Source: Pelagibius sp. CAU 1746 (GTDB lineage Bacteria; Pseudomonadota; Alphaproteobacteria; Kiloniellales; Kiloniellaceae). Taken from it: a stretch of 64,000 nucleotides of DNA. Position 1 is the stretch's first letter. Every line of letters begins with the position of its first letter. Shown here piece by piece: positions 1 through 64,000 of this stretch. The DNA lies in contig NZ_JBDOQT010000002.1 in assembly GCF_039839785.1 (NCBI RefSeq), forward strand, positions 558,001 through 622,000, written 5' to 3'. The notes beneath the pieces were generated by a model. It saw nothing but the letters and a program-made list of their open reading frames with translations. It had not been told where the DNA came from and ran no database searches. The position numbers and the translations under genes were made by a program.

Positions 1-260
1 GGCACCCGATTCACCGGCGGACACATTTGATGAAACTCTTTACCCGTCGCTACCATGAGTTCCCTCCGGACACCTGTTCTGTTTTCTGCGCGCGGGTTTT
101 CTCCCGCGTCGCTCTTCCCCCGCCGGGCGGTCCATACCCGGGCAGGAGGCCGCGCCCCACCGGCGGCGGACAGGCCCCCGACCGGGCCCTGGAACATGAT
201 AACGCGCGAGGGGAACGACCGGAAGTCCCGCCTGGAGGGGCGCCGCCGGCCCGGAATTCC
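1..260. other. Window edge, no supportable gene
   Basis: I see no protein here that resembles a known family. Open frames exist on both strands but have the low-complexity Arg/Pro/Gly composition of non-coding GC-rich DNA. The lipoprotein gene on the minus strand ends at 261, so this stretch is probably its 3' flank. A short inverted repeat (CGGG/CCCG arms) near 98-115 is too weak to call a terminator. Confidence 0.4.
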
Positions 261-773
261 CTAGATTCGCTGTCCGGGAGACTGGCGCCTTCCCAGCAGG
301 GAGAAGGTACCCTCGGATTCATAAGGGGCGCTGCGCCGGACCAGGCTGTCGAAGTAGGCGGTCCCGGAGATGCGGTAGTCGAGATCGCCGCGCTCGGCCA
401 GCAACTGCATCTGGCGGACCAACTCCACCAAAGTGGTCGAGGCGACCACGGAGAGCCGCCCCTCGCCGAGGCGCGGCACCGTGATCTTCTCGTTGGAGAA
501 GCCGCGGGCGAAGTCCTCGCCGTTGACCTCGAGATCGAAGGTCAGGCCGTCCAGCGGCAGGTCGAAATCGTTGGGGTTGCCGACCCGCAGGTCGATCTCG
601 AAGCGCTGCTCGAAGACGCTGCTCTCCAAGAGGCGCAGATCGACGACGCGCACCTCAGGGGCGACCGGCGCGGCACCGCTGCAGGCGGCGAGCGCCAGCA
701 GCAGCGCCGCCGCCGCCCAGCCGCCGAGACCGGGCACCGCTGCCCGCAGCCCCCTGGTCAGGACCCGCTTCAA
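261..773 (-). CDS. LEA14/WHy-domain-like lipoprotein
   Basis: About 170 residues. The N-terminus has a basic start, a hydrophobic stretch and a lipobox ending LALAAC, so it should be an acylated envelope lipoprotein. The mature part (VRVVDLRLLE..., then RVGNPNDFDLPLDGLTFDLEVNG) has the Asn-Pro-Asn pattern of the water-stress/hypersensitive-response (LEA14-type) beta-sandwich. I chose a TTG start at 773 because it overlaps the TGA of the upstream AsmA gene (TTGA) and puts the signal peptide at the N-terminus. Longer in-frame starts only add a low-complexity Arg/Gly extension. Coupling to the AsmA gene suggests a shared envelope role. The molecular function is unknown. Confidence 0.7.
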   Translation of the reverse strand: MKRVLTRGLRAAVPGLGGWAAAALLLALAACSGAAPVAPEVRVVDLRLLESSVFEQRFEIDLRVGNPNDFDLPLDGLTFDLEVNGEDFARGFSNEKITVPRLGEGRLSVVASTTLVELVRQMQLLAERGDLDYRISGTAYFDSLVRRSAPYESEGTFSLLGRRQSPGQRI

Positions 774-2809
774 TTCCCGAAGAGACCCTTCTTCAGATCC
801 AGCGGCGAGCTGGAGCCGCTGTCGCCGTCGCCCGAGCCGCCCGGCACCAGGCCTTCCAGCAGTCCCTTGGCACCTTCCTCGTTCTGCAGCTTCTCCATGA
901 CGGCGCCCGGGTCCTTGATCTGCTCCTTCAGGGCACCGGCAAGGTCGGGCTTGTAGGAGAGGTCGCTCCACGGGCCGGAAACCTTGATCGGCACCGCCAC
1001 ACCCGCCAGGTCCGACTGGCCGCCCTGGCCTTCCAAGGAACCGACGAGCTTCGGCTTGACCGTGTAGTCGACGGTGCGCGGCGGCAGCGGCACCGTGCCG
1101 GCACCGGTCATGCGCACCAGCGGCGCAACCATCGTGAGGTCGTCGTTGGTGACGATGCCCTTGGCGATCTTGAAGGTGCCGGAGAGTTCCGCGAAGTCGG
1201 TGGCCTGGGCCTCATCGAAAGAACTCTCGATGGCGGCCACCGAGATGTTGCGCATCATCGCCGCCAGGTTGATCCCCTTGATCGCGCCATCGCGGAAAAC
1301 CACCGCGCCGTTGCCGTTCAGGTTGGAGACCAGCTCGCGCTGTGTGCCGCCGCTCGACTTCACCGAGACTTTGCTCTCGGTAGTGCCGAGGATGCGGTCG
1401 AACTTGGCGAGGTCGTTGAGAAAGGGACCGGCCTGGAAGTTCGCCAGATCGAAGTCGGCGGCCAAAGACGGCTTGCCGCTGCTGCCGTCGACGGTGATCT
1501 TCCCTTTGCCGGCACCGTCGTAGAGCTGCATTTCCGCCAGATCCGCGGTCAGCTTGCTGTCCTTCAGGATCACGGCGAGGCTGCTTTTTCCGATCTTCAC
1601 GTCCTTGAAAAGGATGCCGCCGGCGTTGAAGGCCAGGTCAGCGTTCAGCAGGCCCAGGGCCGAAACGTCGATGGGATCGTCGCTCCAGTCGCCGCCGCCA
1701 GCCGTCCCGCCGCCGCTGCCGCCGCTCGCGCCGCCGCCCGAACCGCCGGCCGCCGCGCCTTCCTGCTCCGGCGGCAGGTAGGGATTGACGTTCAGTTCCT
1801 CGACGTTCAACTCGGCCTTGATGAAGGGCTTGGCCCCCGTCGCGTCGACGGAAAAGAGGCCGTCGCCGTTGATCTCATCCAGCCGTATCTTGGCATTGGT
1901 CAGGGCGACCTTGGCCCCCACCATCTCCAGTTCGCCGGCGATGTTGAAGGGCCCCAGTCCGTCGCCCGGGAAGTCCAGCGGCTGGCCGGCCCAGGCCGCG
2001 AGCTCGCGGATCGAAGGCACGTCCAGCGCCAGGGCGCCCTGCAGCCCCAGGGCGCCGGCGTTGCGCGCCGCGCCGTCGAAGGAGAAGGTCACCGGGGCCG
2101 AGTCCACCTTCATGGCCAGCTTGCTGGTCTCGCCGGACATCAGCGCCTGCGGGCTCTCCGCATCGATCTCCAAGGACACTTTCTGGCTGTTCCAGACGGC
2201 CGAGCCCTCGGCCGCGAAGGGCGACGTCAGGCTGGGCAGCGACAGCTCCATGTTCACATCGCTGACCTTGAACTCCTGGCCGCCCTGGTGGTCGATGTAG
2301 GTCAGGGTGCCGTCCACCAGGCGCACGTCGCCCAAGCGCAGCTCCTTCAGGCTGCCGCCGGCGTCAGCCGCCCCGCCGGTGCCGGAGCTGCCACCGCCGT
2401 CGCCCGAGGGCGCCGCGGCCGCGGTGTCGAGCTGCCAGTTGGGGCGACCGTTCTTGTCGACCTCAAGCGTGATGACCGGCTTATCGAGGATGAAACGGTC
2501 GATGGCCACCTCGCCGCTGAGCAGCGGCAGGATCTGCAGGGCGACGTCGAGACGGTCGATGGTCGCCATCTCCGGCGTGGAGGCGCCGGGCGCGTTGGCG
2601 AAACCGACGTTCTCCACGGAAACCGCGAGCGAAGGCAGCAGCGACAGCGAGATGCCGCCGTCGATACGCAGGTCGCGCCCGGTCTGTTCCTTCACCCGAG
2701 CCTGGATCTCGCCCTTGTAGCTCTCGAGCGGGACGAGCATGGGGACGACGATGACCGCGACGATCAGCAGCAGCACGATCACGCCGAGACCGATGAGCAG
2801 CTTCTTCAT
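770..2809 (-). CDS. AsmA family protein
   Basis: 679 residues. One N-terminal membrane segment (about residues 4-27) is followed by the AsmA N-terminal region (LESYKGEIQARVKEQTGRDL, then repeated beta-rich segments such as IDRLDVALQILPLLSGEVAID). A Gly/Ser/Ala-rich linker lies at about residues 346-376, and the conserved AsmA C-terminal region contains DGAIKGINLAAMMRN. Family members are inner-membrane-anchored periplasmic proteins linked to outer-membrane assembly and inter-membrane lipid transport. The length is typical. It is translationally coupled to the downstream lipoprotein gene. Substrate and partners are not visible from sequence. Confidence 0.88.
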   Translation of the reverse strand: MKKLLIGLGVIVLLLIVAVIVVPMLVPLESYKGEIQARVKEQTGRDLRIDGGISLSLLPSLAVSVENVGFANAPGASTPEMATIDRLDVALQILPLLSGEVAIDRFILDKPVITLEVDKNGRPNWQLDTAAAAPSGDGGGSSGTGGAADAGGSLKELRLGDVRLVDGTLTYIDHQGGQEFKVSDVNMELSLPSLTSPFAAEGSAVWNSQKVSLEIDAESPQALMSGETSKLAMKVDSAPVTFSFDGAARNAGALGLQGALALDVPSIRELAAWAGQPLDFPGDGLGPFNIAGELEMVGAKVALTNAKIRLDEINGDGLFSVDATGAKPFIKAELNVEELNVNPYLPPEQEGAAAGGSGGGASGGSGGGTAGGGDWSDDPIDVSALGLLNADLAFNAGGILFKDVKIGKSSLAVILKDSKLTADLAEMQLYDGAGKGKITVDGSSGKPSLAADFDLANFQAGPFLNDLAKFDRILGTTESKVSVKSSGGTQRELVSNLNGNGAVVFRDGAIKGINLAAMMRNISVAAIESSFDEAQATDFAELSGTFKIAKGIVTNDDLTMVAPLVRMTGAGTVPLPPRTVDYTVKPKLVGSLEGQGGQSDLAGVAVPIKVSGPWSDLSYKPDLAGALKEQIKDPGAVMEKLQNEEGAKGLLEGLVPGGSGDGDSGSSSPLDLKKGLFGN

Positions 2810-2908
2810 ACCTGTATGACCTCCTATCGCGGCGCGGCGCCCGTGGCGGCCGCACCATTGTCCCCCGGGAACGGAATACGCTTAATCATCTGTTTTGCAA
2901 GCAGTTTT

Positions 2909-2941
2909 GGGAAAGCGCGCCGATCCCCCGCGCGCCTTCCC
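2909..2941 (-). terminator. Strong hairpin downstream of mscS-like gene
   Basis: The 12-base arms 2909-2920 and 2930-2941 pair completely with one G-U, around a 9-base loop. It sits between the end of the MscS gene and the start of the AsmA gene on the same strand. No T-run follows on the minus strand, so this is not a textbook intrinsic terminator. It may act as a transcription attenuator or as 3'-end protection. Confidence 0.4.
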
Positions 2942-2954
2942 CACCTGCACAATG

Positions 2955-3788
2955 TCACTGCGCCGCCTGCGGCGCGTTCATGTGAACCGTACGCTGCGGA
3001 TAGGGGATAGAGATGTTCTCCGCGTCCATGCGGTTCTTCAGGTTCTTCGTCAAATCGAATTTCAGGCCCCAATAGTCGGCGGCATTGCACCAGACCCGCA
3101 CGGTGAAGTTCACCGAGCTGTCGCCCAGGTCGGTCACCGCCGCCATGGGCGCCGGCTCGGCCTGCACGCGCGAGTCCTTCTTGCACTCGTCGACGATGGC
3201 CGCCAGCGCCCGGTCGATGTCGTCTTCGTAGGCAATGCCGATGACGATGTCGACGCGGCGTGTCGGGTGGAACGAATAGTTCCTGATGGCCGAGCCCCAG
3301 AGCTGGGAATTCGGCGCGATGATCTGCACGTTGTCCGGAGTGGCCAGCTCGGTGACGAAAAGGGTGATGCCCTTCACCGTCCCGGCCAGGCCGCCGCCTT
3401 CGATGTAGTCGCCGATCTTGAAGGGACGGAACAGCAGCAGCATGACCCCGGCGGCGACATTGCTCAGCGTGCCCTGCAGGGCCAGGCCGATCGCCAGGCC
3501 GGCGGCGCCAACGACCGCTATGAAGCTGGTGGTCTGCACCCCGAACTGGGCCAGCACCGCAATGATGGTGAAGACCACCACGGCGTAGTAGGCGAGGCTG
3601 GAGAAGAACCCCCGGAGCGTTTCGTCGACCTTCTGCACCCGCGCGAGGGCCGATCTGACGCTGCTCCTCACCCGCCCGGCGATAATGAAGCCGATAACAA
3701 GTATCACTATGGCGCCGACCACGCTCAGCCCATAGGTGGTGATCAGCCCAACGACCAGGCCCCAAACCTCTTCTGCGGATTGTTCCAT
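2955..3788 (-). CDS. mscS: Small-conductance mechanosensitive channel (MscS family)
   Basis: 277 residues, close to E. coli MscS. Three hydrophobic segments lie in the first 130 residues. The third carries the pore-helix pattern GAAGLAIGLALQGTLSNVAAG, followed by the beta domain (FRPFKIGDYIEGGGLAGTVKGI) and a C-terminal alpha/beta domain ending in IPYPQRTVH. The inner-membrane channel opens on hypo-osmotic shock to release solutes. An AGGGG ribosome site lies just upstream of the ATG. It reads in the same direction as AsmA but with a 145-base gap and a hairpin between them, so it is probably a separate unit. Confidence 0.95.
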   Translation of the reverse strand: MEQSAEEVWGLVVGLITTYGLSVVGAIVILVIGFIIAGRVRSSVRSALARVQKVDETLRGFFSSLAYYAVVVFTIIAVLAQFGVQTTSFIAVVGAAGLAIGLALQGTLSNVAAGVMLLLFRPFKIGDYIEGGGLAGTVKGITLFVTELATPDNVQIIAPNSQLWGSAIRNYSFHPTRRVDIVIGIAYEDDIDRALAAIVDECKKDSRVQAEPAPMAAVTDLGDSSVNFTVRVWCNAADYWGLKFDLTKNLKNRMDAENISIPYPQRTVHMNAPQAAQ

Positions 3789-4117
3789 CTAATGTCCCCT
3801 AACTGGCATGGCCTCCGCCATGCTGAAGTTGCGATCCGGACGCGCGAACCAGCGCCCCGGAACCACGCATCGACCGTGCCGCGGCCCCCACGGCACCCTA
3901 CCCAACCGCCGCCCGCCAGCCATGAAGCCAGTCAATACACGCCGCAGTTATCCTGGCGCCATTCTAAACAAAGAAATGGGGGAGTTTGAATAGCACGCTT
4001 AGAGCTAAGCCGAAAATCCACCCAACTACCGCAGAGTCTTGCGGCAGCACTAGAGCCCGGACCGGCACGCCGATCCAAAAACAATTCTGTGACGAATCAC
4101 AACCTTAAGGGGCAGCC
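3789..4117. other. Intergenic region between cobB 3' end and mscS 5' end
   Basis: 329 bases with no credible gene. It should hold the mscS promoter near its left end. An inverted repeat TGTGA-CGAA-TCACA lies at 4088-4101. Its half-sites match Crp but the spacer is 4, not 6. A 7-base AT-containing stem, CTTAAGG/CCTTAAG (4104-4110 with 4116-4122), overlaps the cobB stop codon and may mark transcript end, but no T-run follows. Confidence 0.45.
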
Positions 4118-5473
4118 TTAAGAAGCGGCCGCGCCGTCGATCAGGTGCAGAAAAGAGCCGAAAATCGGCCCCCGGCGCTGCCCGACCCGCACCGCGCCGC
4201 CGCCCTCCGCCGTACGCACCTCGAAAAGCGCCGTCTCCGCGGGCCCTTCGGCGCCCAGGACCCGGGCGTAGTGAAACTCGTGGGCGCGGAAGGCCGCGTC
4301 GGCGCGTCCCAGCGGTCCCGCCGCCAGCAGCGTCGCGCGGCGGTAGCCCAGATGGCGCTCGGGCACCATGAAGGAGCTCTCCAGAGGCAGCAATCCGGCC
4401 ATGGCGTGGCGCTGCCCGTCAGTGTCCTCAAGCCCCTGGCCCAGGACCATGTAGCCGCCACACTCCCCATAGACCGCCGCGGCGCGGGCCGCCGCGGCGC
4501 GCAAGCCAGCCAGGAAGCCGTCATTGCCCGCCAGCCGCCCGGCGTGAAGCTCCGGATAGCCGCCCGGCAGATAGACGGCGTCGGCCGCCGCCGGCGGCGC
4601 TTCGTCGGCCAACGGCGAAAAGAAGGAGACCTCGGCCCCGGCATGGCGCCAGGCATCGAGCAGCAACGGATAGGCGAAGGAAAACGCCAGGTCCCGCGCC
4701 ACCGCGATGCGCTGGCCCAGCGGCGGAACCGGCGGCACGAAACCATCCCTTGCGGCAGCGGCAATCTTCGCCGGCCGCGCCGCCGCGCCCAGCGCCGCCA
4801 CATCGACACCCGCCGCCACCGCCGCCGCTGCCGCCTCCAGGAAGTCCTCCAGAGCCTTGTCCTCCCCGGCCTGCACCAGACCCAGGTGGCGCGACGGCCG
4901 CGCCAGCGCCGCGTCGCGGCCCAGGGCCCCGAAGACCTTGATCCCGGCGCCCTCGCAAGCCGCGCGCAGCAGGGTCTCATGGCGCGCACCGGCCACGTTG
5001 TTGAGAATCACCCCGGCCAGCGGCACGGCGGGGTGAAAGCCGGCGAAGCCCGCCACCAAGGCGGCAACCGAGGCGCCCATGCCCTTGCAGTCGACCGCCA
5101 GCACCACCGGCCAGCCGGTCAGCGCCGCCACCTCCGCGGTGGACCCGGCGGCCAGGCCCAGCGGCCCGGACAGCGGCGCCCCGTCGAAAAGGCCCATGAC
5201 CCCTTCGCCGATCAGCAGTTCCGCCCCCGCCCCCGCCCGCGCCACCGCAGCCGCCAGGGTTTCCGGGCGCATGGCCCAGGAATCCAGGTTGATGCAGGGC
5301 CGCCCGCTGGCGGCCTGGTGGAAGGCGGGGTCGATGTAGTCCGGGCCGGCCTTCACCGAGGCAACGGCCCGGCCCCGATTGCGCAAGCAGCGCAGCAGCG
5401 CCAGGGTCAGCGTGGTCTTGCCGCTGCCCGAGGCCGGGGCCGCGACGAGCAGGCCCGCAGCTCCGTCAGACAT
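4118..5473 (-). CDS. cobB: Cobyrinate/hydrogenobyrinate a,c-diamide synthase
   Basis: 451 residues. It amidates the a and c carboxylates of the corrin ring using glutamine and ATP. The N-terminal half has a P-loop (PASGSGKTT, about residues 13-21) and the KAGPDYIDPAFH motif. The C-terminal half is a class I glutaminase-like domain with YLPGGYPELHAG and the catalytic Cys in GECGGYM (about residue 338), then RHLGYR and a late His. The length is typical of CobB/CbiA. It starts 6 bases after the cobA stop, so the two form one unit read leftward, divergent from cbiD-cobK. Confidence 0.96.
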   Translation of the reverse strand: MSDGAAGLLVAAPASGSGKTTLTLALLRCLRNRGRAVASVKAGPDYIDPAFHQAASGRPCINLDSWAMRPETLAAAVARAGAGAELLIGEGVMGLFDGAPLSGPLGLAAGSTAEVAALTGWPVVLAVDCKGMGASVAALVAGFAGFHPAVPLAGVILNNVAGARHETLLRAACEGAGIKVFGALGRDAALARPSRHLGLVQAGEDKALEDFLEAAAAAVAAGVDVAALGAAARPAKIAAAARDGFVPPVPPLGQRIAVARDLAFSFAYPLLLDAWRHAGAEVSFFSPLADEAPPAAADAVYLPGGYPELHAGRLAGNDGFLAGLRAAAARAAAVYGECGGYMVLGQGLEDTDGQRHAMAGLLPLESSFMVPERHLGYRRATLLAAGPLGRADAAFRAHEFHYARVLGAEGPAETALFEVRTAEGGGAVRVGQRRGPIFGSFLHLIDGAAAS

Positions 5474-5479
5474 CGGGCG

Positions 5480-6319
5480 TCATCCCGTCTCCTGGCGCCG
5501 GCCGAGGCCGAAGGGGTTGGGGTTGAGCACGCGGCCCTGCGCGGCGCCCTGCCAGTCGAGCCCGGCGCGCAGGCGCACCACATCGCCGACGACCACGATG
5601 CAGGGCGGCTCGATGCCCGCCGCGGCGATGTCCTGGGCGCAGGCGCCGAGATTGGTCTCCAGAATCGTCTGCTCCGGCAGCGTCGCCTGGCTGACCACGG
5701 CGACAGGCTCCGAGGGCGCGCGGCCGTGTTCCATCAGCGCGCCGGCGATGGCGGCGATGTGCTTCAGCGCCATGTAGAGGACGATCACCGGCGAGCCCTT
5801 GGCCAACCCCGCCCAGTCGAGGCCGTCGGGCACCGAGCCGCCGACGCCGTGGCCGGTGACGAAGGTGACGGCGGAATTGGTGTCGCGGTGGGTCAGCGGA
5901 ATGCCGGCGTAGGCCAGGCCGCCCAGGCCCGCGGAAATGCCGGGAACGACGCGGAAGGGCACGCCCGCGGCGACCAGGGCCAGGGCCTCCTCCCCGCCGC
6001 GCCCGAAGACGAAGGGGTCGCCGCCTTTCAGGCGCAGCACCCGCTTGCCCTCCTGGGCCAGGCGTACCAGCCGCTGGGAGATGTCGGCCTGCACCGGCGA
6101 GGGCTTGCCGCCGCGCTTGCCGGCATAGATCCTCTCGCAGTCGGGGCGCGCCATGCCAAGGATGGCCGGCCCCACCAGGGCGTCGTAGACCAGGGCGTCG
6201 GCCTGCTTCAGGCCGTTGACGGCGTGCAGGGTCAGCAGCCCCGGGTCTCCGGGACCGGCGCCGACCAGCCACACGCTCCCGGCTTCGAAGGCCGGCAGGG
6301 AAAGTTCGTCCGAATCCAT
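5480..6319 (-). CDS. cobA: Uroporphyrinogen-III C-methyltransferase (SUMT)
   Basis: 279 residues. It makes precorrin-2 from uroporphyrinogen III by SAM-dependent methylation at C2 and C7, the entry step to cobalamin and siroheme. Visible motifs are VWLVGAGPGDPGLLTL at the N-terminus, YDALVG, the VLRLKGGDPFVFGRGGEE loop, VVPGISA and PLTHR. No CysG-type dehydrogenase/chelatase domain is attached, so precorrin-2 can go straight into the corrin pathway. It is followed by cobB with a 6-base gap. Only 70 bases separate its start from that of cbiD, so both promoters must lie in that space. Confidence 0.96.
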   Translation of the reverse strand: MDSDELSLPAFEAGSVWLVGAGPGDPGLLTLHAVNGLKQADALVYDALVGPAILGMARPDCERIYAGKRGGKPSPVQADISQRLVRLAQEGKRVLRLKGGDPFVFGRGGEEALALVAAGVPFRVVPGISAGLGGLAYAGIPLTHRDTNSAVTFVTGHGVGGSVPDGLDWAGLAKGSPVIVLYMALKHIAAIAGALMEHGRAPSEPVAVVSQATLPEQTILETNLGACAQDIAAAGIEPPCIVVVGDVVRLRAGLDWQGAAQGRVLNPNPFGLGRRQETG

Positions 6320-6389
6320 GGAAACTACCCTAGACGCCGCGGTGCGGCTGTCCTAGTCAATGAAAAGCCTCTGCTTGTAAAATAACGAC

Positions 6390-7517
6390 ATGACACGCAA
6401 ACCGGAAGGCGCGTTGCGGCGCGGCTGGACCACGGGAGCCTGCGCCACGGCGGCCACCAAGGCTGCCTACACTGCGCTACTGACCGGACGTTTCCCCGAT
6501 CCGGTGGCCATCACCCTGCCCAAGGGCGAGCAGCCCGCCTTCGCCCTGGCCCGCGAAACCCTGAAAACGGCGGCGGAAGGGGATGGCGGCGAGGCCAGCG
6601 CCGCCATCGTCAAGGACGCCGGCGACGACCCCGACGTCACTCACCTTGCCCTGGTGCAAGCCCGCGTCCGGCACGGGGCGGAAGGCAGCGGCGTCACCTT
6701 CAAGGCCGGCCCCGGCGTCGGCACGGTGACCAAGCCGGGCCTGCCGCTGGCGGTGGGCGAGCCGGCCATCAACCCGGTGCCGCGCCGCATGATGGAGGCG
6801 GTGGTGGCCGAGGTCGCCGCCGACCACGGCGGCAGCGGCGACGTGGAAATCGAAATCTCCATCGACGGCGGCGAGGAACTCGCCAGGAAGACCTGGAACC
6901 CGCGCCTGGGCATCCTGGGCGGCCTGTCGATCCTGGGCACCACCGGAGTGGTGGTGCCCTTCTCCTGTTCCGCCTGGATCCACTCCATCCACCGCGGCAT
7001 CGACGTGGCGCGGGCGACCGGCCTTTCCCATGCCGCCGGCTGCACCGGCTCCACCTCCGAGGCGGCGGTCCAGCGGCTCTACGGCCTGCCCGAGGCCGCG
7101 ATGCTGGATATGGGCGACTTCGCCGGCGGGCTGCTGAAGTACCTGCGGCTGCACCCGCTGCCGCGCCTCACCCTGGCCGGAGGTTTCGGCAAGCTCTGCA
7201 AGCTGGCTGCCGGCCATCTGGATCTTCATTCGGGCCGCAGCCAGGTCGACTTCGATTTGCTGGCGGATCTCCTGAAGGGCCTCGGCGCCAGCGATGCGCT
7301 GGTTACCGAGGCGCGGGGCGCCAACACCGCCAAGCAGGTGCTCGACCTGGCCACGGCCGCCAGGCTGCCGCTGGCCGACGCCGTGGCCGCGCGGGCGCGC
7401 GAGACGGCGCTGGGCGTGCTGGCGCGGCGCGGCGGCGAGGGCGAGACGGCAGTGGAAGTGCTGGTTTTCGATCGGGCTGGCAATCTCGCCGGCAAGGCGG
7501 CAGGGTGGCCCGCGTGA
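6390..7517 (+). CDS. cbiD: Cobalt-precorrin-5B (C1)-methyltransferase CbiD
   Basis: 375 residues. The N-terminal RRGWTTGACATAATKAA and central NPRLGILGGLSILGTTGVVVPFS are signature CbiD segments. CbiD performs C1 methylation linked to loss of acetaldehyde in the oxygen-independent pathway, where aerobic organisms use CobF. In this window it sits beside CobK and with CobN elsewhere, so it serves as the C1 methylase in a mixed pathway. A GTGA overlap couples it to cobK. The start is the ATG after a 70-base divergent gap with cobA. Confidence 0.95.
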   Translation: MTRKPEGALRRGWTTGACATAATKAAYTALLTGRFPDPVAITLPKGEQPAFALARETLKTAAEGDGGEASAAIVKDAGDDPDVTHLALVQARVRHGAEGSGVTFKAGPGVGTVTKPGLPLAVGEPAINPVPRRMMEAVVAEVAADHGGSGDVEIEISIDGGEELARKTWNPRLGILGGLSILGTTGVVVPFSCSAWIHSIHRGIDVARATGLSHAAGCTGSTSEAAVQRLYGLPEAAMLDMGDFAGGLLKYLRLHPLPRLTLAGGFGKLCKLAAGHLDLHSGRSQVDFDLLADLLKGLGASDALVTEARGANTAKQVLDLATAARLPLADAVAARARETALGVLARRGGEGETAVEVLVFDRAGNLAGKAAGWPA

Positions 7518-8278
7518 GCGAAGAGACCATCACCAAGCCGCGGCGGATCCTGCTGCTGGGCGGCACCGGCGACTCCCGCGTCCTGGCCGAGCGTCTCGCG
7601 GGGCGCGGCGACGTGGAAGTGATCTCCTCGCTTGCCGGGCGCACCGAGCAGCCGGCGCCCCTGCCCGGCGCCCTGCGCATCGGCGGCTTCGGCGGCGTCG
7701 CGGCCCTGGCCGACTTCCTGACGCGCGAAGGCATCGACCTGCTGGTGGACGCCACCCACCCCTACGCCGCGCGCATCACCGACAACGCCGCCGCCGCCTG
7801 CCGGCGCGCCGGCACGCCGCGCCTGCTGGTCGAGCGCCCGCCCTGGCAGAAGCGGCCCGGCGACGACTGGATTTCCGTGCCCGATACCGAGGCCGCGGCC
7901 AAGGCCCTGCGGGGATTGGCCGAACGCGTCTTTCTCGCGGTCGGCCGCGGCGAGTTGGAGGCCTTCGCGGGGCTGCCGGACATCTGGTTCCTGGTGCGCA
8001 CGGTCGACGCGCCCGGCGGCAGGCTGCCGCTCGAGAACTACGAGGTGGTGTTGGGCCGCGGCCCCTTCGAGGCCAACGGCGAGCGGGCGCTGTTCCTGCT
8101 GCACGGCATCCAGGCCCTGGTCACCAAGAACTCCGGCGGCGAGGCGACCTACGCCAAGATCGCCGTGGCCCGCGAACTGGGCCTGCCGGTGGTGATGATC
8201 GAGCGCCCGGCGCACGCGGACGGCGAGACGGCGCATTCGGTCGAGGAAGCTTTGGGGTGGATCGAGGCGCGGCTGTAA
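7514..8278 (+). CDS. cobK: Precorrin-6A reductase
   Basis: About 254 residues. An NAD(P)H-dependent reductase of the corrin ring (CobK/CbiJ). The nucleotide-binding start RILLLGGTGDSRVLAERLA, the DATHPYAARITDNA motif and the late TKNSGGEATYAKI segment are diagnostic. I prefer the GTG at 7514, which overlaps the cbiD TGA and has AGGGTGG five bases upstream. An in-frame GTG at 7505 is an alternative that adds three residues. It is the last gene of the cbiD-cobK unit. Aerobic CobK and anaerobic CbiJ are homologous, so sequence alone does not say which substrate (metal-free or cobalt-bound) is used. Confidence 0.95.
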   Translation: MSEETITKPRRILLLGGTGDSRVLAERLAGRGDVEVISSLAGRTEQPAPLPGALRIGGFGGVAALADFLTREGIDLLVDATHPYAARITDNAAAACRRAGTPRLLVERPPWQKRPGDDWISVPDTEAAAKALRGLAERVFLAVGRGELEAFAGLPDIWFLVRTVDAPGGRLPLENYEVVLGRGPFEANGERALFLLHGIQALVTKNSGGEATYAKIAVARELGLPVVMIERPAHADGETAHSVEEALGWIEARL

Positions 8279-8435
8279 GCCCAAAGCCCGGGTGTCGCTT
8301 CCTTCAACCCACACGTTGGCCGCTGAAATTCGCCTGCACGCCAGGGTCGCGCGCGCCGGCCCCGGCGGCGCCCCCCGGCCACTTCACATGGATTCGCGGC
8401 AGCGCCTGTTCTAGGCTCCTGGTCTGGGAGGCCGC

Positions 8436-10286
8436 ATGGAACGCCGTTTGGCCGCAATTCTGGCCGCTGACGCCGTCGGATACAGCCGCTTCATGGCCCG
8501 TGACGAGGAGGCCGCGCTGGCGGCGCTCTCCGAACGGCGGAGCGTCATTGACCCGCTCATCGCCGCGCACAACGGTGTGATCTTCGGCTCGGCGGGCGAC
8601 AGCGTCATCGCGGAGTTCCCGAGCTCCGTCGAAGCCGCCCGCTGCGCGGTGGAGATTCAGGAGCGCCTCACGGCGCTCAACGCCGGGCTGCCGGAGGAGC
8701 AGCGGATGCTGTTCCGCATCGGCGTCAGCTTCGGCGATATCATGGAGGAGGATGAAGACTTCTTCGGCGACGGCGTGAACCTGGCCGCGCGGCTGGAAAG
8801 CCTGGCGCCACCCGCCAGCATCTGCATCTCCGCCGCGGTCGCCGAGCAGCTCTCCGGCCCCCTGGCCGCAGCCTTCGCAAAAGCCGGCCGCCATCACCTC
8901 AAGAACCTGCCCAAAGCCGTCGAGGTCTGGTGCTGGCCCGCGCAGCGCGCCGGCCTGCTGCGCCGCAAGGCCGCTGCCGCGAAGCAGGGACAGCTTTTCG
9001 CCGCGACCCTGCTCGCCGCGGTGGCCGCCGCCGTCGTCGTGCTGTACCTGCGCGAGCCTGCGGAAGACGCGGTGCCTTCGGGCCCCCGAATCGCCGTCCT
9101 GCCGTTCACCAATATCGGCGGCAACACGGAGGATGCCTACTTCAGCGTCGGCCTGACCAACGACATCAACACGCTGTTGTCGAAGTTCTCGAACCTCTTC
9201 GTCATCGCACCCCATTCGGTGAGGAGCTTCGGCGAGGGTGCGGGCTGTGCGCGGGTGCGCGAGGAACTGGGTGCGGACTACATTCTTGCCGGTACGGTAC
9301 GGCGCTCTCAGAACAAGCTGCGCGTCACCACTTCCTTCACCGACGCCAAGACCTGCCGCCGGCTGGATTCGCCCGGGCCATTCGACCGGGACCTCAGCGC
9401 CGACAACATCCTCGACCTGCAGCTCGAGATCGCCAAGAAGGTGGTGGCGGAGGTCGGCTCGGCCGACGCCCCGCTCTTCAATGCCCAGGTCCAGAACGCC
9501 ATTCGGCGCAAGGCGCCGGACAGCCTGGAAGCCTACGACTGCGTCCTGCTGTCCTATTGGTTCTACGAGACCTTCGAGGCGCAACGCCATCGCCGGGCGC
9601 GCGCCTGTCTGGAGCGCGCCGTCGAGATCGACCCCGGTTATTCGCTCGGCTGGTCGCGGCTGGCCTTCAGCTACATCGAGTCCAAGAAGTACGCAATCGA
9701 CACGCCCTCCGACTGGGCGGAGCGCAGCCGCGCCGCGGCGGAGCGGGCCATCGACCTCGATCCCGACAACCCCGATGCCTACTATGCGCTCGCCATTCTC
9801 AGCCAGGTGACCGGCCAGGACCGGACGGTGTTCCGGAACTTCGCCGAGAAAGCCATCGCCCTGAACCCGAACGACGCCTTCGTCCTGGCCGACCTGGGCC
9901 TCTGGATGGGCTATTCCGGCGCCTGGAAGCAGGGCGAGGAGTGGGTGACCCGCGCCAAGCTGATCAACCCCAAACACCAGAGCTGGGTGGATTACATCTG
10001 GCACCTTCACGCCTACCTGGAAGGCGACTACGAGACGGCGCGCGATGTCGCAGTGAAGATGAACCTGCCCGGCAACTACATGGTCCAGGCCAGCCTCACC
10101 GCGGCCTATGCGATGAACGGCGAACAGGCGAAAGCCGAACAGGCACTCGCGCACCTGCTGAAAATCCGCCCCGACTACCCGGCGGACCCGCGTGCGCCCT
10201 TCCGCAGCCGCGGCATGCCCGAGGAACTCATCGAAGGCCTGATGGAAGGCCTGCGCAAAGCCGGCCTGGACGTGCCGCCACAGTGA
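8436..10286 (+). CDS. Class III cyclase with membrane segment, TolB-like and TPR regions
   Basis: 616 residues. Residues 1-168 are a class III nucleotide cyclase domain (LAAILAADAVGYSRFM). The metal Asp residues D12 and D55 and transition-state N115 and R119 are present, and D108 fills one purine-selecting position. The Lys expected four residues before D55 is Gly51, so substrate choice is uncertain. One membrane helix spans about 187-205. It is followed by an AVLPFTNIGG segment typical of TolB-like/FlgO-like modules (about 218-330) and TPR-type helices to the end. The cyclase domain should be cytoplasmic and the C-terminal part periplasmic if the helix spans the membrane. A GGGAGG ribosome site supports the ATG. 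It is transcribed alone and ends at a terminator. Confidence 0.85.
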   Translation: MERRLAAILAADAVGYSRFMARDEEAALAALSERRSVIDPLIAAHNGVIFGSAGDSVIAEFPSSVEAARCAVEIQERLTALNAGLPEEQRMLFRIGVSFGDIMEEDEDFFGDGVNLAARLESLAPPASICISAAVAEQLSGPLAAAFAKAGRHHLKNLPKAVEVWCWPAQRAGLLRRKAAAAKQGQLFAATLLAAVAAAVVVLYLREPAEDAVPSGPRIAVLPFTNIGGNTEDAYFSVGLTNDINTLLSKFSNLFVIAPHSVRSFGEGAGCARVREELGADYILAGTVRRSQNKLRVTTSFTDAKTCRRLDSPGPFDRDLSADNILDLQLEIAKKVVAEVGSADAPLFNAQVQNAIRRKAPDSLEAYDCVLLSYWFYETFEAQRHRRARACLERAVEIDPGYSLGWSRLAFSYIESKKYAIDTPSDWAERSRAAAERAIDLDPDNPDAYYALAILSQVTGQDRTVFRNFAEKAIALNPNDAFVLADLGLWMGYSGAWKQGEEWVTRAKLINPKHQSWVDYIWHLHAYLEGDYETARDVAVKMNLPGNYMVQASLTAAYAMNGEQAKAEQALAHLLKIRPDYPADPRAPFRSRGMPEELIEGLMEGLRKAGLDVPPQ

Positions 10287-10300
10287 TTTGAGCTTCCGGG

Positions 10301-10340
10301 ACCGGTTTATGTTGCGTTGCAGCATAAACCGGTTTATTTG
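10301..10340 (+). terminator. Rho-independent terminator of the cyclase gene
   Basis: The 15-base arms 10301-10315 and 10319-10333 pair fully with one G-U around a GTT loop, and TTATTTG follows. It starts 15 bases after the cyclase stop codon. This is the clearest intrinsic terminator in the window. It separates the cyclase from the SulP-Usp unit. Confidence 0.75.
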
Positions 10341-10456
10341 TGCCCTCCCGCGACGTCCGGCGACAGGCCGCGGCGCGGCTCACCCCTGAAACCTGAGCAC
10401 TTCCTGCTGCGGCCCGGCCGGGCCGCGCGGTGCCGCCAACTGTTCCGGACCCCTGC

Positions 10457-11941
10457 ATGCCCTCGCTCAGCGCCTACCGCGGCCAATGGCTCGGCAACAT
10501 CCGCGGCGACGTCCTTTCCGGGCTGGTCGTCGCCCTAGCCCTCATCCCCGAGGCCATTGCCTTTTCCATCATCGCCGGGGTCGACCCCAAGGTGGGGCTC
10601 TACGCCTCCTTCTCCATTGCCGTGCTGGCGGCCATCACCGGCGGGCGGCCGGGCATGATCTCCGCGGCCACGGCGGCCACCGCCGTGGTCATGGTCACCC
10701 TGGTGAAAGAGCACGGCCTGGAATACCTACTGGCGGCCACGGTGCTGACCGGCGTGCTGCAGATCGCCGCCGGCTTCCTGCGGCTCGGCTACCTCATGCG
10801 CTTCGTCTCGCGCTCGGTGATGACGGGCTTCGTGAACGCGTTGGCCATCCTGATCTTCATGGCCCAGCTGCCGGAGCTGATCGGCGTACCCTGGCTGACC
10901 TACGTGATGGTCGCCGCAGGCTTGGCCATCATCTATCTCTTTCCCTTGGTCACCAAGTCGATCCCCTCGCCGCTGATCTGCATCCTGGCGCTGACCGCCG
11001 TCACCCTCGCCCTGGGCCTTGACCTGCGCACAGTGGGCGACATGGGCGAGCTGCCCTCCACCTTTCCGGTCTTCGCGCTGCCCCAGGTGCCCTTCACCTT
11101 CGAGACCCTGATGATCATCCTGCCCTATTCCGTCGCCGTGGCGGCGGTGGGCCTGCTGGAATCGCTGATGACGGCCACCATCGTCGACGACCTGACCGAC
11201 ACGCCCAGCGACAAGAACCAGGAGTGCATCGGCCAGGGCATCGCCAACGGCCTGACCGGCTTCATCGGCGGCATGGCGGGCTGCGCCATGATCGGCCAGT
11301 CGATGATCAACGTGAAGTCCGGCGGCCGCGGGCGGCTCTCCACTTTCTGCGCCGGCATCTTCCTGCTGTTCCTCATCGTCGTGCTGGGCGACTGGGTGAG
11401 CCGCATTCCCATGGCCGCCCTGGTCGCCATCATGATCATGGTCTCCATCGGCACATTTAGCTGGTCGTCGATCAAGAACCTGAAGAGCCATCCGCGCAGC
11501 TCCTCGCTCGTCATGCTGGCGACGGTGGTCTGCGTCGTCCTGACCCACAACCTGGCCATCGGCGTGCTGGCCGGGGTGCTGCTCTCGGGCATCTTCTTCT
11601 CCTGGAAGATCGCCCAGATCTTCCGCGTCACCTCGACGCTGTCGGAAGACGGCCGGGCTCGCACCTATGTGGTGGAGGGGCAGGTGTTCTTCGCCTCGGC
11701 GGACGATTTCACCGCCGCCTTCGACTTCAAGGAGGCGCTGGAGAAAGTCACCATCGACGTCAGCCGCGCGCACATCTGGGATATCTCCAGCGTCGCCGCG
11801 CTGGATATGATCGTTCTGAAATTCCGCCGCGAGGGCGCCGAGGTCGAGATCGTCGGCCTCAACCGGGCCAGCGAGACCATCGTCGACAAGCTGGCGATCC
11901 ACGACAAGCCCGGGGCGCTGGAACGCCTCATGGGGCATTAG
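10457..11941 (+). CDS. SulP family anion transporter with STAS domain
   Basis: About 494 residues. Membrane core with the SulP signature region ([21 protein letters not shown], then [11 protein letters not shown]) and ten or more hydrophobic segments to about residue 390. A cytoplasmic STAS domain follows ([13 protein letters not shown]..., [19 protein letters not shown]). SulP members carry sulfate, bicarbonate or other anions, often with sodium or protons. I use the ATG at 10457. An in-frame GTG at 10430 gives nine more residues and neither has a strong ribosome site. It is followed after 14 bases by a universal stress protein gene. The substrate cannot be read from sequence; sulfate is plausible given the sulfide oxidation genes nearby. 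Confidence 0.9.
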
Positions 11942-11955
11942 GGAAAGCAAAGCAG

Positions 11956-12810
11956 ATGACCAAACTCATCGCCCTGGTGGACGGGTCCATCTATTCCGAA
12001 AGCGTCTGCGACCACGCGGCCTGGATTGCCGGGCGCAGCGGCGCGGAGATCGAGCTGCTGCACGTGCTGGGCCGGCGGGAAACCTCCAGCGAGCCCGCCA
12101 ACCTCAGCGGCAACATCACGCTCGGCGCCCGCACCGCCCTGCTGGAGGAACTGAGCGCGCTGGACGAGCAGCGCGCCAAGCTGGCGCAGAAGCGCGGCCG
12201 CGCCATCCTGGAAGATGCCGCGGCGCGCCTGGCCGCCGGGGGCGCCGCCAATGTGACGTCCAAGCTGCGGATCGGCGATTTCGTGGAAACCGTCGCCGAG
12301 CTGGAGCCCGGGGCCGAGATGATCGTCGTCGGCAAGCGCGGCGAAGCCGCCGACTTCGCCAAGCTGCACCTCGGCTCCAACCTGGAACGGGTGGTGCGGG
12401 CCAGCCACAAGCCGGTCTTCGTCGCCTCGCGCGCCTTCAAGCCCATCCAGCGCTTCCTCGTCGCCTACGACGGCGGCACCAGCGCCATGAAAGCGATAGA
12501 CCACATCGCGCGCAGCGACCTCTTCGCCGGCCTGGAGTGCCGCCTGATCTCCGTGGGCGGCGACAGTCCGGAGAACCGCAAGCGCCTGGACGACGCCAAG
12601 GCCCTGCTGGAAGGCGGCGGCTATAAGGTCGAAGCCGCGCTCCTGCCGGGCCAGCCGGAGCGCGCCATCGCCGAGGCCGTCGAGGCGGAAGGCATCGACC
12701 TTCTGGTCATGGGCGCCTACGGCCACTCGCGTATCCGCACCCTCATCATCGGCTCGACGACGACGGAGATGATCCGCTCCTGCAAGGTGCCGGTGGTGTT
12801 GTTCCGCTGA
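11956..12810 (+). CDS. Tandem-domain universal stress protein
   Basis: 284 residues with two UspA-type folds. The first starts KLIALVDGSIYSESVCDHAAWIA and ends with IVVGKRGE and a LGSNLERVVRAS segment. The second starts RFLVAYDGGTSAMKAIDHI and ends with LLVMGAYGHSRIRTLIIGSTTTEMI, containing the G-2x-G-9x-G-S/T ATP-binding pattern. Usp proteins bind ATP or AMP and modulate stress survival. Placement 14 bases after the SulP gene suggests it regulates or senses the state of that transporter, which is an inference. The gene is convergent with greB, 18 bases away. Confidence 0.9.
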   Translation: MTKLIALVDGSIYSESVCDHAAWIAGRSGAEIELLHVLGRRETSSEPANLSGNITLGARTALLEELSALDEQRAKLAQKRGRAILEDAAARLAAGGAANVTSKLRIGDFVETVAELEPGAEMIVVGKRGEAADFAKLHLGSNLERVVRASHKPVFVASRAFKPIQRFLVAYDGGTSAMKAIDHIARSDLFAGLECRLISVGGDSPENRKRLDDAKALLEGGGYKVEAALLPGQPERAIAEAVEAEGIDLLVMGAYGHSRIRTLIIGSTTTEMIRSCKVPVVLFR

Positions 12811-12828
12811 GGCCGGCGGAGCGCCTCT

Positions 12829-13311
12829 TCACTCCACCGCTTCGATGTCGAAGTATTTCACGCCCTGCGGCGTCTGTACTTCGATGCCGTCACCGGCGGA
12901 CTTGCCCATGAGCGCGCGGGCCACCGGCGAGCCGATGGAGATTTCGCCGCGTGCCATGTCAGCCTCGTCGTAGCCGACGATGCGCACCACATAGCTGCGG
13001 TCGTCCTCGTCGATATAGGTGACGCGGGAGCCGAAGCGCACCTTGCCGCCGGGGCCGCCCACCGTCTGATCTTCCGGGCGCACCAGCGTTGCGTTCTTCA
13101 GGCGCCGCGCCAGCCAACCGCAGCGCTTGTCGATCTGGCGCAGGCGCTGCTTGTTGTAGATGTAGTCGCCGTTCTCGCTGCGGTCGCCGTTGCCGGCGGC
13201 CCAGGAGACGATGGCGCAGACCTCGTGGCGCTCGGCCTGCAATTGCTTCAGCTCCGCCTGGAAACGGGCCAGACCTTCGGGGGTGATCAAGGTGCGGATA
13301 TCCTGCGCCAT
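12829..13311 (-). CDS. greB: Transcription elongation factor GreB
   Basis: 160 residues, the normal GreA/GreB size. The N-terminal coiled coil carries the GDRSENGDYIYNKQRLRQIDKR region, with the acidic tip residues that reach the RNA polymerase active site to stimulate transcript cleavage. The C-terminal FKBP-like domain has FGSRVTYIDEDD and ISIGSPVARALMGKSAGD. The YNKQRLRQIDKR pattern and long basic stretch favour GreB over GreA. It is divergent from the fccA gene across a 187-base gap. Confidence 0.9.
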   Translation of the reverse strand: MAQDIRTLITPEGLARFQAELKQLQAERHEVCAIVSWAAGNGDRSENGDYIYNKQRLRQIDKRCGWLARRLKNATLVRPEDQTVGGPGGKVRFGSRVTYIDEDDRSYVVRIVGYDEADMARGEISIGSPVARALMGKSAGDGIEVQTPQGVKYFDIEAVE

Positions 13312-13498
13312 GGCGACCTGCGTCGTTCCTTTCCTTTGCCGGGCGGCGATTCGGCCCGCAGCCTAATGCCTCGTCCCGGCCCGCGGAAGCGGCAGATCAA
13401 TTCTCCCCCGTTGCGCCGTAGAATAAGTTGCGTCAAGATTGCGAAACTTGGCGCACTTGCAACCAGACATAAGAAAACCCAACCGGGAGGAAACTGCA

Positions 13499-13810
13499 AT
13501 GCATAGCGTCTTAGTGCGTTTCGCGGCGCCGGCCCTGACCGCAGCGGCGGCCCTCACAGCCGGCACGGCGGGGGCGGAGGAAAAGCGCGGCGCGGTCCTC
13601 GCCAACACCTGCTTCTCCTGCCACGGCACCGACGGCCACAGCGCCGGCGCCATGCCCTCCATCGCCGGCAAGTCGGCCGACTACATCGTCGAGACCTTGA
13701 AACGCTTCCGCAGCGGCGACAAGGCTTCGACGGTGATGGTCCGTATCGCCAAGGGGTTCACCGACGACGAAATCGTGGCCCTGGCGGACTACTTCAGCGC
13801 CGGCAACTAG
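13499..13810 (+). CDS. fccA: Cytochrome c subunit of flavocytochrome c sulfide dehydrogenase
   Basis: 103 residues. Signal peptide of about 24 residues ending GTAGA, then a single haem-binding site, TCFSCHG. Met in the GAMPSIAG segment is the likely second haem ligand, as in class I cytochromes of the FccA/SoxE type. A GGGAGG ribosome site lies 8 bases before the ATG at 13499, and the longer upstream frame lacks coding character. The next gene, 13 bases on, encodes the FAD subunit. The pair should oxidise sulfide in the periplasm and hand electrons to a soluble cytochrome c. Single-haem subunits like this one are common outside purple sulfur bacteria. Confidence 0.88.
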   Translation: MHSVLVRFAAPALTAAAALTAGTAGAEEKRGAVLANTCFSCHGTDGHSAGAMPSIAGKSADYIVETLKRFRSGDKASTVMVRIAKGFTDDEIVALADYFSAGN

Positions 13811-13823
13811 GAGGACTCCCGCC

Positions 13824-15110
13824 ATGACCCGCAAGACCTCCGCGATCGGCCGCCGCGGCTTCAACAAGCTGCTCGCCGCCTCCACCGCCGCCGTCACCCT
13901 GGCCGCTCCCTTCGTCGCGCGGGGCGCCGCCGCCAAGGTGGTGGTCGTCGGTGGCGGCTTCGGCGGCGCCACGGCGGCAAAATACCTGCGCCGCTTCGAC
14001 AGCTCCCTGAGCGTCGAACTGGTCGAGCCCAACGCGAGCTTCGTCACCTGCCCCTTCAGCAACACCGTCATCGGCGGGCTCAATCCCATCGGGCGCGTCA
14101 CCCACGGCTACCAGGGTCTGCGCGGCCACGGTGTCGTCGTGGCCCACGATACGGCCGCCGCCGTCGACGCGGACAAGCGCGAGGTCCGGCTCGCCGGCGG
14201 CGCGCGCCTGGCCTACGACCGGCTCATCGTCTCGCCGGGGATCGACTTCAAGTGGGGCGCCGTCGAGGGCGCGGAAGAATCGATCATCGGCCGGATTCCC
14301 CACGCCTGGAAGGCCGGAGCGCAAACCACGCTGCTGCGCCGCCAGTTGGAGGCCATGCCCGACGGCGGCGTCTTCGTGATCTCACCGCCGGTCAATCCCT
14401 TCCGCTGCCCGCCGGGGCCGGGCGAACGCATCAGTCTGGCCGCCCATTACTTCAAGACCCATAAGCCGCGCTCGAAGATCCTGGTCCTCGACCCCAAGGA
14501 GAAGTTCTCCAAAGAAGGGCTTTTCCGGCAGGGCTGGGCCGAACTCTACGGCGACATGATCGAGTACCGCAGCCTCAACGACGACGGCCGCGTGGTGCGG
14601 GTCGATGCCGCGAGCATGACGCTGCATACCGATTTCGATTCGGTGCGGGGCGACGTCATCAACTTCATTCCGCCGCAGCGCGCCGGCCGGATCGCCCAGG
14701 ACGCCGGGCTGACCGATGAAACCGGCTGGTGTCCGGTCCATCAGGCCGATTTCGAATCGGCGCTGCTGCCCGGCATCCACGTCATCGGCGATGCCTCCAT
14801 CGCCGCCCCCATGCCGAAGTCCGGCTTCGCCGCCAGCACCCAGGCAAAGGTCTGCGCCGCCGCCATCGTGGCCAAGCTGCGCGGCGAGGCGCCGGGCGCC
14901 CCCAAGTTCGTCAACACCTGCTACAGCCTGGTGGCGCCGGATTACGGCATCTCGGTGGCCGCGGTCTACAACGTCGAAGACGGCAAGATCGTCGCGGTGG
15001 AGGGGGCCGGCGGCCTCAGCCCCATGGAGGCCGACCACAGCTTCCGCCAGCAGGAGGCCGACTACGCCCGCGGCTGGTACGACAGCATCACGCAGGACAT
15101 CTTTGCCTGA
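13824..15110 (+). CDS. fccB: FAD subunit of flavocytochrome c sulfide dehydrogenase
   Basis: 428 residues. A twin-arginine signal (GRRGFNKLLAAS) is followed by a Rossmann FAD motif, VVVVGGGFGGATAAKYLRR. Two cysteines match the redox-active pair of FccB: one in VTCPFSN and one in FVNTCYSLV. A second dinucleotide region and IHVIGDASIAAPMPKSGFAA complete the family pattern. Length and domain order fit FccB/SoxF rather than SQR, because Tat export and the cytochrome partner gene indicate a periplasmic soluble complex. It converts sulfide to sulfur or polysulfide. It is followed at 146 bases by the cNMP-binding gene on the same strand. Confidence 0.92.
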   Translation: MTRKTSAIGRRGFNKLLAASTAAVTLAAPFVARGAAAKVVVVGGGFGGATAAKYLRRFDSSLSVELVEPNASFVTCPFSNTVIGGLNPIGRVTHGYQGLRGHGVVVAHDTAAAVDADKREVRLAGGARLAYDRLIVSPGIDFKWGAVEGAEESIIGRIPHAWKAGAQTTLLRRQLEAMPDGGVFVISPPVNPFRCPPGPGERISLAAHYFKTHKPRSKILVLDPKEKFSKEGLFRQGWAELYGDMIEYRSLNDDGRVVRVDAASMTLHTDFDSVRGDVINFIPPQRAGRIAQDAGLTDETGWCPVHQADFESALLPGIHVIGDASIAAPMPKSGFAASTQAKVCAAAIVAKLRGEAPGAPKFVNTCYSLVAPDYGISVAAVYNVEDGKIVAVEGAGGLSPMEADHSFRQQEADYARGWYDSITQDIFA

Positions 15111-15256
15111 TCGGCAGGGGCGTCCGCGCGGCCGGGACGGTCCCCTCCTTCATCGCGGTGGTCCGGCCACCGGCGACCGGCTATGGTTTGCACAGGCGGG
15201 CGCGCCGAGCCTGCGCCCGCTCCACCCCTCGCAAGGCAAGTTGCCGGGGAGAAGCG

Positions 15257-15628
15257 ATGAAACGGCACAGCTTCAAGGACGGTGAGGTCATTTTCCGCGA
15301 AAACGACCCCAGCGACGCGGCCTATCTCATCATGGAGGGTAAGGTCGAGATCATTCACGGGCGAAGAAGCGAGGCGAATACAACCGTCGCCGTGCTCGGC
15401 CGGGGTGAGTATTTCGGCGAGATGGGCGTGATCGACGACAAGCCGCGCTCCGCCACCGCCCGCGCCAAGGGCGAGACGGCCTGCATGTCGGTGAGCCGGG
15501 ATGAATTCATGGACATGCTGCTCAACCGGCCAGAGGAGTCCATTGAATTGCTGAAGGTTCTCTTCGAGCGCCTGCGCAAGGCCAACGACCGGCTCATGCT
15601 GATGGAGAAGTCCGGCGGGACGGCCTGA
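15257..15628 (+). CDS. Stand-alone cyclic-nucleotide-binding domain protein
   Basis: 123 residues, almost entirely one cNMP-binding beta-roll: FKDGEVIFRENDPSDAAYLIMEG, VLGRGEYFGEMGVID, then the phosphate-binding cassette with Arg (DKPRSATARA). The conserved Glu of FGEMG and that Arg indicate real cyclic nucleotide binding. No DNA-binding helix-turn-helix or enzymatic domain is attached. The C-terminal helices (SIELLKVLFERLRKANDRL) may dimerise or contact a partner. A GGGGAG ribosome site precedes the ATG. It lies 78 bases before the truncated haemoglobin and cyclase genes, so it is a candidate receptor for the cAMP they control. Confidence 0.85.
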   Translation: MKRHSFKDGEVIFRENDPSDAAYLIMEGKVEIIHGRRSEANTTVAVLGRGEYFGEMGVIDDKPRSATARAKGETACMSVSRDEFMDMLLNRPEESIELLKVLFERLRKANDRLMLMEKSGGTA

Positions 15629-15706
15629 CGAAGCCCCTCTATCGTCTGGGGCGAAGAGACGTGCTAGGCTTTCCGCGCTTCAGGAAGAGGGGCGGGATGT
15701 AGGCGA

Positions 15707-16069
15707 ATGAAAGCGACGATGTTCGACCGCTACGGAGGGTTCGGCACCGTGCATCGCGTTGTCCTGGCCTTCTACGACAGGATGCTCGATTCGGACATCG
15801 TCGGCCCCTACTTCGACGACGTCGACATGGCCGCCCTGGTCGATCATCAGACCAAGTTCATCTCCCAAGTCATGGGCGGCCCCGCCTCCTACACCAACGA
15901 GGTGTTGGAGCAGGTTCACCGCAACATCGGCGTGACCGACGAAGCCTTCGACGAAATGGCGGGCATCCTGCAGCGGACGCTGCGGGAGTTCGAGTTCAAG
16001 GAAGAGGACGTGCACAGCGTCATTGCCGACATCAACAGCCGGCGCTCCTACATCGTTTCCCGCAAGTAG
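15707..16069 (+). CDS. Group I truncated haemoglobin
   Basis: 120 residues, the 2/2 globin length. It matches trHbN throughout: FDRYGGFGTVHRVVLAFYDRML with Tyr23 at the B10 position, PYFDDVDMAALVDHQTKF, the GGPASYT turn, and His71 (EQVHRNIGV) as proximal haem ligand. TrHb I proteins bind O2 and NO and often dioxygenate NO or sense gases. The stop codon lies 12 bases before the adenylate cyclase ATG, so the two are almost certainly co-transcribed. The start is the ATG at 15707 with a GAGGGG site upstream. A second in-frame ATG occurs at residue 5. Confidence 0.92.
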   Translation: MKATMFDRYGGFGTVHRVVLAFYDRMLDSDIVGPYFDDVDMAALVDHQTKFISQVMGGPASYTNEVLEQVHRNIGVTDEAFDEMAGILQRTLREFEFKEEDVHSVIADINSRRSYIVSRK

Positions 16070-16081
16070 GCGTCCCGCCCC

Positions 16082-17164
16082 ATGAGTTTCCAGCTCGATA
16101 CCTTCAACAAGTTGCTGCTGGAGACCGTCGGCGTCGGCTTGGTGATCGCGACCTATCCCGACCTGCGCCCGGTGTTCCGCAACCACCTGGTGCTGGAGTG
16201 GTTTCCCGGCGCGGCGGACAGCGCCGGCGGCGGCCTGGAAGCGCAGTTCCCCGACATCGACATCCCGGCGCTGCAGGCGGCACTGGAGGAAAACGAGACC
16301 TACAAGGCCTCCCTGGAGGTCAAGGTGCGGCGGCGCATCCATGCTCTCTCCCTGGCCGCGACCAGGGCCGACATGGCCGACGGTTCCTGGGTCATCATCG
16401 AACTGCACAACGTCACCAAGGTGCAGGAACTGGAGTCCATGATTTCCTCCTACTCCGGCATGGTCGAGCGGCAGAACCGCATGCTGAAGAAGGAGAAGGA
16501 ACGCGCCGAGAAGCTGTTGCTCAACATCATGCCGGAGTCGGTCTACCAGGAACTCAAGACCTTCGGCGTGACCACGCCGCAACGCTTCGACGAGGCTTCG
16601 ATCCTGATGCTCGACTTCGTCGGTTTCACCACCCTGTCGGTGGAGCACGATCCCGCCACCATCGTTTCGGAGCTGAACGACATCTTCACCGCCTTCGACC
16701 GCATCGCGGAGCACCAGGGCTGCGAGCGCATCAAGACCATGGGCGACGCCTATGTCGCGGTCAGCGGGCTGCCGGAGGCAAACCCCGACCACGCCCAGGC
16801 CATCGCGCGCCTGGCGCTGCTGTGCCTGCGCTACCTGAAGCGGCGCAACGAGACCCAGAAGATCAAGTGGCACTGCCGTATCGGCCTGGCGCCGGGCCCG
16901 GTGATCGGCTCCGTGGTCGGCATCCAGAAATACGTCTACGACATCTTCGGTCCCGGCATCAACCTAGCGGCCCGCCTGGAGGCCCTCGCCGGCCCGATGG
17001 AGATTCTGCTCAGCGAGGAGATGCACCCGCGCCTGCACGCCCAGTTCCAGGTCGAGGATTGCGGCGAGGCCGAGGTACGCGGCTTCGGGCCGCGCCGGAT
17101 CTACCGGCTGCTGGGCGCCGACGAACTGCACCTGCAAAACGATCCCGCGGCTTTCGGGAACTGA
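16082..17164 (+). CDS. Soluble adenylate cyclase with PAS-like sensor and signalling helix
   Basis: 360 residues. Residues 1-115 look like a PAS fold (FNKLLLETVGVGLVIATYPD, ending SWVIIELHNVTKVQELE). A coiled signalling helix runs about 115-155 (MLKKEKERAEKLLLNIMPESV), then a class III cyclase domain. All key residues are present: metal ligands D178 and D222, adenine-selecting K218 and D287, transition-state N294 and R298. It should therefore make cAMP. There is no membrane segment. Twelve bases separate it from the truncated haemoglobin gene, suggesting that haem-gas chemistry feeds into cyclase activity, though no direct contact is shown. It is convergent with the metallo-hydrolase gene. 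Confidence 0.9.
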   Translation: MSFQLDTFNKLLLETVGVGLVIATYPDLRPVFRNHLVLEWFPGAADSAGGGLEAQFPDIDIPALQAALEENETYKASLEVKVRRRIHALSLAATRADMADGSWVIIELHNVTKVQELESMISSYSGMVERQNRMLKKEKERAEKLLLNIMPESVYQELKTFGVTTPQRFDEASILMLDFVGFTTLSVEHDPATIVSELNDIFTAFDRIAEHQGCERIKTMGDAYVAVSGLPEANPDHAQAIARLALLCLRYLKRRNETQKIKWHCRIGLAPGPVIGSVVGIQKYVYDIFGPGINLAARLEALAGPMEILLSEEMHPRLHAQFQVEDCGEAEVRGFGPRRIYRLLGADELHLQNDPAAFGN

Positions 17165-17185
17165 AGCCAGATGTCCCGAAGCGGG

Positions 17186-17995
17186 TCATCCCCCGCCGCC
17201 GAGCACCAGCACCGTCGGCTGCTTGGGCAGGCTGCGCAGCGAAACCCGGATAGTGGGATCGCGCGCGACCCGGATATCAAACTCCTCGGCCATACCTGCC
17301 AGAAAGGCGTTGAGGGAACCGCTGCCGAAGTAGTGCATGGGGATCACCAGGCTGGCGCGCAGATCCTTCAGCACCTGGATCATCGACGGCAGATCCAGGG
17401 TCATGCTGCCGTCGACCGGGGCGAAGACCACGTCCAGGCGGCCGATCAGGGCCAGATGCTCCGGTGTCAGCTTATGGTGCAGATGGCCAAGGTGCCCGAT
17501 GCAGAGGTCGGCCACCTCGAAGACGAAGATCGAGTTGCCGTGAGGTTCGACGCTGCCGCCCCAGGAGCGGATGTCGGTGGAAACGTTGCGGATGAGGAGG
17601 TCTGCCAGGGTCAGATTGTGGACGGCGGGACCGCCTTGCGGATTCCAACCGCGCAGGACGTGCCGAATACCCGGGTCGGGGAAAAGGGTGAAGTGGGTTT
17701 CGTGGGCGTGGTTCATGGTGACCACCGTCGGCAGCGGACCGGGGCCTGCATCGCCCGCATAGTCCGTGGCGATCACCACGCCCGCCGGGCTGCGCAAACG
17801 GAAGGTGGAATGGCCGATGTAGGTGACCTCCACCGCGCCGCCGGCCTGGACGGAGGTAAAGCTGGCCGGAACGGCCGTGGGCTGCCGTTCGACAAAGGCG
17901 ATGCACTTGCTCGCCTGCGCGGCGGAAAGCGGTAACAGAACGAAGGACGACAGCACGGCGAGAAACAGTGTCACGCCGTAAAGGAGCCTGGTCAT
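17186..17995 (-). CDS. Exported metallo-beta-lactamase-fold protein
   Basis: 269 residues. Signal peptide of about 28 residues (hydrophobic stretch ending SAAQAS), then VTYIGHSTFRLRSPAGVVIATD and a metal site reading NHAHETH, in place of the common HxHxDH. Later metal-site candidates are CIGHLGHLHHKL and IPMHYFG. The GHSTF start resembles the UPF0173/UlaG-like branch of MBL-fold hydrolases. The substrate is unknown. It follows cobM after 130 bases on the same strand and might be read through from the cobalamin operon, but nothing in it points to a corrin role. Confidence 0.75.
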   Translation of the reverse strand: MTRLLYGVTLFLAVLSSFVLLPLSAAQASKCIAFVERQPTAVPASFTSVQAGGAVEVTYIGHSTFRLRSPAGVVIATDYAGDAGPGPLPTVVTMNHAHETHFTLFPDPGIRHVLRGWNPQGGPAVHNLTLADLLIRNVSTDIRSWGGSVEPHGNSIFVFEVADLCIGHLGHLHHKLTPEHLALIGRLDVVFAPVDGSMTLDLPSMIQVLKDLRASLVIPMHYFGSGSLNAFLAGMAEEFDIRVARDPTIRVSLRSLPKQPTVLVLGGGG

Positions 17996-18125
17996 ACCAT
18001 CCCTCCCAGCGGGCCTTTTTCAGGCCGGCGGGCGGAGCGCGCCCTTGCGCCGAAACTACCGCCCCGGCCAGCGCTCATTGTGTCAGCAGGCGGCGCGCTG
18101 CGCCAGACGCTTCAGGTGCGAAAGG

Positions 18126-18890
18126 TCAGGCGGTCCGCTTGGGGCGCAACACGTGGACGTGCTTAGGGTCGTAGAGCTTCGAATCGATGAAGTCGGTCTC
18201 GCCCAACACGCGGCCGACCAGAATGAGGGCGGTGCGGGTGATCTTGGCGGCGCGCACCTTCCCGCGGATGTCGGCGAGGGTGCCGCGGATGATCTGCTGG
18301 TCCGGCCAGGAGGCACGGTAGACGACTGCCACCGGGCAGTCGGCGCCGTAGTGCGGCGTCAGTTCCGTCTCGACGTGCTTCAGGTTGCGGATCGAGAGGT
18401 GGATGGCCAGCGTCGCGCCGGACTTGCCGAGGGTCGCCAGGTCCTCGCCCTCGGGCATGGCCGAGGCCTTCATGGTGGTGCGCGTGAGGATCACCGTCTG
18501 GCTCACCTCCGGCAGCGTCAATTCGCTCTCCAGCGCCGCGGCCGCCGCGGCATAGGCCGGCACGCCGGGGACGATCTCGAAGGGTATCTCCAGCTTGCGC
18601 AGGCGGCGGATCTGCTCGGCGATGGCGCCGTAGAGCGAGGGATCGCCGGAGTGCACCCGCGCCACGTCCTGGCCCGCTGCCTGCGCCTCTTCGATCTCGG
18701 CCAGGATCTCGTCCAGGGTCATGGGCGCGGTGTCCTTCACCGTCGCGCCTTCCGGCGCGAAGGCCACCACCTCCTCCGGCACCAGGGAGCCCGCGTAGAG
18801 CACCACGGGGCAGCGCGCAATGAGGTCGCGCCCGCGCAGGGTGATGAGGTCGGGCGCGCCGGGGCCGGCGCCGATGAAATAGACGGTCAT
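18126..18890 (-). CDS. cobM: Precorrin-4 C11-methyltransferase
   Basis: 254 residues. SAM-dependent tetrapyrrole methylase fold: [22 protein letters not shown] at the N-terminus, the YAGSLVP motif special to CobM/CbiF, the [11 protein letters not shown] loop and [16 protein letters not shown]. It methylates C11 after ring contraction. Its ATG overlaps the stop of the cbiG/cobJ gene by 4 bases (ATGA). It is the last cobalamin gene of the long minus-strand operon. Confidence 0.96.
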
Positions 18891-20707
18891 GCCGCATCCT
18901 CGGAGTTCTTTTGGGCTTTCCCCGCGTAGCCGCGGGGTGTGTAAACCCAGGCGCCGCCATCCGACCGTGCGACGCGTTTCGTCTCGCTGGAGCCGACCAG
19001 CACCACGGTCAGCATGTCGACCTTGTCGGGCGTCAGCTCGGCGAGATCGACGACAGTGACGGTCTCCCCCTCGCGGCCCAGGTTGCGCGCCAGCACCACC
19101 GGCGTGTCGCCGGGCCGGTGCTTGCGCAGGATTTCCACCGCCTCGGCCAGTTGCCGGGTGCGCCGCTTGGAAGCCGGATTGTAGAAGGCGATGATAAAGT
19201 CCCCCTCCGCCGCGGCCTTGAGGCGGCGCTGGATCGCCTCCCAGGGGGTCAGCAGATCGGAGAGCGAGATGGTGCAGAAGTCGTGGCCGAGGGGCGCCCC
19301 GGCGCGCGCCGCCGCGGCCTGCAGCGCCGAGACCCCGGGCATGACGGTGACATCGACACGGGACCAGTCGGCGCGTCCGCCGCGCTCCAGCAGCTCGAAG
19401 ACCAGGGTCGCCATGGCGTAGATGCCGGGATCGCCGGAGCAGACCAGCGCCACATCGCGCCCCTCGGCGGCGAGGTCGAGGGCCACGCGCACGCGTTTTT
19501 CCTCCTCGCCCAGCTCGTAGCCGTGGCGCGCCTTGCCGGCGGCCAGCGGCCCCAGCAGATCGAGATAGAGGCCGTAGCCGACCAGGTCCGTGGCGCGCAG
19601 TACGGCGGTTTCCACCTCCGGTGTGCGCCAGACCGCATCGCCCGGGCCGGTGCCGATGACGCTCAAGGTGCCGCGCCCGCGCCCGAGCCGGGCCGCGTCT
19701 ACAACGGCGGGGGCCAGGGCGACGGCGCAGGTGGCGCGCTTGGACTTGGTCTTGGCGACCACCAGCTCGCCCTGCGCGCCGGCGGCGGCCAGGGCCGCGC
19801 CTTCGGCGACGCCGTGGCAGCCGACCTCGCGGAACACCAAGCCGGAAGGATTGGCGAGGCGCGGCGTCTCCGCTTCCAGCGTCGCGGCGTCGAAGAAGCG
19901 CGCCGGCACGCCCAGCGACTCTGCGAGCGCCAGCACCGCCGCCTCGTCCGCTTTCACGTCGATGGAGAAGACCCCGGCGACGGCCAGCGGCGAGAGGCCG
20001 GCTGCGGCCAGGGTGCCGCGCACCAGGGTTTCCAGCTCTTCGGGCGCGGCATGGCGCTCACAGCCGACGCCGAGGCAGAGCTTCGCCGGGTGGTAGACCA
20101 GGCGCTCGGGAGCCGGGCTGCCGGTTTGCTCCGTGATCTCGATCGCCAGCGGCCCGTCTCCGGCAAGCGGCAAGCCGCTGTCGGCCAGCCAGGGCGCCTC
20201 GCCGTCCAGCCGCACCGTCTTGCCGCCCAGCAGCGCCGCGGCGAAGCCCTTGTAGTCTCCGGGATTGCCGAGACGCCAGCCACTCGGCGGCGCGTCCAGG
20301 GCCACGGCGAAGCGGCGGTCGCCGGCGGTGGTGACGGCGGCTTCGATGCCGAGCACTTCCGCGATGACCTTCGCCAGCTCGTTGGCGCCCCGGTGGCCGC
20401 CCAGCAGCGGCACCGCCGCGCCGCCGTCCTCGGCCACGGCCACCACCGGCGGCTCGGCGCGCTTGTCGGCAACCAGCGGTGCCAGAGCACGGATCAGCGT
20501 GCCTGCAGCGCAGCAGCCGATGACGGGCCGGCCTTCCAGGAAGGCGGCCTGCACCGCCGCGGTGAAATCGTCGTAGAAGACGTCGGCCGCCTCGACCCGT
20601 CCGCGCCTGGCGTGGATCAGCGCGTTCGGCAAGACAGCCTTGAGGTGCGCGGCCAGCGCCGCGCCGCCCGGCGTCAGAACGATAAAGGCGGGAGCGAGAG
20701 TCAGCAT
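18887..20707 (-). CDS. cobJ: CbiG/CobE - CobJ fusion (precorrin-3B C17-methyltransferase)
   Basis: 606 residues joining two activities. Residues 1-340 resemble CbiG: an N-terminal region with [14 protein letters not shown] and [13 protein letters not shown], then a CobE-like region with [11 protein letters not shown] and [12 protein letters not shown]. Residues from about 345 are a methylase, starting [17 protein letters not shown], with [23 protein letters not shown] and [12 protein letters not shown], typical of CobJ/CbiH. CbiG opens the delta-lactone in the oxygen-independent route and CobJ methylates C17 with ring contraction, so the fusion puts consecutive steps in one chain. Overlaps: 7 bases with cobI, 4 with cobM. 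Confidence 0.94.
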
Positions 20708-21408
20708 GTCCAGGCCTCCCCGCGCCGGTGCACCAGGATCATGGAGAAATAGGGCGCGCTGTCTTCTTCCATCTCGGCCAGCGGCAGGATGCGCTGCTCG
20801 TCGAGGGTGGCGCGCTCCACGTAGCGGGCGCGGTCGAGCAGGCCCAGGAGGCCCAGCACCTTGCGCACCTTCTGCAGATGGCGGCCGACCTTGATGATGG
20901 CCGCCGCCTCGGTGTCGCGCAGCAGGCCGGCCAGCACCTGCGGCTCCAGGGTCGCGGGGACGACGTTCAGCACGTCGTTGCGCGCGGCCAGCGGCGCGCC
21001 CAGCACCGCCGCGCAGGCGGTGAGCGACGACACGCCGGGCACCACCTCGACCTTGTGGGTCTCGGCGACGCGCCCGAAGAGGTACATGAAGGAGCCGTAG
21101 AAGAAGGGATCGCCCTCGCAGAGCGCCACCACGTCGCGGCCCTCGGCAAGATGCCCGCCGATTTCCTCCGCCGCCCAGTCGTAAACCTCCTGGGCGGGAA
21201 AGCGCGCCGCCACCATGGGCATGCGGATCGCGATCTCGCTCTGCCCGCCGGGCAGGTGCGGGGCGACGATGGCGCGCGCCAGGCTATCGCCCTCTTCCGG
21301 CGCCGGATAGGCCAGCACCGGCGCGGCCTGCAAGAGACGCAGCGCCTTCAGGGTGATGAGCTCGGGGTCGCCGGGGCCGATGCCGAGGCCGTAGAGGGTG
21401 CCGGTCAT
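20701..21408 (-). CDS. cobI: Precorrin-2 C20-methyltransferase
   Basis: 235 residues from the ATG at 21408, which overlaps the cobL stop (ATGA). Motifs: GTLYGLGIGPGDPELITLKAL, then YPAPEEGDSLAR, ALCEGDPFFYGSFMYL and VVPGVSSLTACAAVLG. These are the CobI/CbiL pattern. The enzyme adds the C20 methyl that is later lost at ring contraction. The open frame extends upstream of 21408, but that part is antiparallel low-complexity sequence overlapping cobL, so I reject the longer start. Confidence 0.96.
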   Translation of the reverse strand: MTGTLYGLGIGPGDPELITLKALRLLQAAPVLAYPAPEEGDSLARAIVAPHLPGGQSEIAIRMPMVAARFPAQEVYDWAAEEIGGHLAEGRDVVALCEGDPFFYGSFMYLFGRVAETHKVEVVPGVSSLTACAAVLGAPLAARNDVLNVVPATLEPQVLAGLLRDTEAAAIIKVGRHLQKVRKVLGLLGLLDRARYVERATLDEQRILPLAEMEEDSAPYFSMILVHRRGEAWTC

Positions 21409-22622
21409 GTCTTGACGCCCGCATACTGGGTGACGGGCATCATCGGCCGCCAGCCGCGGAAGGGGCCGACCGGCTCGGCGCGGGAGACGGCGATGCGGGT
21501 CAGGCTGCCGCCGTGCTGCTTCTGCCAGTCGAGCAGCACCGCCTCGCCCTCCAGCGTCACGGCGTTGGCGACCAGGCGGCCGCCGGGCTTCAGCTTGGTC
21601 CAGCAGACTTCGATCAGGCCGGGGTTGGAGACGCCGCCGCCGATGAAGACGGCATCGGGCGCCTCCAGTCCGTAGAGCGCCTCCGGCGCCTCGCCGGCGG
21701 CGATCTGCAGCAGCGGCGCGCCGAGGCTCTCGGCGTTCTCCGCGATCAGGGCGCGGCGTTCCGCCTTGCGCTCGACGGCAACGGCGCGGGCGCGCGGCGC
21801 GGCGCGCATCCATTCCACCGCGACCGAGCCGCAGCCGGCGCCCACGTCCCACAGCAACTGCCCCGCTACCGGCATGAGCGCAGAGAGCGTGGCCGCGCGC
21901 ACCTCCCGCTTGGTCATCTGGCCGTCGTGGCGGAAGGCCGCGTCCGGCAGGCCCGGCGTGCGCGGCAGCAGCGGCGCGTCCGGCGCGGCGATGCAGTCGA
22001 CGGCAATGGTATTGAGGTCGGCAACGTCATTGGCCGACCAGGTAACGGCAGTTCCCTCGACGCAGCGTTCCTTCTCGCCGTCCAGGTGCTCCAGCAGCGT
22101 CATATGGCTCTCGCCGTAACCGCGCTCGGTCAGCAGTGCGGCGACGGCGGCGGGAGTCGCCGCATCTTCGCTGAGGATGAGCAGCTTGGCGTTCGGTTGG
22201 ATGTAAGGATGCAGCATCGCGAGGGGGCGGCCGTGCAGCGTGAGACAATCGATCTCCGCCAGGGGCCAACCGATCCGGGCGGCCGACAGGGTGAAAGCCG
22301 ACCGCCCGGGCAGGATGGCAATCTCGCTACGCCGGATTCGTTTAAGCAGCGAGACACCGACCCCATACCACAAAGGATCGCCGGACGCCAAAACGCAAAC
22401 GCGTGTGCCGCGGCGAGATTCGATTTCATCGAGCAGCGCGGAGAGCGGCGACGGCCAGGCAAGACGCTCGCGATCGTCCCGCGGCAGCATCGCCAGATGA
22501 CGTTCGCCGCCGACGAAGACTTGCGCATCGTCAACCAGGGCGCGCGCCGGCGCGGTGAGACCCGCAAGCCCGTCCTCGCCGATGCCGACGATGGAGAGCC
22601 AGGGTTTCGTCTCGTCCAACAT
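21405..22622 (-). CDS. cobL: Precorrin-6B C5,15-methyltransferase (decarboxylating)
   Basis: 405 residues, a CbiE-CbiT fusion. Residues 1-205 are the CbiE tetrapyrrole methylase (LSIVGIGEDGLAGLTAPAR, FVGGERHL, LASGDPLWYGVG, LPGRSAFTLSAARIGW). Residues from about 225 are the CbiT SAM methylase and decarboxylase (LLWDVGAGCGSVAVEWMR, AVFIGGGVSNPGLI). It methylates C5 and C15 and removes the acetate carboxyl at C12. Five bases separate it from cobH upstream and it overlaps cobI downstream. Confidence 0.96.
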   Translation of the reverse strand: MLDETKPWLSIVGIGEDGLAGLTAPARALVDDAQVFVGGERHLAMLPRDDRERLAWPSPLSALLDEIESRRGTRVCVLASGDPLWYGVGVSLLKRIRRSEIAILPGRSAFTLSAARIGWPLAEIDCLTLHGRPLAMLHPYIQPNAKLLILSEDAATPAAVAALLTERGYGESHMTLLEHLDGEKERCVEGTAVTWSANDVADLNTIAVDCIAAPDAPLLPRTPGLPDAAFRHDGQMTKREVRAATLSALMPVAGQLLWDVGAGCGSVAVEWMRAAPRARAVAVERKAERRALIAENAESLGAPLLQIAAGEAPEALYGLEAPDAVFIGGGVSNPGLIEVCWTKLKPGGRLVANAVTLEGEAVLLDWQKQHGGSLTRIAVSRAEPVGPFRGWRPMMPVTQYAGVKT

Positions 22623-22627
22623 GACGC

Positions 22628-23278
22628 TCAGAGTCCCGCGCGCGCCAGCGCGTTCACCGCCGCCGCCGCCATGGCACTGCCGCCGCGCCGGCCGCGCAGC
22701 GTCAGGTAAGGCACTTCCAGATGAGCGGCTATCAGCGCGTCCTTCGATTCGGCGGCACCCACGAAGCCGACGGGAAAGGCGAGAATGACCGCCGGGCGCG
22801 GCGCGCCCTGCGCGAGCGTTTCCATCAGACGGTAAAGCGCCGTCGGGGCGTTGCCGATGGCCACCACCGCGCCGCGCAGCTCGTCCGACCAGAGATCGAC
22901 GGCGGCGGCCGAACGCGTGGTGCCGAGGCGCTTGGCGAGATCGGGCGTGCGCGGGTCGTTCAAGGTGCAGATCACCCGGTTGCCGGCAGGCAGGCGCGCG
23001 CGGGTGACGCCGTCGGCCACCATCTCGCAGTCCGCCAGCACGGTCGCGCCGGCCTGCAGGGCCGCCCGGCCCGCGCCCAGCACGTCGCCCGAATAGGCGA
23101 GGTCCGGCGCGATCTCCGGCATGCCGCAGGCATGCACCACCCTGAGCGCGATCTCGCCGAGGTCTTCCGGCAGGGCCGAAAGGTCGGTCTCCGCGCGCAC
23201 GATCTCGAAGGAGCGGCGGGTGATCTCCTGAGGGTCGCGGATGTAGTCCTGATCGGGATCGTTGAGGGGCGTGTTCAT
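22628..23278 (-). CDS. cobH: Precorrin-8X methylmutase
   Basis: 216 residues. It moves the C11 methyl to C12, giving hydrogenobyrinate or cobyrinate. Seen are IRDPQEITRRSFEIVRAE, the active-site His in RVVHACGMPEIA, DCEMVADGV and the late GFVGAAESKDAL with GRRGGSAMAAA. Length is normal for CobH/CbiC. A 145-base gap holding a palindromic repeat separates it from cbiX upstream, so it may be partly uncoupled from the cobW-to-cbiX half of the operon. Confidence 0.96.
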   Translation of the reverse strand: MNTPLNDPDQDYIRDPQEITRRSFEIVRAETDLSALPEDLGEIALRVVHACGMPEIAPDLAYSGDVLGAGRAALQAGATVLADCEMVADGVTRARLPAGNRVICTLNDPRTPDLAKRLGTTRSAAAVDLWSDELRGAVVAIGNAPTALYRLMETLAQGAPRPAVILAFPVGFVGAAESKDALIAAHLEVPYLTLRGRRGGSAMAAAAVNALARAGL

Positions 23279-23297
23279 GTCGCTACCCTAGACTCGG

Positions 23298-23390
23298 TCG
23301 TCACCCTCGGGCTTGACCCGAGGGTCCATTTCTCCGCAAGCCCGGTGTCTGCCACAACCATGGATGCTCGGGTCAAGCCCGAGCATGACA
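23298..23390. repeat. Paired CTTGA-loop palindromic intergenic repeat
   Basis: Two hairpins in inverted arrangement: 8-base arms at 23304-23311 and 23317-23324 with loop CTTGA, and 9-base arms at 23364-23372 and 23378-23386 with loop TCAAG. Flanking GTC/GAC-type ends match each other. Elements of this shape are widespread between genes in Alphaproteobacteria. It lies between cbiX and cobH inside the cobalamin operon and could form a structured RNA or modulate downstream expression. Confidence 0.75.
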
Positions 23391-23423
23391 GTCGGTGTTT
23401 GTGGTGGCCGCCGGAGCACATGC

Positions 23424-24521
23424 TTACGCCGTCTTCTTCTTCATGCTGACCGGCCCGTGCGGGTGGTCGGCGTGGGGATAGGGGTGATGATGGTGGTCAT
23501 GCCCGTGACTGTGGCCATGATCGTGACTGTGGTCATGCCCGTGACTGTGGCCATGATCGTGCGAATGATCATGGTTGTGATGGCCATGGTCGTGGCTGTG
23601 ATCATGGTCATGGTCATGGCCATTGCCCGCCGGGCCGGTGCCGATGCCCTCGACGTGGTGGTGATGGCTTTCCTGGGCCAGGCCGACCTCCGCCTCGAAG
23701 CCCAGCACCTGCTCGCGGTACTTGCAGAGCTTGCAGTTCATCAGGTTCTCGCCGTCCAGGATCTCCTGCACCCGCTCGGCGAAGGCGTCCAGCACCGCCG
23801 GATGATCGTTCAGGTAACCTGCCTTGACGAACTCAATCTCCGGATGGCGCGCGGCGACTTGGTCGGTGTAGTCGTAGATGCGCTTCACCAGGATGCCGGT
23901 GAAGAGGAAATAGGGAAAGACGACGATGCGCCTGTAGCCGAGCTTCGCCGCGTGCTCCAGGCCCGGCTCCACCAGGGGAAAAGTGACGCCGGAATAGCAG
24001 GTCTCGCCCCAGCCGAAGCCGAAACCTTCCCACAGCAGGCGCATGACCTTGGCGACGTTGGAATTGGCATCGGGATCGGACGCGCCGCGGCCCACCACCA
24101 TCAGCAGGGTCTCGTGGCGCGGCACATCGCCGCCCCCAGCGCCATTGGCCGCTTCCAGGGCCTGCTCGATACGCGCGGCGGCAGCCTTGATCAGCTTGGG
24201 GTCGATGGCCAGCTCGCGGCCGTAGTCGATGGTCATCTCCGGGTGCTGGGCCTGGTAGGTATTCAGCACCGAGGGGATGTCGTTCTTGGCGTGGCCGGCG
24301 GCGAAGAGCATGCCGGGCACCGCCAGACAGCGGGTCACGCCCTTCTCGCGCAACTTGTCGAGCCCGCTGCGGATGATCGGGGTGGCGAACTCCAGGAAGC
24401 CGCTCTCGACTTCGTACTGGGGCAGACGTTCGCGGATGCCGCGCGCCACGGCCTCGAACTCGCGCACCGCGCCCTCGTCGCGGCTGCCGTGCCCGCAGAC
24501 CATTACACCGATCTTGCTCAT
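23424..24521 (-). CDS. cbiX: Long-form sirohydrochlorin cobaltochelatase CbiX with histidine-rich tail
   Basis: 365 residues. Two chelatase half-domains: residues 1-130 (IGVMVCGHGSRDEGAVREFE, FLEFATPIIRSG, VPGMLFAAGHAKNDIP) and about 130-255 (LLMVVGRGASDPDANSN, VVFPYFLFTGILVKRI). Then MNCKLC (about 261-266), the M-x-C-x-x-C motif that binds an Fe-S cluster in Bacillus megaterium CbiX. The C-terminal 80 residues contain about thirty histidines in repeats of DHSHDHGHSHGH, a likely cobalt store. It inserts cobalt early, into sirohydrochlorin. The ATG at 24521 has a GGAG site. The gene sits in an operon that also encodes the late cobaltochelatase CobN. Confidence 0.93.
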   Translation of the reverse strand: MSKIGVMVCGHGSRDEGAVREFEAVARGIRERLPQYEVESGFLEFATPIIRSGLDKLREKGVTRCLAVPGMLFAAGHAKNDIPSVLNTYQAQHPEMTIDYGRELAIDPKLIKAAAARIEQALEAANGAGGGDVPRHETLLMVVGRGASDPDANSNVAKVMRLLWEGFGFGWGETCYSGVTFPLVEPGLEHAAKLGYRRIVVFPYFLFTGILVKRIYDYTDQVAARHPEIEFVKAGYLNDHPAVLDAFAERVQEILDGENLMNCKLCKYREQVLGFEAEVGLAQESHHHHVEGIGTGPAGNGHDHDHDHSHDHGHHNHDHSHDHGHSHGHDHSHDHGHSHGHDHHHHPYPHADHPHGPVSMKKKTA

Positions 24522-24600
24522 GTGTTTCTCCTCTACGCCTTCTGGCAACGCCTGCCCTCGCCTCGGCCGGGAGGAACGGCTCGCTTCGTTGCGGCGGACT

Positions 24601-26142
24601 TTACGGGGCCATCCGGGGGCGGGGCAAAGGGAAATCGGCCACCTCCCCCGCTCTCTCGGCCCTCCGCGCGATATCCAAGACCCGGTCGAGGTCCAGGTGC
24701 GCCTCCAAATGCGCCGCGAGCCGGTCCAGCACCGCCTCGATCTGGGCGTCATAGGCCAAGCCGGAGGCCGCACGGTCCTTCAAAGCGCCCAGGAAAGCGG
24801 CGCGGAAGCCGTCGGCGGCGAAGAGTCCGTGCAGGTAGCAGCCGGCCACCTTGCCGTCGGCCGAGACGGCGCCTTCCCAGCGTCCATCGAGATCGAGGAA
24901 GGGCCGCGTCAGGCCGGGCCCTTCGGTGACGCCGACGTGCATCTCATAGCCTTGCAGGGCGGCGGCGCTCTCCAGGTGGATGCCCCGCACCTCCTTCAGC
25001 GCCTTGTCGCCGGTGAGGACGGTTTCGACGTCGAGCAGGCCGAGACCCTCGGCCTCCCGGCCCGCCGGCCCCTCGATGCCCTCGGGGTCCGATACCCTGC
25101 GGCCCAGCATCTGGTAGCCGCCGCAGACCCCCAGCACGCGGCCGCCGCGGCGCAGGTGCGCCGCCAGGTCGATGTCCCACCCCTGCTGACGCAGGAAGTC
25201 CAGATCGGCCAGCGTCGCCTTGGAACCCGGCAGGATGACGAGGTCGGCGTCGCCCGGCAGGGCGCGGCCCGCCTCGACGAAGTCCACCGCCACGTCGGGC
25301 TCGGCAATCAGGGGGTCCAGATCGTCGAAGTTGGCGATGCGGGCGAGCTGCGGCACCGCCACCTTGATCTCGCGGCCCTCGGCGGCTTCCGCGCGCGCCA
25401 CTTGTGTACGAGACAGGGCGACCGCGTCCTCCGCCGGCAGCTTCGCGGCCTCCGGAAAGAAGGGCACCACGCCCAGCGACGGCCAGCCGGTCCGCGCGGT
25501 GATGATCGCCAGGCCCTCGTCGAAGAGGCTGCCGTCGCCGCGGAACTTGTTCACCACGTAGCCGGCGACGCGGCCCGCCTCGGCCTCGCCCAGCACCGCG
25601 TGGCTGCCCACCAGGGTGGCGATGACGCCGCCGCGGTCGATGTCGGCCACCAGGATCACCGGCAGGTCGGCGGCCTCGGCAAAGCCCATGTTGGCGATGT
25701 CGCCCTGGCGCAGGTTCACCTCCGCCGGGCTGCCCGCGCCTTCGACAATCACCAGATCAGCCTCATCCCCGAGGCGCCGGAAACTCTCCAGCACCCTGGG
25801 CAGCAACTCGCCCTTCATCGCCTGATAGTCTCGTGCCTTGGCATTGCCGAGGATCTTCCCCTGCACCACCACCTGGGCGCCGACCTCGCTCTGCGGCTTC
25901 AGCAGCACCGGGTTCATGTCGGTGGTGGCGGGGACACCGCAGGCGCGCGCCTGCAGCGCCTGGGCGCGGCCGATCTCGCCACCGTCCGCCGTCACCGCGG
26001 CGTTGTTGGACATGTTCTGCGGCTTGAAGGGCCGCACCTTGAGGCCGCGCCGGGTGAAGGCGCGGCACAGCCCGGCCACCAGCAGGGACTTGCCGACGTC
26101 GGAGCCGGTTCCCTGCACCATGATGGCCGGAGTCTTCTCCAT
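24601..26142 (-). CDS. cobQ: Cobyric acid synthase
   Basis: 513 residues. It amidates the b, d, e and g side chains of adenosylcobyrinic a,c-diamide. The N-terminal dethiobiotin-synthetase-like domain has [20 protein letters not shown] and the [13 protein letters not shown] segment. The C-terminal glutaminase domain has [15 protein letters not shown] with catalytic Cys at about residue 340 and a late His in CYLHGLF. Size is typical. Its ATG overlaps the cobO stop by one base (TGATG). A 79-base gap follows before cbiX. Confidence 0.97.
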
Positions 26143-26792
26143 CAGAACTCGATGCCCAGTTGCGCCTTCACGCCCTGCTCGCGGAAGGGATGCTTCACCT
26201 GGGTCATTTCGGTCACCAGGTCGGCGGCCTCGATCAGCGGCTCCTTGGCGTTGCGGCCGGTGACGATGACGTGCAGCATTTCCGGGCGGCCCTCCAGGAA
26301 GGCGACGACCTCCTCCAGCGGCAGGTAGTCGTAGCGCAGCACGATGTTCAGCTCGTCCAGCAGGATCATGTCGTAGGGCCTGCCCTCTTTAGAGCTGGCT
26401 TCGCCCCGGCAGGCGTCGATCATTTCCTTGGCCATCTCCCAGGCGCCCTTGGCGGCGGCGATGTCGCGGGCGCGATCCTGGGTGTCCCAGGTGAAGCCCT
26501 CGCCCATGGCCTTGATGGTCACCTGGTCGCCGAACTTCTCCAGGGCGTGGCGCTCGCCGGTCTCCCACTTGCCCTTCACGAACTGGACGATGCCGACTTT
26601 CATGCCGTTGCCCAGCGCGCGGAAGACCAGACCGAAGGCCGCCGTCGACTTGCCCTTGCCCTTGCCGGTATGGACGATCAGCAGGCCCTTCTCCTTGGTC
26701 TTGTCGGCCAGCATCTTCTCCCGCGCGGCCTTGCGCTTCTTCGCCTTCTCGTTGGCGCGGGCGTTGACTTCCTCTTCGGTGAGCTCGGGCAC
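26142..26792 (-). CDS. cobO: Cob(I)yrinic acid a,c-diamide adenosyltransferase
   Basis: 216 residues. ATP:corrinoid adenosyltransferase of the CobA/BtuR type. P-loop [10 protein letters not shown] at about 41-50, then [23 protein letters not shown] and [15 protein letters not shown]. The Lys-rich N-terminal 30 residues are normal for the family. The start is GTG at 26792, sharing a base with the cobN stop (TAGTG), so translation is coupled. Confidence 0.96.
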
Positions 26793-29700
26793 TATTCGGC
26801 GACCTCCACGTGTTTCTTGGGCAACTTTCTCAAGGTGTTCAGTTCGGCGGCGGCGGAATTGGAGCGCGGCCGCCAGAGGCCGCGTTCCTGCGCCTCGGTC
26901 AGCCGCTCAGCCATCTCGGTCAGCGCCGCCGGGTTGTGGGCTTCCAGGAAGTCTCGCACAGCCGCGTCCTCCAGGTAAGCCGCATAGACGGCGTCGAAGT
27001 GGTGGTCGGCCACCGCGCCGGTGGTGGCGGCGAAAGCGAAGAGGTAGTCCACCGTGGCCGCCATCTCGAAGGCGCCCTTGTAGCCGTGGCGCATGACCCC
27101 GGCGATCCACTTGGGATTGACCACCCGGGCGCGCACCACGCGGGCGATCTCCTCCTCCAGGGTACGGATTTTGGGGTTTTCGGGGCGCGAGTGGTCGTTG
27201 TGATAGACGACGGGCCGCACGCCGGAGAGATGCTCCACCGCTGCGCTCATCCCGCCCTCGAACTGGTAGTAGTCGTCGGAATCCAGCAAGTCGTGCTCGC
27301 GGTTGTCCTGGTTGTGGACCACGGCCTCGACCTTGCCGAGGCGGTCCTCGAACAGCCCCTGCGCAGCCTGGCCACCGGCGCCGGCGCCATAGGCATAGCC
27401 GCCCCAGGCGAGATAGGCCTTGGCGAGGTCCGCCGCCTCGCGCCAGCCGCGCTCGTCGATGAGCGCCTGCAAGCCCGCACCGTAGGCGCCGGGCTTCGAG
27501 CCGAAGACGCGGAAGCCAGCCCGCCGCGCGGCCTCCTCCTCCGACGCGCCTTCAGCGATCATCAGCGCCTTGTCCTCGGCCACTTGCGCCGCCAGCGGGT
27601 TCTGCTCTGGCGGTTCGTCCAGCGCGGCGACGGCGCGGGCCGCCGAGTCCACCAGGTCGATCTGCGCCGGAAAGGCGTCACGGAAGAAGCCGGAGACCCG
27701 CAGGGTCACGTCGACGCGCGGGCGGTCGAGCACCGAGAGCGGCAGGATCTCGAAGCCGGTGATGCGCCGCGAGGCGGTTTCCCAAGTGGGTTTTACTCCC
27801 ATCAAGGCCAGCGTCTGGGCGATATCGTCCCCGCCGGTGCGCATGTTGGCGGTACCCCAGGCCGAGAGCGCCAGGCGGCGCGGCCAGGCGCCTTCCTCCT
27901 GGCGGTGGCGCAGCAGCAGGCGCTCGGCGGAGGCCCAGCCGAGCTGCCAGGCCGCCGGGGTCGGCACCGTGCGGGTGTCGACGGAGTAGAAGTTGCGCCC
28001 CGTGGGCAGCACGTCGAGGCGCCCGCGGGTCGGCGCGCCGGAGGGGCCGGGTTCCACGAAGCGGCCCTTGAGCCCGGTCATGATCCCGTCGATCTCGGCG
28101 TCGCCCGACGACAGAACGGCGGGACGTACGACGCTGTCAATCTTCGCCAGCACGGCGGCGGTCCGCGTCCAGGCCGGGTCGGCTCTGCGCGCACCGGAAA
28201 CCAGCGCCTGCGCTAAGTCTTCCAGGCGCTCCACCGTGTCGCCCTGGGTCCGCCAGGCCTCCTCACGTTTTCCTGGCGCCTCGCCCAACACCTTCGGGCG
28301 CGGCCCGCTCCAGGCCTCGCCCAGGACGCAGTCCAGGGGATCGAAATCGTCCAATCCCAGGTCGGCAGCCAGGGCGCGGATCAGGGAGGCATCGCCGCCC
28401 TCCCCCCTGCCGCGCGGCAGGCGGGTCAGCGCCACCAGCAGGTCGGTGAGTTGCCGCCCTTCCGGCGCCTGCCCGAAGATGTGCAGACCGTCGCGGATCT
28501 GCAGCTCCTTCAGCTCGCAGAGGTGGTTGTCGAGCTTGCCCAGCGCCGTGTCCGGGTCGTCGTCCTGGGCGATGCCGCAATCCTTGTCGAGGCCGGTCGC
28601 GGCGGAAAGCTCCAGGATTTCCTCGCGCAGCACCTTGAGGCGGCGCGGGTCGAGACCGGAAGCCTCGTAGTACTCGTCCACCAGGCGCTCCAGCTCGGCC
28701 AGTGGGCCGTAGCTCTCGGCGCGGGTCAGCGGCGGGGTCAGGTGGTCGACGATCACCGCCTGGGCGCGGCGCTTGGCCTGGGTGCCCTCACCGGGATCGT
28801 TGACGATGAAGGGATAGAGGTGCGGCAGCGGACCGAAGACCGCTTCCGGGAAACATTCCGAGCTCAGCGCCAGGGCCTTGCCCGGCAGCCATTCCATGTT
28901 GCCGTGCTTGCCCATGTGGACGACGGCCTGCACGCCCCCTCCCGCACCGGCCGCCTCGCGCAGCCAGGCATAGAAGGCGAGGTAGCCGTGCGGCGGCACC
29001 AGGTCCGGGTCGTGGTAGCTGGAAACGGGATCGATGTTGTAGCCGCGCGCCGGCTGCAGGCCGATCACCACCTTGCCGAGGCTGAAGGCGGCGAGACGGA
29101 AGCTGCCGCCCTCAACGAAGGGATCGCTTTCCGGCGCCCCCCACCTTTCCGTCACCGCGTCACGCACCGTCTGCGGCAGCTTGGCGAAGAAGCGCTTGTA
29201 GGCGGAGACTGCATACAATTCCCCGCCGGGACGCCGGGCGCGGTCGGTCAGGTCGTTGGTCGGCCCCGCCGCCAGCCGCCCGATGAGGGCCTGACCGTCG
29301 GCGGGCAGTTCGCCTGTGTCGTAGCCCTCGGCCTCAAGCGCGCGCAGCAGGTTCATGGTGCCGGCCGGCGTGTCCAGGCCGACCCCGTTGCCCAGGCGTC
29401 CGTCACGGTTGGGATAGTTGGCCAGCACCACGGCAAGGCGGCGCTTGGCCGTGGGCAGGCGGCGCAGGCGCAGCCAGTTGGCGGCCAGGGCGGCGACGAA
29501 GCCGATGCGGTCGGCCCGCGGTTCGTAGGCGACCACGGAGGTCTGGGTCGCCGGGTCCCAACGCGCCGCGCCCTTGAAGGAGACGGCGCGGCTCAGAACC
29601 CGGCCGTCGACCTCCGGCAGGGCGACGTTCATGGCGATGTCGCGCGCCGAAAGGCCGGTGGTGCCCTCCTCCCAGGCCGCGGCGTTGCCGCCGGAGAAGA

Positions 29701-30577
29701 CCACCTGCAGCACCGGGCCGTCGCAGGCATCGAAAGGCGTCTCGGCCCTGGCCGCGCCCGGCGCGGAGAGCGCGAAGCCGGTGGCATTCAGCACGATCTC
29801 GCAGGAGGCTTCGGTGAGCAGGCCGCGCACCACCTCCGCCGACTGGGCGTCCTTCAGGGAATTGCAGTAAAGCGGCAGCGGGTTGATGCCCTCGGCCCGC
29901 AGCGCGGCGACGAGGGCATCGACCGCCGCCAGATTGCCGGCCTGCAGCAGCGCCCGGTAGAAGACGATGGCCGCCACAGGGGCCGCCGTGCGCCACCCGG
30001 CGCGCAGGTCGTCCAGCCCCGGCTGCGTCCTGCCCGGCCAGTAGAGCCCGGCGCGCAGCAGCGGGCGCGGCTCCTGCCAGTCGCTGTCATGGCCGAGCAG
30101 ACCGGCGGCATAAGCGAGGAAATTACGGGCGTTCTCCGGCCCGCCCTCGATGCAATAGCGCCAGAGGCGGAAGGCCGCCTCTTCCTCCAGGGTCGAGAAG
30201 GCCGAGAGCCCCGGGTCCGGCTGCTCGTCGCCCGGCAGCATGGCGAGCTTGATGCCTCCGGCGCGGCAGGCGGCATGGATCTGCTCGACGCCGTAGGGCC
30301 AGTAGCTCTCGCCACCCAGCAGACGCACCACCACGAGTTTCGCCCCGGCGATCACCTGCTCCACGTAGAGGTCGACCGACATGTTGTGGCCGAGCTGCAT
30401 GAGGTTGGCGAGGCGCAGGCTGGGCGCGCCCTCGCCCAAGGCGGCTTGCGCCGCGGAAAGCGCCGCCAGTTCGCTGTCGGCCGCCGAGAGGAAGACGATG
30501 TCGCCGGGGTCCTGGCCCAGGTCGACCGCCTCCGAGCCGTCGGTGACGGCGCCGGGCGTGGCCTGGAGGAGATGCAT
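26792..30577 (-). CDS. cobN: Cobaltochelatase large subunit CobN
   Basis: 1261 residues, typical of CobN and magnesium chelatase H-type subunits. Diagnostic stretches are YWPYGVEQIHAACRAGGI near the N-terminus, LANYPNRDGRLGNGVGLDTPAG, VVHMGKHGNMEWLPGKALALS and, near the C-terminus, HNQDNREHDLLDSDDYYQFEGG. It binds the corrin ring and inserts cobalt with ATP in complex with CobS and CobT in the late-insertion pathway. Neither cobS nor cobT is in this window. It starts 11 bases after cobW and is coupled to cobO. Confidence 0.97.
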   Translation of the reverse strand: MHLLQATPGAVTDGSEAVDLGQDPGDIVFLSAADSELAALSAAQAALGEGAPSLRLANLMQLGHNMSVDLYVEQVIAGAKLVVVRLLGGESYWPYGVEQIHAACRAGGIKLAMLPGDEQPDPGLSAFSTLEEEAAFRLWRYCIEGGPENARNFLAYAAGLLGHDSDWQEPRPLLRAGLYWPGRTQPGLDDLRAGWRTAAPVAAIVFYRALLQAGNLAAVDALVAALRAEGINPLPLYCNSLKDAQSAEVVRGLLTEASCEIVLNATGFALSAPGAARAETPFDACDGPVLQVVFSGGNAAAWEEGTTGLSARDIAMNVALPEVDGRVLSRAVSFKGAARWDPATQTSVVAYEPRADRIGFVAALAANWLRLRRLPTAKRRLAVVLANYPNRDGRLGNGVGLDTPAGTMNLLRALEAEGYDTGELPADGQALIGRLAAGPTNDLTDRARRPGGELYAVSAYKRFFAKLPQTVRDAVTERWGAPESDPFVEGGSFRLAAFSLGKVVIGLQPARGYNIDPVSSYHDPDLVPPHGYLAFYAWLREAAGAGGGVQAVVHMGKHGNMEWLPGKALALSSECFPEAVFGPLPHLYPFIVNDPGEGTQAKRRAQAVIVDHLTPPLTRAESYGPLAELERLVDEYYEASGLDPRRLKVLREEILELSAATGLDKDCGIAQDDDPDTALGKLDNHLCELKELQIRDGLHIFGQAPEGRQLTDLLVALTRLPRGRGEGGDASLIRALAADLGLDDFDPLDCVLGEAWSGPRPKVLGEAPGKREEAWRTQGDTVERLEDLAQALVSGARRADPAWTRTAAVLAKIDSVVRPAVLSSGDAEIDGIMTGLKGRFVEPGPSGAPTRGRLDVLPTGRNFYSVDTRTVPTPAAWQLGWASAERLLLRHRQEEGAWPRRLALSAWGTANMRTGGDDIAQTLALMGVKPTWETASRRITGFEILPLSVLDRPRVDVTLRVSGFFRDAFPAQIDLVDSAARAVAALDEPPEQNPLAAQVAEDKALMIAEGASEEEAARRAGFRVFGSKPGAYGAGLQALIDERGWREAADLAKAYLAWGGYAYGAGAGGQAAQGLFEDRLGKVEAVVHNQDNREHDLLDSDDYYQFEGGMSAAVEHLSGVRPVVYHNDHSRPENPKIRTLEEEIARVVRARVVNPKWIAGVMRHGYKGAFEMAATVDYLFAFAATTGAVADHHFDAVYAAYLEDAAVRDFLEAHNPAALTEMAERLTEAQERGLWRPRSNSAAAELNTLRKLPKKHVEVAE

Positions 30578-30588
30578 GACCCTGTTTC

Positions 30589-31638
30589 CTAGCCTGCGAA
30601 GGCCGCGCGGATCGCCGCCTCGTCCAGGCCGGTCTCGCCGATGAAGACGAGGCGCGTGGCGCGGCTCTCTTCCGGGCGCCAGTCGCGGTCGTAGTAGTGC
30701 TGCAGGCGCTCGCCCACGCCCTGCACCACCAGGCGCATGGCCTTGCCGGTGACGGCGGCGAAGCCCTTCACCCGCAGCACGCCGTGGGCGGCGATGACCG
30801 GGCGCAGACGCTCCAGCAGGGCGTCGGGGTTCTCCGTTTCCCCCAGTTCCACCGAGAACGACGTGAAGTCGTCGTGGTCGTGCTCGCCCGCTTCGTCGTG
30901 GTGCGACCGGCGGCTGTCCAGGTCGTCCTCCGCCGCCGCGTCGAGGCCCAGCAGCACCGCGGCGTCGATGGCGCCGTGGCTGGCGCGCAAGGTCTTGACC
31001 GCCGGGCGCAGATGGCGGGCGACGGTCGCCTCGACCTCGGCCAGCAGGGCGTCGTCCAGCAGGTCGGCCTTGTTGATCACCACCATGTCGGCGCAGGCCA
31101 GTTGCTCCTCGAAGAGCTCTTCCAGCGGCGTATCGTGATCCAGGGTCTCGTCCGCTTCGCGCTGGGCGGCCACGGCCTCGGGATCGCCGGCGAAGAGGCC
31201 GTCGGCCACGGCGGGCCCGTCGATCACCGTGATGACTCCATCCACCGTGGTGCGGGTGCGCACCTCCGGCCAGGCGAAAGCTTTTACGAGCGGCTTGGGC
31301 AGCGCCAGGCCGGAAGTCTCGATGACGATGTGATCGGGCGGCTCCGGACGGTCCAACAGGGCCTGGATGGTGGGCAGGAAGTCGTCGGCCACGGTGCAGC
31401 AGATGCAGCCGTTGGCCAGTTCCACCACGTCGTCATCGCCGCAGTCCTCGATGCCGCAGCCCTTCAGGATTTCGCCGTCAACGCCCAGATCCCCGAACTC
31501 GTTGATCACCAGGGCGATGCGGCGCCCCTGGGCATTCTGGAGCAGGTGGCGGATGGCGCTGGTCTTGCCGGCGCCGAGAAACCCGGTGATGACGGTCGCG
31601 GGGATCTTACCCGCAGGAATCTTAGGGATTTGGGACAT
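30589..31638 (-). CDS. cobW: CobW GTP-binding metallochaperone
   Basis: 349 residues of the COG0523 family. P-loop VITGFLGAGKTS at about 17-28, metal-binding GCICC motif in ANGCICCTVADDF, guanine-specificity INKADL, and a His/Asp-rich stretch (HHDEAGEHDHDDF) that may hold metal. The C-terminal CobW domain ends with the expected GET segment. Position directly before cobN supports a role delivering cobalt to the chelatase. It is the first gene of the long cobalamin operon. No cobalamin riboswitch was found in the 167 bases before it. Confidence 0.94.
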   Translation of the reverse strand: MSQIPKIPAGKIPATVITGFLGAGKTSAIRHLLQNAQGRRIALVINEFGDLGVDGEILKGCGIEDCGDDDVVELANGCICCTVADDFLPTIQALLDRPEPPDHIVIETSGLALPKPLVKAFAWPEVRTRTTVDGVITVIDGPAVADGLFAGDPEAVAAQREADETLDHDTPLEELFEEQLACADMVVINKADLLDDALLAEVEATVARHLRPAVKTLRASHGAIDAAVLLGLDAAAEDDLDSRRSHHDEAGEHDHDDFTSFSVELGETENPDALLERLRPVIAAHGVLRVKGFAAVTGKAMRLVVQGVGERLQHYYDRDWRPEESRATRLVFIGETGLDEAAIRAAFAG

Positions 31639-31690
31639 GCTTACCTGAACCTGAGCCTCAATTCGCGCTTTGCCCGGAGGGTGAACCGGA

Positions 31691-31719
31691 AGCGGCCCCG
31701 GATCAAGTCCGGAGCCGCT
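31691..31719. repeat. CTTGA-loop hairpin between pntB and cobW
   Basis: 12-base arms 31691-31702 and 31708-31719 pair fully with one G-U. The minus-strand loop is CTTGA, the same as in the repeat at 23298-23390. It lies after the pntB stop and before cobW on the transcribed strand and may end or attenuate pnt transcription. No T-run follows. Confidence 0.6.
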
Positions 31720-31805
31720 CCAGGAGAGTCGAATTTGAGACCGGAAGGCCCTGTCCGGGCTGTCCCGGCAGCGACAACTTTGCGTTCAGGCCGGCCCTGA
31801 TCCCC

Positions 31806-33203
31806 CTAGTCCTGTTCCAGCGCCTTGACGATGTCCTCGCACATCTTCTTGGCGTCGCCGAACAGCATCATGGTGTTGTCGCGGAAGAACAGCTCGTTCT
31901 GCACGCCCGCGTAGCCGCTGGCCATGGAGCGCTTGACGAAGAGCACCTGCCCGGACTTGTCGACGTCGAGGATCGGCATGCCGTAGATCGGCGAGGCCGG
32001 ATCGGTCTTGGCCGCCGGGTTGGTGATATCGTTGGCGCCGATGACGAAGGCCACGTCGGTGCCGGCGAAATCGCGGTTGATCTCGTCCATCTCGAAGACC
32101 TCGTCGTAGGGTACGTTGGCCTCCGCCAGCAGCACGTTCATATGCCCCGGCATACGCCCGGCCACCGGGTGAATGGCGTAGCGCACGTCGACGCCCTTGG
32201 CTTTCAGCAGGTCGGCCATCTCGCGCAGCGCGTGCTGGGCCTGGGCCACGGCCATGCCGTAGCCCGGGATGATGATGACCTTCTCGGCATTGCCCATCAG
32301 GAAAGCCGCGTCGTCGGCCGCGCCCGACTTCACCTGGCGGTCGTCGTCGCCGGCGGCGGCCGCCGCCGCCGTCTCGCCGCCGAAGCCGCCGAGGATGACG
32401 TTGAAGATCGAGCGGTTCATCCCCTTGCACATGATGTAGCTGAGGATGGCGCCCGAGGAGCCGACCAGCGCGCCGGTGACGATCAGCAGGTTGTTCTGCA
32501 GGGTGAAGCCGATGCCGCAGGCCGCCCAGCCGGAGTAGGAGTTCAGCATCGACACCACGACCGGCATGTCAGCGCCGCCGATCGGCAGGATCAGCAGGAA
32601 GCCGAGCACCAGGGCCACCACGACGATGAGCCAGAAGACCACCGGCGATTGGCCGAGGCAGAGCCAGACGATGAGCGCCACCAGCAGAAGACCCAGCGCC
32701 GCGTTCAACGGATGCTGCAGCGGGAAGACCAGAGGCTTGCCGCTCAGCAGGGCCTGCAGCTTGGCGAAGGCGACCAGCGAGCCGGTGAAGGTGATGGCGC
32801 CGATGGCCACGCCCAGCGACATTTCGATGAGGCTGGCGACCTTGATGTCGCCGGGCACACCGATGCCGTAGGCCTCCGGCCGGAAGAAAGCCGCCGCCGC
32901 CACGAAGACCGCGGCAAGACCGACCAGGGAGTGGAAGGCCGCCACCAGCTGCGGCAGGGCCGTCATCTGGATCTTCAAGGCGATCGCCGTGCCGATGGCG
33001 CCGCCGATGAGGACGCCGGCGATGATCAGCCCGTAGCTCACCACCCCCGGCAGGGCCAAGGTGGTGAGGATGGCGATGGTCATGCCGACCATGCCGTAGA
33101 TGTTGCCCATGCGGCTGGTCGTCGGATGCGAGAGGCCGCGGAGCGCCAGGATGAAGCAGACGGAGGCGACGAGATACAGCAGCGCTGCGAGATCAGCGTT
33201 CAT
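31806..33203 (-). CDS. pntB: NAD(P) transhydrogenase subunit beta
   Basis: 465 residues. The N-terminal part has eight or nine hydrophobic helices that make the proton path (AALLYLVASVCFILALRGLSH, then GNIYGMVGMTIAILTTL). The C-terminal domain III binds NADP(H): VIIIPGYGMAVAQAQHALREM, VRYAIHPVAGRMPGHMNVLLAEA, GANDITNPAA. The enzyme uses the proton gradient to reduce NADP with NADH. It is the last gene of pntAA-pntAB-pntB. A 167-base gap with a hairpin separates it from cobW. Confidence 0.97.
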   Translation of the reverse strand: MNADLAALLYLVASVCFILALRGLSHPTTSRMGNIYGMVGMTIAILTTLALPGVVSYGLIIAGVLIGGAIGTAIALKIQMTALPQLVAAFHSLVGLAAVFVAAAAFFRPEAYGIGVPGDIKVASLIEMSLGVAIGAITFTGSLVAFAKLQALLSGKPLVFPLQHPLNAALGLLLVALIVWLCLGQSPVVFWLIVVVALVLGFLLILPIGGADMPVVVSMLNSYSGWAACGIGFTLQNNLLIVTGALVGSSGAILSYIMCKGMNRSIFNVILGGFGGETAAAAAAGDDDRQVKSGAADDAAFLMGNAEKVIIIPGYGMAVAQAQHALREMADLLKAKGVDVRYAIHPVAGRMPGHMNVLLAEANVPYDEVFEMDEINRDFAGTDVAFVIGANDITNPAAKTDPASPIYGMPILDVDKSGQVLFVKRSMASGYAGVQNELFFRDNTMMLFGDAKKMCEDIVKALEQD

Positions 33204-33220
33204 GATGGTCCAGCCCCCCC

Positions 33221-33631
33221 TTACTTCTTTTTCTTGAACATGGACAGCATGCGCTGGGTGACGATGAAGCCGCCGAAGATGTTGACCGACGCCAGGATCA
33301 CCGCCAGCACGCCCATGACCTCGCTGAAGCCGAAATCCGCCGGCCCCGCGGCAATCAGGGCGCCGACGATGATGACCGAGGAAATGGCGTTGGTCACCGC
33401 CATGAGCGGAGAGTGCAGCGCCGGCGTCACCCGCCAGACCACGTGGTAGCCGACGAAGACGGCCAGCACGAAGACGGTGAGGCCCACCACGAGAGTACCG
33501 GAGCCCTGCGCCGCCGCGGACTCGGCGGACATCCGCCCGGCCTCGACCGCCAGGGACGCCACGTCGTTGGCGAGATCTTGCGCCTGATTGGCGATCTCCG
33601 CGGCGCGTTCAGAGAAGGTTTCGTTGGCCAT
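33221..33631 (-). CDS. pntAB: NAD(P) transhydrogenase subunit alpha 2 (membrane part)
   Basis: 136 residues with three membrane helices ([58 protein letters not shown]). It corresponds to the C-terminal membrane part of E. coli PntA, split off here as a separate gene, as in Rhodospirillum rubrum. The first 45 residues form an amphipathic Ala/Glu-rich extension. It is flanked by 17 bases to pntB and 5 bases to pntAA. Confidence 0.95.
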
Positions 33632-33636
33632 GGGCG

Positions 33637-34869
33637 TCAGCCTCCCTGTCCGTCGCTAGAGTCATCGGATTTTTCCTCTTCGGCCGCCGGCTCGGCGGGT
33701 GCTTCCTCCCCGGGTACGTCTTCCTGGGGCGCCTCTTCCTGGGGCGCGAGGGCCGGATGCACGAGCTTGCCGTCGCGGATGATGCAGGTGTCGGCGACGA
33801 TCTGGTCCTCCCAGTTCACCGCCAGCTTCTTCTCTTCCTTGTCGACCAGAAGCTCGATGAAATTGTAGATGTTGCGGGCATAGAGCGCCGAGGCGTCGGC
33901 GGCCAGGCGGCTGGGCACGTTGACGTAGCCGACGATCTTCACGCCGTTCACGTCCACGACCTTGCCGGGCTGGGACAGCTCGCAGTTGCCGCCGGTCTCG
34001 ACCGCCAGGTCGACGATCACAGAGCCGGGCTTCATGGACTCGACCATCTCCTTGGAGATCAGCTTCGGCGCCGGGCGGCCCGGAATCAGGGCCGTGGTGA
34101 TGACGATGTCCATCTTGGCGATGGTCTCGGCAATCAGCGCGGCCTGCTTCTTCTGGTACTCGGGGCTCATCTCCTTGGCGTAGCCGCCGGCGGTCTCGGC
34201 CTGCTTGAACTCCTCGTCCTCGACCGCGACGAACTTGCCGCCCAGGCTCTCCACCTGTTCCTTGGCCGCCGGGCGCACGTCGGTGGCCGAGACGATGGCG
34301 CCCAGGCGCTTGGCGGTAGCGATGGCCTGCAGGCCGGCGACACCGGCGCCCATGACCAGGGCCTTGGCCGGCGGCACTGTGCCGGCCGCGGTCATCATCT
34401 GCGGGAAGGCCGAGCCGTAGGCCGCCGCGGCGTCCAGCACCGCCTTGTAGCCGGCCAGGTTCGATTGCGAAGACAGCACGTCCATGGACTGGGCGCGGGT
34501 GATGCGCGGGATGAGGTCCATGGCGAAGGCGGTCACGCCGGCGTCCTGCAGCGGTTTCAGCTCATCGCCGGCGCGGAAGGGATCGGCGATCGAGATGACC
34601 AGGGTGCCGGCTTTCAGGCCCTTGGTCTCCTCCGGCAGCGGACGGCGCACCTTGGCGACCACGTCCGCCGAGCCGAAAGCCACAGTGGCGTCGGCGGCGA
34701 TGGCCGCGCCGGCCGCCTCGTACGCGGCGTCGGGAATGGCCGCGCCCAGCCCTGCGCCCTTTTCGACAGCGACCTCGAAGCCCAGGTTGATGAGCTTCTT
34801 CACTGTCTCGGGCGACGCCGCGACACGCGACTCGTCCGGGCGCTGTTCCTTGGGAATAGCGATCTTCAT
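33637..34869 (-). CDS. pntAA: NAD(P) transhydrogenase subunit alpha 1 (soluble NAD domain)
   Basis: 410 residues from the ATG at 34869 ([20 protein letters not shown]), the conserved start of the family. An upstream in-frame start adds 13 unconserved residues. The NAD-binding core has [23 protein letters not shown] with [17 protein letters not shown]. It ends in a long acidic Glu/Pro/Ala tail of about 40 residues beyond the usual domain, possibly a flexible linker towards PntAB. It is first in the operon, with its promoter in the divergent gap to the sulfotransferase. Confidence 0.96.
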
Positions 34870-35202
34870 ACCTGGAATGTCCCCTTGTGTGCCCCGATAT
34901 GTGCCCAATTATACCCAAAATGCCGCCTGAGAAGCCCCCAGACTGCCAAGAACCGGTATTAAGCCCCTCTCAGTCAAAGCAATCGGCCCTTTGACCCAGG
35001 ACGGATCATGTTAATGACGGTCGGAACGGCGCGATTCAACCTTATTCTTGCGGGTGGGCAGCCGTTCAGACCGGTTCCCTGCCCGCAGGCGGCGATCGCG
35101 GACTGAGGACCAGACCGGAGAAGCCGGCAAGCGGTGGACATCCGCCAGCCTGGCCGATAAGAGGGACGCTGAACAGTCCACCAGAGCGTGAGGACCGGCG
35201 AC
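34870..35202. other. Divergent promoter region pntAA / sulfotransferase
   Basis: About 333 bases without a credible gene. It must contain the pntAA promoter (left part, locally AT-richer around 34905-34975) and the sulfotransferase promoter. A GGGCAG/CTGCCC stem can form around 35055-35092 but it is interrupted and not convincing. No tRNA or riboswitch was recognised. Confidence 0.4.
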
Positions 35203-36108
35203 GTGAAGCTGCTGTCAGAGGCCGAGGAACTCCAGAACCTGATGGAGAACCTCGGGACCTTCATCGTAACCGGGGTCACCAAGTCCGGCACGACCTGGCT
35301 GCAGCGCATGCTGGACAGCCACCCGGAGATCGCCTGCGGCGGCGAGAGCAAACTGAACGTCTTCCTAGCCCGGCTGGCCCCGGCGCTGCGCGCCTACAAC
35401 GAGGCGCTGACCAAGACCAACGCCAAGATCTACAAGGAAGGGGCGGTCTACCAGCCCGTGACCCAGATCCAGGCGTGGGCGGTCATGCAGTACCTCTTCC
35501 TCGACCGCCTGGCCGCCGTGCGCCGCACCGCCGAGGCTGCGGGCAAGCTGAGCGCCCTGAAGTGGATCGGCGACAAGGATCCCGACTACAAGCGCGAGCT
35601 GACCTCCTGGCGGGCCATCCTGCCGGAGACGCGGGTGGTGAGCACCACCCGCGACGGGCGCGACTGCTACGTCTCCCTGTGGTTCCACCTCTACCCCGAG
35701 CGCGAGCCCCTGGCGGCCGAGAACCGCGGCGACTTCGTCGGACGCATCCAGGGCCACGCCGCCACCTGGCGCGACACCATGGCGAAGTTCGAGAAGGACG
35801 CGGCCGACCACCCCGGCCGCCACTTCGCCGTGCGCTACGAGAGCCTGCTGGAAGATGCGCAAGGGGAGATGACCAAGCTCTTCGAGTGGTTCGGCTGCGA
35901 CGCCTCCGAGGCCACCGTCGCCGAGGTGGTCGCGCGCAACGCCTTCGCCGTCGCCTCCGGCGGGCGCCAGCCGGGCGAGGCAGACCCCAGGAGCTTCCTG
36001 CGCAAGGGCATCGCCGGCGACTGGAAGAACCACTTCGACGAGGAGTGCAACCGGCTCTACTGCGAGGTGGCGGGCGAGGCCCTGACCGCCGCCGGCTACG
36101 AAGTATGA
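35203..36108 (+). CDS. PAPS-dependent sulfotransferase
   Basis: About 301 residues. The 5'-phosphosulfate loop reads TGVTKSGTTWLQRML near the N-terminus. The 3'-phosphate region is RVVSTTRDGRDCYVSLWFH, and near the C-terminus the RKGIAGDWKNHF motif matches the RKGxxGDWK signature of PAPS binding. It transfers sulfate from PAPS to an unknown acceptor, perhaps a lipid, glycan or small molecule. I prefer the GTG at 35203 because AGGA lies 8 bases upstream. GTG at 35188 adds five residues. The stop overlaps the next gene's ATG. Confidence 0.88.
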   Translation: MKLLSEAEELQNLMENLGTFIVTGVTKSGTTWLQRMLDSHPEIACGGESKLNVFLARLAPALRAYNEALTKTNAKIYKEGAVYQPVTQIQAWAVMQYLFLDRLAAVRRTAEAAGKLSALKWIGDKDPDYKRELTSWRAILPETRVVSTTRDGRDCYVSLWFHLYPEREPLAAENRGDFVGRIQGHAATWRDTMAKFEKDAADHPGRHFAVRYESLLEDAQGEMTKLFEWFGCDASEATVAEVVARNAFAVASGGRQPGEADPRSFLRKGIAGDWKNHFDEECNRLYCEVAGEALTAAGYEV

Positions 36109-36707
36109 GATATCCCCTGCCCAACCCCGTCTACGTGGTCACTGACATCGAGGTGAACGGACCGACGCCGGGCGAACATTCCATGCTGGCCTTCGCCTCC
36201 GTCGCCGTCGATGCGGCAGGCGGCGAGATCGATACCTTTGAAGCGGTGCTGGAAACCCTGCCTGACGCGGGCGAGAACCCCACCACGATGGAATGGTTCA
36301 AGAGCTTCCCGGAAGCCTGGGCCGCCGCGACGACGAACCCTGAGCCGCCGCAGACCGTGATGGAAAGCTACGTTGACTGGCTGCGGGGCCTGCCGGGCCA
36401 GCCCATCTTCGCCGCCCACCCCCTGGCCTTCGACGGCGCCTGGATCGACCACTACCTGCGCCGCTTCCTCGGCATCCGCCTGCTGAAGGGCCCCTGGGAA
36501 GGCGAACCGCTGTTCTACACCGCCGGGCTCTGCCTACAGGCCTTCGCCGCCGGGCGCACCGGCTGGGACTTCTCCGCCTGCTTCACCGGCGGCTACCCGC
36601 CGGAGTGGCTCGGTCACGTACCGCACAGCCACATCTCCATCGACGACGCCCGCGGCTACGCCAACCTGCTGCGCACGCTGCTGCAGATGAAGCCGCCAGC
36701 AGGATAA
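36105..36707 (+). CDS. DEDD-type 3'-5' exonuclease-like protein
   Basis: 200 residues with an RNase H-like exonuclease layout. The first acidic motif is VTDIEVNGPTPGEHSMLAF, the middle motif AAHPLAFDGAWIDHYL, and the last HSHISIDDARGYANLL gives the His and Asp of a DEDDh active site. Its ATG overlaps the sulfotransferase stop (ATGA), so the two are translationally coupled even though no functional link is known. Substrate could be RNA or DNA. It is short, close to oligoribonuclease size, but not a clear Orn. Confidence 0.8.
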   Translation: MRYPLPNPVYVVTDIEVNGPTPGEHSMLAFASVAVDAAGGEIDTFEAVLETLPDAGENPTTMEWFKSFPEAWAAATTNPEPPQTVMESYVDWLRGLPGQPIFAAHPLAFDGAWIDHYLRRFLGIRLLKGPWEGEPLFYTAGLCLQAFAAGRTGWDFSACFTGGYPPEWLGHVPHSHISIDDARGYANLLRTLLQMKPPAG

Positions 36708-36770
36708 CAGCGGCCTCACAATGCAACCTGCACCTGCGGGCCGCGCGGGTAACGAAGGTTTCCGCGCACT

Positions 36771-36784
36771 GTTTCAATTGAAAC
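36771..36784. promoter_or_regulatory. 14-base perfect palindrome upstream of cysK fusion
   Basis: GTTTCAATTGAAAC is a perfect palindrome 103 bases before the cysteine synthase-glutaredoxin start. It also sits inside a larger inverted repeat, AAGGTTTC (36755-36762) with GAAACCTT (36780-36787). It is AT-rich in a GC-rich background, as expected for an operator of a dimeric regulator. The regulator is unknown. Confidence 0.5.
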
Positions 36785-36830
36785 CTTGCCCGCCGGCGGC
36801 GGTGCGCGCTCTGATAAGGGCCGTTCCACT

Positions 36831-36853
36831 CCGCCGGAAGGAGTCTCCGGCGG
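36831..36853 (+). promoter_or_regulatory. Leader hairpin before the cysK fusion
   Basis: 8-base arms 36831-36838 and 36846-36853 (CCGCCGGA/TCCGGCGG) enclose a 7-base loop. It is 34 bases before the start codon and could influence initiation. It does not match the SAM-II or SAM/SAH riboswitch patterns I know. Confidence 0.4.
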
Positions 36854-36886
36854 CAAGTTGACCTCCCTGGCGAGGAAACCGCGGAG

Positions 36887-38410
36887 ATGCCGATGAGATA
36901 CGAGAGCATCCTGGAGACCGTGGGCGGGACCCCGGCCGTACGCATCAACAAGCTGGCGCCCGGGGGCGTGAACCTCTACGCCAAGCTGGAAGCCTTCAAC
37001 CCGATGGGCTCGGTGAAAGACCGCCTGGCCCTGGGCGTGATCGAGGACGCCGAACGCAGCGGCGCGTTGAAGCCCGGCCAGACGGTGGTCGAGGCGACCA
37101 GCGGCAACACCGGCATCGGCCTGGCCATGGTCTGCGCCCAAAAGGGCTATCCCCTGGTCATCGTCATGGCCGAGAACTTCAGCGTCGAGCGGCGCAAGCT
37201 GATGCGCTTCCTCGGCGCCAAAGTGATCTTGACCCCGGCGGCGGAAAAAGGCACCGGCATGCTGAACAAGGCCATCGAGTTGGCCGAGAAGCACGGCTGG
37301 TTCCTCTGCCGCCAGTTCGAGAACGAGGCCAACGCCGACTTCCACTCGCGCACCACGGCGCGCGAGATCCTGGAGGACTTCGCCGATGCACCGCTCGACT
37401 ACTGGGTCACCGGCGCGGGCACCGGCGGCACCTTGAAGGGCGTCTCGCGCGTGCTGAAGGCCGAGAGCCCGAACACCAAGATCATCGTCTGCGAGCCGGA
37501 CAACGTGCCGATCCTGGGCAGTGGCATTCCCATGCCGGAGACCCCCGGCGAGAGCCATCCCCTGTTCCGCCCGCATCTGATGCAGGGCTGGACGCCGGAC
37601 TTCATCCCGCGCCTGACCGGCGACGCCCTGGCCGACCACAACGTCGACCGTATCCTGCCGGTCGGGGGCGAGGAATCGCTGCGCCTGGCGCGCGATCTGG
37701 CCTTGAAGGAAGGCATCCTGACCGGCATCACCGGCGGCGCCACCCTGGCCGGCGCCCTCCAGATCGCCAAGGAAGCGCCCGTCGGCAGCACCATCCTCTG
37801 CATGCTGCCGGACACCGGCGAGCGCTACCTCAGCACGGTGCTCTTCGAGCACGTCTCCGTCGACATGACCGCCGAGGAGATCGAGATCTCCAAGTCGACG
37901 CCGGCCGCCCGCTTCGACCGGCCTTCCGCTCCGCCGGCCGCCAAGCCCGAAGAGGCGAAGCCGGCCGCCGCTGCGGCGAAGGATGCCGAGGCCGAGGCCA
38001 CCCTGGCCGAGGTGCTGGGCGACACCGACAAGCCGGTGGTCATGTTCGCCCTGGAATGGTGCGAGTTCTGCTGGTCGGTGCGGCGCTTCTTCGCGCGTCT
38101 CGGCATCGACTACCGCTCCGTCGACCTCGACTCGGTGGCCCTGCAGGAGAACAACATGGGCGGGCGCATCCGCGCCGCGGTCAGCGCCAAGACCGGCATC
38201 CGCACCATCCCGCAGATCTTCGTCGGCGGCACCCTGATCGGCGGCTGCACGGAGGTCTTCGACGCCTACAAGAGCGGCGCGCTGCAGAAGCTGCTGGAAG
38301 AAAGCGGCGGCGCCTACGACAGGAAGGCGCAGCTCGACCCCTACGGCTTCTTCCCGGCCTGGCTGCAGTCCCGCCAGGCGGTGGCGCAGAGCGACGAAGC
38401 GGCGGAGTAA
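36887..38410 (+). CDS. cysK: Cysteine synthase fused to a glutaredoxin domain
   Basis: 507 residues. Residues 1-325 are a PLP-dependent O-acetylserine sulfhydrylase: Lys44 in NPMGSVKDRLA, the substrate loop EATSGNTGIGLAMV, the phosphate loop GAGTGGTLKGVSR and LPDTGERYLST. A Pro/Ala/Lys/Glu linker (about 335-370) leads to a glutaredoxin domain with active-site Cys392 and Cys395 (WCEFC), IRTIPQIFVGG (cis-Pro) and GGCTEVFDAY. It makes cysteine from sulfide and O-acetylserine. The fused dithiol domain may regulate it or recycle a thiol. A GAGGAAA ribosome site precedes the ATG. CysK-Grx fusions are uncommon in my knowledge of the family. Confidence 0.93.
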   Translation: MPMRYESILETVGGTPAVRINKLAPGGVNLYAKLEAFNPMGSVKDRLALGVIEDAERSGALKPGQTVVEATSGNTGIGLAMVCAQKGYPLVIVMAENFSVERRKLMRFLGAKVILTPAAEKGTGMLNKAIELAEKHGWFLCRQFENEANADFHSRTTAREILEDFADAPLDYWVTGAGTGGTLKGVSRVLKAESPNTKIIVCEPDNVPILGSGIPMPETPGESHPLFRPHLMQGWTPDFIPRLTGDALADHNVDRILPVGGEESLRLARDLALKEGILTGITGGATLAGALQIAKEAPVGSTILCMLPDTGERYLSTVLFEHVSVDMTAEEIEISKSTPAARFDRPSAPPAAKPEEAKPAAAAAKDAEAEATLAEVLGDTDKPVVMFALEWCEFCWSVRRFFARLGIDYRSVDLDSVALQENNMGGRIRAAVSAKTGIRTIPQIFVGGTLIGGCTEVFDAYKSGALQKLLEESGGAYDRKAQLDPYGFFPAWLQSRQAVAQSDEAAE

Positions 38411-38443
38411 AGGCTAGAACAGCAACTCCACGGCCGATGGCAT

Positions 38444-39124
38444 CTAGTCGGAACAGTACTTTCGAGTATTCGTGAAGCTGGCTCTCACATCGCGGATGTA
38501 GCCGAGAGGAGTCACACCGCCGAGAAAGTAGACTTCTCCCTGGTCGCCGACCGTCCCTTCCAGGGCGTCCAAGGCTGCATCCGCGGCAGGGTCGCACATT
38601 CGGCTCAAGGCAATGACAGCCGCCCCGAAGGTCGGCGAATCTTGCTGCTCTGCCACAGCATAGATCGCCGGTACGTCTTCAGCCGTATCCAACAGGCCGA
38701 GGGTCAGGATAACTTGTCCCAAGGTGTGCCCGCTGGTATCCGCCATTCGGCCGCGCAAATAAGTCGCTATACCAGCGACATCAGCATCCAAGAGGCCGTT
38801 CCGGTCGGCCTGCAAAAGGATGTTCGCCATCTCGACCCTCACGGCCGGAAAACTGGCCGTCTCCCAGTCGACGTCGGGCAAGGCACGCCGGTCCTGTCGC
38901 CAAACCGCCTGCACTACGGGAAGGATGGAGTCCTTGTGGCGCATTCTCTTGATGGCATTGGTCACCATGAGAATCCCATCGATGTCCTTTGAGTTCAGGG
39001 CCGCAGTCAGCTCTTCCCGCGTGACGGCGGCAGCATTGTCGACCGCGAGGGCCGTCGCGCCGATGGCCGCAGGGACCAACAGAGAAGCAACCGCCAGGAT
39101 TCTCACAGCGAAACGCCTTGGCAT
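38444..39124 (-). CDS. Hypothetical exported protein with HEAT-like helices
   Basis: About 226 residues from the ATG at 39124 (MPRRFAVRILAVASLLVPAA), which gives a clean signal peptide. The longer in-frame start adds 25 Cys-rich residues of no coding character. The mature part is alpha-helical with repeated segments (TREELTAALNSKDIDGILMV, LDTAEDVPAIYAVAEQQDSP, SRMCDPAADAALDALEG), reminiscent of HEAT-type repeats. I do not recognise a family. The gene is somewhat less GC-rich than its neighbours. It is probably periplasmic. Confidence 0.6.
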   Translation of the reverse strand: MPRRFAVRILAVASLLVPAAIGATALAVDNAAAVTREELTAALNSKDIDGILMVTNAIKRMRHKDSILPVVQAVWRQDRRALPDVDWETASFPAVRVEMANILLQADRNGLLDADVAGIATYLRGRMADTSGHTLGQVILTLGLLDTAEDVPAIYAVAEQQDSPTFGAAVIALSRMCDPAADAALDALEGTVGDQGEVYFLGGVTPLGYIRDVRASFTNTRKYCSD

Positions 39125-39230
39125 TTTCTTTTCCACTATCTCGGGTTGCCCGCAGCCGCACCACCTGAGGCAACGACAGTGCCCAAATGGGGTGCACATT
39201 CAAAGGCAAAATGAATGGGAAGATTTCATC

Positions 39231-39255
39231 CTTAGCGGGTTAATTCTTCGCTAAG
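39231..39255. other. CTTAGCG inverted repeat between AarF-like and hypothetical genes
   Basis: The 7-base arms 39231-39237 and 39249-39255 pair perfectly around an 11-base AT-rich loop. It lies 106 bases upstream of the hypothetical gene and 30 bases downstream of the kinase stop. It could be an operator for the former or a 3'-end structure for the latter. Confidence 0.35.
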
Positions 39256-39284
39256 ATCCAGCGGCAGCAAGTCAGGCCATTCTC

Positions 39285-40739
39285 TCACTCCGGCAGCGGC
39301 AGGTTGCGGGCCTTCAGCACCTTCTTCTGACGCTTTTCCAGCTTCTTGACGTCGAAGTCGCGGATCAGGTCGTGGAACATCTGGTGCCAGTTGATCTCGG
39401 CGTCCAGGTGCATGAAGACCGAGCCCAGGCCGATGGCGGCGCGGTCCATGAGCACGAACTCGCGCGGCGGCTTCACGCCGCCGAGGCGCCGCAATTCCTT
39501 GTGTACCTCACCGGCCACTTTGGCGCCGTAGAGGCTGCCCTGCTCACCCATGATCTTCTGCGGCTTGTCCTCCAGCAGCGGGGCGTAGAGGAAGGCGGCC
39601 CAAAGGTTCAGCGCCGCCAGCAGGTCTTTGCTCAGGTTCGTGAAGCCCCAGGTGCGGTAGGCCTCCACCGCCAGCTCGGGATCGTCGCGCTCCAGCGCGA
39701 AATAGAGGTCGATGACGCCCTTGACGAACTTCGGCTGGAAGACGCGGATGCAGCCGAAGTCCAGCAGGTTCACGGTGCCGTCCTCGCGGAAGGTGTAATT
39801 GCCCAGGTGCGGGTCGCCATGGATGATGCCGTAGAAATAGAAAGGCACGTACCAGCAGCGGAACATGTTCATGGCCACGGCGTTGCGCTGCTCCACCGTG
39901 ACCTCGCCCTTCACGAAGTCGAGCAGCGGATGGCCTTCCAACCAGGTCATGGTCAGCAGACGTTTGGTGGAAAGCTCCGGCAGCAGGTCGGCGACGTGCA
40001 CGCCGGGCTCGTCGCGCAGCATGTCCTGGTAGAGCTGCATGTGGCGGCCTTCACGCGCGTAGTCCAGCTCCTCGCGCAGGCGCTCCGCCAGCTCGTGGTA
40101 GATGTTCGAGGGGTCGATGGCGCGGTCGTAGCGCCGGTAGATACCGAAGAGGATCTTAAGCTGCTGCAGGTCGGCCTCCACGGCCGAGAGCATGTCCGGG
40201 TACTGCAGCTTGCAGGCCAGGAGACGGCCGTCCAGGGCGACGGCGCGGTGCACCTGTCCCAGGGAGGCGGCGGCCGCGGCCTCGCGCTCGAAGGACTTGA
40301 ACTTCTTCTCCCAGTCCGCGCCCAGCTCGCTGCGCATGCGCCGCTTCACGAAGGGCCAGCCCATGGAGGGTGCGTTGGACTGCAGCTGGCGCAGCTCCTC
40401 GGCATACTCACGCGGCAGGGCGTCGGGGATGGTGGCGAGGATCTGCGCCGCCTTCATCAGCGGCCCCTTGAGGCCGCCCAGCGCCGCCTTCAGCTCCGAG
40501 GAGTGCTTGCCGCGGTCGAGACCGATCCCCAGATAGCGGGCGCCGACCACCTGGGCGGCGAGGCCGCCGACGGAGCTGCCCACCTTGGCGTAGCGGCGCA
40601 CCCGGCCGGAAAGGCGCGAGTCCTCCGCGCCAAAGTCCTCGTCATCGGGCCCCGGCTCTTCGTGATCCTCTTCCCGGCTGTCCTGCTCTTGGCTGTCGTG
40701 CTCTTGGCTGTCGTGCTCTTGGCTGTCGTGCTTGGGCAT
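39285..40739 (-). CDS. ABC1/AarF/UbiB-family atypical kinase
   Basis: 484 residues. The family motifs are visible: the KxGQ-like segment GPLMKAAQILATIPDALP, the Ala-rich loop EREAAAAASLGQVHRAV with LACKLQYPD, and the catalytic region HGDPHLGNYTF with NLLDFG. Members support ubiquinone biosynthesis or lipid homeostasis as unusual ATP-binding proteins. The N-terminus carries three perfect and one degenerate copy of a five-residue unit (HDSQE), then an acidic stretch, before the ABC1 domain at about residue 45. This repeat-bearing leader is not part of the normal fold. A multi-family link to phaC next door is not evident. Confidence 0.88.
   Translation of the reverse strand: MPKHDSQEHDSQEHDSQEQDSREEDHEEPGPDDEDFGAEDSRLSGRVRRYAKVGSSVGGLAAQVVGARYLGIGLDRGKHSSELKAALGGLKGPLMKAAQILATIPDALPREYAEELRQLQSNAPSMGWPFVKRRMRSELGADWEKKFKSFEREAAAAASLGQVHRAVALDGRLLACKLQYPDMLSAVEADLQQLKILFGIYRRYDRAIDPSNIYHELAERLREELDYAREGRHMQLYQDMLRDEPGVHVADLLPELSTKRLLTMTWLEGHPLLDFVKGEVTVEQRNAVAMNMFRCWYVPFYFYGIIHGDPHLGNYTFREDGTVNLLDFGCIRVFQPKFVKGVIDLYFALERDDPELAVEAYRTWGFTNLSKDLLAALNLWAAFLYAPLLEDKPQKIMGEQGSLYGAKVAGEVHKELRRLGGVKPPREFVLMDRAAIGLGSVFMHLDAEINWHQMFHDLIRDFDVKKLEKRQKKVLKARNLPLPE
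40686..40730. repeat. 15-base tandem repeat inside the AarF-like gene
   Basis: Three identical 15-base units at 40686-40700, 40701-40715 and 40716-40730, with a degenerate fourth at 40671-40685. Each unit encodes five residues, so copy-number change keeps the reading frame. It covers the first codons of the kinase-like gene. Confidence 0.85.
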
Positions 40740-40789
40740 GCCCTAGAAGGTGGGCGTGCCGGCCCCGGAAGTCCAGAGCCCACCGCACG

Positions 40790-42679
40790 TCAGGGCTGCA
40801 GCACATAGCGGCCCGGCGCCGCCTCCAGTGCCGGATAGCCGGCCTCGGCCTTGCCCATCGGTGGCGGATCGACCGGCGCTCCCGAGTTTTTCGCCAGCCA
40901 GGCCTGCCACTCCGGCCACCAGGAGCCCTTGTGCACCGGCGCCGCGGCGCGCCAGCGGTCGGGATCAATGTAGCCCTCGTGGTCGCGCAGCCGGGCGGTC
41001 TGGTAAATGCGGCGCGGATGGCCCGGCGGGGTCACGATGCCGGCGTTGTGGCCGCCGCTGGTCAAGAGGAAGGTCACTTCGGTGTCGGTCAGCAGCACGA
41101 TCTTGTAGACCGAGCGCCAGGGGGCGACGTGATCCTTGGCCGTGCCGACCGCGAAGACCGGTTGGCGGATGTCCGTCAGCGCCACCGGCCGCCCTTCCAC
41201 CTCGAAGCGGCCCTCGGCCAGGTCGTTGTTGAGGAACAGGCGGCGCAGGTATTCCGAATGCATCCGGTAGGGCATGCGCGTCGCATCGGCGTTCCAGGCC
41301 ATGAGGTCGGTCTGGTTGCTGCGCCGGCCCAGGTAATAGTCGTGCACCAGGCGCGACCAGATGAGGTCGTTGGAGCGCAAGAGCTGGAAGGCGCCGGCCA
41401 TCTGCGTGGTGTCCAGGTAGCCCTGCGACCACATGATGTCTTCCAGGTAGGTGAGCTGGGCTTCGTCGATGAAGAGCATCAGTTCGCCGGCCTCGGTGAA
41501 GTCGGTCTGCGCGGCCAGCAGGGTCACTGTCTTCAGGCGCTCGTCCTTGTCGCGCGCCATGGCCGCCGCGGCGATGGACAGCAGCGTGCCGCCCAGGCAA
41601 TAGCCCGCGGCGTGGACTTTTTGGTCCGGCACGATCGCGCCCACCGCGTCCAGCGCCGCCATGACGCCCAAGCGACGGTAGTCGTCCATGTCCAGGTCGC
41701 GGTCCTCGGCGCCAGGGTTCTTCCAAGAGATCGCGAAGACCGTATGACCCTGGGAAACCAGGAAGCGGATCAGCGAGTTTTCCGGCGAGAGATCCAGGAT
41801 GTAGTACTTCATGATCCAGGCCGGGACGATCAGCACCGGCTCCGGATGTACCTGCCCGGTCGCAGGGCTGTACTGGATCAGCTCGATCAGGGCGTTGCGG
41901 TAGACGACCCGGCCCGGGGTCACCGCCAGCTCCTTGCCCGGACGGAAATTCTCGGTGCCCGCAGGGCCGCGTCCGGTGAGACGGCGCTCCATATCCTCCA
42001 GAGCGTTCAGCCAACCCTGATAGAGGTTGGCGCCGCCCTGCTCCAGGGTCTCGCGCAGCAGCAGCGGATTGGTCATCACGTAGTTGGAGGGCGAGAAGAC
42101 GTCCAGCAATTGGCGCGTGGCGAAGGACACCACCGCCTCGTGATGAGTGGAGACGCCGCGTACGCCTGTTGTGGCCTGCTGCCACCACTTCTGGGTCAGC
42201 AGGAAGCCCTGGGTGATCATGTCGAAGGGGGGCCGGCACCAGGCTTCGTCCTGGAAGCGCTTGTCGCGGTGCTCCGGTTGGATGCAGGGTTCGCAAACCT
42301 CGCCGGCGGCCGAGCGTGCCGCACTCAGGGACAGCCTGACCATCTCGGACCAGGCTTCCTGCATCAGTTGCGCCTGCTTGCCGGGCGCTCCGGCCAGGTG
42401 CATCCACCAGTCGGTATAGGCCAGGCCCAGGGCTGCCGGCGAGATGCCCGCCGTCACCCGCGCGAGGCCGGCGTGCAGCATGCGGTCCAGGGCATCGCCG
42501 CCCAGAACGCCGGGCAGCGGCGGCGGGCTGGGCGCCACTTCGATGCCGGTCCGATGCCCGGCCACGTCGGGCAGGCGCGCAGGATCCGGCGCCTCGGTCG
42601 GCGCCGCGGGCGCACAGGGCCGCGGCAGGGGCTTGCCGCCCTCGGCAGCGAGCTTCAAGGCTCTTTGCTTCGTCGCCAA
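40790..42679 (-). CDS. phaC: Poly(3-hydroxyalkanoate) synthase
   Basis: About 629 residues. The N-terminal PhaC domain (DWWMHLAGAPGKQAQLM, ALIELIQYSPATG) is followed by an alpha/beta hydrolase core: PVLIVPAWIMKYYILDLSP, the lipase-like box GYCLGGT with nucleophile Cys, and GTAKDHVAPW and SGGHNAGIV with the Asp and His. It polymerises hydroxyacyl-CoA into storage granules. Length fits class I. There is no ATG start in frame. I choose TTG at 42679, which has GGAG 8 bases upstream. TTG at 42751 is the longer alternative. No phaA, phaB or phasin gene is adjacent. Confidence 0.9.
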   Translation of the reverse strand: MATKQRALKLAAEGGKPLPRPCAPAAPTEAPDPARLPDVAGHRTGIEVAPSPPPLPGVLGGDALDRMLHAGLARVTAGISPAALGLAYTDWWMHLAGAPGKQAQLMQEAWSEMVRLSLSAARSAAGEVCEPCIQPEHRDKRFQDEAWCRPPFDMITQGFLLTQKWWQQATTGVRGVSTHHEAVVSFATRQLLDVFSPSNYVMTNPLLLRETLEQGGANLYQGWLNALEDMERRLTGRGPAGTENFRPGKELAVTPGRVVYRNALIELIQYSPATGQVHPEPVLIVPAWIMKYYILDLSPENSLIRFLVSQGHTVFAISWKNPGAEDRDLDMDDYRRLGVMAALDAVGAIVPDQKVHAAGYCLGGTLLSIAAAAMARDKDERLKTVTLLAAQTDFTEAGELMLFIDEAQLTYLEDIMWSQGYLDTTQMAGAFQLLRSNDLIWSRLVHDYYLGRRSNQTDLMAWNADATRMPYRMHSEYLRRLFLNNDLAEGRFEVEGRPVALTDIRQPVFAVGTAKDHVAPWRSVYKIVLLTDTEVTFLLTSGGHNAGIVTPPGHPRRIYQTARLRDHEGYIDPDRWRAAAPVHKGSWWPEWQAWLAKNSGAPVDPPPMGKAEAGYPALEAAPGRYVLQP

Positions 42680-42885
42680 CGAAATCTCCGCGCTGCTGGT
42701 AGCACCACAACTGCCGAATGGTAGCGTCAATAGACTACATAGGTACGGCAAAAGCCTTGCGCCAGATCACTTCGCCGCACCAGTCCGGCTCTCATTCGCC
42801 TTGGTGCGCCATGACGCAAAATGCCTCGACATGAATTCGTGTTTTACAGGAAGAAATTATTGTATTACGATATTTTTATATGATG

Positions 42886-42899
42886 AAACATGAATGTTT
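42886..42899. promoter_or_regulatory. Inverted repeat in AT-rich promoter of DUF2975-Xre pair
   Basis: AAACAT-GA-ATGTTT lies directly before the GAGG ribosome site of the membrane-protein gene, in the most AT-rich stretch of the region (42838-42900). An Xre-family regulator is encoded downstream in the same unit, so this is a natural candidate for its operator. Confidence 0.4.
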
Positions 42900-42906
42900 G
42901 AGGCAC

Positions 42907-43449
42907 ATGAAAGCTATGCGACAAGCTGCTGTCGAGCGAATCTGTTTCCTGATGGTCGGCATCACCGCGATCATGATGGCGGGTATCGCAGGGGCCTACC
43001 TCAACCTTTGGATCGACCGGGAAAGCCTGCGGGCCATGGTCGAGACCGAGATCCTCACGCCGGACACCGCCTACGCACTGACGAACCTGACCGTCACGGC
43101 GGGACTGCTGGTCGGCGCCATCCCCGCGGGACTCTCCCTCTGGGGCCTGTGGAATGCCGCGCGGCTGTTCTTCGGCTACAGCAAGGGTGCCGTCTTCACC
43201 GATGCCGCCGGCCACCGCCTGAAACGCATGGGGATGGCCCTGGCTTTGCTGCCGGTCGCGCAGATTGCGATCACGGCAGCGCTGTCGCTGATCTTCACGA
43301 TGGACAATCCCGCCGGCCAGCGCCAGCTCTCGATCACCCTCAACCAGACCCATCTGCTGGTCGGCATCGCCGGCTGCATGTTGATCGTGATCGGCTGGGT
43401 CATGGCCGAGGCCACGCGGATCGCCGACGACAACCGGCAGATCGTCTAG
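42907..43449 (+). CDS. DUF2975-type membrane protein
   Basis: About 180 residues with four hydrophobic helices: ERICFLMVGITAIMMAGIAG, LTVTAGLLVGAIPAGLSLWG, MALALLPVAQIAITAALSLI and LLVGIAGCMLIVIGWVMAEA, followed by the conserved AxxIADDNRQIV ending. This layout and the Xre gene immediately behind match the DUF2975/small-HTH pairs found in many bacteria. I prefer ATG 42907, with GAGG 4 bases before it. ATGs at 42880 and 42883 are in frame but overlap the AT-rich promoter. Function is unknown; a signal-sensing membrane partner for the regulator is likely. Confidence 0.75.
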   Translation: MKAMRQAAVERICFLMVGITAIMMAGIAGAYLNLWIDRESLRAMVETEILTPDTAYALTNLTVTAGLLVGAIPAGLSLWGLWNAARLFFGYSKGAVFTDAAGHRLKRMGMALALLPVAQIAITAALSLIFTMDNPAGQRQLSITLNQTHLLVGIAGCMLIVIGWVMAEATRIADDNRQIV

Positions 43450-43459
43450 GCGACCCCCA

Positions 43460-43690
43460 ATGGCCATCGTCGTCAATCTCGACCTCATGCTGTCGAAGCG
43501 GAAGATGCGCTCGAAAGCTCTCGCCCAGGCAATCGGCATAACCGAGCAGAACGTCTCGCTGCTGAAATCGGGCAAGGTGAAAGGCGTGCGTTTCGAGACG
43601 CTGGAGCGGATCTGCCAGGCGCTGGACTGCCAGCCCGGCGAGCTGCTGGAGTGGCGGCCGGACAGGCCGGAGCCGGACGGAGAGTCCTGA
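43460..43690 (+). CDS. Small Xre/Cro-type transcription regulator
   Basis: 76 residues, a single helix-turn-helix: LMLSKRKMRSKALAQAIGIT, EQNVSLLKSGKVKGVRFETL, ERICQALDCQPGELLEW. This is the YozG-like small HTH family that is paired with DUF2975 membrane proteins. It starts 10 bases after the membrane-protein stop, and the two surely form one unit. It likely autoregulates through the inverted repeat upstream. Confidence 0.85.
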   Translation: MAIVVNLDLMLSKRKMRSKALAQAIGITEQNVSLLKSGKVKGVRFETLERICQALDCQPGELLEWRPDRPEPDGES

Positions 43691-43697
43691 AGAAGGC

Positions 43698-45494
43698 CTA
43701 GTCCATCTCTTCCAGCTCGCCGATGAAACGCTCGACGAGCTGGAGTCCGCGCGCCCAAAAGGCCGGGTCCGAGGCGTCGAGCCCGAAGGGGGCCAGCAGT
43801 TCCTTGTGGCGCTTGCTGCCCCCGGCGCGCAGCATATCCAGGTACTTCTCCGCGAAGCCCGCTTCGGCCCCCTCGTAGACCGCATAGAGCGAATTCACGA
43901 GGCAGTCGCCGAAGGCGTAGGCATAGACGTAGAAGGGCACGTGGATGAAGTGCGGGATGTAGGCCCAGTAGTTGCGGTAGTCGCCGTCGAAGGCGATGGC
44001 GGGGCCGAGGCTCTGCCGCTGGGTCTCCAGCCAGATCTCGCCCAGGCGGTCGGGCAGCAGCTCGCCGGAGCGGCGCTCGTCGTGCACCCGCGTTTCGAAC
44101 TCGTGCATGGCGATCTGCCGCACCACGGTGTTCAGCATGTCCTCCACCTTGGAGGCCAGCATGACCTTGCGCAGCCTGGGCTCGGACTCCGCCTTCAACA
44201 TGGTCTGGAAGGTCAGCATTTCGCCGAAGACCGACGCGGTTTCCGCCAGGGTCAGCGGCGTGTCGGCCATCAGATGGCCCTGCGGACCGGCCAGCACCTG
44301 ATGCACGCCGTGGCCCAGCTCGTGGGCCAGGGTCATGACGTCGCGGGCACGCCCCTGGTAGTTCAGCAGCAGATAAGGATGCGCCGAAGGCACGGTGGGA
44401 TGGGCGAAGGCGCCCGGCGCCTTGCCGGGGCGCACCGGGGCGTCGATCCACCGCTTCTCGAAGAACTGCTTGCCGATGGCCGCGAGAGCCGGCGAGAAAT
44501 CGTGATAGGCGTCCAGCACCAGGCGTCGCGCATCCTGCCAGGGTATGATCCGGTCGTCGTCTTCGGGCAGGGGTGCGTTGCGGTCCCAGTAGGACAGCGT
44601 GTCGCCGCCGAACCACTTGGCCTTCAGTGCGTAGTAACGATGCGAGAGACGCGGATAGGCCTGATGGACCGAGCCGACGAGGGCGTCGACCACCTCATCC
44701 TCGACGAAGTTGGCGAGATTGCGCGAAGAGACCGGTCGCGGGAAATCACGCCACTTGTCCTCGATCTCCTTGTCCTTGGCCAGGGTGTTGGTGATCAGCG
44801 CGAAGACGCGGGCGTTGTCGCCCAGCACCTTGCCGAGGGACTTGGCCGCCTCGCGCCGCGCCGCCGGATCACGGTCGGTCAGGCGGTTAAGGATCTCGGC
44901 GGAGGTGAGTTCCTGGCCCTGGAAAGGAAAGCGCAGAGCGGCCATGGTCTCGTCGAAGAGACGTGTCCAGGCGGCGCGCCCGGCCACGTACTTCTCGTGC
45001 AGCAGGCGCTCCATCTCGTCGGAAAGCTGATGCGGGCGCATGGCGCGCAGGTCGCGCAGCCAGGGCGCATAGCGGGCCAGCGCCGGCGCCTTCAACTTCT
45101 CCTTCAACTCCGCCTCGTCGATGCGGTTCAGCTCCAGCGTGAAGAACACCAGGTCGGTGGAGATTGCCGTGCACCGCTCCTGCATCGACTGGAAGAAGCG
45201 GCCGATCTTGGGGTCGCTCATATCGCCGGAGTAGACCAGCTGCGCGAAACTCATGACCCGGCCCAGGGTCTCCTGGATCGCCTCGTAGTCGGCGATGGCC
45301 GCGCCCAGCGCCGCCCCATCCAACCCGGCCAGCCTGCCGGCAAACCGTGACTGGAACGCCGTGGACCGCGCGGCGGCGTCCTCCAGGTCGCTCTGCAGCG
45401 CAGGCGAATCGAGGCCGGAATAGAGATCCGCCAAGTTCCAGGCGGGCAGCTCACCGAGGTTTTCGTCGGTCACAGGTTTCGGATTCAAGAACAC
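43698..45494 (-). CDS. pepF: M3-family oligoendopeptidase F
   Basis: 598 residues. A zinc metallopeptidase with HELGHGVHQV as the HExxH motif and a third ligand Glu in LAETASVFGEML. The N-terminal helical region (WNLADLYSGLDSPALQSDLE) and the late HFIHVPFYVYAYAFGDCL match PepF/M3B. It degrades short peptides in the cytosol. The start is GTG at 45494 with GAAGGT close before it. A second GTG at 45473 (VTDENLG) is possible. A 12-base tandem repeat lies immediately upstream. It converges with the Xre gene 7 bases away. Confidence 0.93.
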   Translation of the reverse strand: MFLNPKPVTDENLGELPAWNLADLYSGLDSPALQSDLEDAAARSTAFQSRFAGRLAGLDGAALGAAIADYEAIQETLGRVMSFAQLVYSGDMSDPKIGRFFQSMQERCTAISTDLVFFTLELNRIDEAELKEKLKAPALARYAPWLRDLRAMRPHQLSDEMERLLHEKYVAGRAAWTRLFDETMAALRFPFQGQELTSAEILNRLTDRDPAARREAAKSLGKVLGDNARVFALITNTLAKDKEIEDKWRDFPRPVSSRNLANFVEDEVVDALVGSVHQAYPRLSHRYYALKAKWFGGDTLSYWDRNAPLPEDDDRIIPWQDARRLVLDAYHDFSPALAAIGKQFFEKRWIDAPVRPGKAPGAFAHPTVPSAHPYLLLNYQGRARDVMTLAHELGHGVHQVLAGPQGHLMADTPLTLAETASVFGEMLTFQTMLKAESEPRLRKVMLASKVEDMLNTVVRQIAMHEFETRVHDERRSGELLPDRLGEIWLETQRQSLGPAIAFDGDYRNYWAYIPHFIHVPFYVYAYAFGDCLVNSLYAVYEGAEAGFAEKYLDMLRAGGSKRHKELLAPFGLDASDPAFWARGLQLVERFIGELEEMD

Positions 45495-45499
45495 ACCTT

Positions 45500-45571
45500 C
45501 AAAGCTTCTGCCAAAGCTTCTGCCAAAGCTGCTGCCAAAGCTTCTGCCAAAGCCGCGGCCAGAGCTGCTGG
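45500..45571. repeat. 12-base tandem repeat upstream of pepF
   Basis: Six consecutive 12-base units beginning at 45500. Units 1, 2 and 4 are identical (CAAAGCTTCTGC), unit 3 differs by one base and units 5-6 diverge. It lies in the 5' leader region of pepF, between pepF and the divergent acyl-CoA synthetase gene. Each unit carries an AAGCTT-type core. Confidence 0.85.
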
Positions 45572-45792
45572 CGAAAAATCGGCTGACGGGACGGTCCGCC
45601 GCCCCAGGTATCGCACGAATTGGTTAAGATGTCGGCCAGATCGTCTTGACCCCCTGCGATATAGGCCGCAAATACAGGATCGCCAAGAGCAAAGCCGTGC
45701 CCGCCGGGGCAATCCCCCGCGACAGAGAGCCGCGGCAAGCGACGGTTCCGGAAAAGAGACGACAACCCGGCGGAGCCACAGAGGGAGGAAAC

Positions 45793-47577
45793 ATGGATTT
45801 CGAGGCTTGCCGTTCGCTGACCGCGGCGTTTTTCGACCAGGCAGCGAAGCGGCGCGACGCCGCCTTCGTCTGGCACAAGGAAGACGGCCGCTTCCGCCCG
45901 CAGAGCTGGACCGAGATCGCCGAGCAGGTCAGCGCCCTTTCGCGCGGCCTGCGCGCGCTGGGCCTGCAGCCCGGCGACCGGGTGGTCCTGGTGGCCGAGA
46001 ACCGCCCGGAATGGCTGATCGCCGACCTGGCCATCATGGCTGCCGGCGCGATCACGGTCCCGGCCTACACCACCTCCCTGGCCAGCGACCACCGCCACGT
46101 GCTGACCGACAGCGGCGCCGTGGGCGCCATCGTCTCGACCCGCGCCCTGGCCGATCGCCTGTTGCCGGCAGTGCTGGACGCGCCGGGCTGCAAGTGGGTG
46201 GTCGGCATGGAAGACCTGCGCCGCGCCCAGGCCGGCGCCGTGCCGCTGCATGTCTGGAACGAAGTGCTGGACCGGGGACGCGAACTGCCCGACGACGTGG
46301 CCACGGTGGCCGCACGCGCCGAGCGCGGCGACACCGCCTGCATCATCTACACCTCCGGCACCGGCGGCGTGCCGCGCGGCGTGATGCTCAGCCACGGCGC
46401 CATCCTCTGCAATTGCATGGGGGCCTACAAGGTACTGGAGCGCCTGGGCCTGGGCCGGGAGGTCTTCCTCTCCTTCCTGCCGCTGTCGCACGCCTACGAA
46501 CACACCGCCGGACAGTTCTTCCCCATCACCATAGGCGCGGAAATCTACTACGCCGAGGGGGTCGATCACCTGCTGCGCAACCTGGGCGAAGCCCGTCCCA
46601 CCATCATGACGGCCGTGCCCCGGCTCTACGAAACCATGCACCTGCGCATCCGGCGCGGCATGGAGAAGGAAGGCGGCCTGAAAAGGAAGCTCTTCGAGAA
46701 GGCAGTGGCGCTCGGCCAGAAGCGCTACGACGACCCCAAGAGCCTGTCCTTGTGGGAACGGCTGCAGGACGCGGCGCTGGAGCGCCTGGTGCGCGGCAAG
46801 ATCCGCAAGCGCTTCGGCGGGCGCATCAAGGCCATCGTCTCAGGGGGCGCCGCGCTCAACTACGACATCGGCCTCTTCTTCACCGCCCTCGGCCTGCCGA
46901 TCCTGCAAGGCTACGGCCAGACCGAGACGGCGCCGGTCGTTTCCGTCAACCCGCCTTGGAAGGTGAAACTGGAGACCGTCGGCCCGCCCTTCGAGGGCGT
47001 CGAGGTGAAGATCGCCGAGGACGGCGAGATACTGGTGCGCGGCGAACTGGTGATGACCGGCTATTGGCGCGACGACGACGCCACGGAGCGGGCATTGCAG
47101 AACGGCTGGCTGCACACCGGCGATATCGGCGAGTTCGACGAGGACGGCTACCTGAAGATCACCGACCGCAAGAAGGACATCATCGTCTTTTCCGGCGGCG
47201 ACAACGTCTCTCCGGCGCGGGTCGAGGGCTTCCTTACCCTGCAGCGGGAAATCCAGCAGGCCATGGTCTTCGGCGACAAGCACCCGCATCTGGTGGCGCT
47301 GCTGGTGCCGGACGAGGAATTCGCGGCACAGTGGTGCCGCAGCAACGGCAAGCAGCGCGATCCCGGCGCCTTGGGAGAGGACCCGGCATTCCGCGCGGCC
47401 CTGTCGGAAGTGGTGGACCGGGTGAACGGCTCTCTCTCCTCCCTGGAGAAGGTCCGCCGATTCGCGGTGCTCTCGGAGCCGTTCTCGGTGGAAAACGGCA
47501 TGATGACGCCGACCATGAAGATTCGCCGCCACAAGATCCGGGACGCCTACGGCGAGGTGCTGAAGAATCTGTATTAG
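45793..47577 (+). CDS. Long-chain acyl-CoA synthetase (AMP-forming)
   Basis: 594 residues. The adenylate-forming signature YTSGTGGVPRGVMLSHG, then YGQTETAPVVSVNPP, TGDIGEFDEDGYLKITDRKKDIIV and the C-terminal Lys region (TPTMKIRRHKI) are all present. It activates fatty acids to acyl-CoA. The type (FadD15-like, with a large insert and no C-terminal truncation) resembles bacterial long-chain synthetases. The ATG at 45793 has a GGGAGG ribosome site. The upstream in-frame extension lacks coding character. Confidence 0.93.
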   Translation: MDFEACRSLTAAFFDQAAKRRDAAFVWHKEDGRFRPQSWTEIAEQVSALSRGLRALGLQPGDRVVLVAENRPEWLIADLAIMAAGAITVPAYTTSLASDHRHVLTDSGAVGAIVSTRALADRLLPAVLDAPGCKWVVGMEDLRRAQAGAVPLHVWNEVLDRGRELPDDVATVAARAERGDTACIIYTSGTGGVPRGVMLSHGAILCNCMGAYKVLERLGLGREVFLSFLPLSHAYEHTAGQFFPITIGAEIYYAEGVDHLLRNLGEARPTIMTAVPRLYETMHLRIRRGMEKEGGLKRKLFEKAVALGQKRYDDPKSLSLWERLQDAALERLVRGKIRKRFGGRIKAIVSGGAALNYDIGLFFTALGLPILQGYGQTETAPVVSVNPPWKVKLETVGPPFEGVEVKIAEDGEILVRGELVMTGYWRDDDATERALQNGWLHTGDIGEFDEDGYLKITDRKKDIIVFSGGDNVSPARVEGFLTLQREIQQAMVFGDKHPHLVALLVPDEEFAAQWCRSNGKQRDPGALGEDPAFRAALSEVVDRVNGSLSSLEKVRRFAVLSEPFSVENGMMTPTMKIRRHKIRDAYGEVLKNLY

Positions 47578-47730
47578 CAGCCGAGAGGATCTTGCCCCCG
47601 CAGCCCTGCCGATCCCGGGGCGTCCCGCGTAGGTTGTCGCCGCCGCGGACGTGGACCTTGCCCTCGGGCTCATTTTCGGCAAGAATCACGCCGATTTAGA
47701 TCATTTTCCGGTTCGGGGGAATCCACAGTG

Positions 47731-48249
47731 ATGAAACGCTTGGCGCTCTTGAGTGCGCTGCTTTGCGCCGTTCTTTTGACCACCAGCGAACGCGCGGCGG
47801 CACAGATCGCCCTCAACGAGACGCCCGCGGTGATCAGCGGCGGCGTCGGCTGGTACGACTTCAATCTTTCCGACGACGAAGCCGTCGACTTCCGCCTGGA
47901 ATACCGCCACGGCGAGGATTTTCTCTGGTTGAAGCCCTGGGGCGGCGTCGAGGTTACCACCGACGGCAGCGTCTGGGGCGGCATCGGTGTGCTGATGGAC
48001 ATCACCTTCTTCGACTCCGTCGTGCTGACCGGCAGTTTCGCGCCCGGCCTCTGGGCCGAGGGCGGCGGCAAGGACCTGGGCCACGTGGTCGAGTTCCGCA
48101 GCCAGGTGGAATTGGGCTACCAGTTCGAGAACCAGTCGCGGCTTTCGCTGGCCTTCAGCCACATCTCCAACGCCAATCTGGACGACGACAACCCCGGCAC
48201 CGAGGTGCTGAACCTCTACTATCACCTGCCGCTGGACGTGCTGTTCTAG
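47731..48249 (+). CDS. pagL: PagL-like lipid A 3-O-deacylase
   Basis: 172 residues. Signal peptide of about 25 residues (ALLCAVLLTTSERAAA), then an eight-strand barrel pattern. The conserved LAFSHISNANLDDDNPGTE segment carries the His and Ser of the PagL catalytic pair. PagL sits in the outer membrane and removes the 3-position acyl chain of lipid A. I use the ATG at 47731. A GTG directly before it adds one Met and both follow a GGGGGA site. A hairpin follows 26 bases downstream. Confidence 0.82.
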   Translation: MKRLALLSALLCAVLLTTSERAAAQIALNETPAVISGGVGWYDFNLSDDEAVDFRLEYRHGEDFLWLKPWGGVEVTTDGSVWGGIGVLMDITFFDSVVLTGSFAPGLWAEGGGKDLGHVVEFRSQVELGYQFENQSRLSLAFSHISNANLDDDNPGTEVLNLYYHLPLDVLF

Positions 48250-48274
48250 ACGAGCGCCTCGCGCAGACAGATCG

Positions 48275-48305
48275 AGGGCCGGCACGCACCCGCGGCGCCG
48301 GCCCT
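48275..48305 (+). terminator. Hairpin terminator candidate after pagL-like gene
   Basis: 9-base GC-rich arms 48275-48283 and 48297-48305 (AGGGCCGGC/GCCGGCCCT) with a 13-base loop, followed by a short TTT in TCCCGTTTGG. It lies 26 bases after the stop and before the methyltransferase gene. Confidence 0.5.
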
Positions 48306-48346
48306 TCCCGTTTGGCGAGACCGCTTCCGGCGCCTAGTCTTGCCTC

Positions 48347-48946
48347 ATGACTGACGACCGTCTCTTCCCGGCAACCGCCATGCCTGACCGCGACTGGTGG
48401 CAGGCGCTCTGGCCCGATCCGGAAGGCGTGCTGCGGCGTCTCGGCCTCCGCGCGGGCCTGACGGTCGCCGACCTCTGCTGCGGCGACGGCTACTTCACCG
48501 CCGCCCTCGCCCGTTTGGTCCGTGGTCGGGTGTACGCCGTGGATCTGGACCCGGCAATGCTGACACGGGCGCGCCGCGAGGTCGAAGGGGCCGGCGCCTC
48601 CGTCCTGGAATATATCGCCGCCGACGCCCGCGAGCTGGCCAAGGCGTTGCCGGAGACCGTCGACTGCGTGCTGATGGCCAACACCTTCCACGGCGTGCCG
48701 GAGCAGACCGCCCTGGCCCGTGCCGTCGCGGCGACGCTGAAGCCGGGCGGCCGCTTCATCGTGATCAACTGGCATACCCGGCCGCGCGGGGAGACGACGG
48801 TTTTGGGCCAGCCGCGCGGGCCGAAGACCGAGCTACGGATGGCGCCGGAACGGCTGCGCGGCGCGGTCGAACCCGCCGGTTTCGAACTGGAAAGCTTGCT
48901 CGAGCTGCCGCCCTATCACTACGGCGCGGCGTTCAGGCGCAGTTAG
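48347..48946 (+). CDS. Class I SAM-dependent methyltransferase
   Basis: 199 residues. SAM-binding motif I reads LTVADLCCGDGYFTAALARL, motif II VYAVDLDPAML, then AADARELAKALPETVDCVLMAN and the post-motif LKPGGRFIVINWH. It resembles the type 11/25 methyltransferases but no substrate-specific signature is visible. Two adjacent Cys residues in motif I are unusual. It stands between the pagL-like gene and the cytochrome group, probably with its own promoter. Confidence 0.85.
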   Translation: MTDDRLFPATAMPDRDWWQALWPDPEGVLRRLGLRAGLTVADLCCGDGYFTAALARLVRGRVYAVDLDPAMLTRARREVEGAGASVLEYIAADARELAKALPETVDCVLMANTFHGVPEQTALARAVAATLKPGGRFIVINWHTRPRGETTVLGQPRGPKTELRMAPERLRGAVEPAGFELESLLELPPYHYGAAFRRS

Positions 48947-49044
48947 CCGGCCGGCCGCATCCATCGGGCCGAAAAGGCGGCGCGAAGAAAACGCCCTTCC
49001 CGCCAAGGCCCCCAGGGGAGAAAGGATACAATTCTTACGGACGC

Positions 49045-49058
49045 TTGAGGCAGATCAA
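49045..49058 (+). promoter_or_regulatory. FNR/FixK-type box before the cytochrome gene
   Basis: TTGAGGCAGATCAA matches the Crp-FNR superfamily pattern TTGA-N6-TCAA, and the right half GATCAA is ideal for FixK/FNR. It lies 155 bases upstream of a c-type cytochrome gene on the same strand. This predicts low-oxygen induction, and it is the only such site I found. Confidence 0.55.
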
Positions 49059-49175
49059 TGCCACCGCCAGTTGGTTTGCGCAGAGTTGCGGCCAGTGGTT
49101 GAAGAATGTGTAGCGTAAGGGGGGCGGGTCAGCCCCGGCGACACATCTGCCCGTCGATCGCCGCCCCCATGAAAA

Positions 49176-49196
49176 TGACGCCCGAGCCGGGCGTCA
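49176..49196 (+). promoter_or_regulatory. Leader hairpin of the cytochrome gene
   Basis: Perfect 9-base arms 49176-49184 and 49188-49196 (TGACGCCCG/CGGGCGTCA) with an AGC loop, six bases before the GAGGGG ribosome site. It may stabilise the mRNA or affect initiation. Confidence 0.4.
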
Positions 49197-49213
49197 AACG
49201 AGAGGGGATCCCC

Positions 49214-49774
49214 ATGAAACTCATCCTTTGGATTTCTGCGGCCGCGTTGGCTCTCGGCGCGGGCGGCTATGGCGCCTTGGCCGATGCCGGCCATTCCCAC
49301 AACGAGCAGTATAAAATGCTTCAGGACATGCAGGACAAGCACAGCGGGCATGATCATGCCCACAACTTCGGGGCCATGGAGGATGTCTCCCCCGAGGACA
49401 TGCATCGGACCATGGACCTGCTGACGGATCTCGGCCTGGCTCTGCCGCCGATGAACAGCGAACGTGGCCGCGAAGTCTTCCTGGAGAGAGGCTGCATCGT
49501 CTGCCATTCCGTCAATGGCGTCGGCGGAGAGATCGGCCCCTCGCTCAACGCCGCCGACATGCCCGAGCCGATGAATGCCTTCGAATTCGCGGCGCGCATG
49601 TGGCGGGGCGCCCCGGTGATGGCGGAAATGCAGAGAGATCTGCTCGGCACAATGATCGACCTCAACGGACAGGATCTGGCCGACATCATCGCCTTCACCC
49701 ACGATGAAGCGGAACAAAAGGAGCTCTCGATCACTCAGGTGCCCGAACAATACAGGGACCTGATCGCCCAATAG
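49214..49774 (+). CDS. Exported c-type cytochrome with His-rich N-terminal segment
   Basis: 186 residues. Signal peptide of about 24 residues (LILWISAAALALGAGGYGAL), a His/Asp/Met-rich stretch (about 25-50), and one haem site, GCIVCHSVNG, at about residue 100. Met residues in MWRGAPVMAEM are candidate axial ligands. It is larger than a minimal class I cytochrome c because of the N-terminal region, which could bind copper or another metal. An FNR/FixK-like box upstream points to low-oxygen use. The start is the ATG at 49214 with GAGGGG upstream. It is followed by a DUF5676 gene 57 bases on. Confidence 0.85.
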   Translation: MKLILWISAAALALGAGGYGALADAGHSHNEQYKMLQDMQDKHSGHDHAHNFGAMEDVSPEDMHRTMDLLTDLGLALPPMNSERGREVFLERGCIVCHSVNGVGGEIGPSLNAADMPEPMNAFEFAARMWRGAPVMAEMQRDLLGTMIDLNGQDLADIIAFTHDEAEQKELSITQVPEQYRDLIAQ

Positions 49775-49831
49775 GGGACCGATCGCCGGCGCGACACTTC
49801 GAATGCTTCGGATCTCCGGAGGGAGGAGGCT

Positions 49832-50089
49832 ATGAAACTCGATGCCTACAAGCTTGGCGTAGCAACCGCGATCGTCTTAGCGATCATCTGGGTCATCTGC
49901 AGCGTTCTGGTGCTTGCCCTTCCCGCCTTGATGATGCAGATGGGCGGACACATGTTGCACGCAGATCTCGGCGCGGCGCAATGGACGCTGCACTGGCCCG
50001 GATTTATCATCGGCCTGATCTTGTGGAGCCTGCTCGGCGGGCTCATGGTTTGGGCGGTCGCAGCAGTCTACAATCGTCTGGTCGGGTAA
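49832..50089 (+). CDS. DUF5676-type small membrane protein
   Basis: 85 residues with two membrane helices: VATAIVLAIIWVICSVLVLA and PGFIIGLILWSLLGGLMVWA. Between them is the conserved MMQMGGHMLHADL segment, rich in Met and His, and the chain ends AVYNRLVG. This is the DUF5676 pattern. Function is unknown; the Met/His loop suggests metal contact. The GGAGG ribosome site is strong. It lies between the cytochrome and the permease and is probably co-transcribed with both. Confidence 0.8.
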   Translation: MKLDAYKLGVATAIVLAIIWVICSVLVLALPALMMQMGGHMLHADLGAAQWTLHWPGFIIGLILWSLLGGLMVWAVAAVYNRLVG

Positions 50090-50203
50090 GACCAAGTCCT
50101 TCCCCGATGGACGGTACGCCCGCGGAACGCGGCCGGGCCGTGAGGCGTTTCGGCGCGCCTTGTCGCGTGGCACCCTCCCCTGGACAGGAGAGACAGACAC
50201 ATC

Positions 50204-51541
50204 ATGCCGAACAACGCTTCCCCTCACTCTGACCGCGACCGCACTGCGCACTACACCTCGAACAGCCTGACGCTCATCGGCGCCATTTCGATGGGGACCG
50301 GCGTCATGATCGGCGCCGGCATCTTCGCACTGACCGGCCAGGTCGCCGAGCTGGCCGGAAGCTGGTTCCCCCTCGCCTTCCTCGCGGCTGCCCTCGTCTC
50401 CGCCTTCAGCGCCTATTCCTATGTGAAGCTGTCGAATGCCTATCCTTCCGCCGGCGGCATCGCCATGTTTCTGGAGAAGGCTTACGGCAAGACCATGATG
50501 ACCGGTGCCTGCGCATTGCTCATGTACTTCTCGATGGTCATCAACGAAAGCCTGGTCGCCCGCACCTTCGGCACCTATACGCTGCAACTCTTCGACATCG
50601 ACGAGGATCCCATCCTGGTTCCGGCACTGGGTGTCGGGCTGCTGGTCTTCGCCTTCCTGGTCAACATTCTCGGCAACCGCGTCATCCAGACCCTGTCCTT
50701 CTTCATGGCCTTTCTCAAGATTGCAGGGGTCGCGATCTTCGCGCTGGCGGGGCTTTGGCTTTCCGGGCTCGACTTCGAAAGCCTCTCCGCCGTCCCGGCC
50801 AAGACCGCTCCGGGCAGCTTTCTCGGCGCCGTCGCCCTGGCCGTCCTTGCATTCAAGGGCTTTACCACCATTACCAACAGCGGCGGCGAGATCGTCGACC
50901 CGCACCGCAACGTCGGCCGCGCCATCGTCATCTCGATTCTCATCTGCGTGGTCATCTACCTGCTCGTGGCCCTTGCGGTGGCGGGCAACTTGACGCTCGA
51001 CGAAATCGTGCGGGCGCGCGACTACGCCCTGGCGGAGGCGGCGCGTCCCGCCTTTGGACGCTTCGGGCTGTGGTTCACCGTTATCTTCGCGATCGTCGCG
51101 ACGGTCTCCGGCGTCATTGCCAGCGTCTTTGCGGTATCGCGCATGCTCGCCATGCTGACCGATATGAAACTGGTACCGCACAGTCATTTCGGCATGCCGG
51201 GCGACATCCAAAAGCACACCCTGGTCTACACCATCGTCGCCGCGATGCTTCTGACGGTCTTCTTCGATCTCGGACGTATCGCCTCGCTGGGAGCGATCTT
51301 CTACATCGTCATGGATATCGCCGTGCACTGGGGAATTCTGCGCCGCCTGCGCGGCGAAGTCGACGCCCGGCCGGCGATTCTGATCACCGCCATCGCGCTG
51401 GACGCGGCGGTCTTGGGCGCTCTGTTGATCGTCAAGGCCAACAGCGACATGCTGGTCATCTATGCTGCGGCCGCCGGAATGCTCCTGATCTTCGTCGGAG
51501 AGCGGCTGTTCCTGAAAGCCGACCGGCAAGGGGCAGGTTGA
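50204..51541 (+). CDS. APC-superfamily amino acid permease
   Basis: 445 residues, about twelve hydrophobic helices. The N-terminal motif GAISMGTGVMIGAGIFALTGQ is the substrate-binding loop of the APC superfamily, with SYVKLSNAYPSAGGIAMFLEKAYG and FKGFTTITNSGGEIVDPHRNVGRA following. The subclass looks like the YjeH/APA group. The substrate is not evident. It follows the DUF5676 gene by 114 bases and converges with phhA 18 bases away. Confidence 0.88.
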   Translation: MPNNASPHSDRDRTAHYTSNSLTLIGAISMGTGVMIGAGIFALTGQVAELAGSWFPLAFLAAALVSAFSAYSYVKLSNAYPSAGGIAMFLEKAYGKTMMTGACALLMYFSMVINESLVARTFGTYTLQLFDIDEDPILVPALGVGLLVFAFLVNILGNRVIQTLSFFMAFLKIAGVAIFALAGLWLSGLDFESLSAVPAKTAPGSFLGAVALAVLAFKGFTTITNSGGEIVDPHRNVGRAIVISILICVVIYLLVALAVAGNLTLDEIVRARDYALAEAARPAFGRFGLWFTVIFAIVATVSGVIASVFAVSRMLAMLTDMKLVPHSHFGMPGDIQKHTLVYTIVAAMLLTVFFDLGRIASLGAIFYIVMDIAVHWGILRRLRGEVDARPAILITAIALDAAVLGALLIVKANSDMLVIYAAAAGMLLIFVGERLFLKADRQGAG

Positions 51542-51559
51542 CGAAGCGGGCCGCCGAAA

Positions 51560-52378
51560 TCAGGCCGCGCCGGCCTCGTCCTTCGGCGGGAAGGTCGGCG
51601 CCAGGGAACCCAGACGCCTGGCCTCGTCCATGACCGGCACCAGATCGCTGGAGACCAGGTCGTAGAGCTGCTTGGCCGAGTCGATCACGTAGTAGACGGT
51701 CTGGAAGATGTCGATGCGATAAGGCGTGCGGAACACGGTCAGCGCATCGAAGGGCCGGCGCTCCGGCTTGTCGCTTTCCACCGCATAGGGCGTCTCGCCG
51801 GCCGAGGACGCGATGCCGGCGCCGTAGATGCGGGTACCCTCCTCGGTCTCGATGAGGCCGAACTCCACCGTGAACCAGAAGAGGCGCTGCATCATCCAGA
51901 GATAGGACTTGTCCAGTGTCAGCGCCGTCTCGCCGTAGATCTGCAGGAAATCGGCGTAGGTCGGCAGGGTCAGCATGGGGCAGTGGCCGAAGATCTCGTG
52001 GAAAACGTCGGGCTCCTGCAGGTAGTCGAAGTCCTCGCGCCGGCGGATGAAGGTGGCGGCGGGGAACTTGCGTTCGGCCAGCAGAGTGAAGAAGCGCCTG
52101 GGCGAGATCAGCGCCGGCACCGGCTCGACGCCGAAGCCGCCGATCTCCTGCAGGCGCGCGTTGACCTCCTTTAGCTGCGGCACGCGCTCGGCGGGCAGTT
52201 CCAGCGCCTCGATGCCGTTCAAAAAAGCCGTGCAGACGCGCCCCGGCAACAGCGCCTTCTGGCGCGCGTAAAGATCGCGCCAGACCGCGTTCTCTTCGTC
52301 GGAATAATGGATGATCCCTTTGGCGTCGGGGATCTTCGACTCGTAGCTACTGGTCTTCTTACCGGTCTCTGGGGCCAT
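51560..52378 (-). CDS. phhA: Phenylalanine 4-monooxygenase
   Basis: 272 residues from the ATG at 52378, which has GGAGG upstream. The catalytic iron ligands are His127 and His132 in FHEIFGHCPML and Glu172 in WFTVEFGLI. It hydroxylates phenylalanine to tyrosine with tetrahydropterin and O2. Length matches bacterial monomeric PAH. No pterin-4a-carbinolamine dehydratase gene is adjacent. It lies 125 bases downstream of hpd on the same strand, giving a phenylalanine to homogentisate path with a transaminase encoded elsewhere. Confidence 0.96.
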   Translation of the reverse strand: MAPETGKKTSSYESKIPDAKGIIHYSDEENAVWRDLYARQKALLPGRVCTAFLNGIEALELPAERVPQLKEVNARLQEIGGFGVEPVPALISPRRFFTLLAERKFPAATFIRRREDFDYLQEPDVFHEIFGHCPMLTLPTYADFLQIYGETALTLDKSYLWMMQRLFWFTVEFGLIETEEGTRIYGAGIASSAGETPYAVESDKPERRPFDALTVFRTPYRIDIFQTVYYVIDSAKQLYDLVSSDLVPVMDEARRLGSLAPTFPPKDEAGAA

Positions 52379-52503
52379 GATCCCTCTCCCTCCTTTCAGG
52401 CGGGAAACACCGATCAACATCTGCGGCACCGACCTCAGGGGGCAAGCATGAGCCTCCGGCCCTTACCGAACCTTTAACTCCCCTCCCCGCTCGGCTAGGA
52501 AGA

Positions 52504-53637
52504 TCAGCCTTCGGCCTTCAGCACGCCGCGGCGGATCTGGTCCTCTTCGATGGAATCGAACAGCGCCTGGAAGTTGCCTTCGCCGAAACCTTCGTCGCCC
52601 TTGCGCTGGATCAGCTCGAAAAAGACCGGGCCGATGACGTTCTTGGTGAAGATTTGCAGGAGGCGGCCGCCGTCCTCGGTGGGCGCGCCGTCGATGAGGA
52701 TCTTGTTGGCGGCCAGGCGTTTCAGGTCCTCGCCGTGGCCCGGCAGGCGGTCGTCGACCTGCTCGTAGTAGGTGTCGGGCACGCCCTCCTGGAACTCGAC
52801 GCCCCCGGCCTTCAGGGTCTCCACCGAGGCGTAGATGTCGTCGGTGCCCAGCGCGATGTGCTGGATGCCCTCGCCCTTGTACTCTTCCAGGTATTCGGCG
52901 ATCTGCGACTTGTCGTCGGCGCTCTCGTTGATCGGGATGCGGATCTTGCCGCAGGGGCTGGTCATGGCCTTGGACTTCAGGCCGGTCAGCTTGCCCTCGA
53001 TGTCGAAGTAGCGGATCTCGCGGAAATTGAACAGGCGCTCGTAGAAATCCGCCCATTCCTTCATGCGGCCACGGTAGACGTTGTGGGTCAGATGGTCGAT
53101 GTAGGTGAGCCCCGCCCCCTTGGGGTGCTGGTCGACGCCGGGCAGCGGCTTGAAGTCCACGTCATAGATCGAGCCGTTGTCGCCGTAGCGGTCGACCAGG
53201 TAGATCAGCGAGTCGCCGATGCCCTTGAGGGCCGGGATGTTCAGTTCCATCGGTCCGGCGCTGGACTCGACCACCCAGCCGCCCAGTTCCCTGGCCCGCT
53301 TGCAGGCCGCGGCGGCATCCTTTACCCGGAAGGCGATGGCGCAGACCGAGGGGCCGTGCAACAGGGTGAAGGCCTTGGGAAAACCGTCGCGCTCGGCATT
53401 GAGGATAAAGTTCACATCGCCCTGGCGGTAGAGCGTCACGTCCTTGGAGCGGTGCCGGGCGATGGCGGTGAAGCCCAGGGTCTCGAACAGCCGCCCGAGC
53501 GCCTCCGGGTCGGGCGCGGCGAACTCGATGAACTCGAAGCCGTCGGTCTGCATGGGGTTCTCCCACAAACCGTCCCCCGTTTTTCCGCTGGGGTTGCTTG
53601 TGGTGCTCTCACCTAGCGACTTGGCAGCCTGCGACAT
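52504..53637 (-). CDS. hpd: 4-hydroxyphenylpyruvate dioxygenase
   Basis: 377 residues. Two vicinal-oxygen-chelate domains. The iron ligands are His182 (YIDHLTHNV), His260 (GIQHIALG) and Glu341 (FFELIQRKG). It converts 4-hydroxyphenylpyruvate to homogentisate. Two starts are possible: ATG 53637 and ATG 53553 (a GGGAG site lies close before it). I keep 53637 because the LWENPM segment just before the internal Met matches the conserved N-terminus of bacterial HPPDs. A TTACGT inverted repeat lies 15 bases upstream. Confidence 0.96.
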   Translation of the reverse strand: MSQAAKSLGESTTSNPSGKTGDGLWENPMQTDGFEFIEFAAPDPEALGRLFETLGFTAIARHRSKDVTLYRQGDVNFILNAERDGFPKAFTLLHGPSVCAIAFRVKDAAAACKRARELGGWVVESSAGPMELNIPALKGIGDSLIYLVDRYGDNGSIYDVDFKPLPGVDQHPKGAGLTYIDHLTHNVYRGRMKEWADFYERLFNFREIRYFDIEGKLTGLKSKAMTSPCGKIRIPINESADDKSQIAEYLEEYKGEGIQHIALGTDDIYASVETLKAGGVEFQEGVPDTYYEQVDDRLPGHGEDLKRLAANKILIDGAPTEDGGRLLQIFTKNVIGPVFFELIQRKGDEGFGEGNFQALFDSIEEDQIRRGVLKAEG

Positions 53638-53651
53638 GTCTCACACCCTCG

Positions 53652-53670
53652 TTACGTTGCCACGACGTAA
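53652..53670. promoter_or_regulatory. Inverted repeat upstream of hpd
   Basis: TTACGT-N7-ACGTAA, perfect 6-base arms, beginning 15 bases before the hpd start codon. Position and symmetry suit a dimeric repressor such as a MarR- or Lrp-type regulator of tyrosine catabolism. The regulator itself is not in the window. Confidence 0.45.
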
Positions 53671-53983
53671 GCCCCATTACTGCGCCGGGTTGTAACCATC
53701 AACGGGGTCCCTTTGAATCTGGGCGGGCCCGGCGTCTCTTTAAAGGCCCCACGCCTCGTTAAAGGCGCAGCGCGAAGGGCCGTCCACGGTCATGCTGTTG
53801 CGGCGATGGTACGGCCCTTTCCCGCGCGCCCGCAATGCCCGCATGCCGTGTTGCGGCGCAGCACGAATGGAGTCGGCGACACGGCGCAGCTTAATCTTTC
53901 GTGGCCGCCGGGCCGCGCCTTACGATATGATTCAAGCCGTCCGGGAATCCGATCTTTCCTTGCTTTTTGCATTGGCTGACGCT

Positions 53984-54013
53984 TTGTGAAATTGAGAACT
54001 AGGTCAGTATAAA
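53984..54013 (+). promoter_or_regulatory. Sigma70-like promoter of the indolepyruvate oxidoreductase gene
   Basis: TTGTGA at 53984-53989 and TATAAA at 54008-54013 with an 18-base spacer, in an AT-rich stretch. The start codon is 82 bases further on. Confidence 0.5.
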
Positions 54014-54095
54014 TTACCTTTTTATTTACCATCGCAGGCTCAACTTTTCCTTGAGACCCGGCGACGCTGCGCCGTAACAGCAAGCAGGAACGTGG

Positions 54096-57000
54096 ATGAT
54101 GGCTTTGCAGGCGGTTTCCCTGGACGACAAATACGCCTTGGAGCGCGGCCGCGTCTTCCTGACCGGCACCCAGGCGCTGGTGCGCCTGCCGATGATGCAG
54201 CGCCAACGCGACCTGGCCGCGGGCTTGAACACCGCCGCCTTCGTCACCGGCTACCGCGGCTCGCCCCTGGGCGGCGTCGACCAGCAGATGACGCGCGCCA
54301 GTGAGTTCCTGAAGAAGCACCACATCCATTTCCAGGCCGGGGTCAACGAGGACCTGGCCGCCACCGCCATCTGGGGCACCCAGCAGAACGACCTCTTCGG
54401 CGACGGCAACTTCGACGGCGTGTTCTCCATGTGGTACGCCAAGGGCCCGGGCGTCGACCGCTCCGGCGACGTGCTGCGCCACGGCAACATGGCCGGCACC
54501 TCCAGGCACGGCGGCGTGCTGCTGCTGGCCGGCGACGACCACACCGCAAAGTCCTCCACCACCGCGCATCAGTGCGAGCTGACCTTCATGGATCTCATGA
54601 TCCCGGTGCTCAACCCGGCGGGGGTGCAGGAGTTCCTGGACCTGGGCCTCTACGGCTGGGCCATGAGCCGCTTTTCCGGCTGCTGGGTGGGCTTCAAGAC
54701 CATCGGTGAGACCGTCGATTCCTCGGCCAGCGTCGACGTCGACCCGGCGCGCACCCGGATCGTCCTGCCCGAAGACTTCGAGATGCCGCCGGGCGGCCTG
54801 CATATCCGCTGGCCCGACACCCCGCTGGAGCAGGAAGAGCGTCTGCACCGCCACAAGATCTACGCCGCCCTGGCCTTCGCCCGCGCCAACAAGCTGGACC
54901 GGGAGGTGATCGGCAACGGCAAGCGCCGCTTCGGTATCATCACCGCCGGCAAGGCCTATCTCGACGTGCGTCAGGCTCTGCACGACCTTGGCATCGACGA
55001 CGACATGGCCGCGGAGATCGGTCTCGCCGTCTACAAGGTCGGTATGTCCTGGCCGCTGGAGCGGGAAGGGATCAGGCGCTTCGCCGAGGGTCTGGAAGAA
55101 ATCCTGGTGGTCGAGGAAAAGCGCGCCATCATCGAGAACCAGGTGAAGGAGCAGCTCTACAACTGGCGCGCCGACGCGCGGCCGCGCATCGTCGGCAAGT
55201 TCGACGAGGAGGGCGACTGGGCCCTGCCCTCGATCGGCGAGCTGACCCCGGCGCGCATCGCCCGCACCATCGCCAAGCGCATCGCCCGTTTCCACAGCAG
55301 CGAAGACATCGAGCAGCGCCTGCGCTTCCTGGCCGAGAAGGAAAAGGCCATGGAAGCCGGCAAGGCGCCGCTGGCCCGCGTGCCCTACTTCTGCTCCGGC
55401 TGCCCGCACAACAGCTCCACCAAGGTGCCCGAAGGCAGCCGCGCCATGGCCGGCATCGGCTGCCACTACATGGTGCAGTGGATGGACCGCAACACGGAGA
55501 CCTTCACCCAGATGGGCGGCGAAGGCGTGACCTGGATCGGCCAAGCGCCCTTTTCCAAGACCAAGCACGTCTTCGTCAACCTGGGCGACGGCACCTACTT
55601 CCACTCCGGCATCCTGGCGATCCGCGCGGCCGTCGGCGCCGGCGTCAACATCACCTACAAGATCCTCTACAACGACGCCGTGGCCATGACCGGCGGCCAG
55701 TCCGTCGACGGCCCGCTGGACCCGGCGATGATCACCCGCCAGTGCGCCGCCGAGGGCGTGCAGCGTATCGTCGTGGTGACCGACGAGCCGGACAAGTATC
55801 CCCTGGGCGTCAACTGGGCGCCGGGCGTCGAGATCGAGCATCGCGACCACCTGGACCGGGTGCAGAGGGAGCTGCGCGACACCGCCGGCGTCACCGTGCT
55901 GCTCTACGACCAGACCTGCGCCGCCGAGAAACGCCGCCGCCGCAAGCGCGGGCGCTATCCCGACCCGCCCAAGCGCGCTTTCATCAACGAGCAGGTCTGC
56001 GAGGGCTGCGGCGACTGCTCGGTGCAGTCCAACTGCGTCTCCGTGGTGCCGGTGGAGACCGAGTTCGGGCGCAAGCGCGCCATCGACCAGTCGTCCTGCA
56101 ACAAGGACTTCTCCTGCATCAAGGGCTTCTGCCCCAGCTTCGTTACGGTGCACGGCGGCGAGATCCGCAAGCGGCAGCAGGACGGCGCCGGCAAGGGCGC
56201 CGCGGGCGGCCAAGCGGCCGGAGCCCCCTGGGAGGCCCTGCCCGAACCGCAGGTTCCGGCCCTCGACGCGCCCTTCGGCATCGTCGTGACCGGCGTCGGC
56301 GGCACCGGCGTGGTGACCATCGGCGCGCTGCTGGGCATGGCCGCGCACCTGGAGGGCCGCGGCTGCTCGGTGCTGGACATGGCCGGCTTGGCGCAGAAGG
56401 GCGGCGCGGTGGTCAGCCACGTGCGCCTGGCGCCGGCCCCGCAGGACATCCACGCCGTGCGCATCTCCGCCGGCAGCGCCCGCCTGGTGCTGGGCTGCGA
56501 CATCGTGGTGGCCTCCGGCTACGAAGCGCTGTCGAAGATGGCGGCCGGGCGCACCCGCGCGATCATCAACAGCCATCAGGTCATGACCGGCGACTTCACC
56601 CGCAACCCCGACCTGGCTTTCCCCGGCGGCGAGATGGAACGCCTCATCGCCGAGGCCGCCGGCCCCGGCGGCGCCGACTTCCTGGACGCCACGCGCATCG
56701 CCACGGCGCTGCTCGGCGACTCCATCGCCACCAACCTCTTCATGCTGGGCTACGCCTGGCAGAAGGGCCTGGTGCCGCTCTCCGCGGAAGCCATCGACAA
56801 GGCCATCGAGTTGAACGCGGTGGCGGTGGCGGCCAACAAGGCCGCCTTCCTCTGGGGCCGCCGCGCCGCCCACGACCTGGCGGCGGTGGAGGCGGCCGCA
56901 GCACCCACGACGGGCTCCAGGACGGCCGAAGCGCGCGGCCGCCAGCTTTCACGGAGCCTGGACGAGGCCGTCGCCCGCCGCGTGGAAATCCTGACCGCCT

Positions 57001-57617
57001 ATCAGGACGCCGCCTATGCCGGCCGCTACAAGGCCTTGGTCGAGAAGGCCCGCCAAACCGAGGCGGCCAAGGCGCCGGGCCTCTCCGGCCTCGCCGAATC
57101 CGTGGCGCGCTATTACTTCAAGCTGCTGGCGGTGAAGGACGAATACGAGGTGGCCCGCCTCTACTGCGCGCCGGAGTTCCGCCGCGGGCTGCGCGAGCAA
57201 TTCGCCGGCGACTACAAGATCTCCTATCATCTGGCCCCGCCGCTTTTCGCGAAGCGCGACCCCGACACGGGCCACCTGATCAAGCAGGAGTTCGGCTCCT
57301 GGCTGCTGCCGGTCCTCAGCGGACTGGCGAAACTCAAGGGCCTGCGCGGCACGCCGCTGGATATCTTCGGCTATAGCGCCGAGCGCAAGATGGAGCGCAA
57401 GCTGATCGCCGACTACGAGGCGCTGCTGGACGAGGTCTTGGCGAAGCTCACCGCCGGCAACCACGCGCTGGCGGTGGAACTGGCCTCGATCCCCGAGAAG
57501 ATCCGCGGATTCGGGCACGTGAAGGAAGCGCATGTGAAATCGGCCAAGGCCTGCGAGGCCGACCTTCTCGCCGCTTTCCGCGACCCGAGCCTGCATCACA
57601 AGAGCGCCGCGGAATGA
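54096..57617 (+). CDS. Indolepyruvate:ferredoxin oxidoreductase, fused form
   Basis: 1173 residues. The N-terminal alpha part binds the pyrimidine end of thiamine diphosphate (FVTGYRGSPLGGVDQQM). The TPP diphosphate motif is NLGDGTYFHSGILA at about residue 495. Iron-sulfur ligands lie in VCEGCGDCSVQSNC and SCNKDFSCIKGFC (about 635-685). The gamma-like domain starts at about 730 (IVVTGVGGTGVVTIGALLG), with a long C-terminal extension of DUF6537 type. It oxidatively decarboxylates arylpyruvates to acyl-CoA and reduces ferredoxin. ATG ATG start with CAGGAA upstream. It is divergent from hpd and may drain phenylpyruvate or indolepyruvate from the same amino acids. Confidence 0.95.
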   Translation: MMALQAVSLDDKYALERGRVFLTGTQALVRLPMMQRQRDLAAGLNTAAFVTGYRGSPLGGVDQQMTRASEFLKKHHIHFQAGVNEDLAATAIWGTQQNDLFGDGNFDGVFSMWYAKGPGVDRSGDVLRHGNMAGTSRHGGVLLLAGDDHTAKSSTTAHQCELTFMDLMIPVLNPAGVQEFLDLGLYGWAMSRFSGCWVGFKTIGETVDSSASVDVDPARTRIVLPEDFEMPPGGLHIRWPDTPLEQEERLHRHKIYAALAFARANKLDREVIGNGKRRFGIITAGKAYLDVRQALHDLGIDDDMAAEIGLAVYKVGMSWPLEREGIRRFAEGLEEILVVEEKRAIIENQVKEQLYNWRADARPRIVGKFDEEGDWALPSIGELTPARIARTIAKRIARFHSSEDIEQRLRFLAEKEKAMEAGKAPLARVPYFCSGCPHNSSTKVPEGSRAMAGIGCHYMVQWMDRNTETFTQMGGEGVTWIGQAPFSKTKHVFVNLGDGTYFHSGILAIRAAVGAGVNITYKILYNDAVAMTGGQSVDGPLDPAMITRQCAAEGVQRIVVVTDEPDKYPLGVNWAPGVEIEHRDHLDRVQRELRDTAGVTVLLYDQTCAAEKRRRRKRGRYPDPPKRAFINEQVCEGCGDCSVQSNCVSVVPVETEFGRKRAIDQSSCNKDFSCIKGFCPSFVTVHGGEIRKRQQDGAGKGAAGGQAAGAPWEALPEPQVPALDAPFGIVVTGVGGTGVVTIGALLGMAAHLEGRGCSVLDMAGLAQKGGAVVSHVRLAPAPQDIHAVRISAGSARLVLGCDIVVASGYEALSKMAAGRTRAIINSHQVMTGDFTRNPDLAFPGGEMERLIAEAAGPGGADFLDATRIATALLGDSIATNLFMLGYAWQKGLVPLSAEAIDKAIELNAVAVAANKAAFLWGRRAAHDLAAVEAAAAPTTGSRTAEARGRQLSRSLDEAVARRVEILTAYQDAAYAGRYKALVEKARQTEAAKAPGLSGLAESVARYYFKLLAVKDEYEVARLYCAPEFRRGLREQFAGDYKISYHLAPPLFAKRDPDTGHLIKQEFGSWLLPVLSGLAKLKGLRGTPLDIFGYSAERKMERKLIADYEALLDEVLAKLTAGNHALAVELASIPEKIRGFGHVKEAHVKSAKACEADLLAAFRDPSLHHKSAAE

Positions 57618-57763
57618 GACGCGGCACCTCCCCGAGCCCCGCGGCGGCCATCTACACAGAAAGTCTGTTGTATCGCCTCCCCTGTCCCGCTTAGACTTTA
57701 CGGGAGAGGCGGGGGACCCCACTCAATTCCGTTCTGCATTCGACTCTGGTTCGGGAGAGCAAG

Positions 57764-58393
57764 ATGCAACGGTTATTGATCGTACTTTGCACATTCCTGG
57801 GACTTTTGGCGGCTGCCACCTCGGCGGCCGACGCCCAGTTCTATGCCGGCATCCATGGCGGCGCCAACTTCATGCCGGACAGCGATATCGAAGGCAGCGG
57901 AATCGACGGCCAAGCCAGCCTCGATCCGGGCTTCGCCGTCGGCGGCCTTCTCGGTTACCGTATCGGCCTGGGCGACAACCTTTCCATCGACGTCGAAGGC
58001 GAGTTCGCCTATCGCCTCAACGATGCCGACGAGTTTTCCGCCGCCGGCTTCTCGGCCAATGCCGGCGGCGAGGTACAGTCCTTCGCCTGGATGGCCAACG
58101 CCTGGGTGAACTGGGAGATCGGCGACAGCGGCTTCGCCCCCTATATCGGCGGCGGCGGCGGCGGCGTGCACATCGACATCAAAGACGCGCAGGTCGGCAA
58201 CGTCTCCTTCGACAACGAAAGCGACTTCGTTTTGGGCGGCCAGCTCGGCGGGGGTCTCGGTTATCGGTTCGGCGAACACCTCGCCGTCTCGCTGGACTAC
58301 CGCTTCCTGATCACCGACGACGCGAACGTCCAGGGCCTGGACGTCGAATACCAAAGCCACTCGGTCATGGTGGGGATCAAGTATCTCTTCTGA
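57764..58393 (+). CDS. Outer-membrane beta-barrel protein
   Basis: 209 residues. Signal peptide of about 24 residues (LLIVLCTFLGLLAAATSAADA), then alternating strands typical of OmpA-like/opacity-type 8-strand barrels: AGIHGGANFMP, PGFAVGGLLGYRIG, APYIGGGGGGVHI, LGGGLGYRFGEHLAVSLDYRF, and a terminal aromatic residue (IKYLF), the barrel-assembly signal. Role unknown: porin, adhesin or structural. It is monocistronic and ends at a strong hairpin shared with the convergent neighbour. Confidence 0.85.
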   Translation: MQRLLIVLCTFLGLLAAATSAADAQFYAGIHGGANFMPDSDIEGSGIDGQASLDPGFAVGGLLGYRIGLGDNLSIDVEGEFAYRLNDADEFSAAGFSANAGGEVQSFAWMANAWVNWEIGDSGFAPYIGGGGGGVHIDIKDAQVGNVSFDNESDFVLGGQLGGGLGYRFGEHLAVSLDYRFLITDDANVQGLDVEYQSHSVMVGIKYLF

Positions 58394-58415
58394 CCCGCGC
58401 CCGCACGGGCGCGGG
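58394..58415. terminator. Bidirectional hairpin between convergent genes
   Basis: 10-base arms CCCGCGCCCG (58394-58403) and CGGGCGCGGG (58406-58415) immediately after the barrel-protein stop and 29 bases before the hydroxylase stop. No T-run, but placement between convergent genes suits a terminator. Confidence 0.55.
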
Positions 58416-58443
58416 CAATCCACGTGGACCTATCGGGATCGGT

Positions 58444-59250
58444 CTAGCGCCGCGCCGGCGCTTCGTCGCCCATGCCTTCCAGAATACGGTCGGCGCGGCG
58501 GGTCGCGGCCTCGAACTGCTCCTCAAAGCCCTTCATGCGCGCCTTGGGCTCCTGATAGTAGGCGGTCATCTTCAGGCCCTGGATGAATATCCAGTTCAGC
58601 ACCCGCCCCCAAAAGCGCATGGGTCGCACGAAGTCGAAGAGCAGCACCACACGCTCCTGCGGCGTGTCGTTGCGCACTTCGTGATCGTAGGTATCGTCGA
58701 AGACCAGCAGCTTGCCCGGCTCCCAGGGGCATTTCCGGTCCTCGACCCGCATGTAGCAATTCTCGCGGTCGTCCGGCACCACGAGGCCCAGGTGGACCCG
58801 CAGGATGCCCTTGGTGACGCCCTTGTGGGCGGTGATGTTGTAACCGGGCTCCAGGATGGAGAACCAGGCGGTCTGCAGCGTCGGCACCTGCTCCAGCAGC
58901 TTGGTGGTGACCGGCGCGTGGGCGCAGTTCTTCTGCAGCTTCGCGCCGAAACCGTAGAGGATGAAGGTGCGCCACTGCTGGCCCTTGGCGATGCGCTTCT
59001 GGTCGGAGGAAACCTCCTCGAAGGCCGGCACGCTCTCCTTGTGCTCCAGGATCTTCATCAGCTCGCCGTGGATCTCCTGCCAGCGCTCCTCGAAGGGCTT
59101 CAGGAAGGGAAACTCGGCCGGATTCAGCACCGGGTCGTTGCTGACCAGCGACTGGCTGGCCAGGAAGCCGCGCAGGCGGCGGATCAGCCGCTTGCCGAAT
59201 TTCTTGACCTTCTTGCGGCGCGTGGCGCGGAAGTCGTCCGCCAACTGCAT
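58444..59250 (-). CDS. Aspartyl/asparaginyl beta-hydroxylase-like dioxygenase
   Basis: 268 residues from ATG 59250, which has AGGGGGA upstream and follows the DegT-like stop by 13 bases. A basic N-terminus (RKKVKKFGKRLIRRLRGFL) precedes the AspH domain: NITAHKGVTKGILRVHLGL supplies iron ligands, WEPGKLLVFDDTYDHEVRND the third His, and RVVLLFDFVRPM the 2-oxoglutarate Arg region. Homologues include human AspH and LpxO, the lipid A 2-hydroxylase. The amphipathic ends and a WIFIQGLKMTAYY segment suggest membrane contact, so a lipid substrate is possible. It shares an operon with the DegT-type gene. Confidence 0.85.
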   Translation of the reverse strand: MQLADDFRATRRKKVKKFGKRLIRRLRGFLASQSLVSNDPVLNPAEFPFLKPFEERWQEIHGELMKILEHKESVPAFEEVSSDQKRIAKGQQWRTFILYGFGAKLQKNCAHAPVTTKLLEQVPTLQTAWFSILEPGYNITAHKGVTKGILRVHLGLVVPDDRENCYMRVEDRKCPWEPGKLLVFDDTYDHEVRNDTPQERVVLLFDFVRPMRFWGRVLNWIFIQGLKMTAYYQEPKARMKGFEEQFEAATRRADRILEGMGDEAPARR

Positions 59251-59263
59251 GGTTCCGGTCCCC

Positions 59264-60493
59264 CTATTCCGCCGCACGGACGGTCTCGACGACCGGCAGC
59301 GGCACGAGCCAGCGCACCAGTTCGGCCTGGCGCCGCAATTCGCTGTCCGGAACCGAGTCGTAGCACGGCAGGATGATCAGCTTGCCGAGAAGCCCGGCGG
59401 CGCGCGCCGGCGCCAGCTCCGGCCGGTCCTCCGGCGCCGCCACCGCCTGATTGCGCGGCAGGTTGGCGGCATCGAAGCCCTGGCGGCGCATCGCGGCGAT
59501 GAAAGGCAACGGATCTTCCACCACAGCGGGGAAGACCCAGTAGTCGTGATGGGCGTTGGCCTGGCCCGGCAGCGCCAGGCAGCCGCCCAGAAGGTCCTTG
59601 AGACGCCGGCCTTTGGCGGCGCGGCGCTCCAGCACCGCCGGGTCGAAGCCTTCCAGGCGGCGGCACAACAGGGCGGTGAGGGCCGCCGAGGGGCGGATGC
59701 GCAGGCTTTTGGCCTTCTTGTACTTGGCGACGTTGCGCACGCGCTCGGACACCTGATCCTCGAAGTCCTTGCCCCGCAGCGCATAGAACCGTTGCAAGAG
59801 TCCGAAGACCAGCGGCAGGGACAAGAGCTTCAGGCCGGCGAACTGCAGGACCCGCTTGGCCTGGCGCTTGGTCGGTTGGATAGGATAGCCCGCCTGGATG
59901 GCGCGCATCTTGGCCAGCAGGCCCGGCTTGCGCACGTTCACCAAGGCGCCGCCCAGAGCCGTCGCGTTCTTCAGCGGCCCGAAGGAGAACATGGTGAGAT
60001 CGGCCTTGGGGTTGCCGGGATAAGCCCGGCCGTTGAAGGCCTGGGCGCAATCCTCCACGACCACCAACCCAGCCTCGTGGGCGGCGTCGATCAGGTGATC
60101 GAACTGAAGGCGGCAACCGAAGAGGTGCGCCACCACCAGCACCTTGGCGCGCGGCGAGATCGCCTGCCTGAGGGTCTCGGCGGTCGGCGTGAGGCTGGCC
60201 GGATCGAAATCCAGCGGTACCGGCTGGTAGCCCTCGCGCTTCACGATGTTGACCATGCCGTTGATGTTGATGGCCGAGAAGATCACCTCGTCGCCGGGCT
60301 TCAACTCCAGCGCCTGGAGCAACAGGTCGAAACCGCTGCGCACCGAGAAGCACAGCAGGGTGTCCTCCTCCGGCCAGAAGGATTCGGCGCGGGCGGCCAG
60401 TTCCTCCCGCCGGCCCGCAGTCAGGCAGGCTCCGGCCCCGGCCAGGAGGTCCCTCCAGCCGATCTGCAGCTTCATCCGTGGCCACAGCCTCAT
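59264..60493 (-). CDS. DegT/DnrJ/EryC1/StrS-type PLP enzyme
   Basis: 409 residues. Fold type I PLP enzyme with LKPGDEVIFSAININGMVN, VVEDCAQAFNG (Asp148 pairs with the pyridine nitrogen) and SFGPLKNATALGGALV with Lys175 as the likely Schiff-base residue. Normal family members aminate nucleotide sugars. The final third is unusually divergent and helical, and the motif around Lys175 differs from the common SxxK-GEGG pattern, so the reaction is not certain. No sugar-nucleotide genes are near. It is translated just before the AspH-like gene and probably works with it. Confidence 0.82.
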   Translation of the reverse strand: MRLWPRMKLQIGWRDLLAGAGACLTAGRREELAARAESFWPEEDTLLCFSVRSGFDLLLQALELKPGDEVIFSAININGMVNIVKREGYQPVPLDFDPASLTPTAETLRQAISPRAKVLVVAHLFGCRLQFDHLIDAAHEAGLVVVEDCAQAFNGRAYPGNPKADLTMFSFGPLKNATALGGALVNVRKPGLLAKMRAIQAGYPIQPTKRQAKRVLQFAGLKLLSLPLVFGLLQRFYALRGKDFEDQVSERVRNVAKYKKAKSLRIRPSAALTALLCRRLEGFDPAVLERRAAKGRRLKDLLGGCLALPGQANAHHDYWVFPAVVEDPLPFIAAMRRQGFDAANLPRNQAVAAPEDRPELAPARAAGLLGKLIILPCYDSVPDSELRRQAELVRWLVPLPVVETVRAAE

Positions 60494-60662
60494 AAATCGA
60501 TGCCCCCCGGCATTCCATTCCGCGCACGGCGCGAGGCCGGCGACCGCCTGACCTCACGTTTCCGTGAAGCCGCGAAGGTACACCCAAGGCCCGTAAAACA
60601 CTAGAGGGTCGACCGCGGCGGAATCGCCCGGCCGGGCGAAGGTCCGCGCGATTGTCCGCCGC

Positions 60663-61724
60663 CTATTGCAGGCGCCAGTAGTCCCCGAAATCGTTCTGGC
60701 GCCGCTGCTCTTCGGCGACGAAATCCCCGTCCAGCTTGCCCTGCAGCACCTGGACGATGTCCTGGCGCACGCGGGCGTTGTTGCGGAAGTACTGGTGCCC
60801 CGTGGGATCTGCGGTCCAGGCGTTGGCGCCCTTGGCCTCCCAGATCACCTTCGGGGCCACGTTGACCACCGAGACCTTCGCGGACAGCCCGTCCTTGCCA
60901 CGCGGACCGCTGCGGCCCAGGCGGTCGGGATTGCCCATGGCGTAGTCGCTGGCCTTCAGGGCCAGATCCTGGTGGTTGTAGTAGACCGTCATCCGCCGGC
61001 AGCCGCGCAGCAGCGGCGCCACCTTGTGAGTTGCCTGCAAGGTGTCGTCGTCCTCGTCGGCGGCAGCCAGGATGATCTCGTCGAAGAGCGGCGGAATGTT
61101 GTTGCCGACGAAGGTGCGCATGGCCTGCACGGCGCCGCGCAGGGCCCAGTTGCCCATGGAGTGGCACAGCAGGTGGATGCGCCCGTCGCAGCGGTCGGCG
61201 CGCGGGGTGTTGCGGATGAAGTCCGTGGCCTTGAGGATCGCGCGGCCCAGCGCCGGACCGGAGGCCTCGGCCCGCTTGCGGTCGTCGGCGTAGGTGCGCC
61301 GTCCCACCCCGGCCCCGGCGGAAGGCCAGGTGAAGAGCAGCAGGGTCATATCCTTGCCGCCGGCGGCCAGCCACTGCTGGATCTGCACCGCCCGTCCCGC
61401 CGCCTCGCGAAAGCTGTGGTCGTAGCCGTGCACGAAGATCAGGGCGTCGCCCTTCTTCAGCATCTCGGCACGCACCTCGTCGAAGATCGCCTTGCTGCCC
61501 AGCTTGGACTTCTCGGCATCTTCCTTGCTCAACTGCTCCGGCGCCAGGGCGATCTGGCCGCCGTCGATGAAGCTGCCGAGATCCTTCTTGTAGAGATCCT
61601 TGCCGGCGAAGGTGACCTTGCCGAAGCGCAACTCGTCGAGGTTGGGGTGAAAGTCCTCGCCGATTTCCGGGGCCGCCCCGCCGGTGACCTTGCGATTGGT
61701 GCCGAAGTAGATCGTGGTTGCCAT
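60663..61724 (-). CDS. DUF900-type alpha/beta hydrolase
   Basis: 353 residues. Alpha/beta hydrolase features: IFVHGYDHSFREAAGRAVQI (oxyanion region), nucleophile Ser in LLCHSMGNWALRG, acidic residue in ILAAADEDDD, and His in TGHQYFRNN. The N-terminal IYFGTNRKV segment is typical of the DUF900 esterase-like family. Substrate unknown. It is followed on the minus strand by the DegT-type gene 169 bases away. Confidence 0.85.
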   Translation of the reverse strand: MATTIYFGTNRKVTGGAAPEIGEDFHPNLDELRFGKVTFAGKDLYKKDLGSFIDGGQIALAPEQLSKEDAEKSKLGSKAIFDEVRAEMLKKGDALIFVHGYDHSFREAAGRAVQIQQWLAAGGKDMTLLLFTWPSAGAGVGRRTYADDRKRAEASGPALGRAILKATDFIRNTPRADRCDGRIHLLCHSMGNWALRGAVQAMRTFVGNNIPPLFDEIILAAADEDDDTLQATHKVAPLLRGCRRMTVYYNHQDLALKASDYAMGNPDRLGRSGPRGKDGLSAKVSVVNVAPKVIWEAKGANAWTADPTGHQYFRNNARVRQDIVQVLQGKLDGDFVAEEQRRQNDFGDYWRLQ

Positions 61725-61828
61725 GGCCGTCCTCCCCTAGCTTGCGCGACGCGCGAGCTTACCAGCCTTGCACCCGGCAGGGCAGGGACAGAAAGGAGGT
61801 AACGCGGAGGGGCTAGGCCGGGAACAGT

Positions 61829-62593
61829 CTAGGCCCGGCAGATCGAAACGCCGCCGTCGACCAGCATCGCCGCGCCGGTCATGAAACTGGATGCTTCCGA
61901 CGCCAGGTGCAGCACCGAGCGCGCGATCTCCTCCGGTGCCGCAATACGCTTCAGGGCGTGCAATCCCTCGACGAAGGCCAAGGCCTCCGGCGTGTCGGCC
62001 ACCACGCGGCCCATGGGCGTGTCGGTGCCGCCGGGCAGGATCGCGTTGACGCGAATGCCCTCGGCACCGAACTCCGCCGCCAGCACCTGGGTCAGGCCGA
62101 CCAGGCCCGCCTTGCTGGCGGCATAGGCTGCCATGCCGGGAAATCCCACCGAATGGCCGACAAACGTGGAGGTGAATATCAATGAGCCCCCGCCACGCTC
62201 CCGCATAGCCGGGATCTGGTACTTGGCGCCCAGAAAGGCGCTGGTGAGGTTGGTCTCCAGGGTATCGCGCCAGGCATCCGCCGAGGTTTCTTCGATCGCG
62301 CCCATGGCCCCCAGGGTGCCGGCGTTGTTGAAAGCGACATCGAGCCCGCCGAAGCGGCCTCTCGCCATATCCACGAGGGCCTCGGCATAGGCCGCGTCCC
62401 TCACGTCGCCCGCCAGGACCGCCACCTTGCCGCCGCCGGAGACGACCTCATCGGCCAGCCGCGCCAGCTCCGCCTGCCGCCGCGCGCCGGCGACCACCGC
62501 CGCCCCCTCGGCCGCGAACAGCAGCGCCGTCGCCCGGCCGATCCCGGAACTGGCTCCGGTGACGAGGGCGACCTTGCCTTCCAATGCGTTCAT
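61829..62593 (-). CDS. Short-chain dehydrogenase/reductase
   Basis: 254 residues. Rossmann motif VALVTGASSGIGRATALLFA at about 8-27, NNAG segment (AFNNAGTLGA) and the catalytic AAYAASKAG with Tyr and Lys, with a Ser in the IFTSTFVG segment. C-terminus IRVNAILPGGTDTPM is typical of classical NAD(P)-dependent SDRs. Substrate unknown. It is divergent from the GST gene over 193 bases that contain a 13-base direct duplication. Confidence 0.93.
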   Translation of the reverse strand: MNALEGKVALVTGASSGIGRATALLFAAEGAAVVAGARRQAELARLADEVVSGGGKVAVLAGDVRDAAYAEALVDMARGRFGGLDVAFNNAGTLGAMGAIEETSADAWRDTLETNLTSAFLGAKYQIPAMRERGGGSLIFTSTFVGHSVGFPGMAAYAASKAGLVGLTQVLAAEFGAEGIRVNAILPGGTDTPMGRVVADTPEALAFVEGLHALKRIAAPEEIARSVLHLASEASSFMTGAAMLVDGGVSICRA

Positions 62594-62671
62594 GCTCCGC
62601 TCCTCTCCGCTTTGCGCCGCGCTCCATTGCGCCGCGGAGCGCGAGAAGAGCAGCGAAACGGCCTGGGTCTC

Positions 62672-62697
62672 TATCCGAAGCTTGTATCCGAAGCTTG
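62672..62697. repeat. 13-base tandem duplication in SDR/GST divergent region
   Basis: TATCCGAAGCTTG occurs twice back to back at 62672-62684 and 62685-62697. It lies about 90 bases before the GST start codon and 80 bases before the SDR start. It could be two operator half-sites or a recent slippage event. Confidence 0.7.
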
Positions 62698-62786
62698 CGC
62701 AGACACGGCACAGCCGCAGATTGTCTGGATGACGCGCCGCTCACTTGGAGTTAGCTTCGGGAATCCCCGAAAGACGGAGTCGCCCC

Positions 62787-63413
62787 ATGAGCCAGGATGT
62801 CATTCTCTACACCAATCCCCTGTCGCGCGGCCGCATCGCCCGCTGGATGCTGGAGGAGATCGGCTGTCCCTACAAAACGGAGATCCTCGACTACGGACCG
62901 CCGATGCGGACACCGGACTACCTGAAGGTCAGTCCCCTGGGCAAGGTGCCGGCGATCCGCCACGGCGACCAGGTGGTCAGCGAATGCGCCGCCATCTGCG
63001 CCTATCTGGCCGACGCCTTTCCGGAAGCAGGTCTGGCGCCGCCGCCCGCCGAGCGCGGCAGCTACTACCGCGCCCTCTTCTTCGCTGCCGGTCCCTTCGA
63101 GGCCGCGGCGACCGACCGCCATTTCGGCCTCGAGCCCGAGGAGGGGCGGCAACAGCGGATGGCCGGCTACGGCAGCTTCACGCGCATGATGGACGCCCTG
63201 GTGAAGATCGTGCCCGCGGACGGCTATATCGCAGGCGACCGCTTCACGGCCGCCGATGTCTATCTCGGGTGCCAAGTCGGCTGGGGCATGCGCTTCGGTT
63301 CCCTGGAGGAACGCCCCGAACTCGTCGACTACTGGGCAAGGGCCAGCGACCGCGAAGCCTTTCGCCGCGCCATGGCGATCGACGAGGAGCTGGCGGCGAA
63401 GGAGGCCGGGTAG
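62787..63413 (+). CDS. Glutathione S-transferase
   Basis: 208 residues from ATG 62787 (ACGGAG upstream). N-terminal thioredoxin-like domain: VILYTNPLSRGRIARWMLEEIG, then LKVSPLGKVPAIRHGDQVVSECAAICAYLAD, with the cis-Pro in KVPAIR. C-terminal helical domain with AGDRFTAADVYLGCQ. It conjugates glutathione to electrophiles. The catalytic residue is not the usual Tyr/Ser pair obvious by eye. It converges with the HAD gene, 9 bases between stops. Confidence 0.92.
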   Translation: MSQDVILYTNPLSRGRIARWMLEEIGCPYKTEILDYGPPMRTPDYLKVSPLGKVPAIRHGDQVVSECAAICAYLADAFPEAGLAPPPAERGSYYRALFFAAGPFEAAATDRHFGLEPEEGRQQRMAGYGSFTRMMDALVKIVPADGYIAGDRFTAADVYLGCQVGWGMRFGSLEERPELVDYWARASDREAFRRAMAIDEELAAKEAG

Positions 63414-63422
63414 CGCGGGCGC

Positions 63423-64000
63423 TCAGTCCGCCTGCCCTGCGAGCCAGTCGCTCAGGCCGGCGATCGACGCGATCCGTGCCGTCGGCGTGACGTTCGGGTG
63501 GCCGTCGTCCTGGGGACGGTATTTCCCGGTCTTGACCTGCACGGCGGCGAGGCCGGCGGCCAGCGCGCCGCCGATGTCGGCCTCGATGTCGTCGCCGACC
63601 ATCAGCACCTCCTGCGGCGCCAGGCCGAGGCTCCCCAGCGCCAGGCCGAAAAAGTCTTTGGCCGGCTTGCCGACGACGCGCGCCTGCACTTCGGCGGCAT
63701 ACTCCAGCGCCGCGACGAAGGGGCCGAGGTCGAGGGCGATGCCCGCCTCGCGCCGGGAGACCCGGTTCTTGTGCAGGGCGACAAGCTCCGCGCCCGCGGC
63801 GATCCGCTGAAACAGGCCGTTCAGGCGGTCCCAGGTGAAGTCCTTGTAGAGGTCGCCCATCACCACGGCGTCGACCGCGCCTTGATCCATGATCGCGAAG
63901 TCCGCGAGGTCCTCGGCCAGCTCCGGCGCGGCGGCCAGGTGGATGCGCCTGGCGCCCAGGCCCGCCAGCAGCCGCGCCGCGGCAGCCGTCGGGGTAAAGA
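63423..64000 (-). CDS. HAD-IIA family phosphatase (partial, runs off the window)
   Basis: C-terminal part only: the reading frame continues past 64000. Visible is GARRIHLAAAPELAEDLADF near the cut edge, then VDAVVMGDLYKDFTWDRLNGL, GKPAKDFF (Lys of motif III) and EVLMVGDDIEADIGGALAAG (motif IV Asp residues). The N-terminal DxDGT is beyond the edge. It matches the LHPP/NagD-type subgroup. An internal Met at 63890 is not the start, because the frame upstream is conserved. Confidence 0.85.
   Translation of the reverse strand, partial: FTPTAAAARLLAGLGARRIHLAAAPELAEDLADFAIMDQGAVDAVVMGDLYKDFTWDRLNGLFQRIAAGAELVALHKNRVSRREAGIALDLGPFVAALEYAAEVQARVVGKPAKDFFGLALGSLGLAPQEVLMVGDDIEADIGGALAAGLAAVQVKTGKYRPQDDGHPNVTPTARIASIAGLSDWLAGQAD

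Follow-up and report, generated by a model that had tools for sequence, protein, structure and literature searches.

Can a truncated haemoglobin serve as the separately encoded haem sensor of a nucleotide cyclase? This question is raised by a locus in the window, a 64,000-nucleotide stretch of Pelagibius sp. CAU 1746, whose alphaproteobacterial genome of 4.66 Mb has Pelagibius marinus as its closest named relative in our comparison. Bacteria commonly possess truncated haemoglobins, many of which are without an assigned role; to our knowledge, none has been recognised as a dedicated sensor subunit of a signalling enzyme. A first-pass annotation of the window had proposed a circuit of three proteins, in which a globin senses a gas, a cyclase makes cAMP and a small cyclic-nucleotide-binding protein receives it. 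In our study the first two were found to be a conserved pair in several bacterial classes and the third was found to lie outside it. The globin and the cyclase probably constitute one two-component signalling enzyme, with the globin as a separately encoded haem sensor subunit acting in trans.

The locus and its gene products

The features of the locus are given below in window coordinates.

15257..15628, plus strand: single-domain cyclic-nucleotide-binding (CNBD) protein, 123 aa (PF00027, E 5e-24), outside the conserved module
15707..16069, plus strand: group I truncated haemoglobin (trHb1), proposed sensor subunit, 120 aa (PF01152, E 1e-16)
15839..15859, plus strand: distal E helix of the globin, VDHQTKF, residues 45-51 (alignment columns of 76 cyclase-coupled globins set against those of 25 reductase-coupled ones)
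16082..17164, plus strand: PAS - signalling helix - class III adenylate-type cyclase, proposed output subunit, 360 aa (PF00211, E 8e-44; AlphaFold model; fold matches)
16130..16411, plus strand: N-terminal PAS-like domain of the cyclase, about residues 17-110, candidate globin-docking or input domain (AlphaFold model; PAS_8 matches in 20 of 40 family members)
16415..16528, plus strand: long signalling helix of the cyclase, residues 112-149 (AlphaFold model; the end of Pfam HNOBA matches weakly)
16574..17119, plus strand: catalytic domain of the cyclase, residues 165-346 (alignment and residue census)

The three open reading frames are consecutive and on one strand, as the first-pass annotation had described them, with 78 nt between the CNBD stop and the globin ATG and, again as described, 12 nt between the globin stop and the cyclase ATG. 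The residues it had singled out were also found in place, namely the proximal His71 (F8) and B10 Tyr23 of a group I globin and the intact binding residues of the CNBD protein, whose loop (FGE...PRSAT) is canonical. It had not mentioned the distal His47 (E10) and Gln48 (E11) of the globin, both of which are invariant. The best solved relatives of this globin in the PDB are the group I cyanoglobins and HbN, and H71, Y23 and the GGP motif are invariant among 40 relatives; judged from its sequence (Bac_globin domain, short 2/2 fold, F8 His, B10 Tyr and GGP), the protein belongs to the group I truncated haemoglobins. The genome encodes 20 class III cyclase domains, 9 CNBD proteins and one globin of the cyclase-coupled family.

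Several other genes surround the locus. Cytochrome c and flavocytochrome c sulfide dehydrogenase genes (13499-15110) are placed directly upstream of the CNBD gene; the dehydrogenase was considered as a partner and rejected, being absent near the pair at every other locus, P. marinus included. A second class III cyclase domain protein of 616 aa with a long non-cyclase C-terminal part is encoded about 5 kb upstream (8436-10286). Downstream of the cyclase, on the opposite strand, there is a gene for a metallo-beta-lactamase-fold protein, and further on the minus strand a cobalamin biosynthesis cluster (18126-30577; CobM, CobJ fused to part of CbiG, CobN and others).

Conservation of the globin-cyclase pair

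Globin relatives were gathered from two sources, a genome collection that gave 65 loci and a set of 385 genomes of Alphaproteobacteria, the class to which the window belongs. Adjacency was tested at 84 loci, which include a few duplicates of the same organism, and the matching cyclase was found directly downstream of the globin at 82 of them. The gap between the two genes has a median of 3.5 nt, is 20 nt or less at 69 loci and is absent at 16. The pair was also approached from the other side with a profile built on 40 cyclases and run against the 385 alphaproteobacterial genomes. All 17 full-length members detected (E 1e-129 or better in each case) adjoin a globin, and beyond them the scores drop to E 1e-58 and cover the catalytic domain alone. 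In the phylum sample the cyclase stood beside the globin in 3 of 3 cases, and the one further genome gained was also paired; among 41 related genomes the pair is adjacent in 10 of 10 testable ones, an eleventh being interrupted by a contig end. No member of the cyclase subfamily lacking a neighbouring globin was found in the class sample of 385 genomes, the phylum sample or the testable relatives. The adjacency is far beyond chance, and the globin and the cyclase are a genuine conserved two-gene module. At all 82 paired loci they are separate ORFs, with no natural fusion among them.

The hosts of the pair are alphaproteobacteria, the gammaproteobacteria Marinobacterium and Motiliproteus, and one betaproteobacterial bin, and many of them are marine. 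A Polyangiaceae bin (L010) that clusters with the Kiloniellaceae is probably a binning error. In-frame stops were noticed in three cyclase genes (one each in L044 and L086, two in L092), where module decay or assembly errors are possible.

The two genes have also been inherited together. Pairwise distances in the globin and cyclase trees are strongly correlated (Mantel r 0.87), none of 1000 permutations reaching as high a value. The genome G335 belongs to the same family as the window; its globin and its cyclase are each closest to those of Rhizobiaceae-type pairs, and therefore the pair moves as a unit. The cyclase-coupled globins form a single clade, in which the sole orphan (L088) has no cyclase nearby and is followed by a Rieske oxygenase gene. 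Among more distant globins, the haloarchaeal plasmid trHb1s (30-42% identity) have no adjacent cyclase at the three loci opened. Another distant trHb1 (37% identity; L135, 7626-8437) overlaps the gene of a 146-aa protein that matches PAS weakly, ends in a helix and has no cyclase domain; the idea of this PAS-only protein as a minimal partner homologous to the cyclase N-terminus was unsupported by profile comparison.

The haem pocket of the globin

Sister trHb1 groups mostly adjoin a gene for a 2Fe-2S/FAD, ferredoxin-NAD(P)H-type reductase (25 loci), an arrangement that is expected for a globin turning over as an enzyme. Tandem pairs of group I truncated globins with a ferredoxin/FAD reductase gene behind them were also seen (L147-L173, for example L154 at 963-2940) in many genomes of one family (code f188) of the phylum. 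Comparison by alignment column of the 76 cyclase-coupled with the 25 reductase-coupled globins showed that both groups retain F8 His, B10 Tyr and E11 Gln and that they differ elsewhere on the distal side. Position E7 (residue 44) is Gln in 100% of the reductase-coupled globins and Leu, Met or Ile in the cyclase-coupled ones, whereas E10 (residue 47) is Lys in 96% of the former and His in 100% of the latter. His47, Gln48, D46 and K50 are invariant in the cyclase-coupled globins, and D46, T49, K50, D101 and R112 are further marks of this clade. These pocket residues support the view that the cyclase-coupled globin is distinct from the enzyme-type trHb1s.

The E10 His aligns with a His of Synechocystis GlbN which is the known internal distal haem ligand of that protein. 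Because of this alignment a six-coordinate sensor is proposed, in which the haem iron of the globin would be bound by the E10 His as well.

Architecture of the cyclase

In the AlphaFold model of the cyclase (pLDDT 89) a PAS-like domain is joined by a long helix to the cyclase domain. Structural comparison aligns this chain, from the PAS domain through to the C-terminus, with residues 274-660 of the alpha and 205-608 of the beta chain of human soluble guanylate cyclase (sGC) (271-287 residues aligned, 20-22% identity), the large rmsd reflecting hinge angles. The Pfam PAS model PAS_8 is matched by half of the cyclase family (20 of 40), and HNOBA is weakly matched by all 40, in the window protein over the helix only.

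Each of the catalytic residues listed by the first-pass annotation is present at its position: D178 and D222 for metal, K218 and D287 for substrate, N294 and R298 for the transition state. K218 and D287 indicate ATP as the likely substrate, and the product would be cAMP. All six residues are kept in 63 of 80 family members, and Arg replaces Lys218 in 6. By these residues the window protein can be classed as a class III adenylate cyclase, a signature that is lost in a minority of its relatives.

Proposed mechanism and alternative explanations

The pairing suggests that the globin is a separate gas or redox sensor subunit of the cyclase. In the mechanism that we propose, the haem of the truncated globin would bind a diatomic gas (NO, CO or O2) or respond to redox state, and the ligand would probably displace the endogenous distal His47 (E10). 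Through direct contact between the proteins, the change at the globin would then reach the PAS domain and signalling helix within the cyclase dimer; the altered contact would change the synthesis of cAMP. The pair would thereby work like an sGC in which a separate 2/2 globin takes the place of the haem domain. The pairing and co-inheritance of the genes, the haem pocket particular to this clade, the intact catalytic residues and the sGC-like layout of the cyclase were all observed; that the two proteins touch, which way control runs, what the ligand and product are and whether the haem is six-coordinate are matters that we infer. The lack of any natural globin-cyclase fusion and the orphan globin L088 count against the proposal, and so do two further results. 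In an AlphaFold prediction of an in-frame globin-cyclase read-through, used as a stand-in for the complex, pTM was 0.45 and no interface was resolved. No FNR, NnrR or CRP sites were enriched upstream of the pair, and therefore the surroundings of the genes do not hint at the ligand.

The conserved pairing could also accommodate a globin that protects or otherwise serves the cyclase. It could be an NO dioxygenase or gas scavenger which shields the cyclase or keeps NO or O2 low in its vicinity, co-transcribed with it and exerting no direct control, while the PAS domain of the cyclase senses something else. The B10 Tyr and E11 Gln are indeed retained as in the HbN-type NO dioxygenases, and the sister globins that pair with a reductase are themselves probably NO dioxygenases or scavengers. 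The cyclase-coupled clade, however, has no reductase partner and has lost the E7 Gln and gained the E10 His, and the only enzyme that recurs next to its globin is this particular cyclase, so that we hold this explanation to be unlikely. Still less likely is the complete three-gene circuit of the first-pass annotation, with the CNBD protein as dedicated receptor of the gas-to-cAMP signal. Its appeal lies in the position of the CNBD gene on the same strand, in the canonical loop of its product and in its retention in P. marinus (85% identity). Of 41 related genomes, nevertheless, just 2 carry an ortholog, namely those of the window and of P. marinus, all other matches being at most 40% identical, and among the loci examined it stands beside the pair only in these two genomes and their duplicate records; in the congener G746 the pair is present without such an ortholog, and the window genome has 9 CNBD proteins in all. 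Conserved co-occurrence of the three families in this order, which the first-pass annotation had itself named as the test of its circuit, therefore does not hold, and the CNBD protein is rejected as a third member of the module on distribution; the globin and the cyclase alone, put to the same test, came through. The CNBD protein may receive cAMP locally in this genus, outside the conserved system.

A different output has to be considered for one branch of the family. At six loci of Rhodobacterales/Hyphomicrobiales (L035, L041, L046, L058, L066 and L069) and on plasmid pLA3 of Novosphingobium pentaromativorans US6-1 (L195, operon at 4001-7996), a gene for a PAS-PAS-histidine kinase-receiver protein lies directly downstream of the cyclase on the same strand, and it is followed by an OmpR-type response regulator wherever the contig reaches that far. 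In 7 of 7 such operons the transition-state Asn294 is lost, in some together with Arg298, and the metal and substrate residues mostly stay. The association of a downstream kinase with the lost Asn gives a Fisher p of 1e-6, but only about one or two independent kinase events underlie it, and because independent kinase gains are so few the correlation is not statistical proof of a link. Loss of transition-state residues arose about five times on the tree, four of them within the kinase-bearing clade, in whose other members the kinase pair is upstream and divergent and the cyclase is intact in most. An arrangement with a PAS histidine kinase and response regulator divergent upstream was seen in L049 (894-5829) and about 30 other loci, from Ruegeria, other Rhodobacterales and Hyphomicrobiales; an alpha/beta hydrolase and a methyltransferase or homoserine O-succinyltransferase lie between these kinase genes and the pair.

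The residue losses suggest that the cyclase domain can lose catalysis and end up as a relay. Among some members of the family, the window protein not being included, the cyclase may be a pseudo-enzyme which still binds nucleotide and hands the globin signal on to the neighbouring PAS-histidine kinase and response regulator, the output being phosphorylation and not cAMP. The selective disappearance of N294 and the clustering of the losses in the kinase-bearing clade speak for such a relay; the non-independence of the correlation speaks against it, as does the window cyclase itself, which is intact and has no kinase nearby. We regard it as a serious possibility that falls somewhat short of being probable. 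More tentative again is the comprehensive proposition that trHb1s serve a class III cyclase family as dedicated, separately encoded sensor subunits, the two together corresponding to an sGC in split form, with one branch in which a dead cyclase relays to a histidine kinase.

Comparison with known systems

For the window pair itself, in which a globin sensor is proposed to act in trans on the cyclase, sGC is a close parallel. In sGC an H-NOX domain is followed by PAS/HNOBA, a coiled coil and a class III catalytic domain; the PAS-like domain, long helix and cyclase of the window protein align with it over the whole chain, and a haem protein is the proposed input in our system too. Unlike sGC, the haem domain here is a separate 2/2 globin, no match to H-NOX (PF07700) having been found in the window genome, and the substrate residues are of the adenylate and not the guanylate type. 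The globin-coupled sensors, in which a 3/3 S-family globin is fused to a diguanylate cyclase, kinase, MCP or other protein, share the idea of a globin haem driving a signalling enzyme. They differ from the present pair, which has a group I 2/2 globin, a class III cyclase and unfused subunits. In a survey of such sensors the partners were diguanylate cyclases, chemotaxis proteins, kinases and STAS domains, all of them chimeric with S-family globins (PMC3287990).

The globin resembles Synechocystis GlbN and mycobacterial HbN in fold family, F8 His, B10 Tyr and E11 Gln, and GlbN also in the aligned E10 His, but it differs from both in its fixed cyclase partnership and in the E helix VDHQTKF, which is specific to the cyclase-coupled clade. 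With the trHb1-reductase operons it shares sister globins and the style of the operon, whereas those have a reductase partner, E7 Gln and E10 Lys. The cyclase has 34-37% identity to Rv1625c-type class III adenylate cyclases over the catalytic domain, with the same spacing of the catalytic residues; in contrast to that type it is soluble and has an N-terminal PAS domain in place of the membrane anchor. Control of a class III cyclase by a haem sensor is a known principle, and what would be new is the fold of the sensor and its supply in trans. In a search of 5.39 million open-access papers, no account of a truncated haemoglobin coupled to a nucleotide cyclase came up.

Conclusion

With the trHb1-cyclase pair, our study has identified a case in which the proposed control of cAMP synthesis by a haem sensor in trans can be put to the test. 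Cultured hosts of the pair are available in Pelagibius, Ruegeria, Marinobacterium and Novosphingobium. If the relay to the histidine kinase is true, the repeated loss of catalytic residues beside the kinase would show a cyclase turning into a signalling scaffold. The pair would represent a bacterial parallel to sGC that uses another haem fold.
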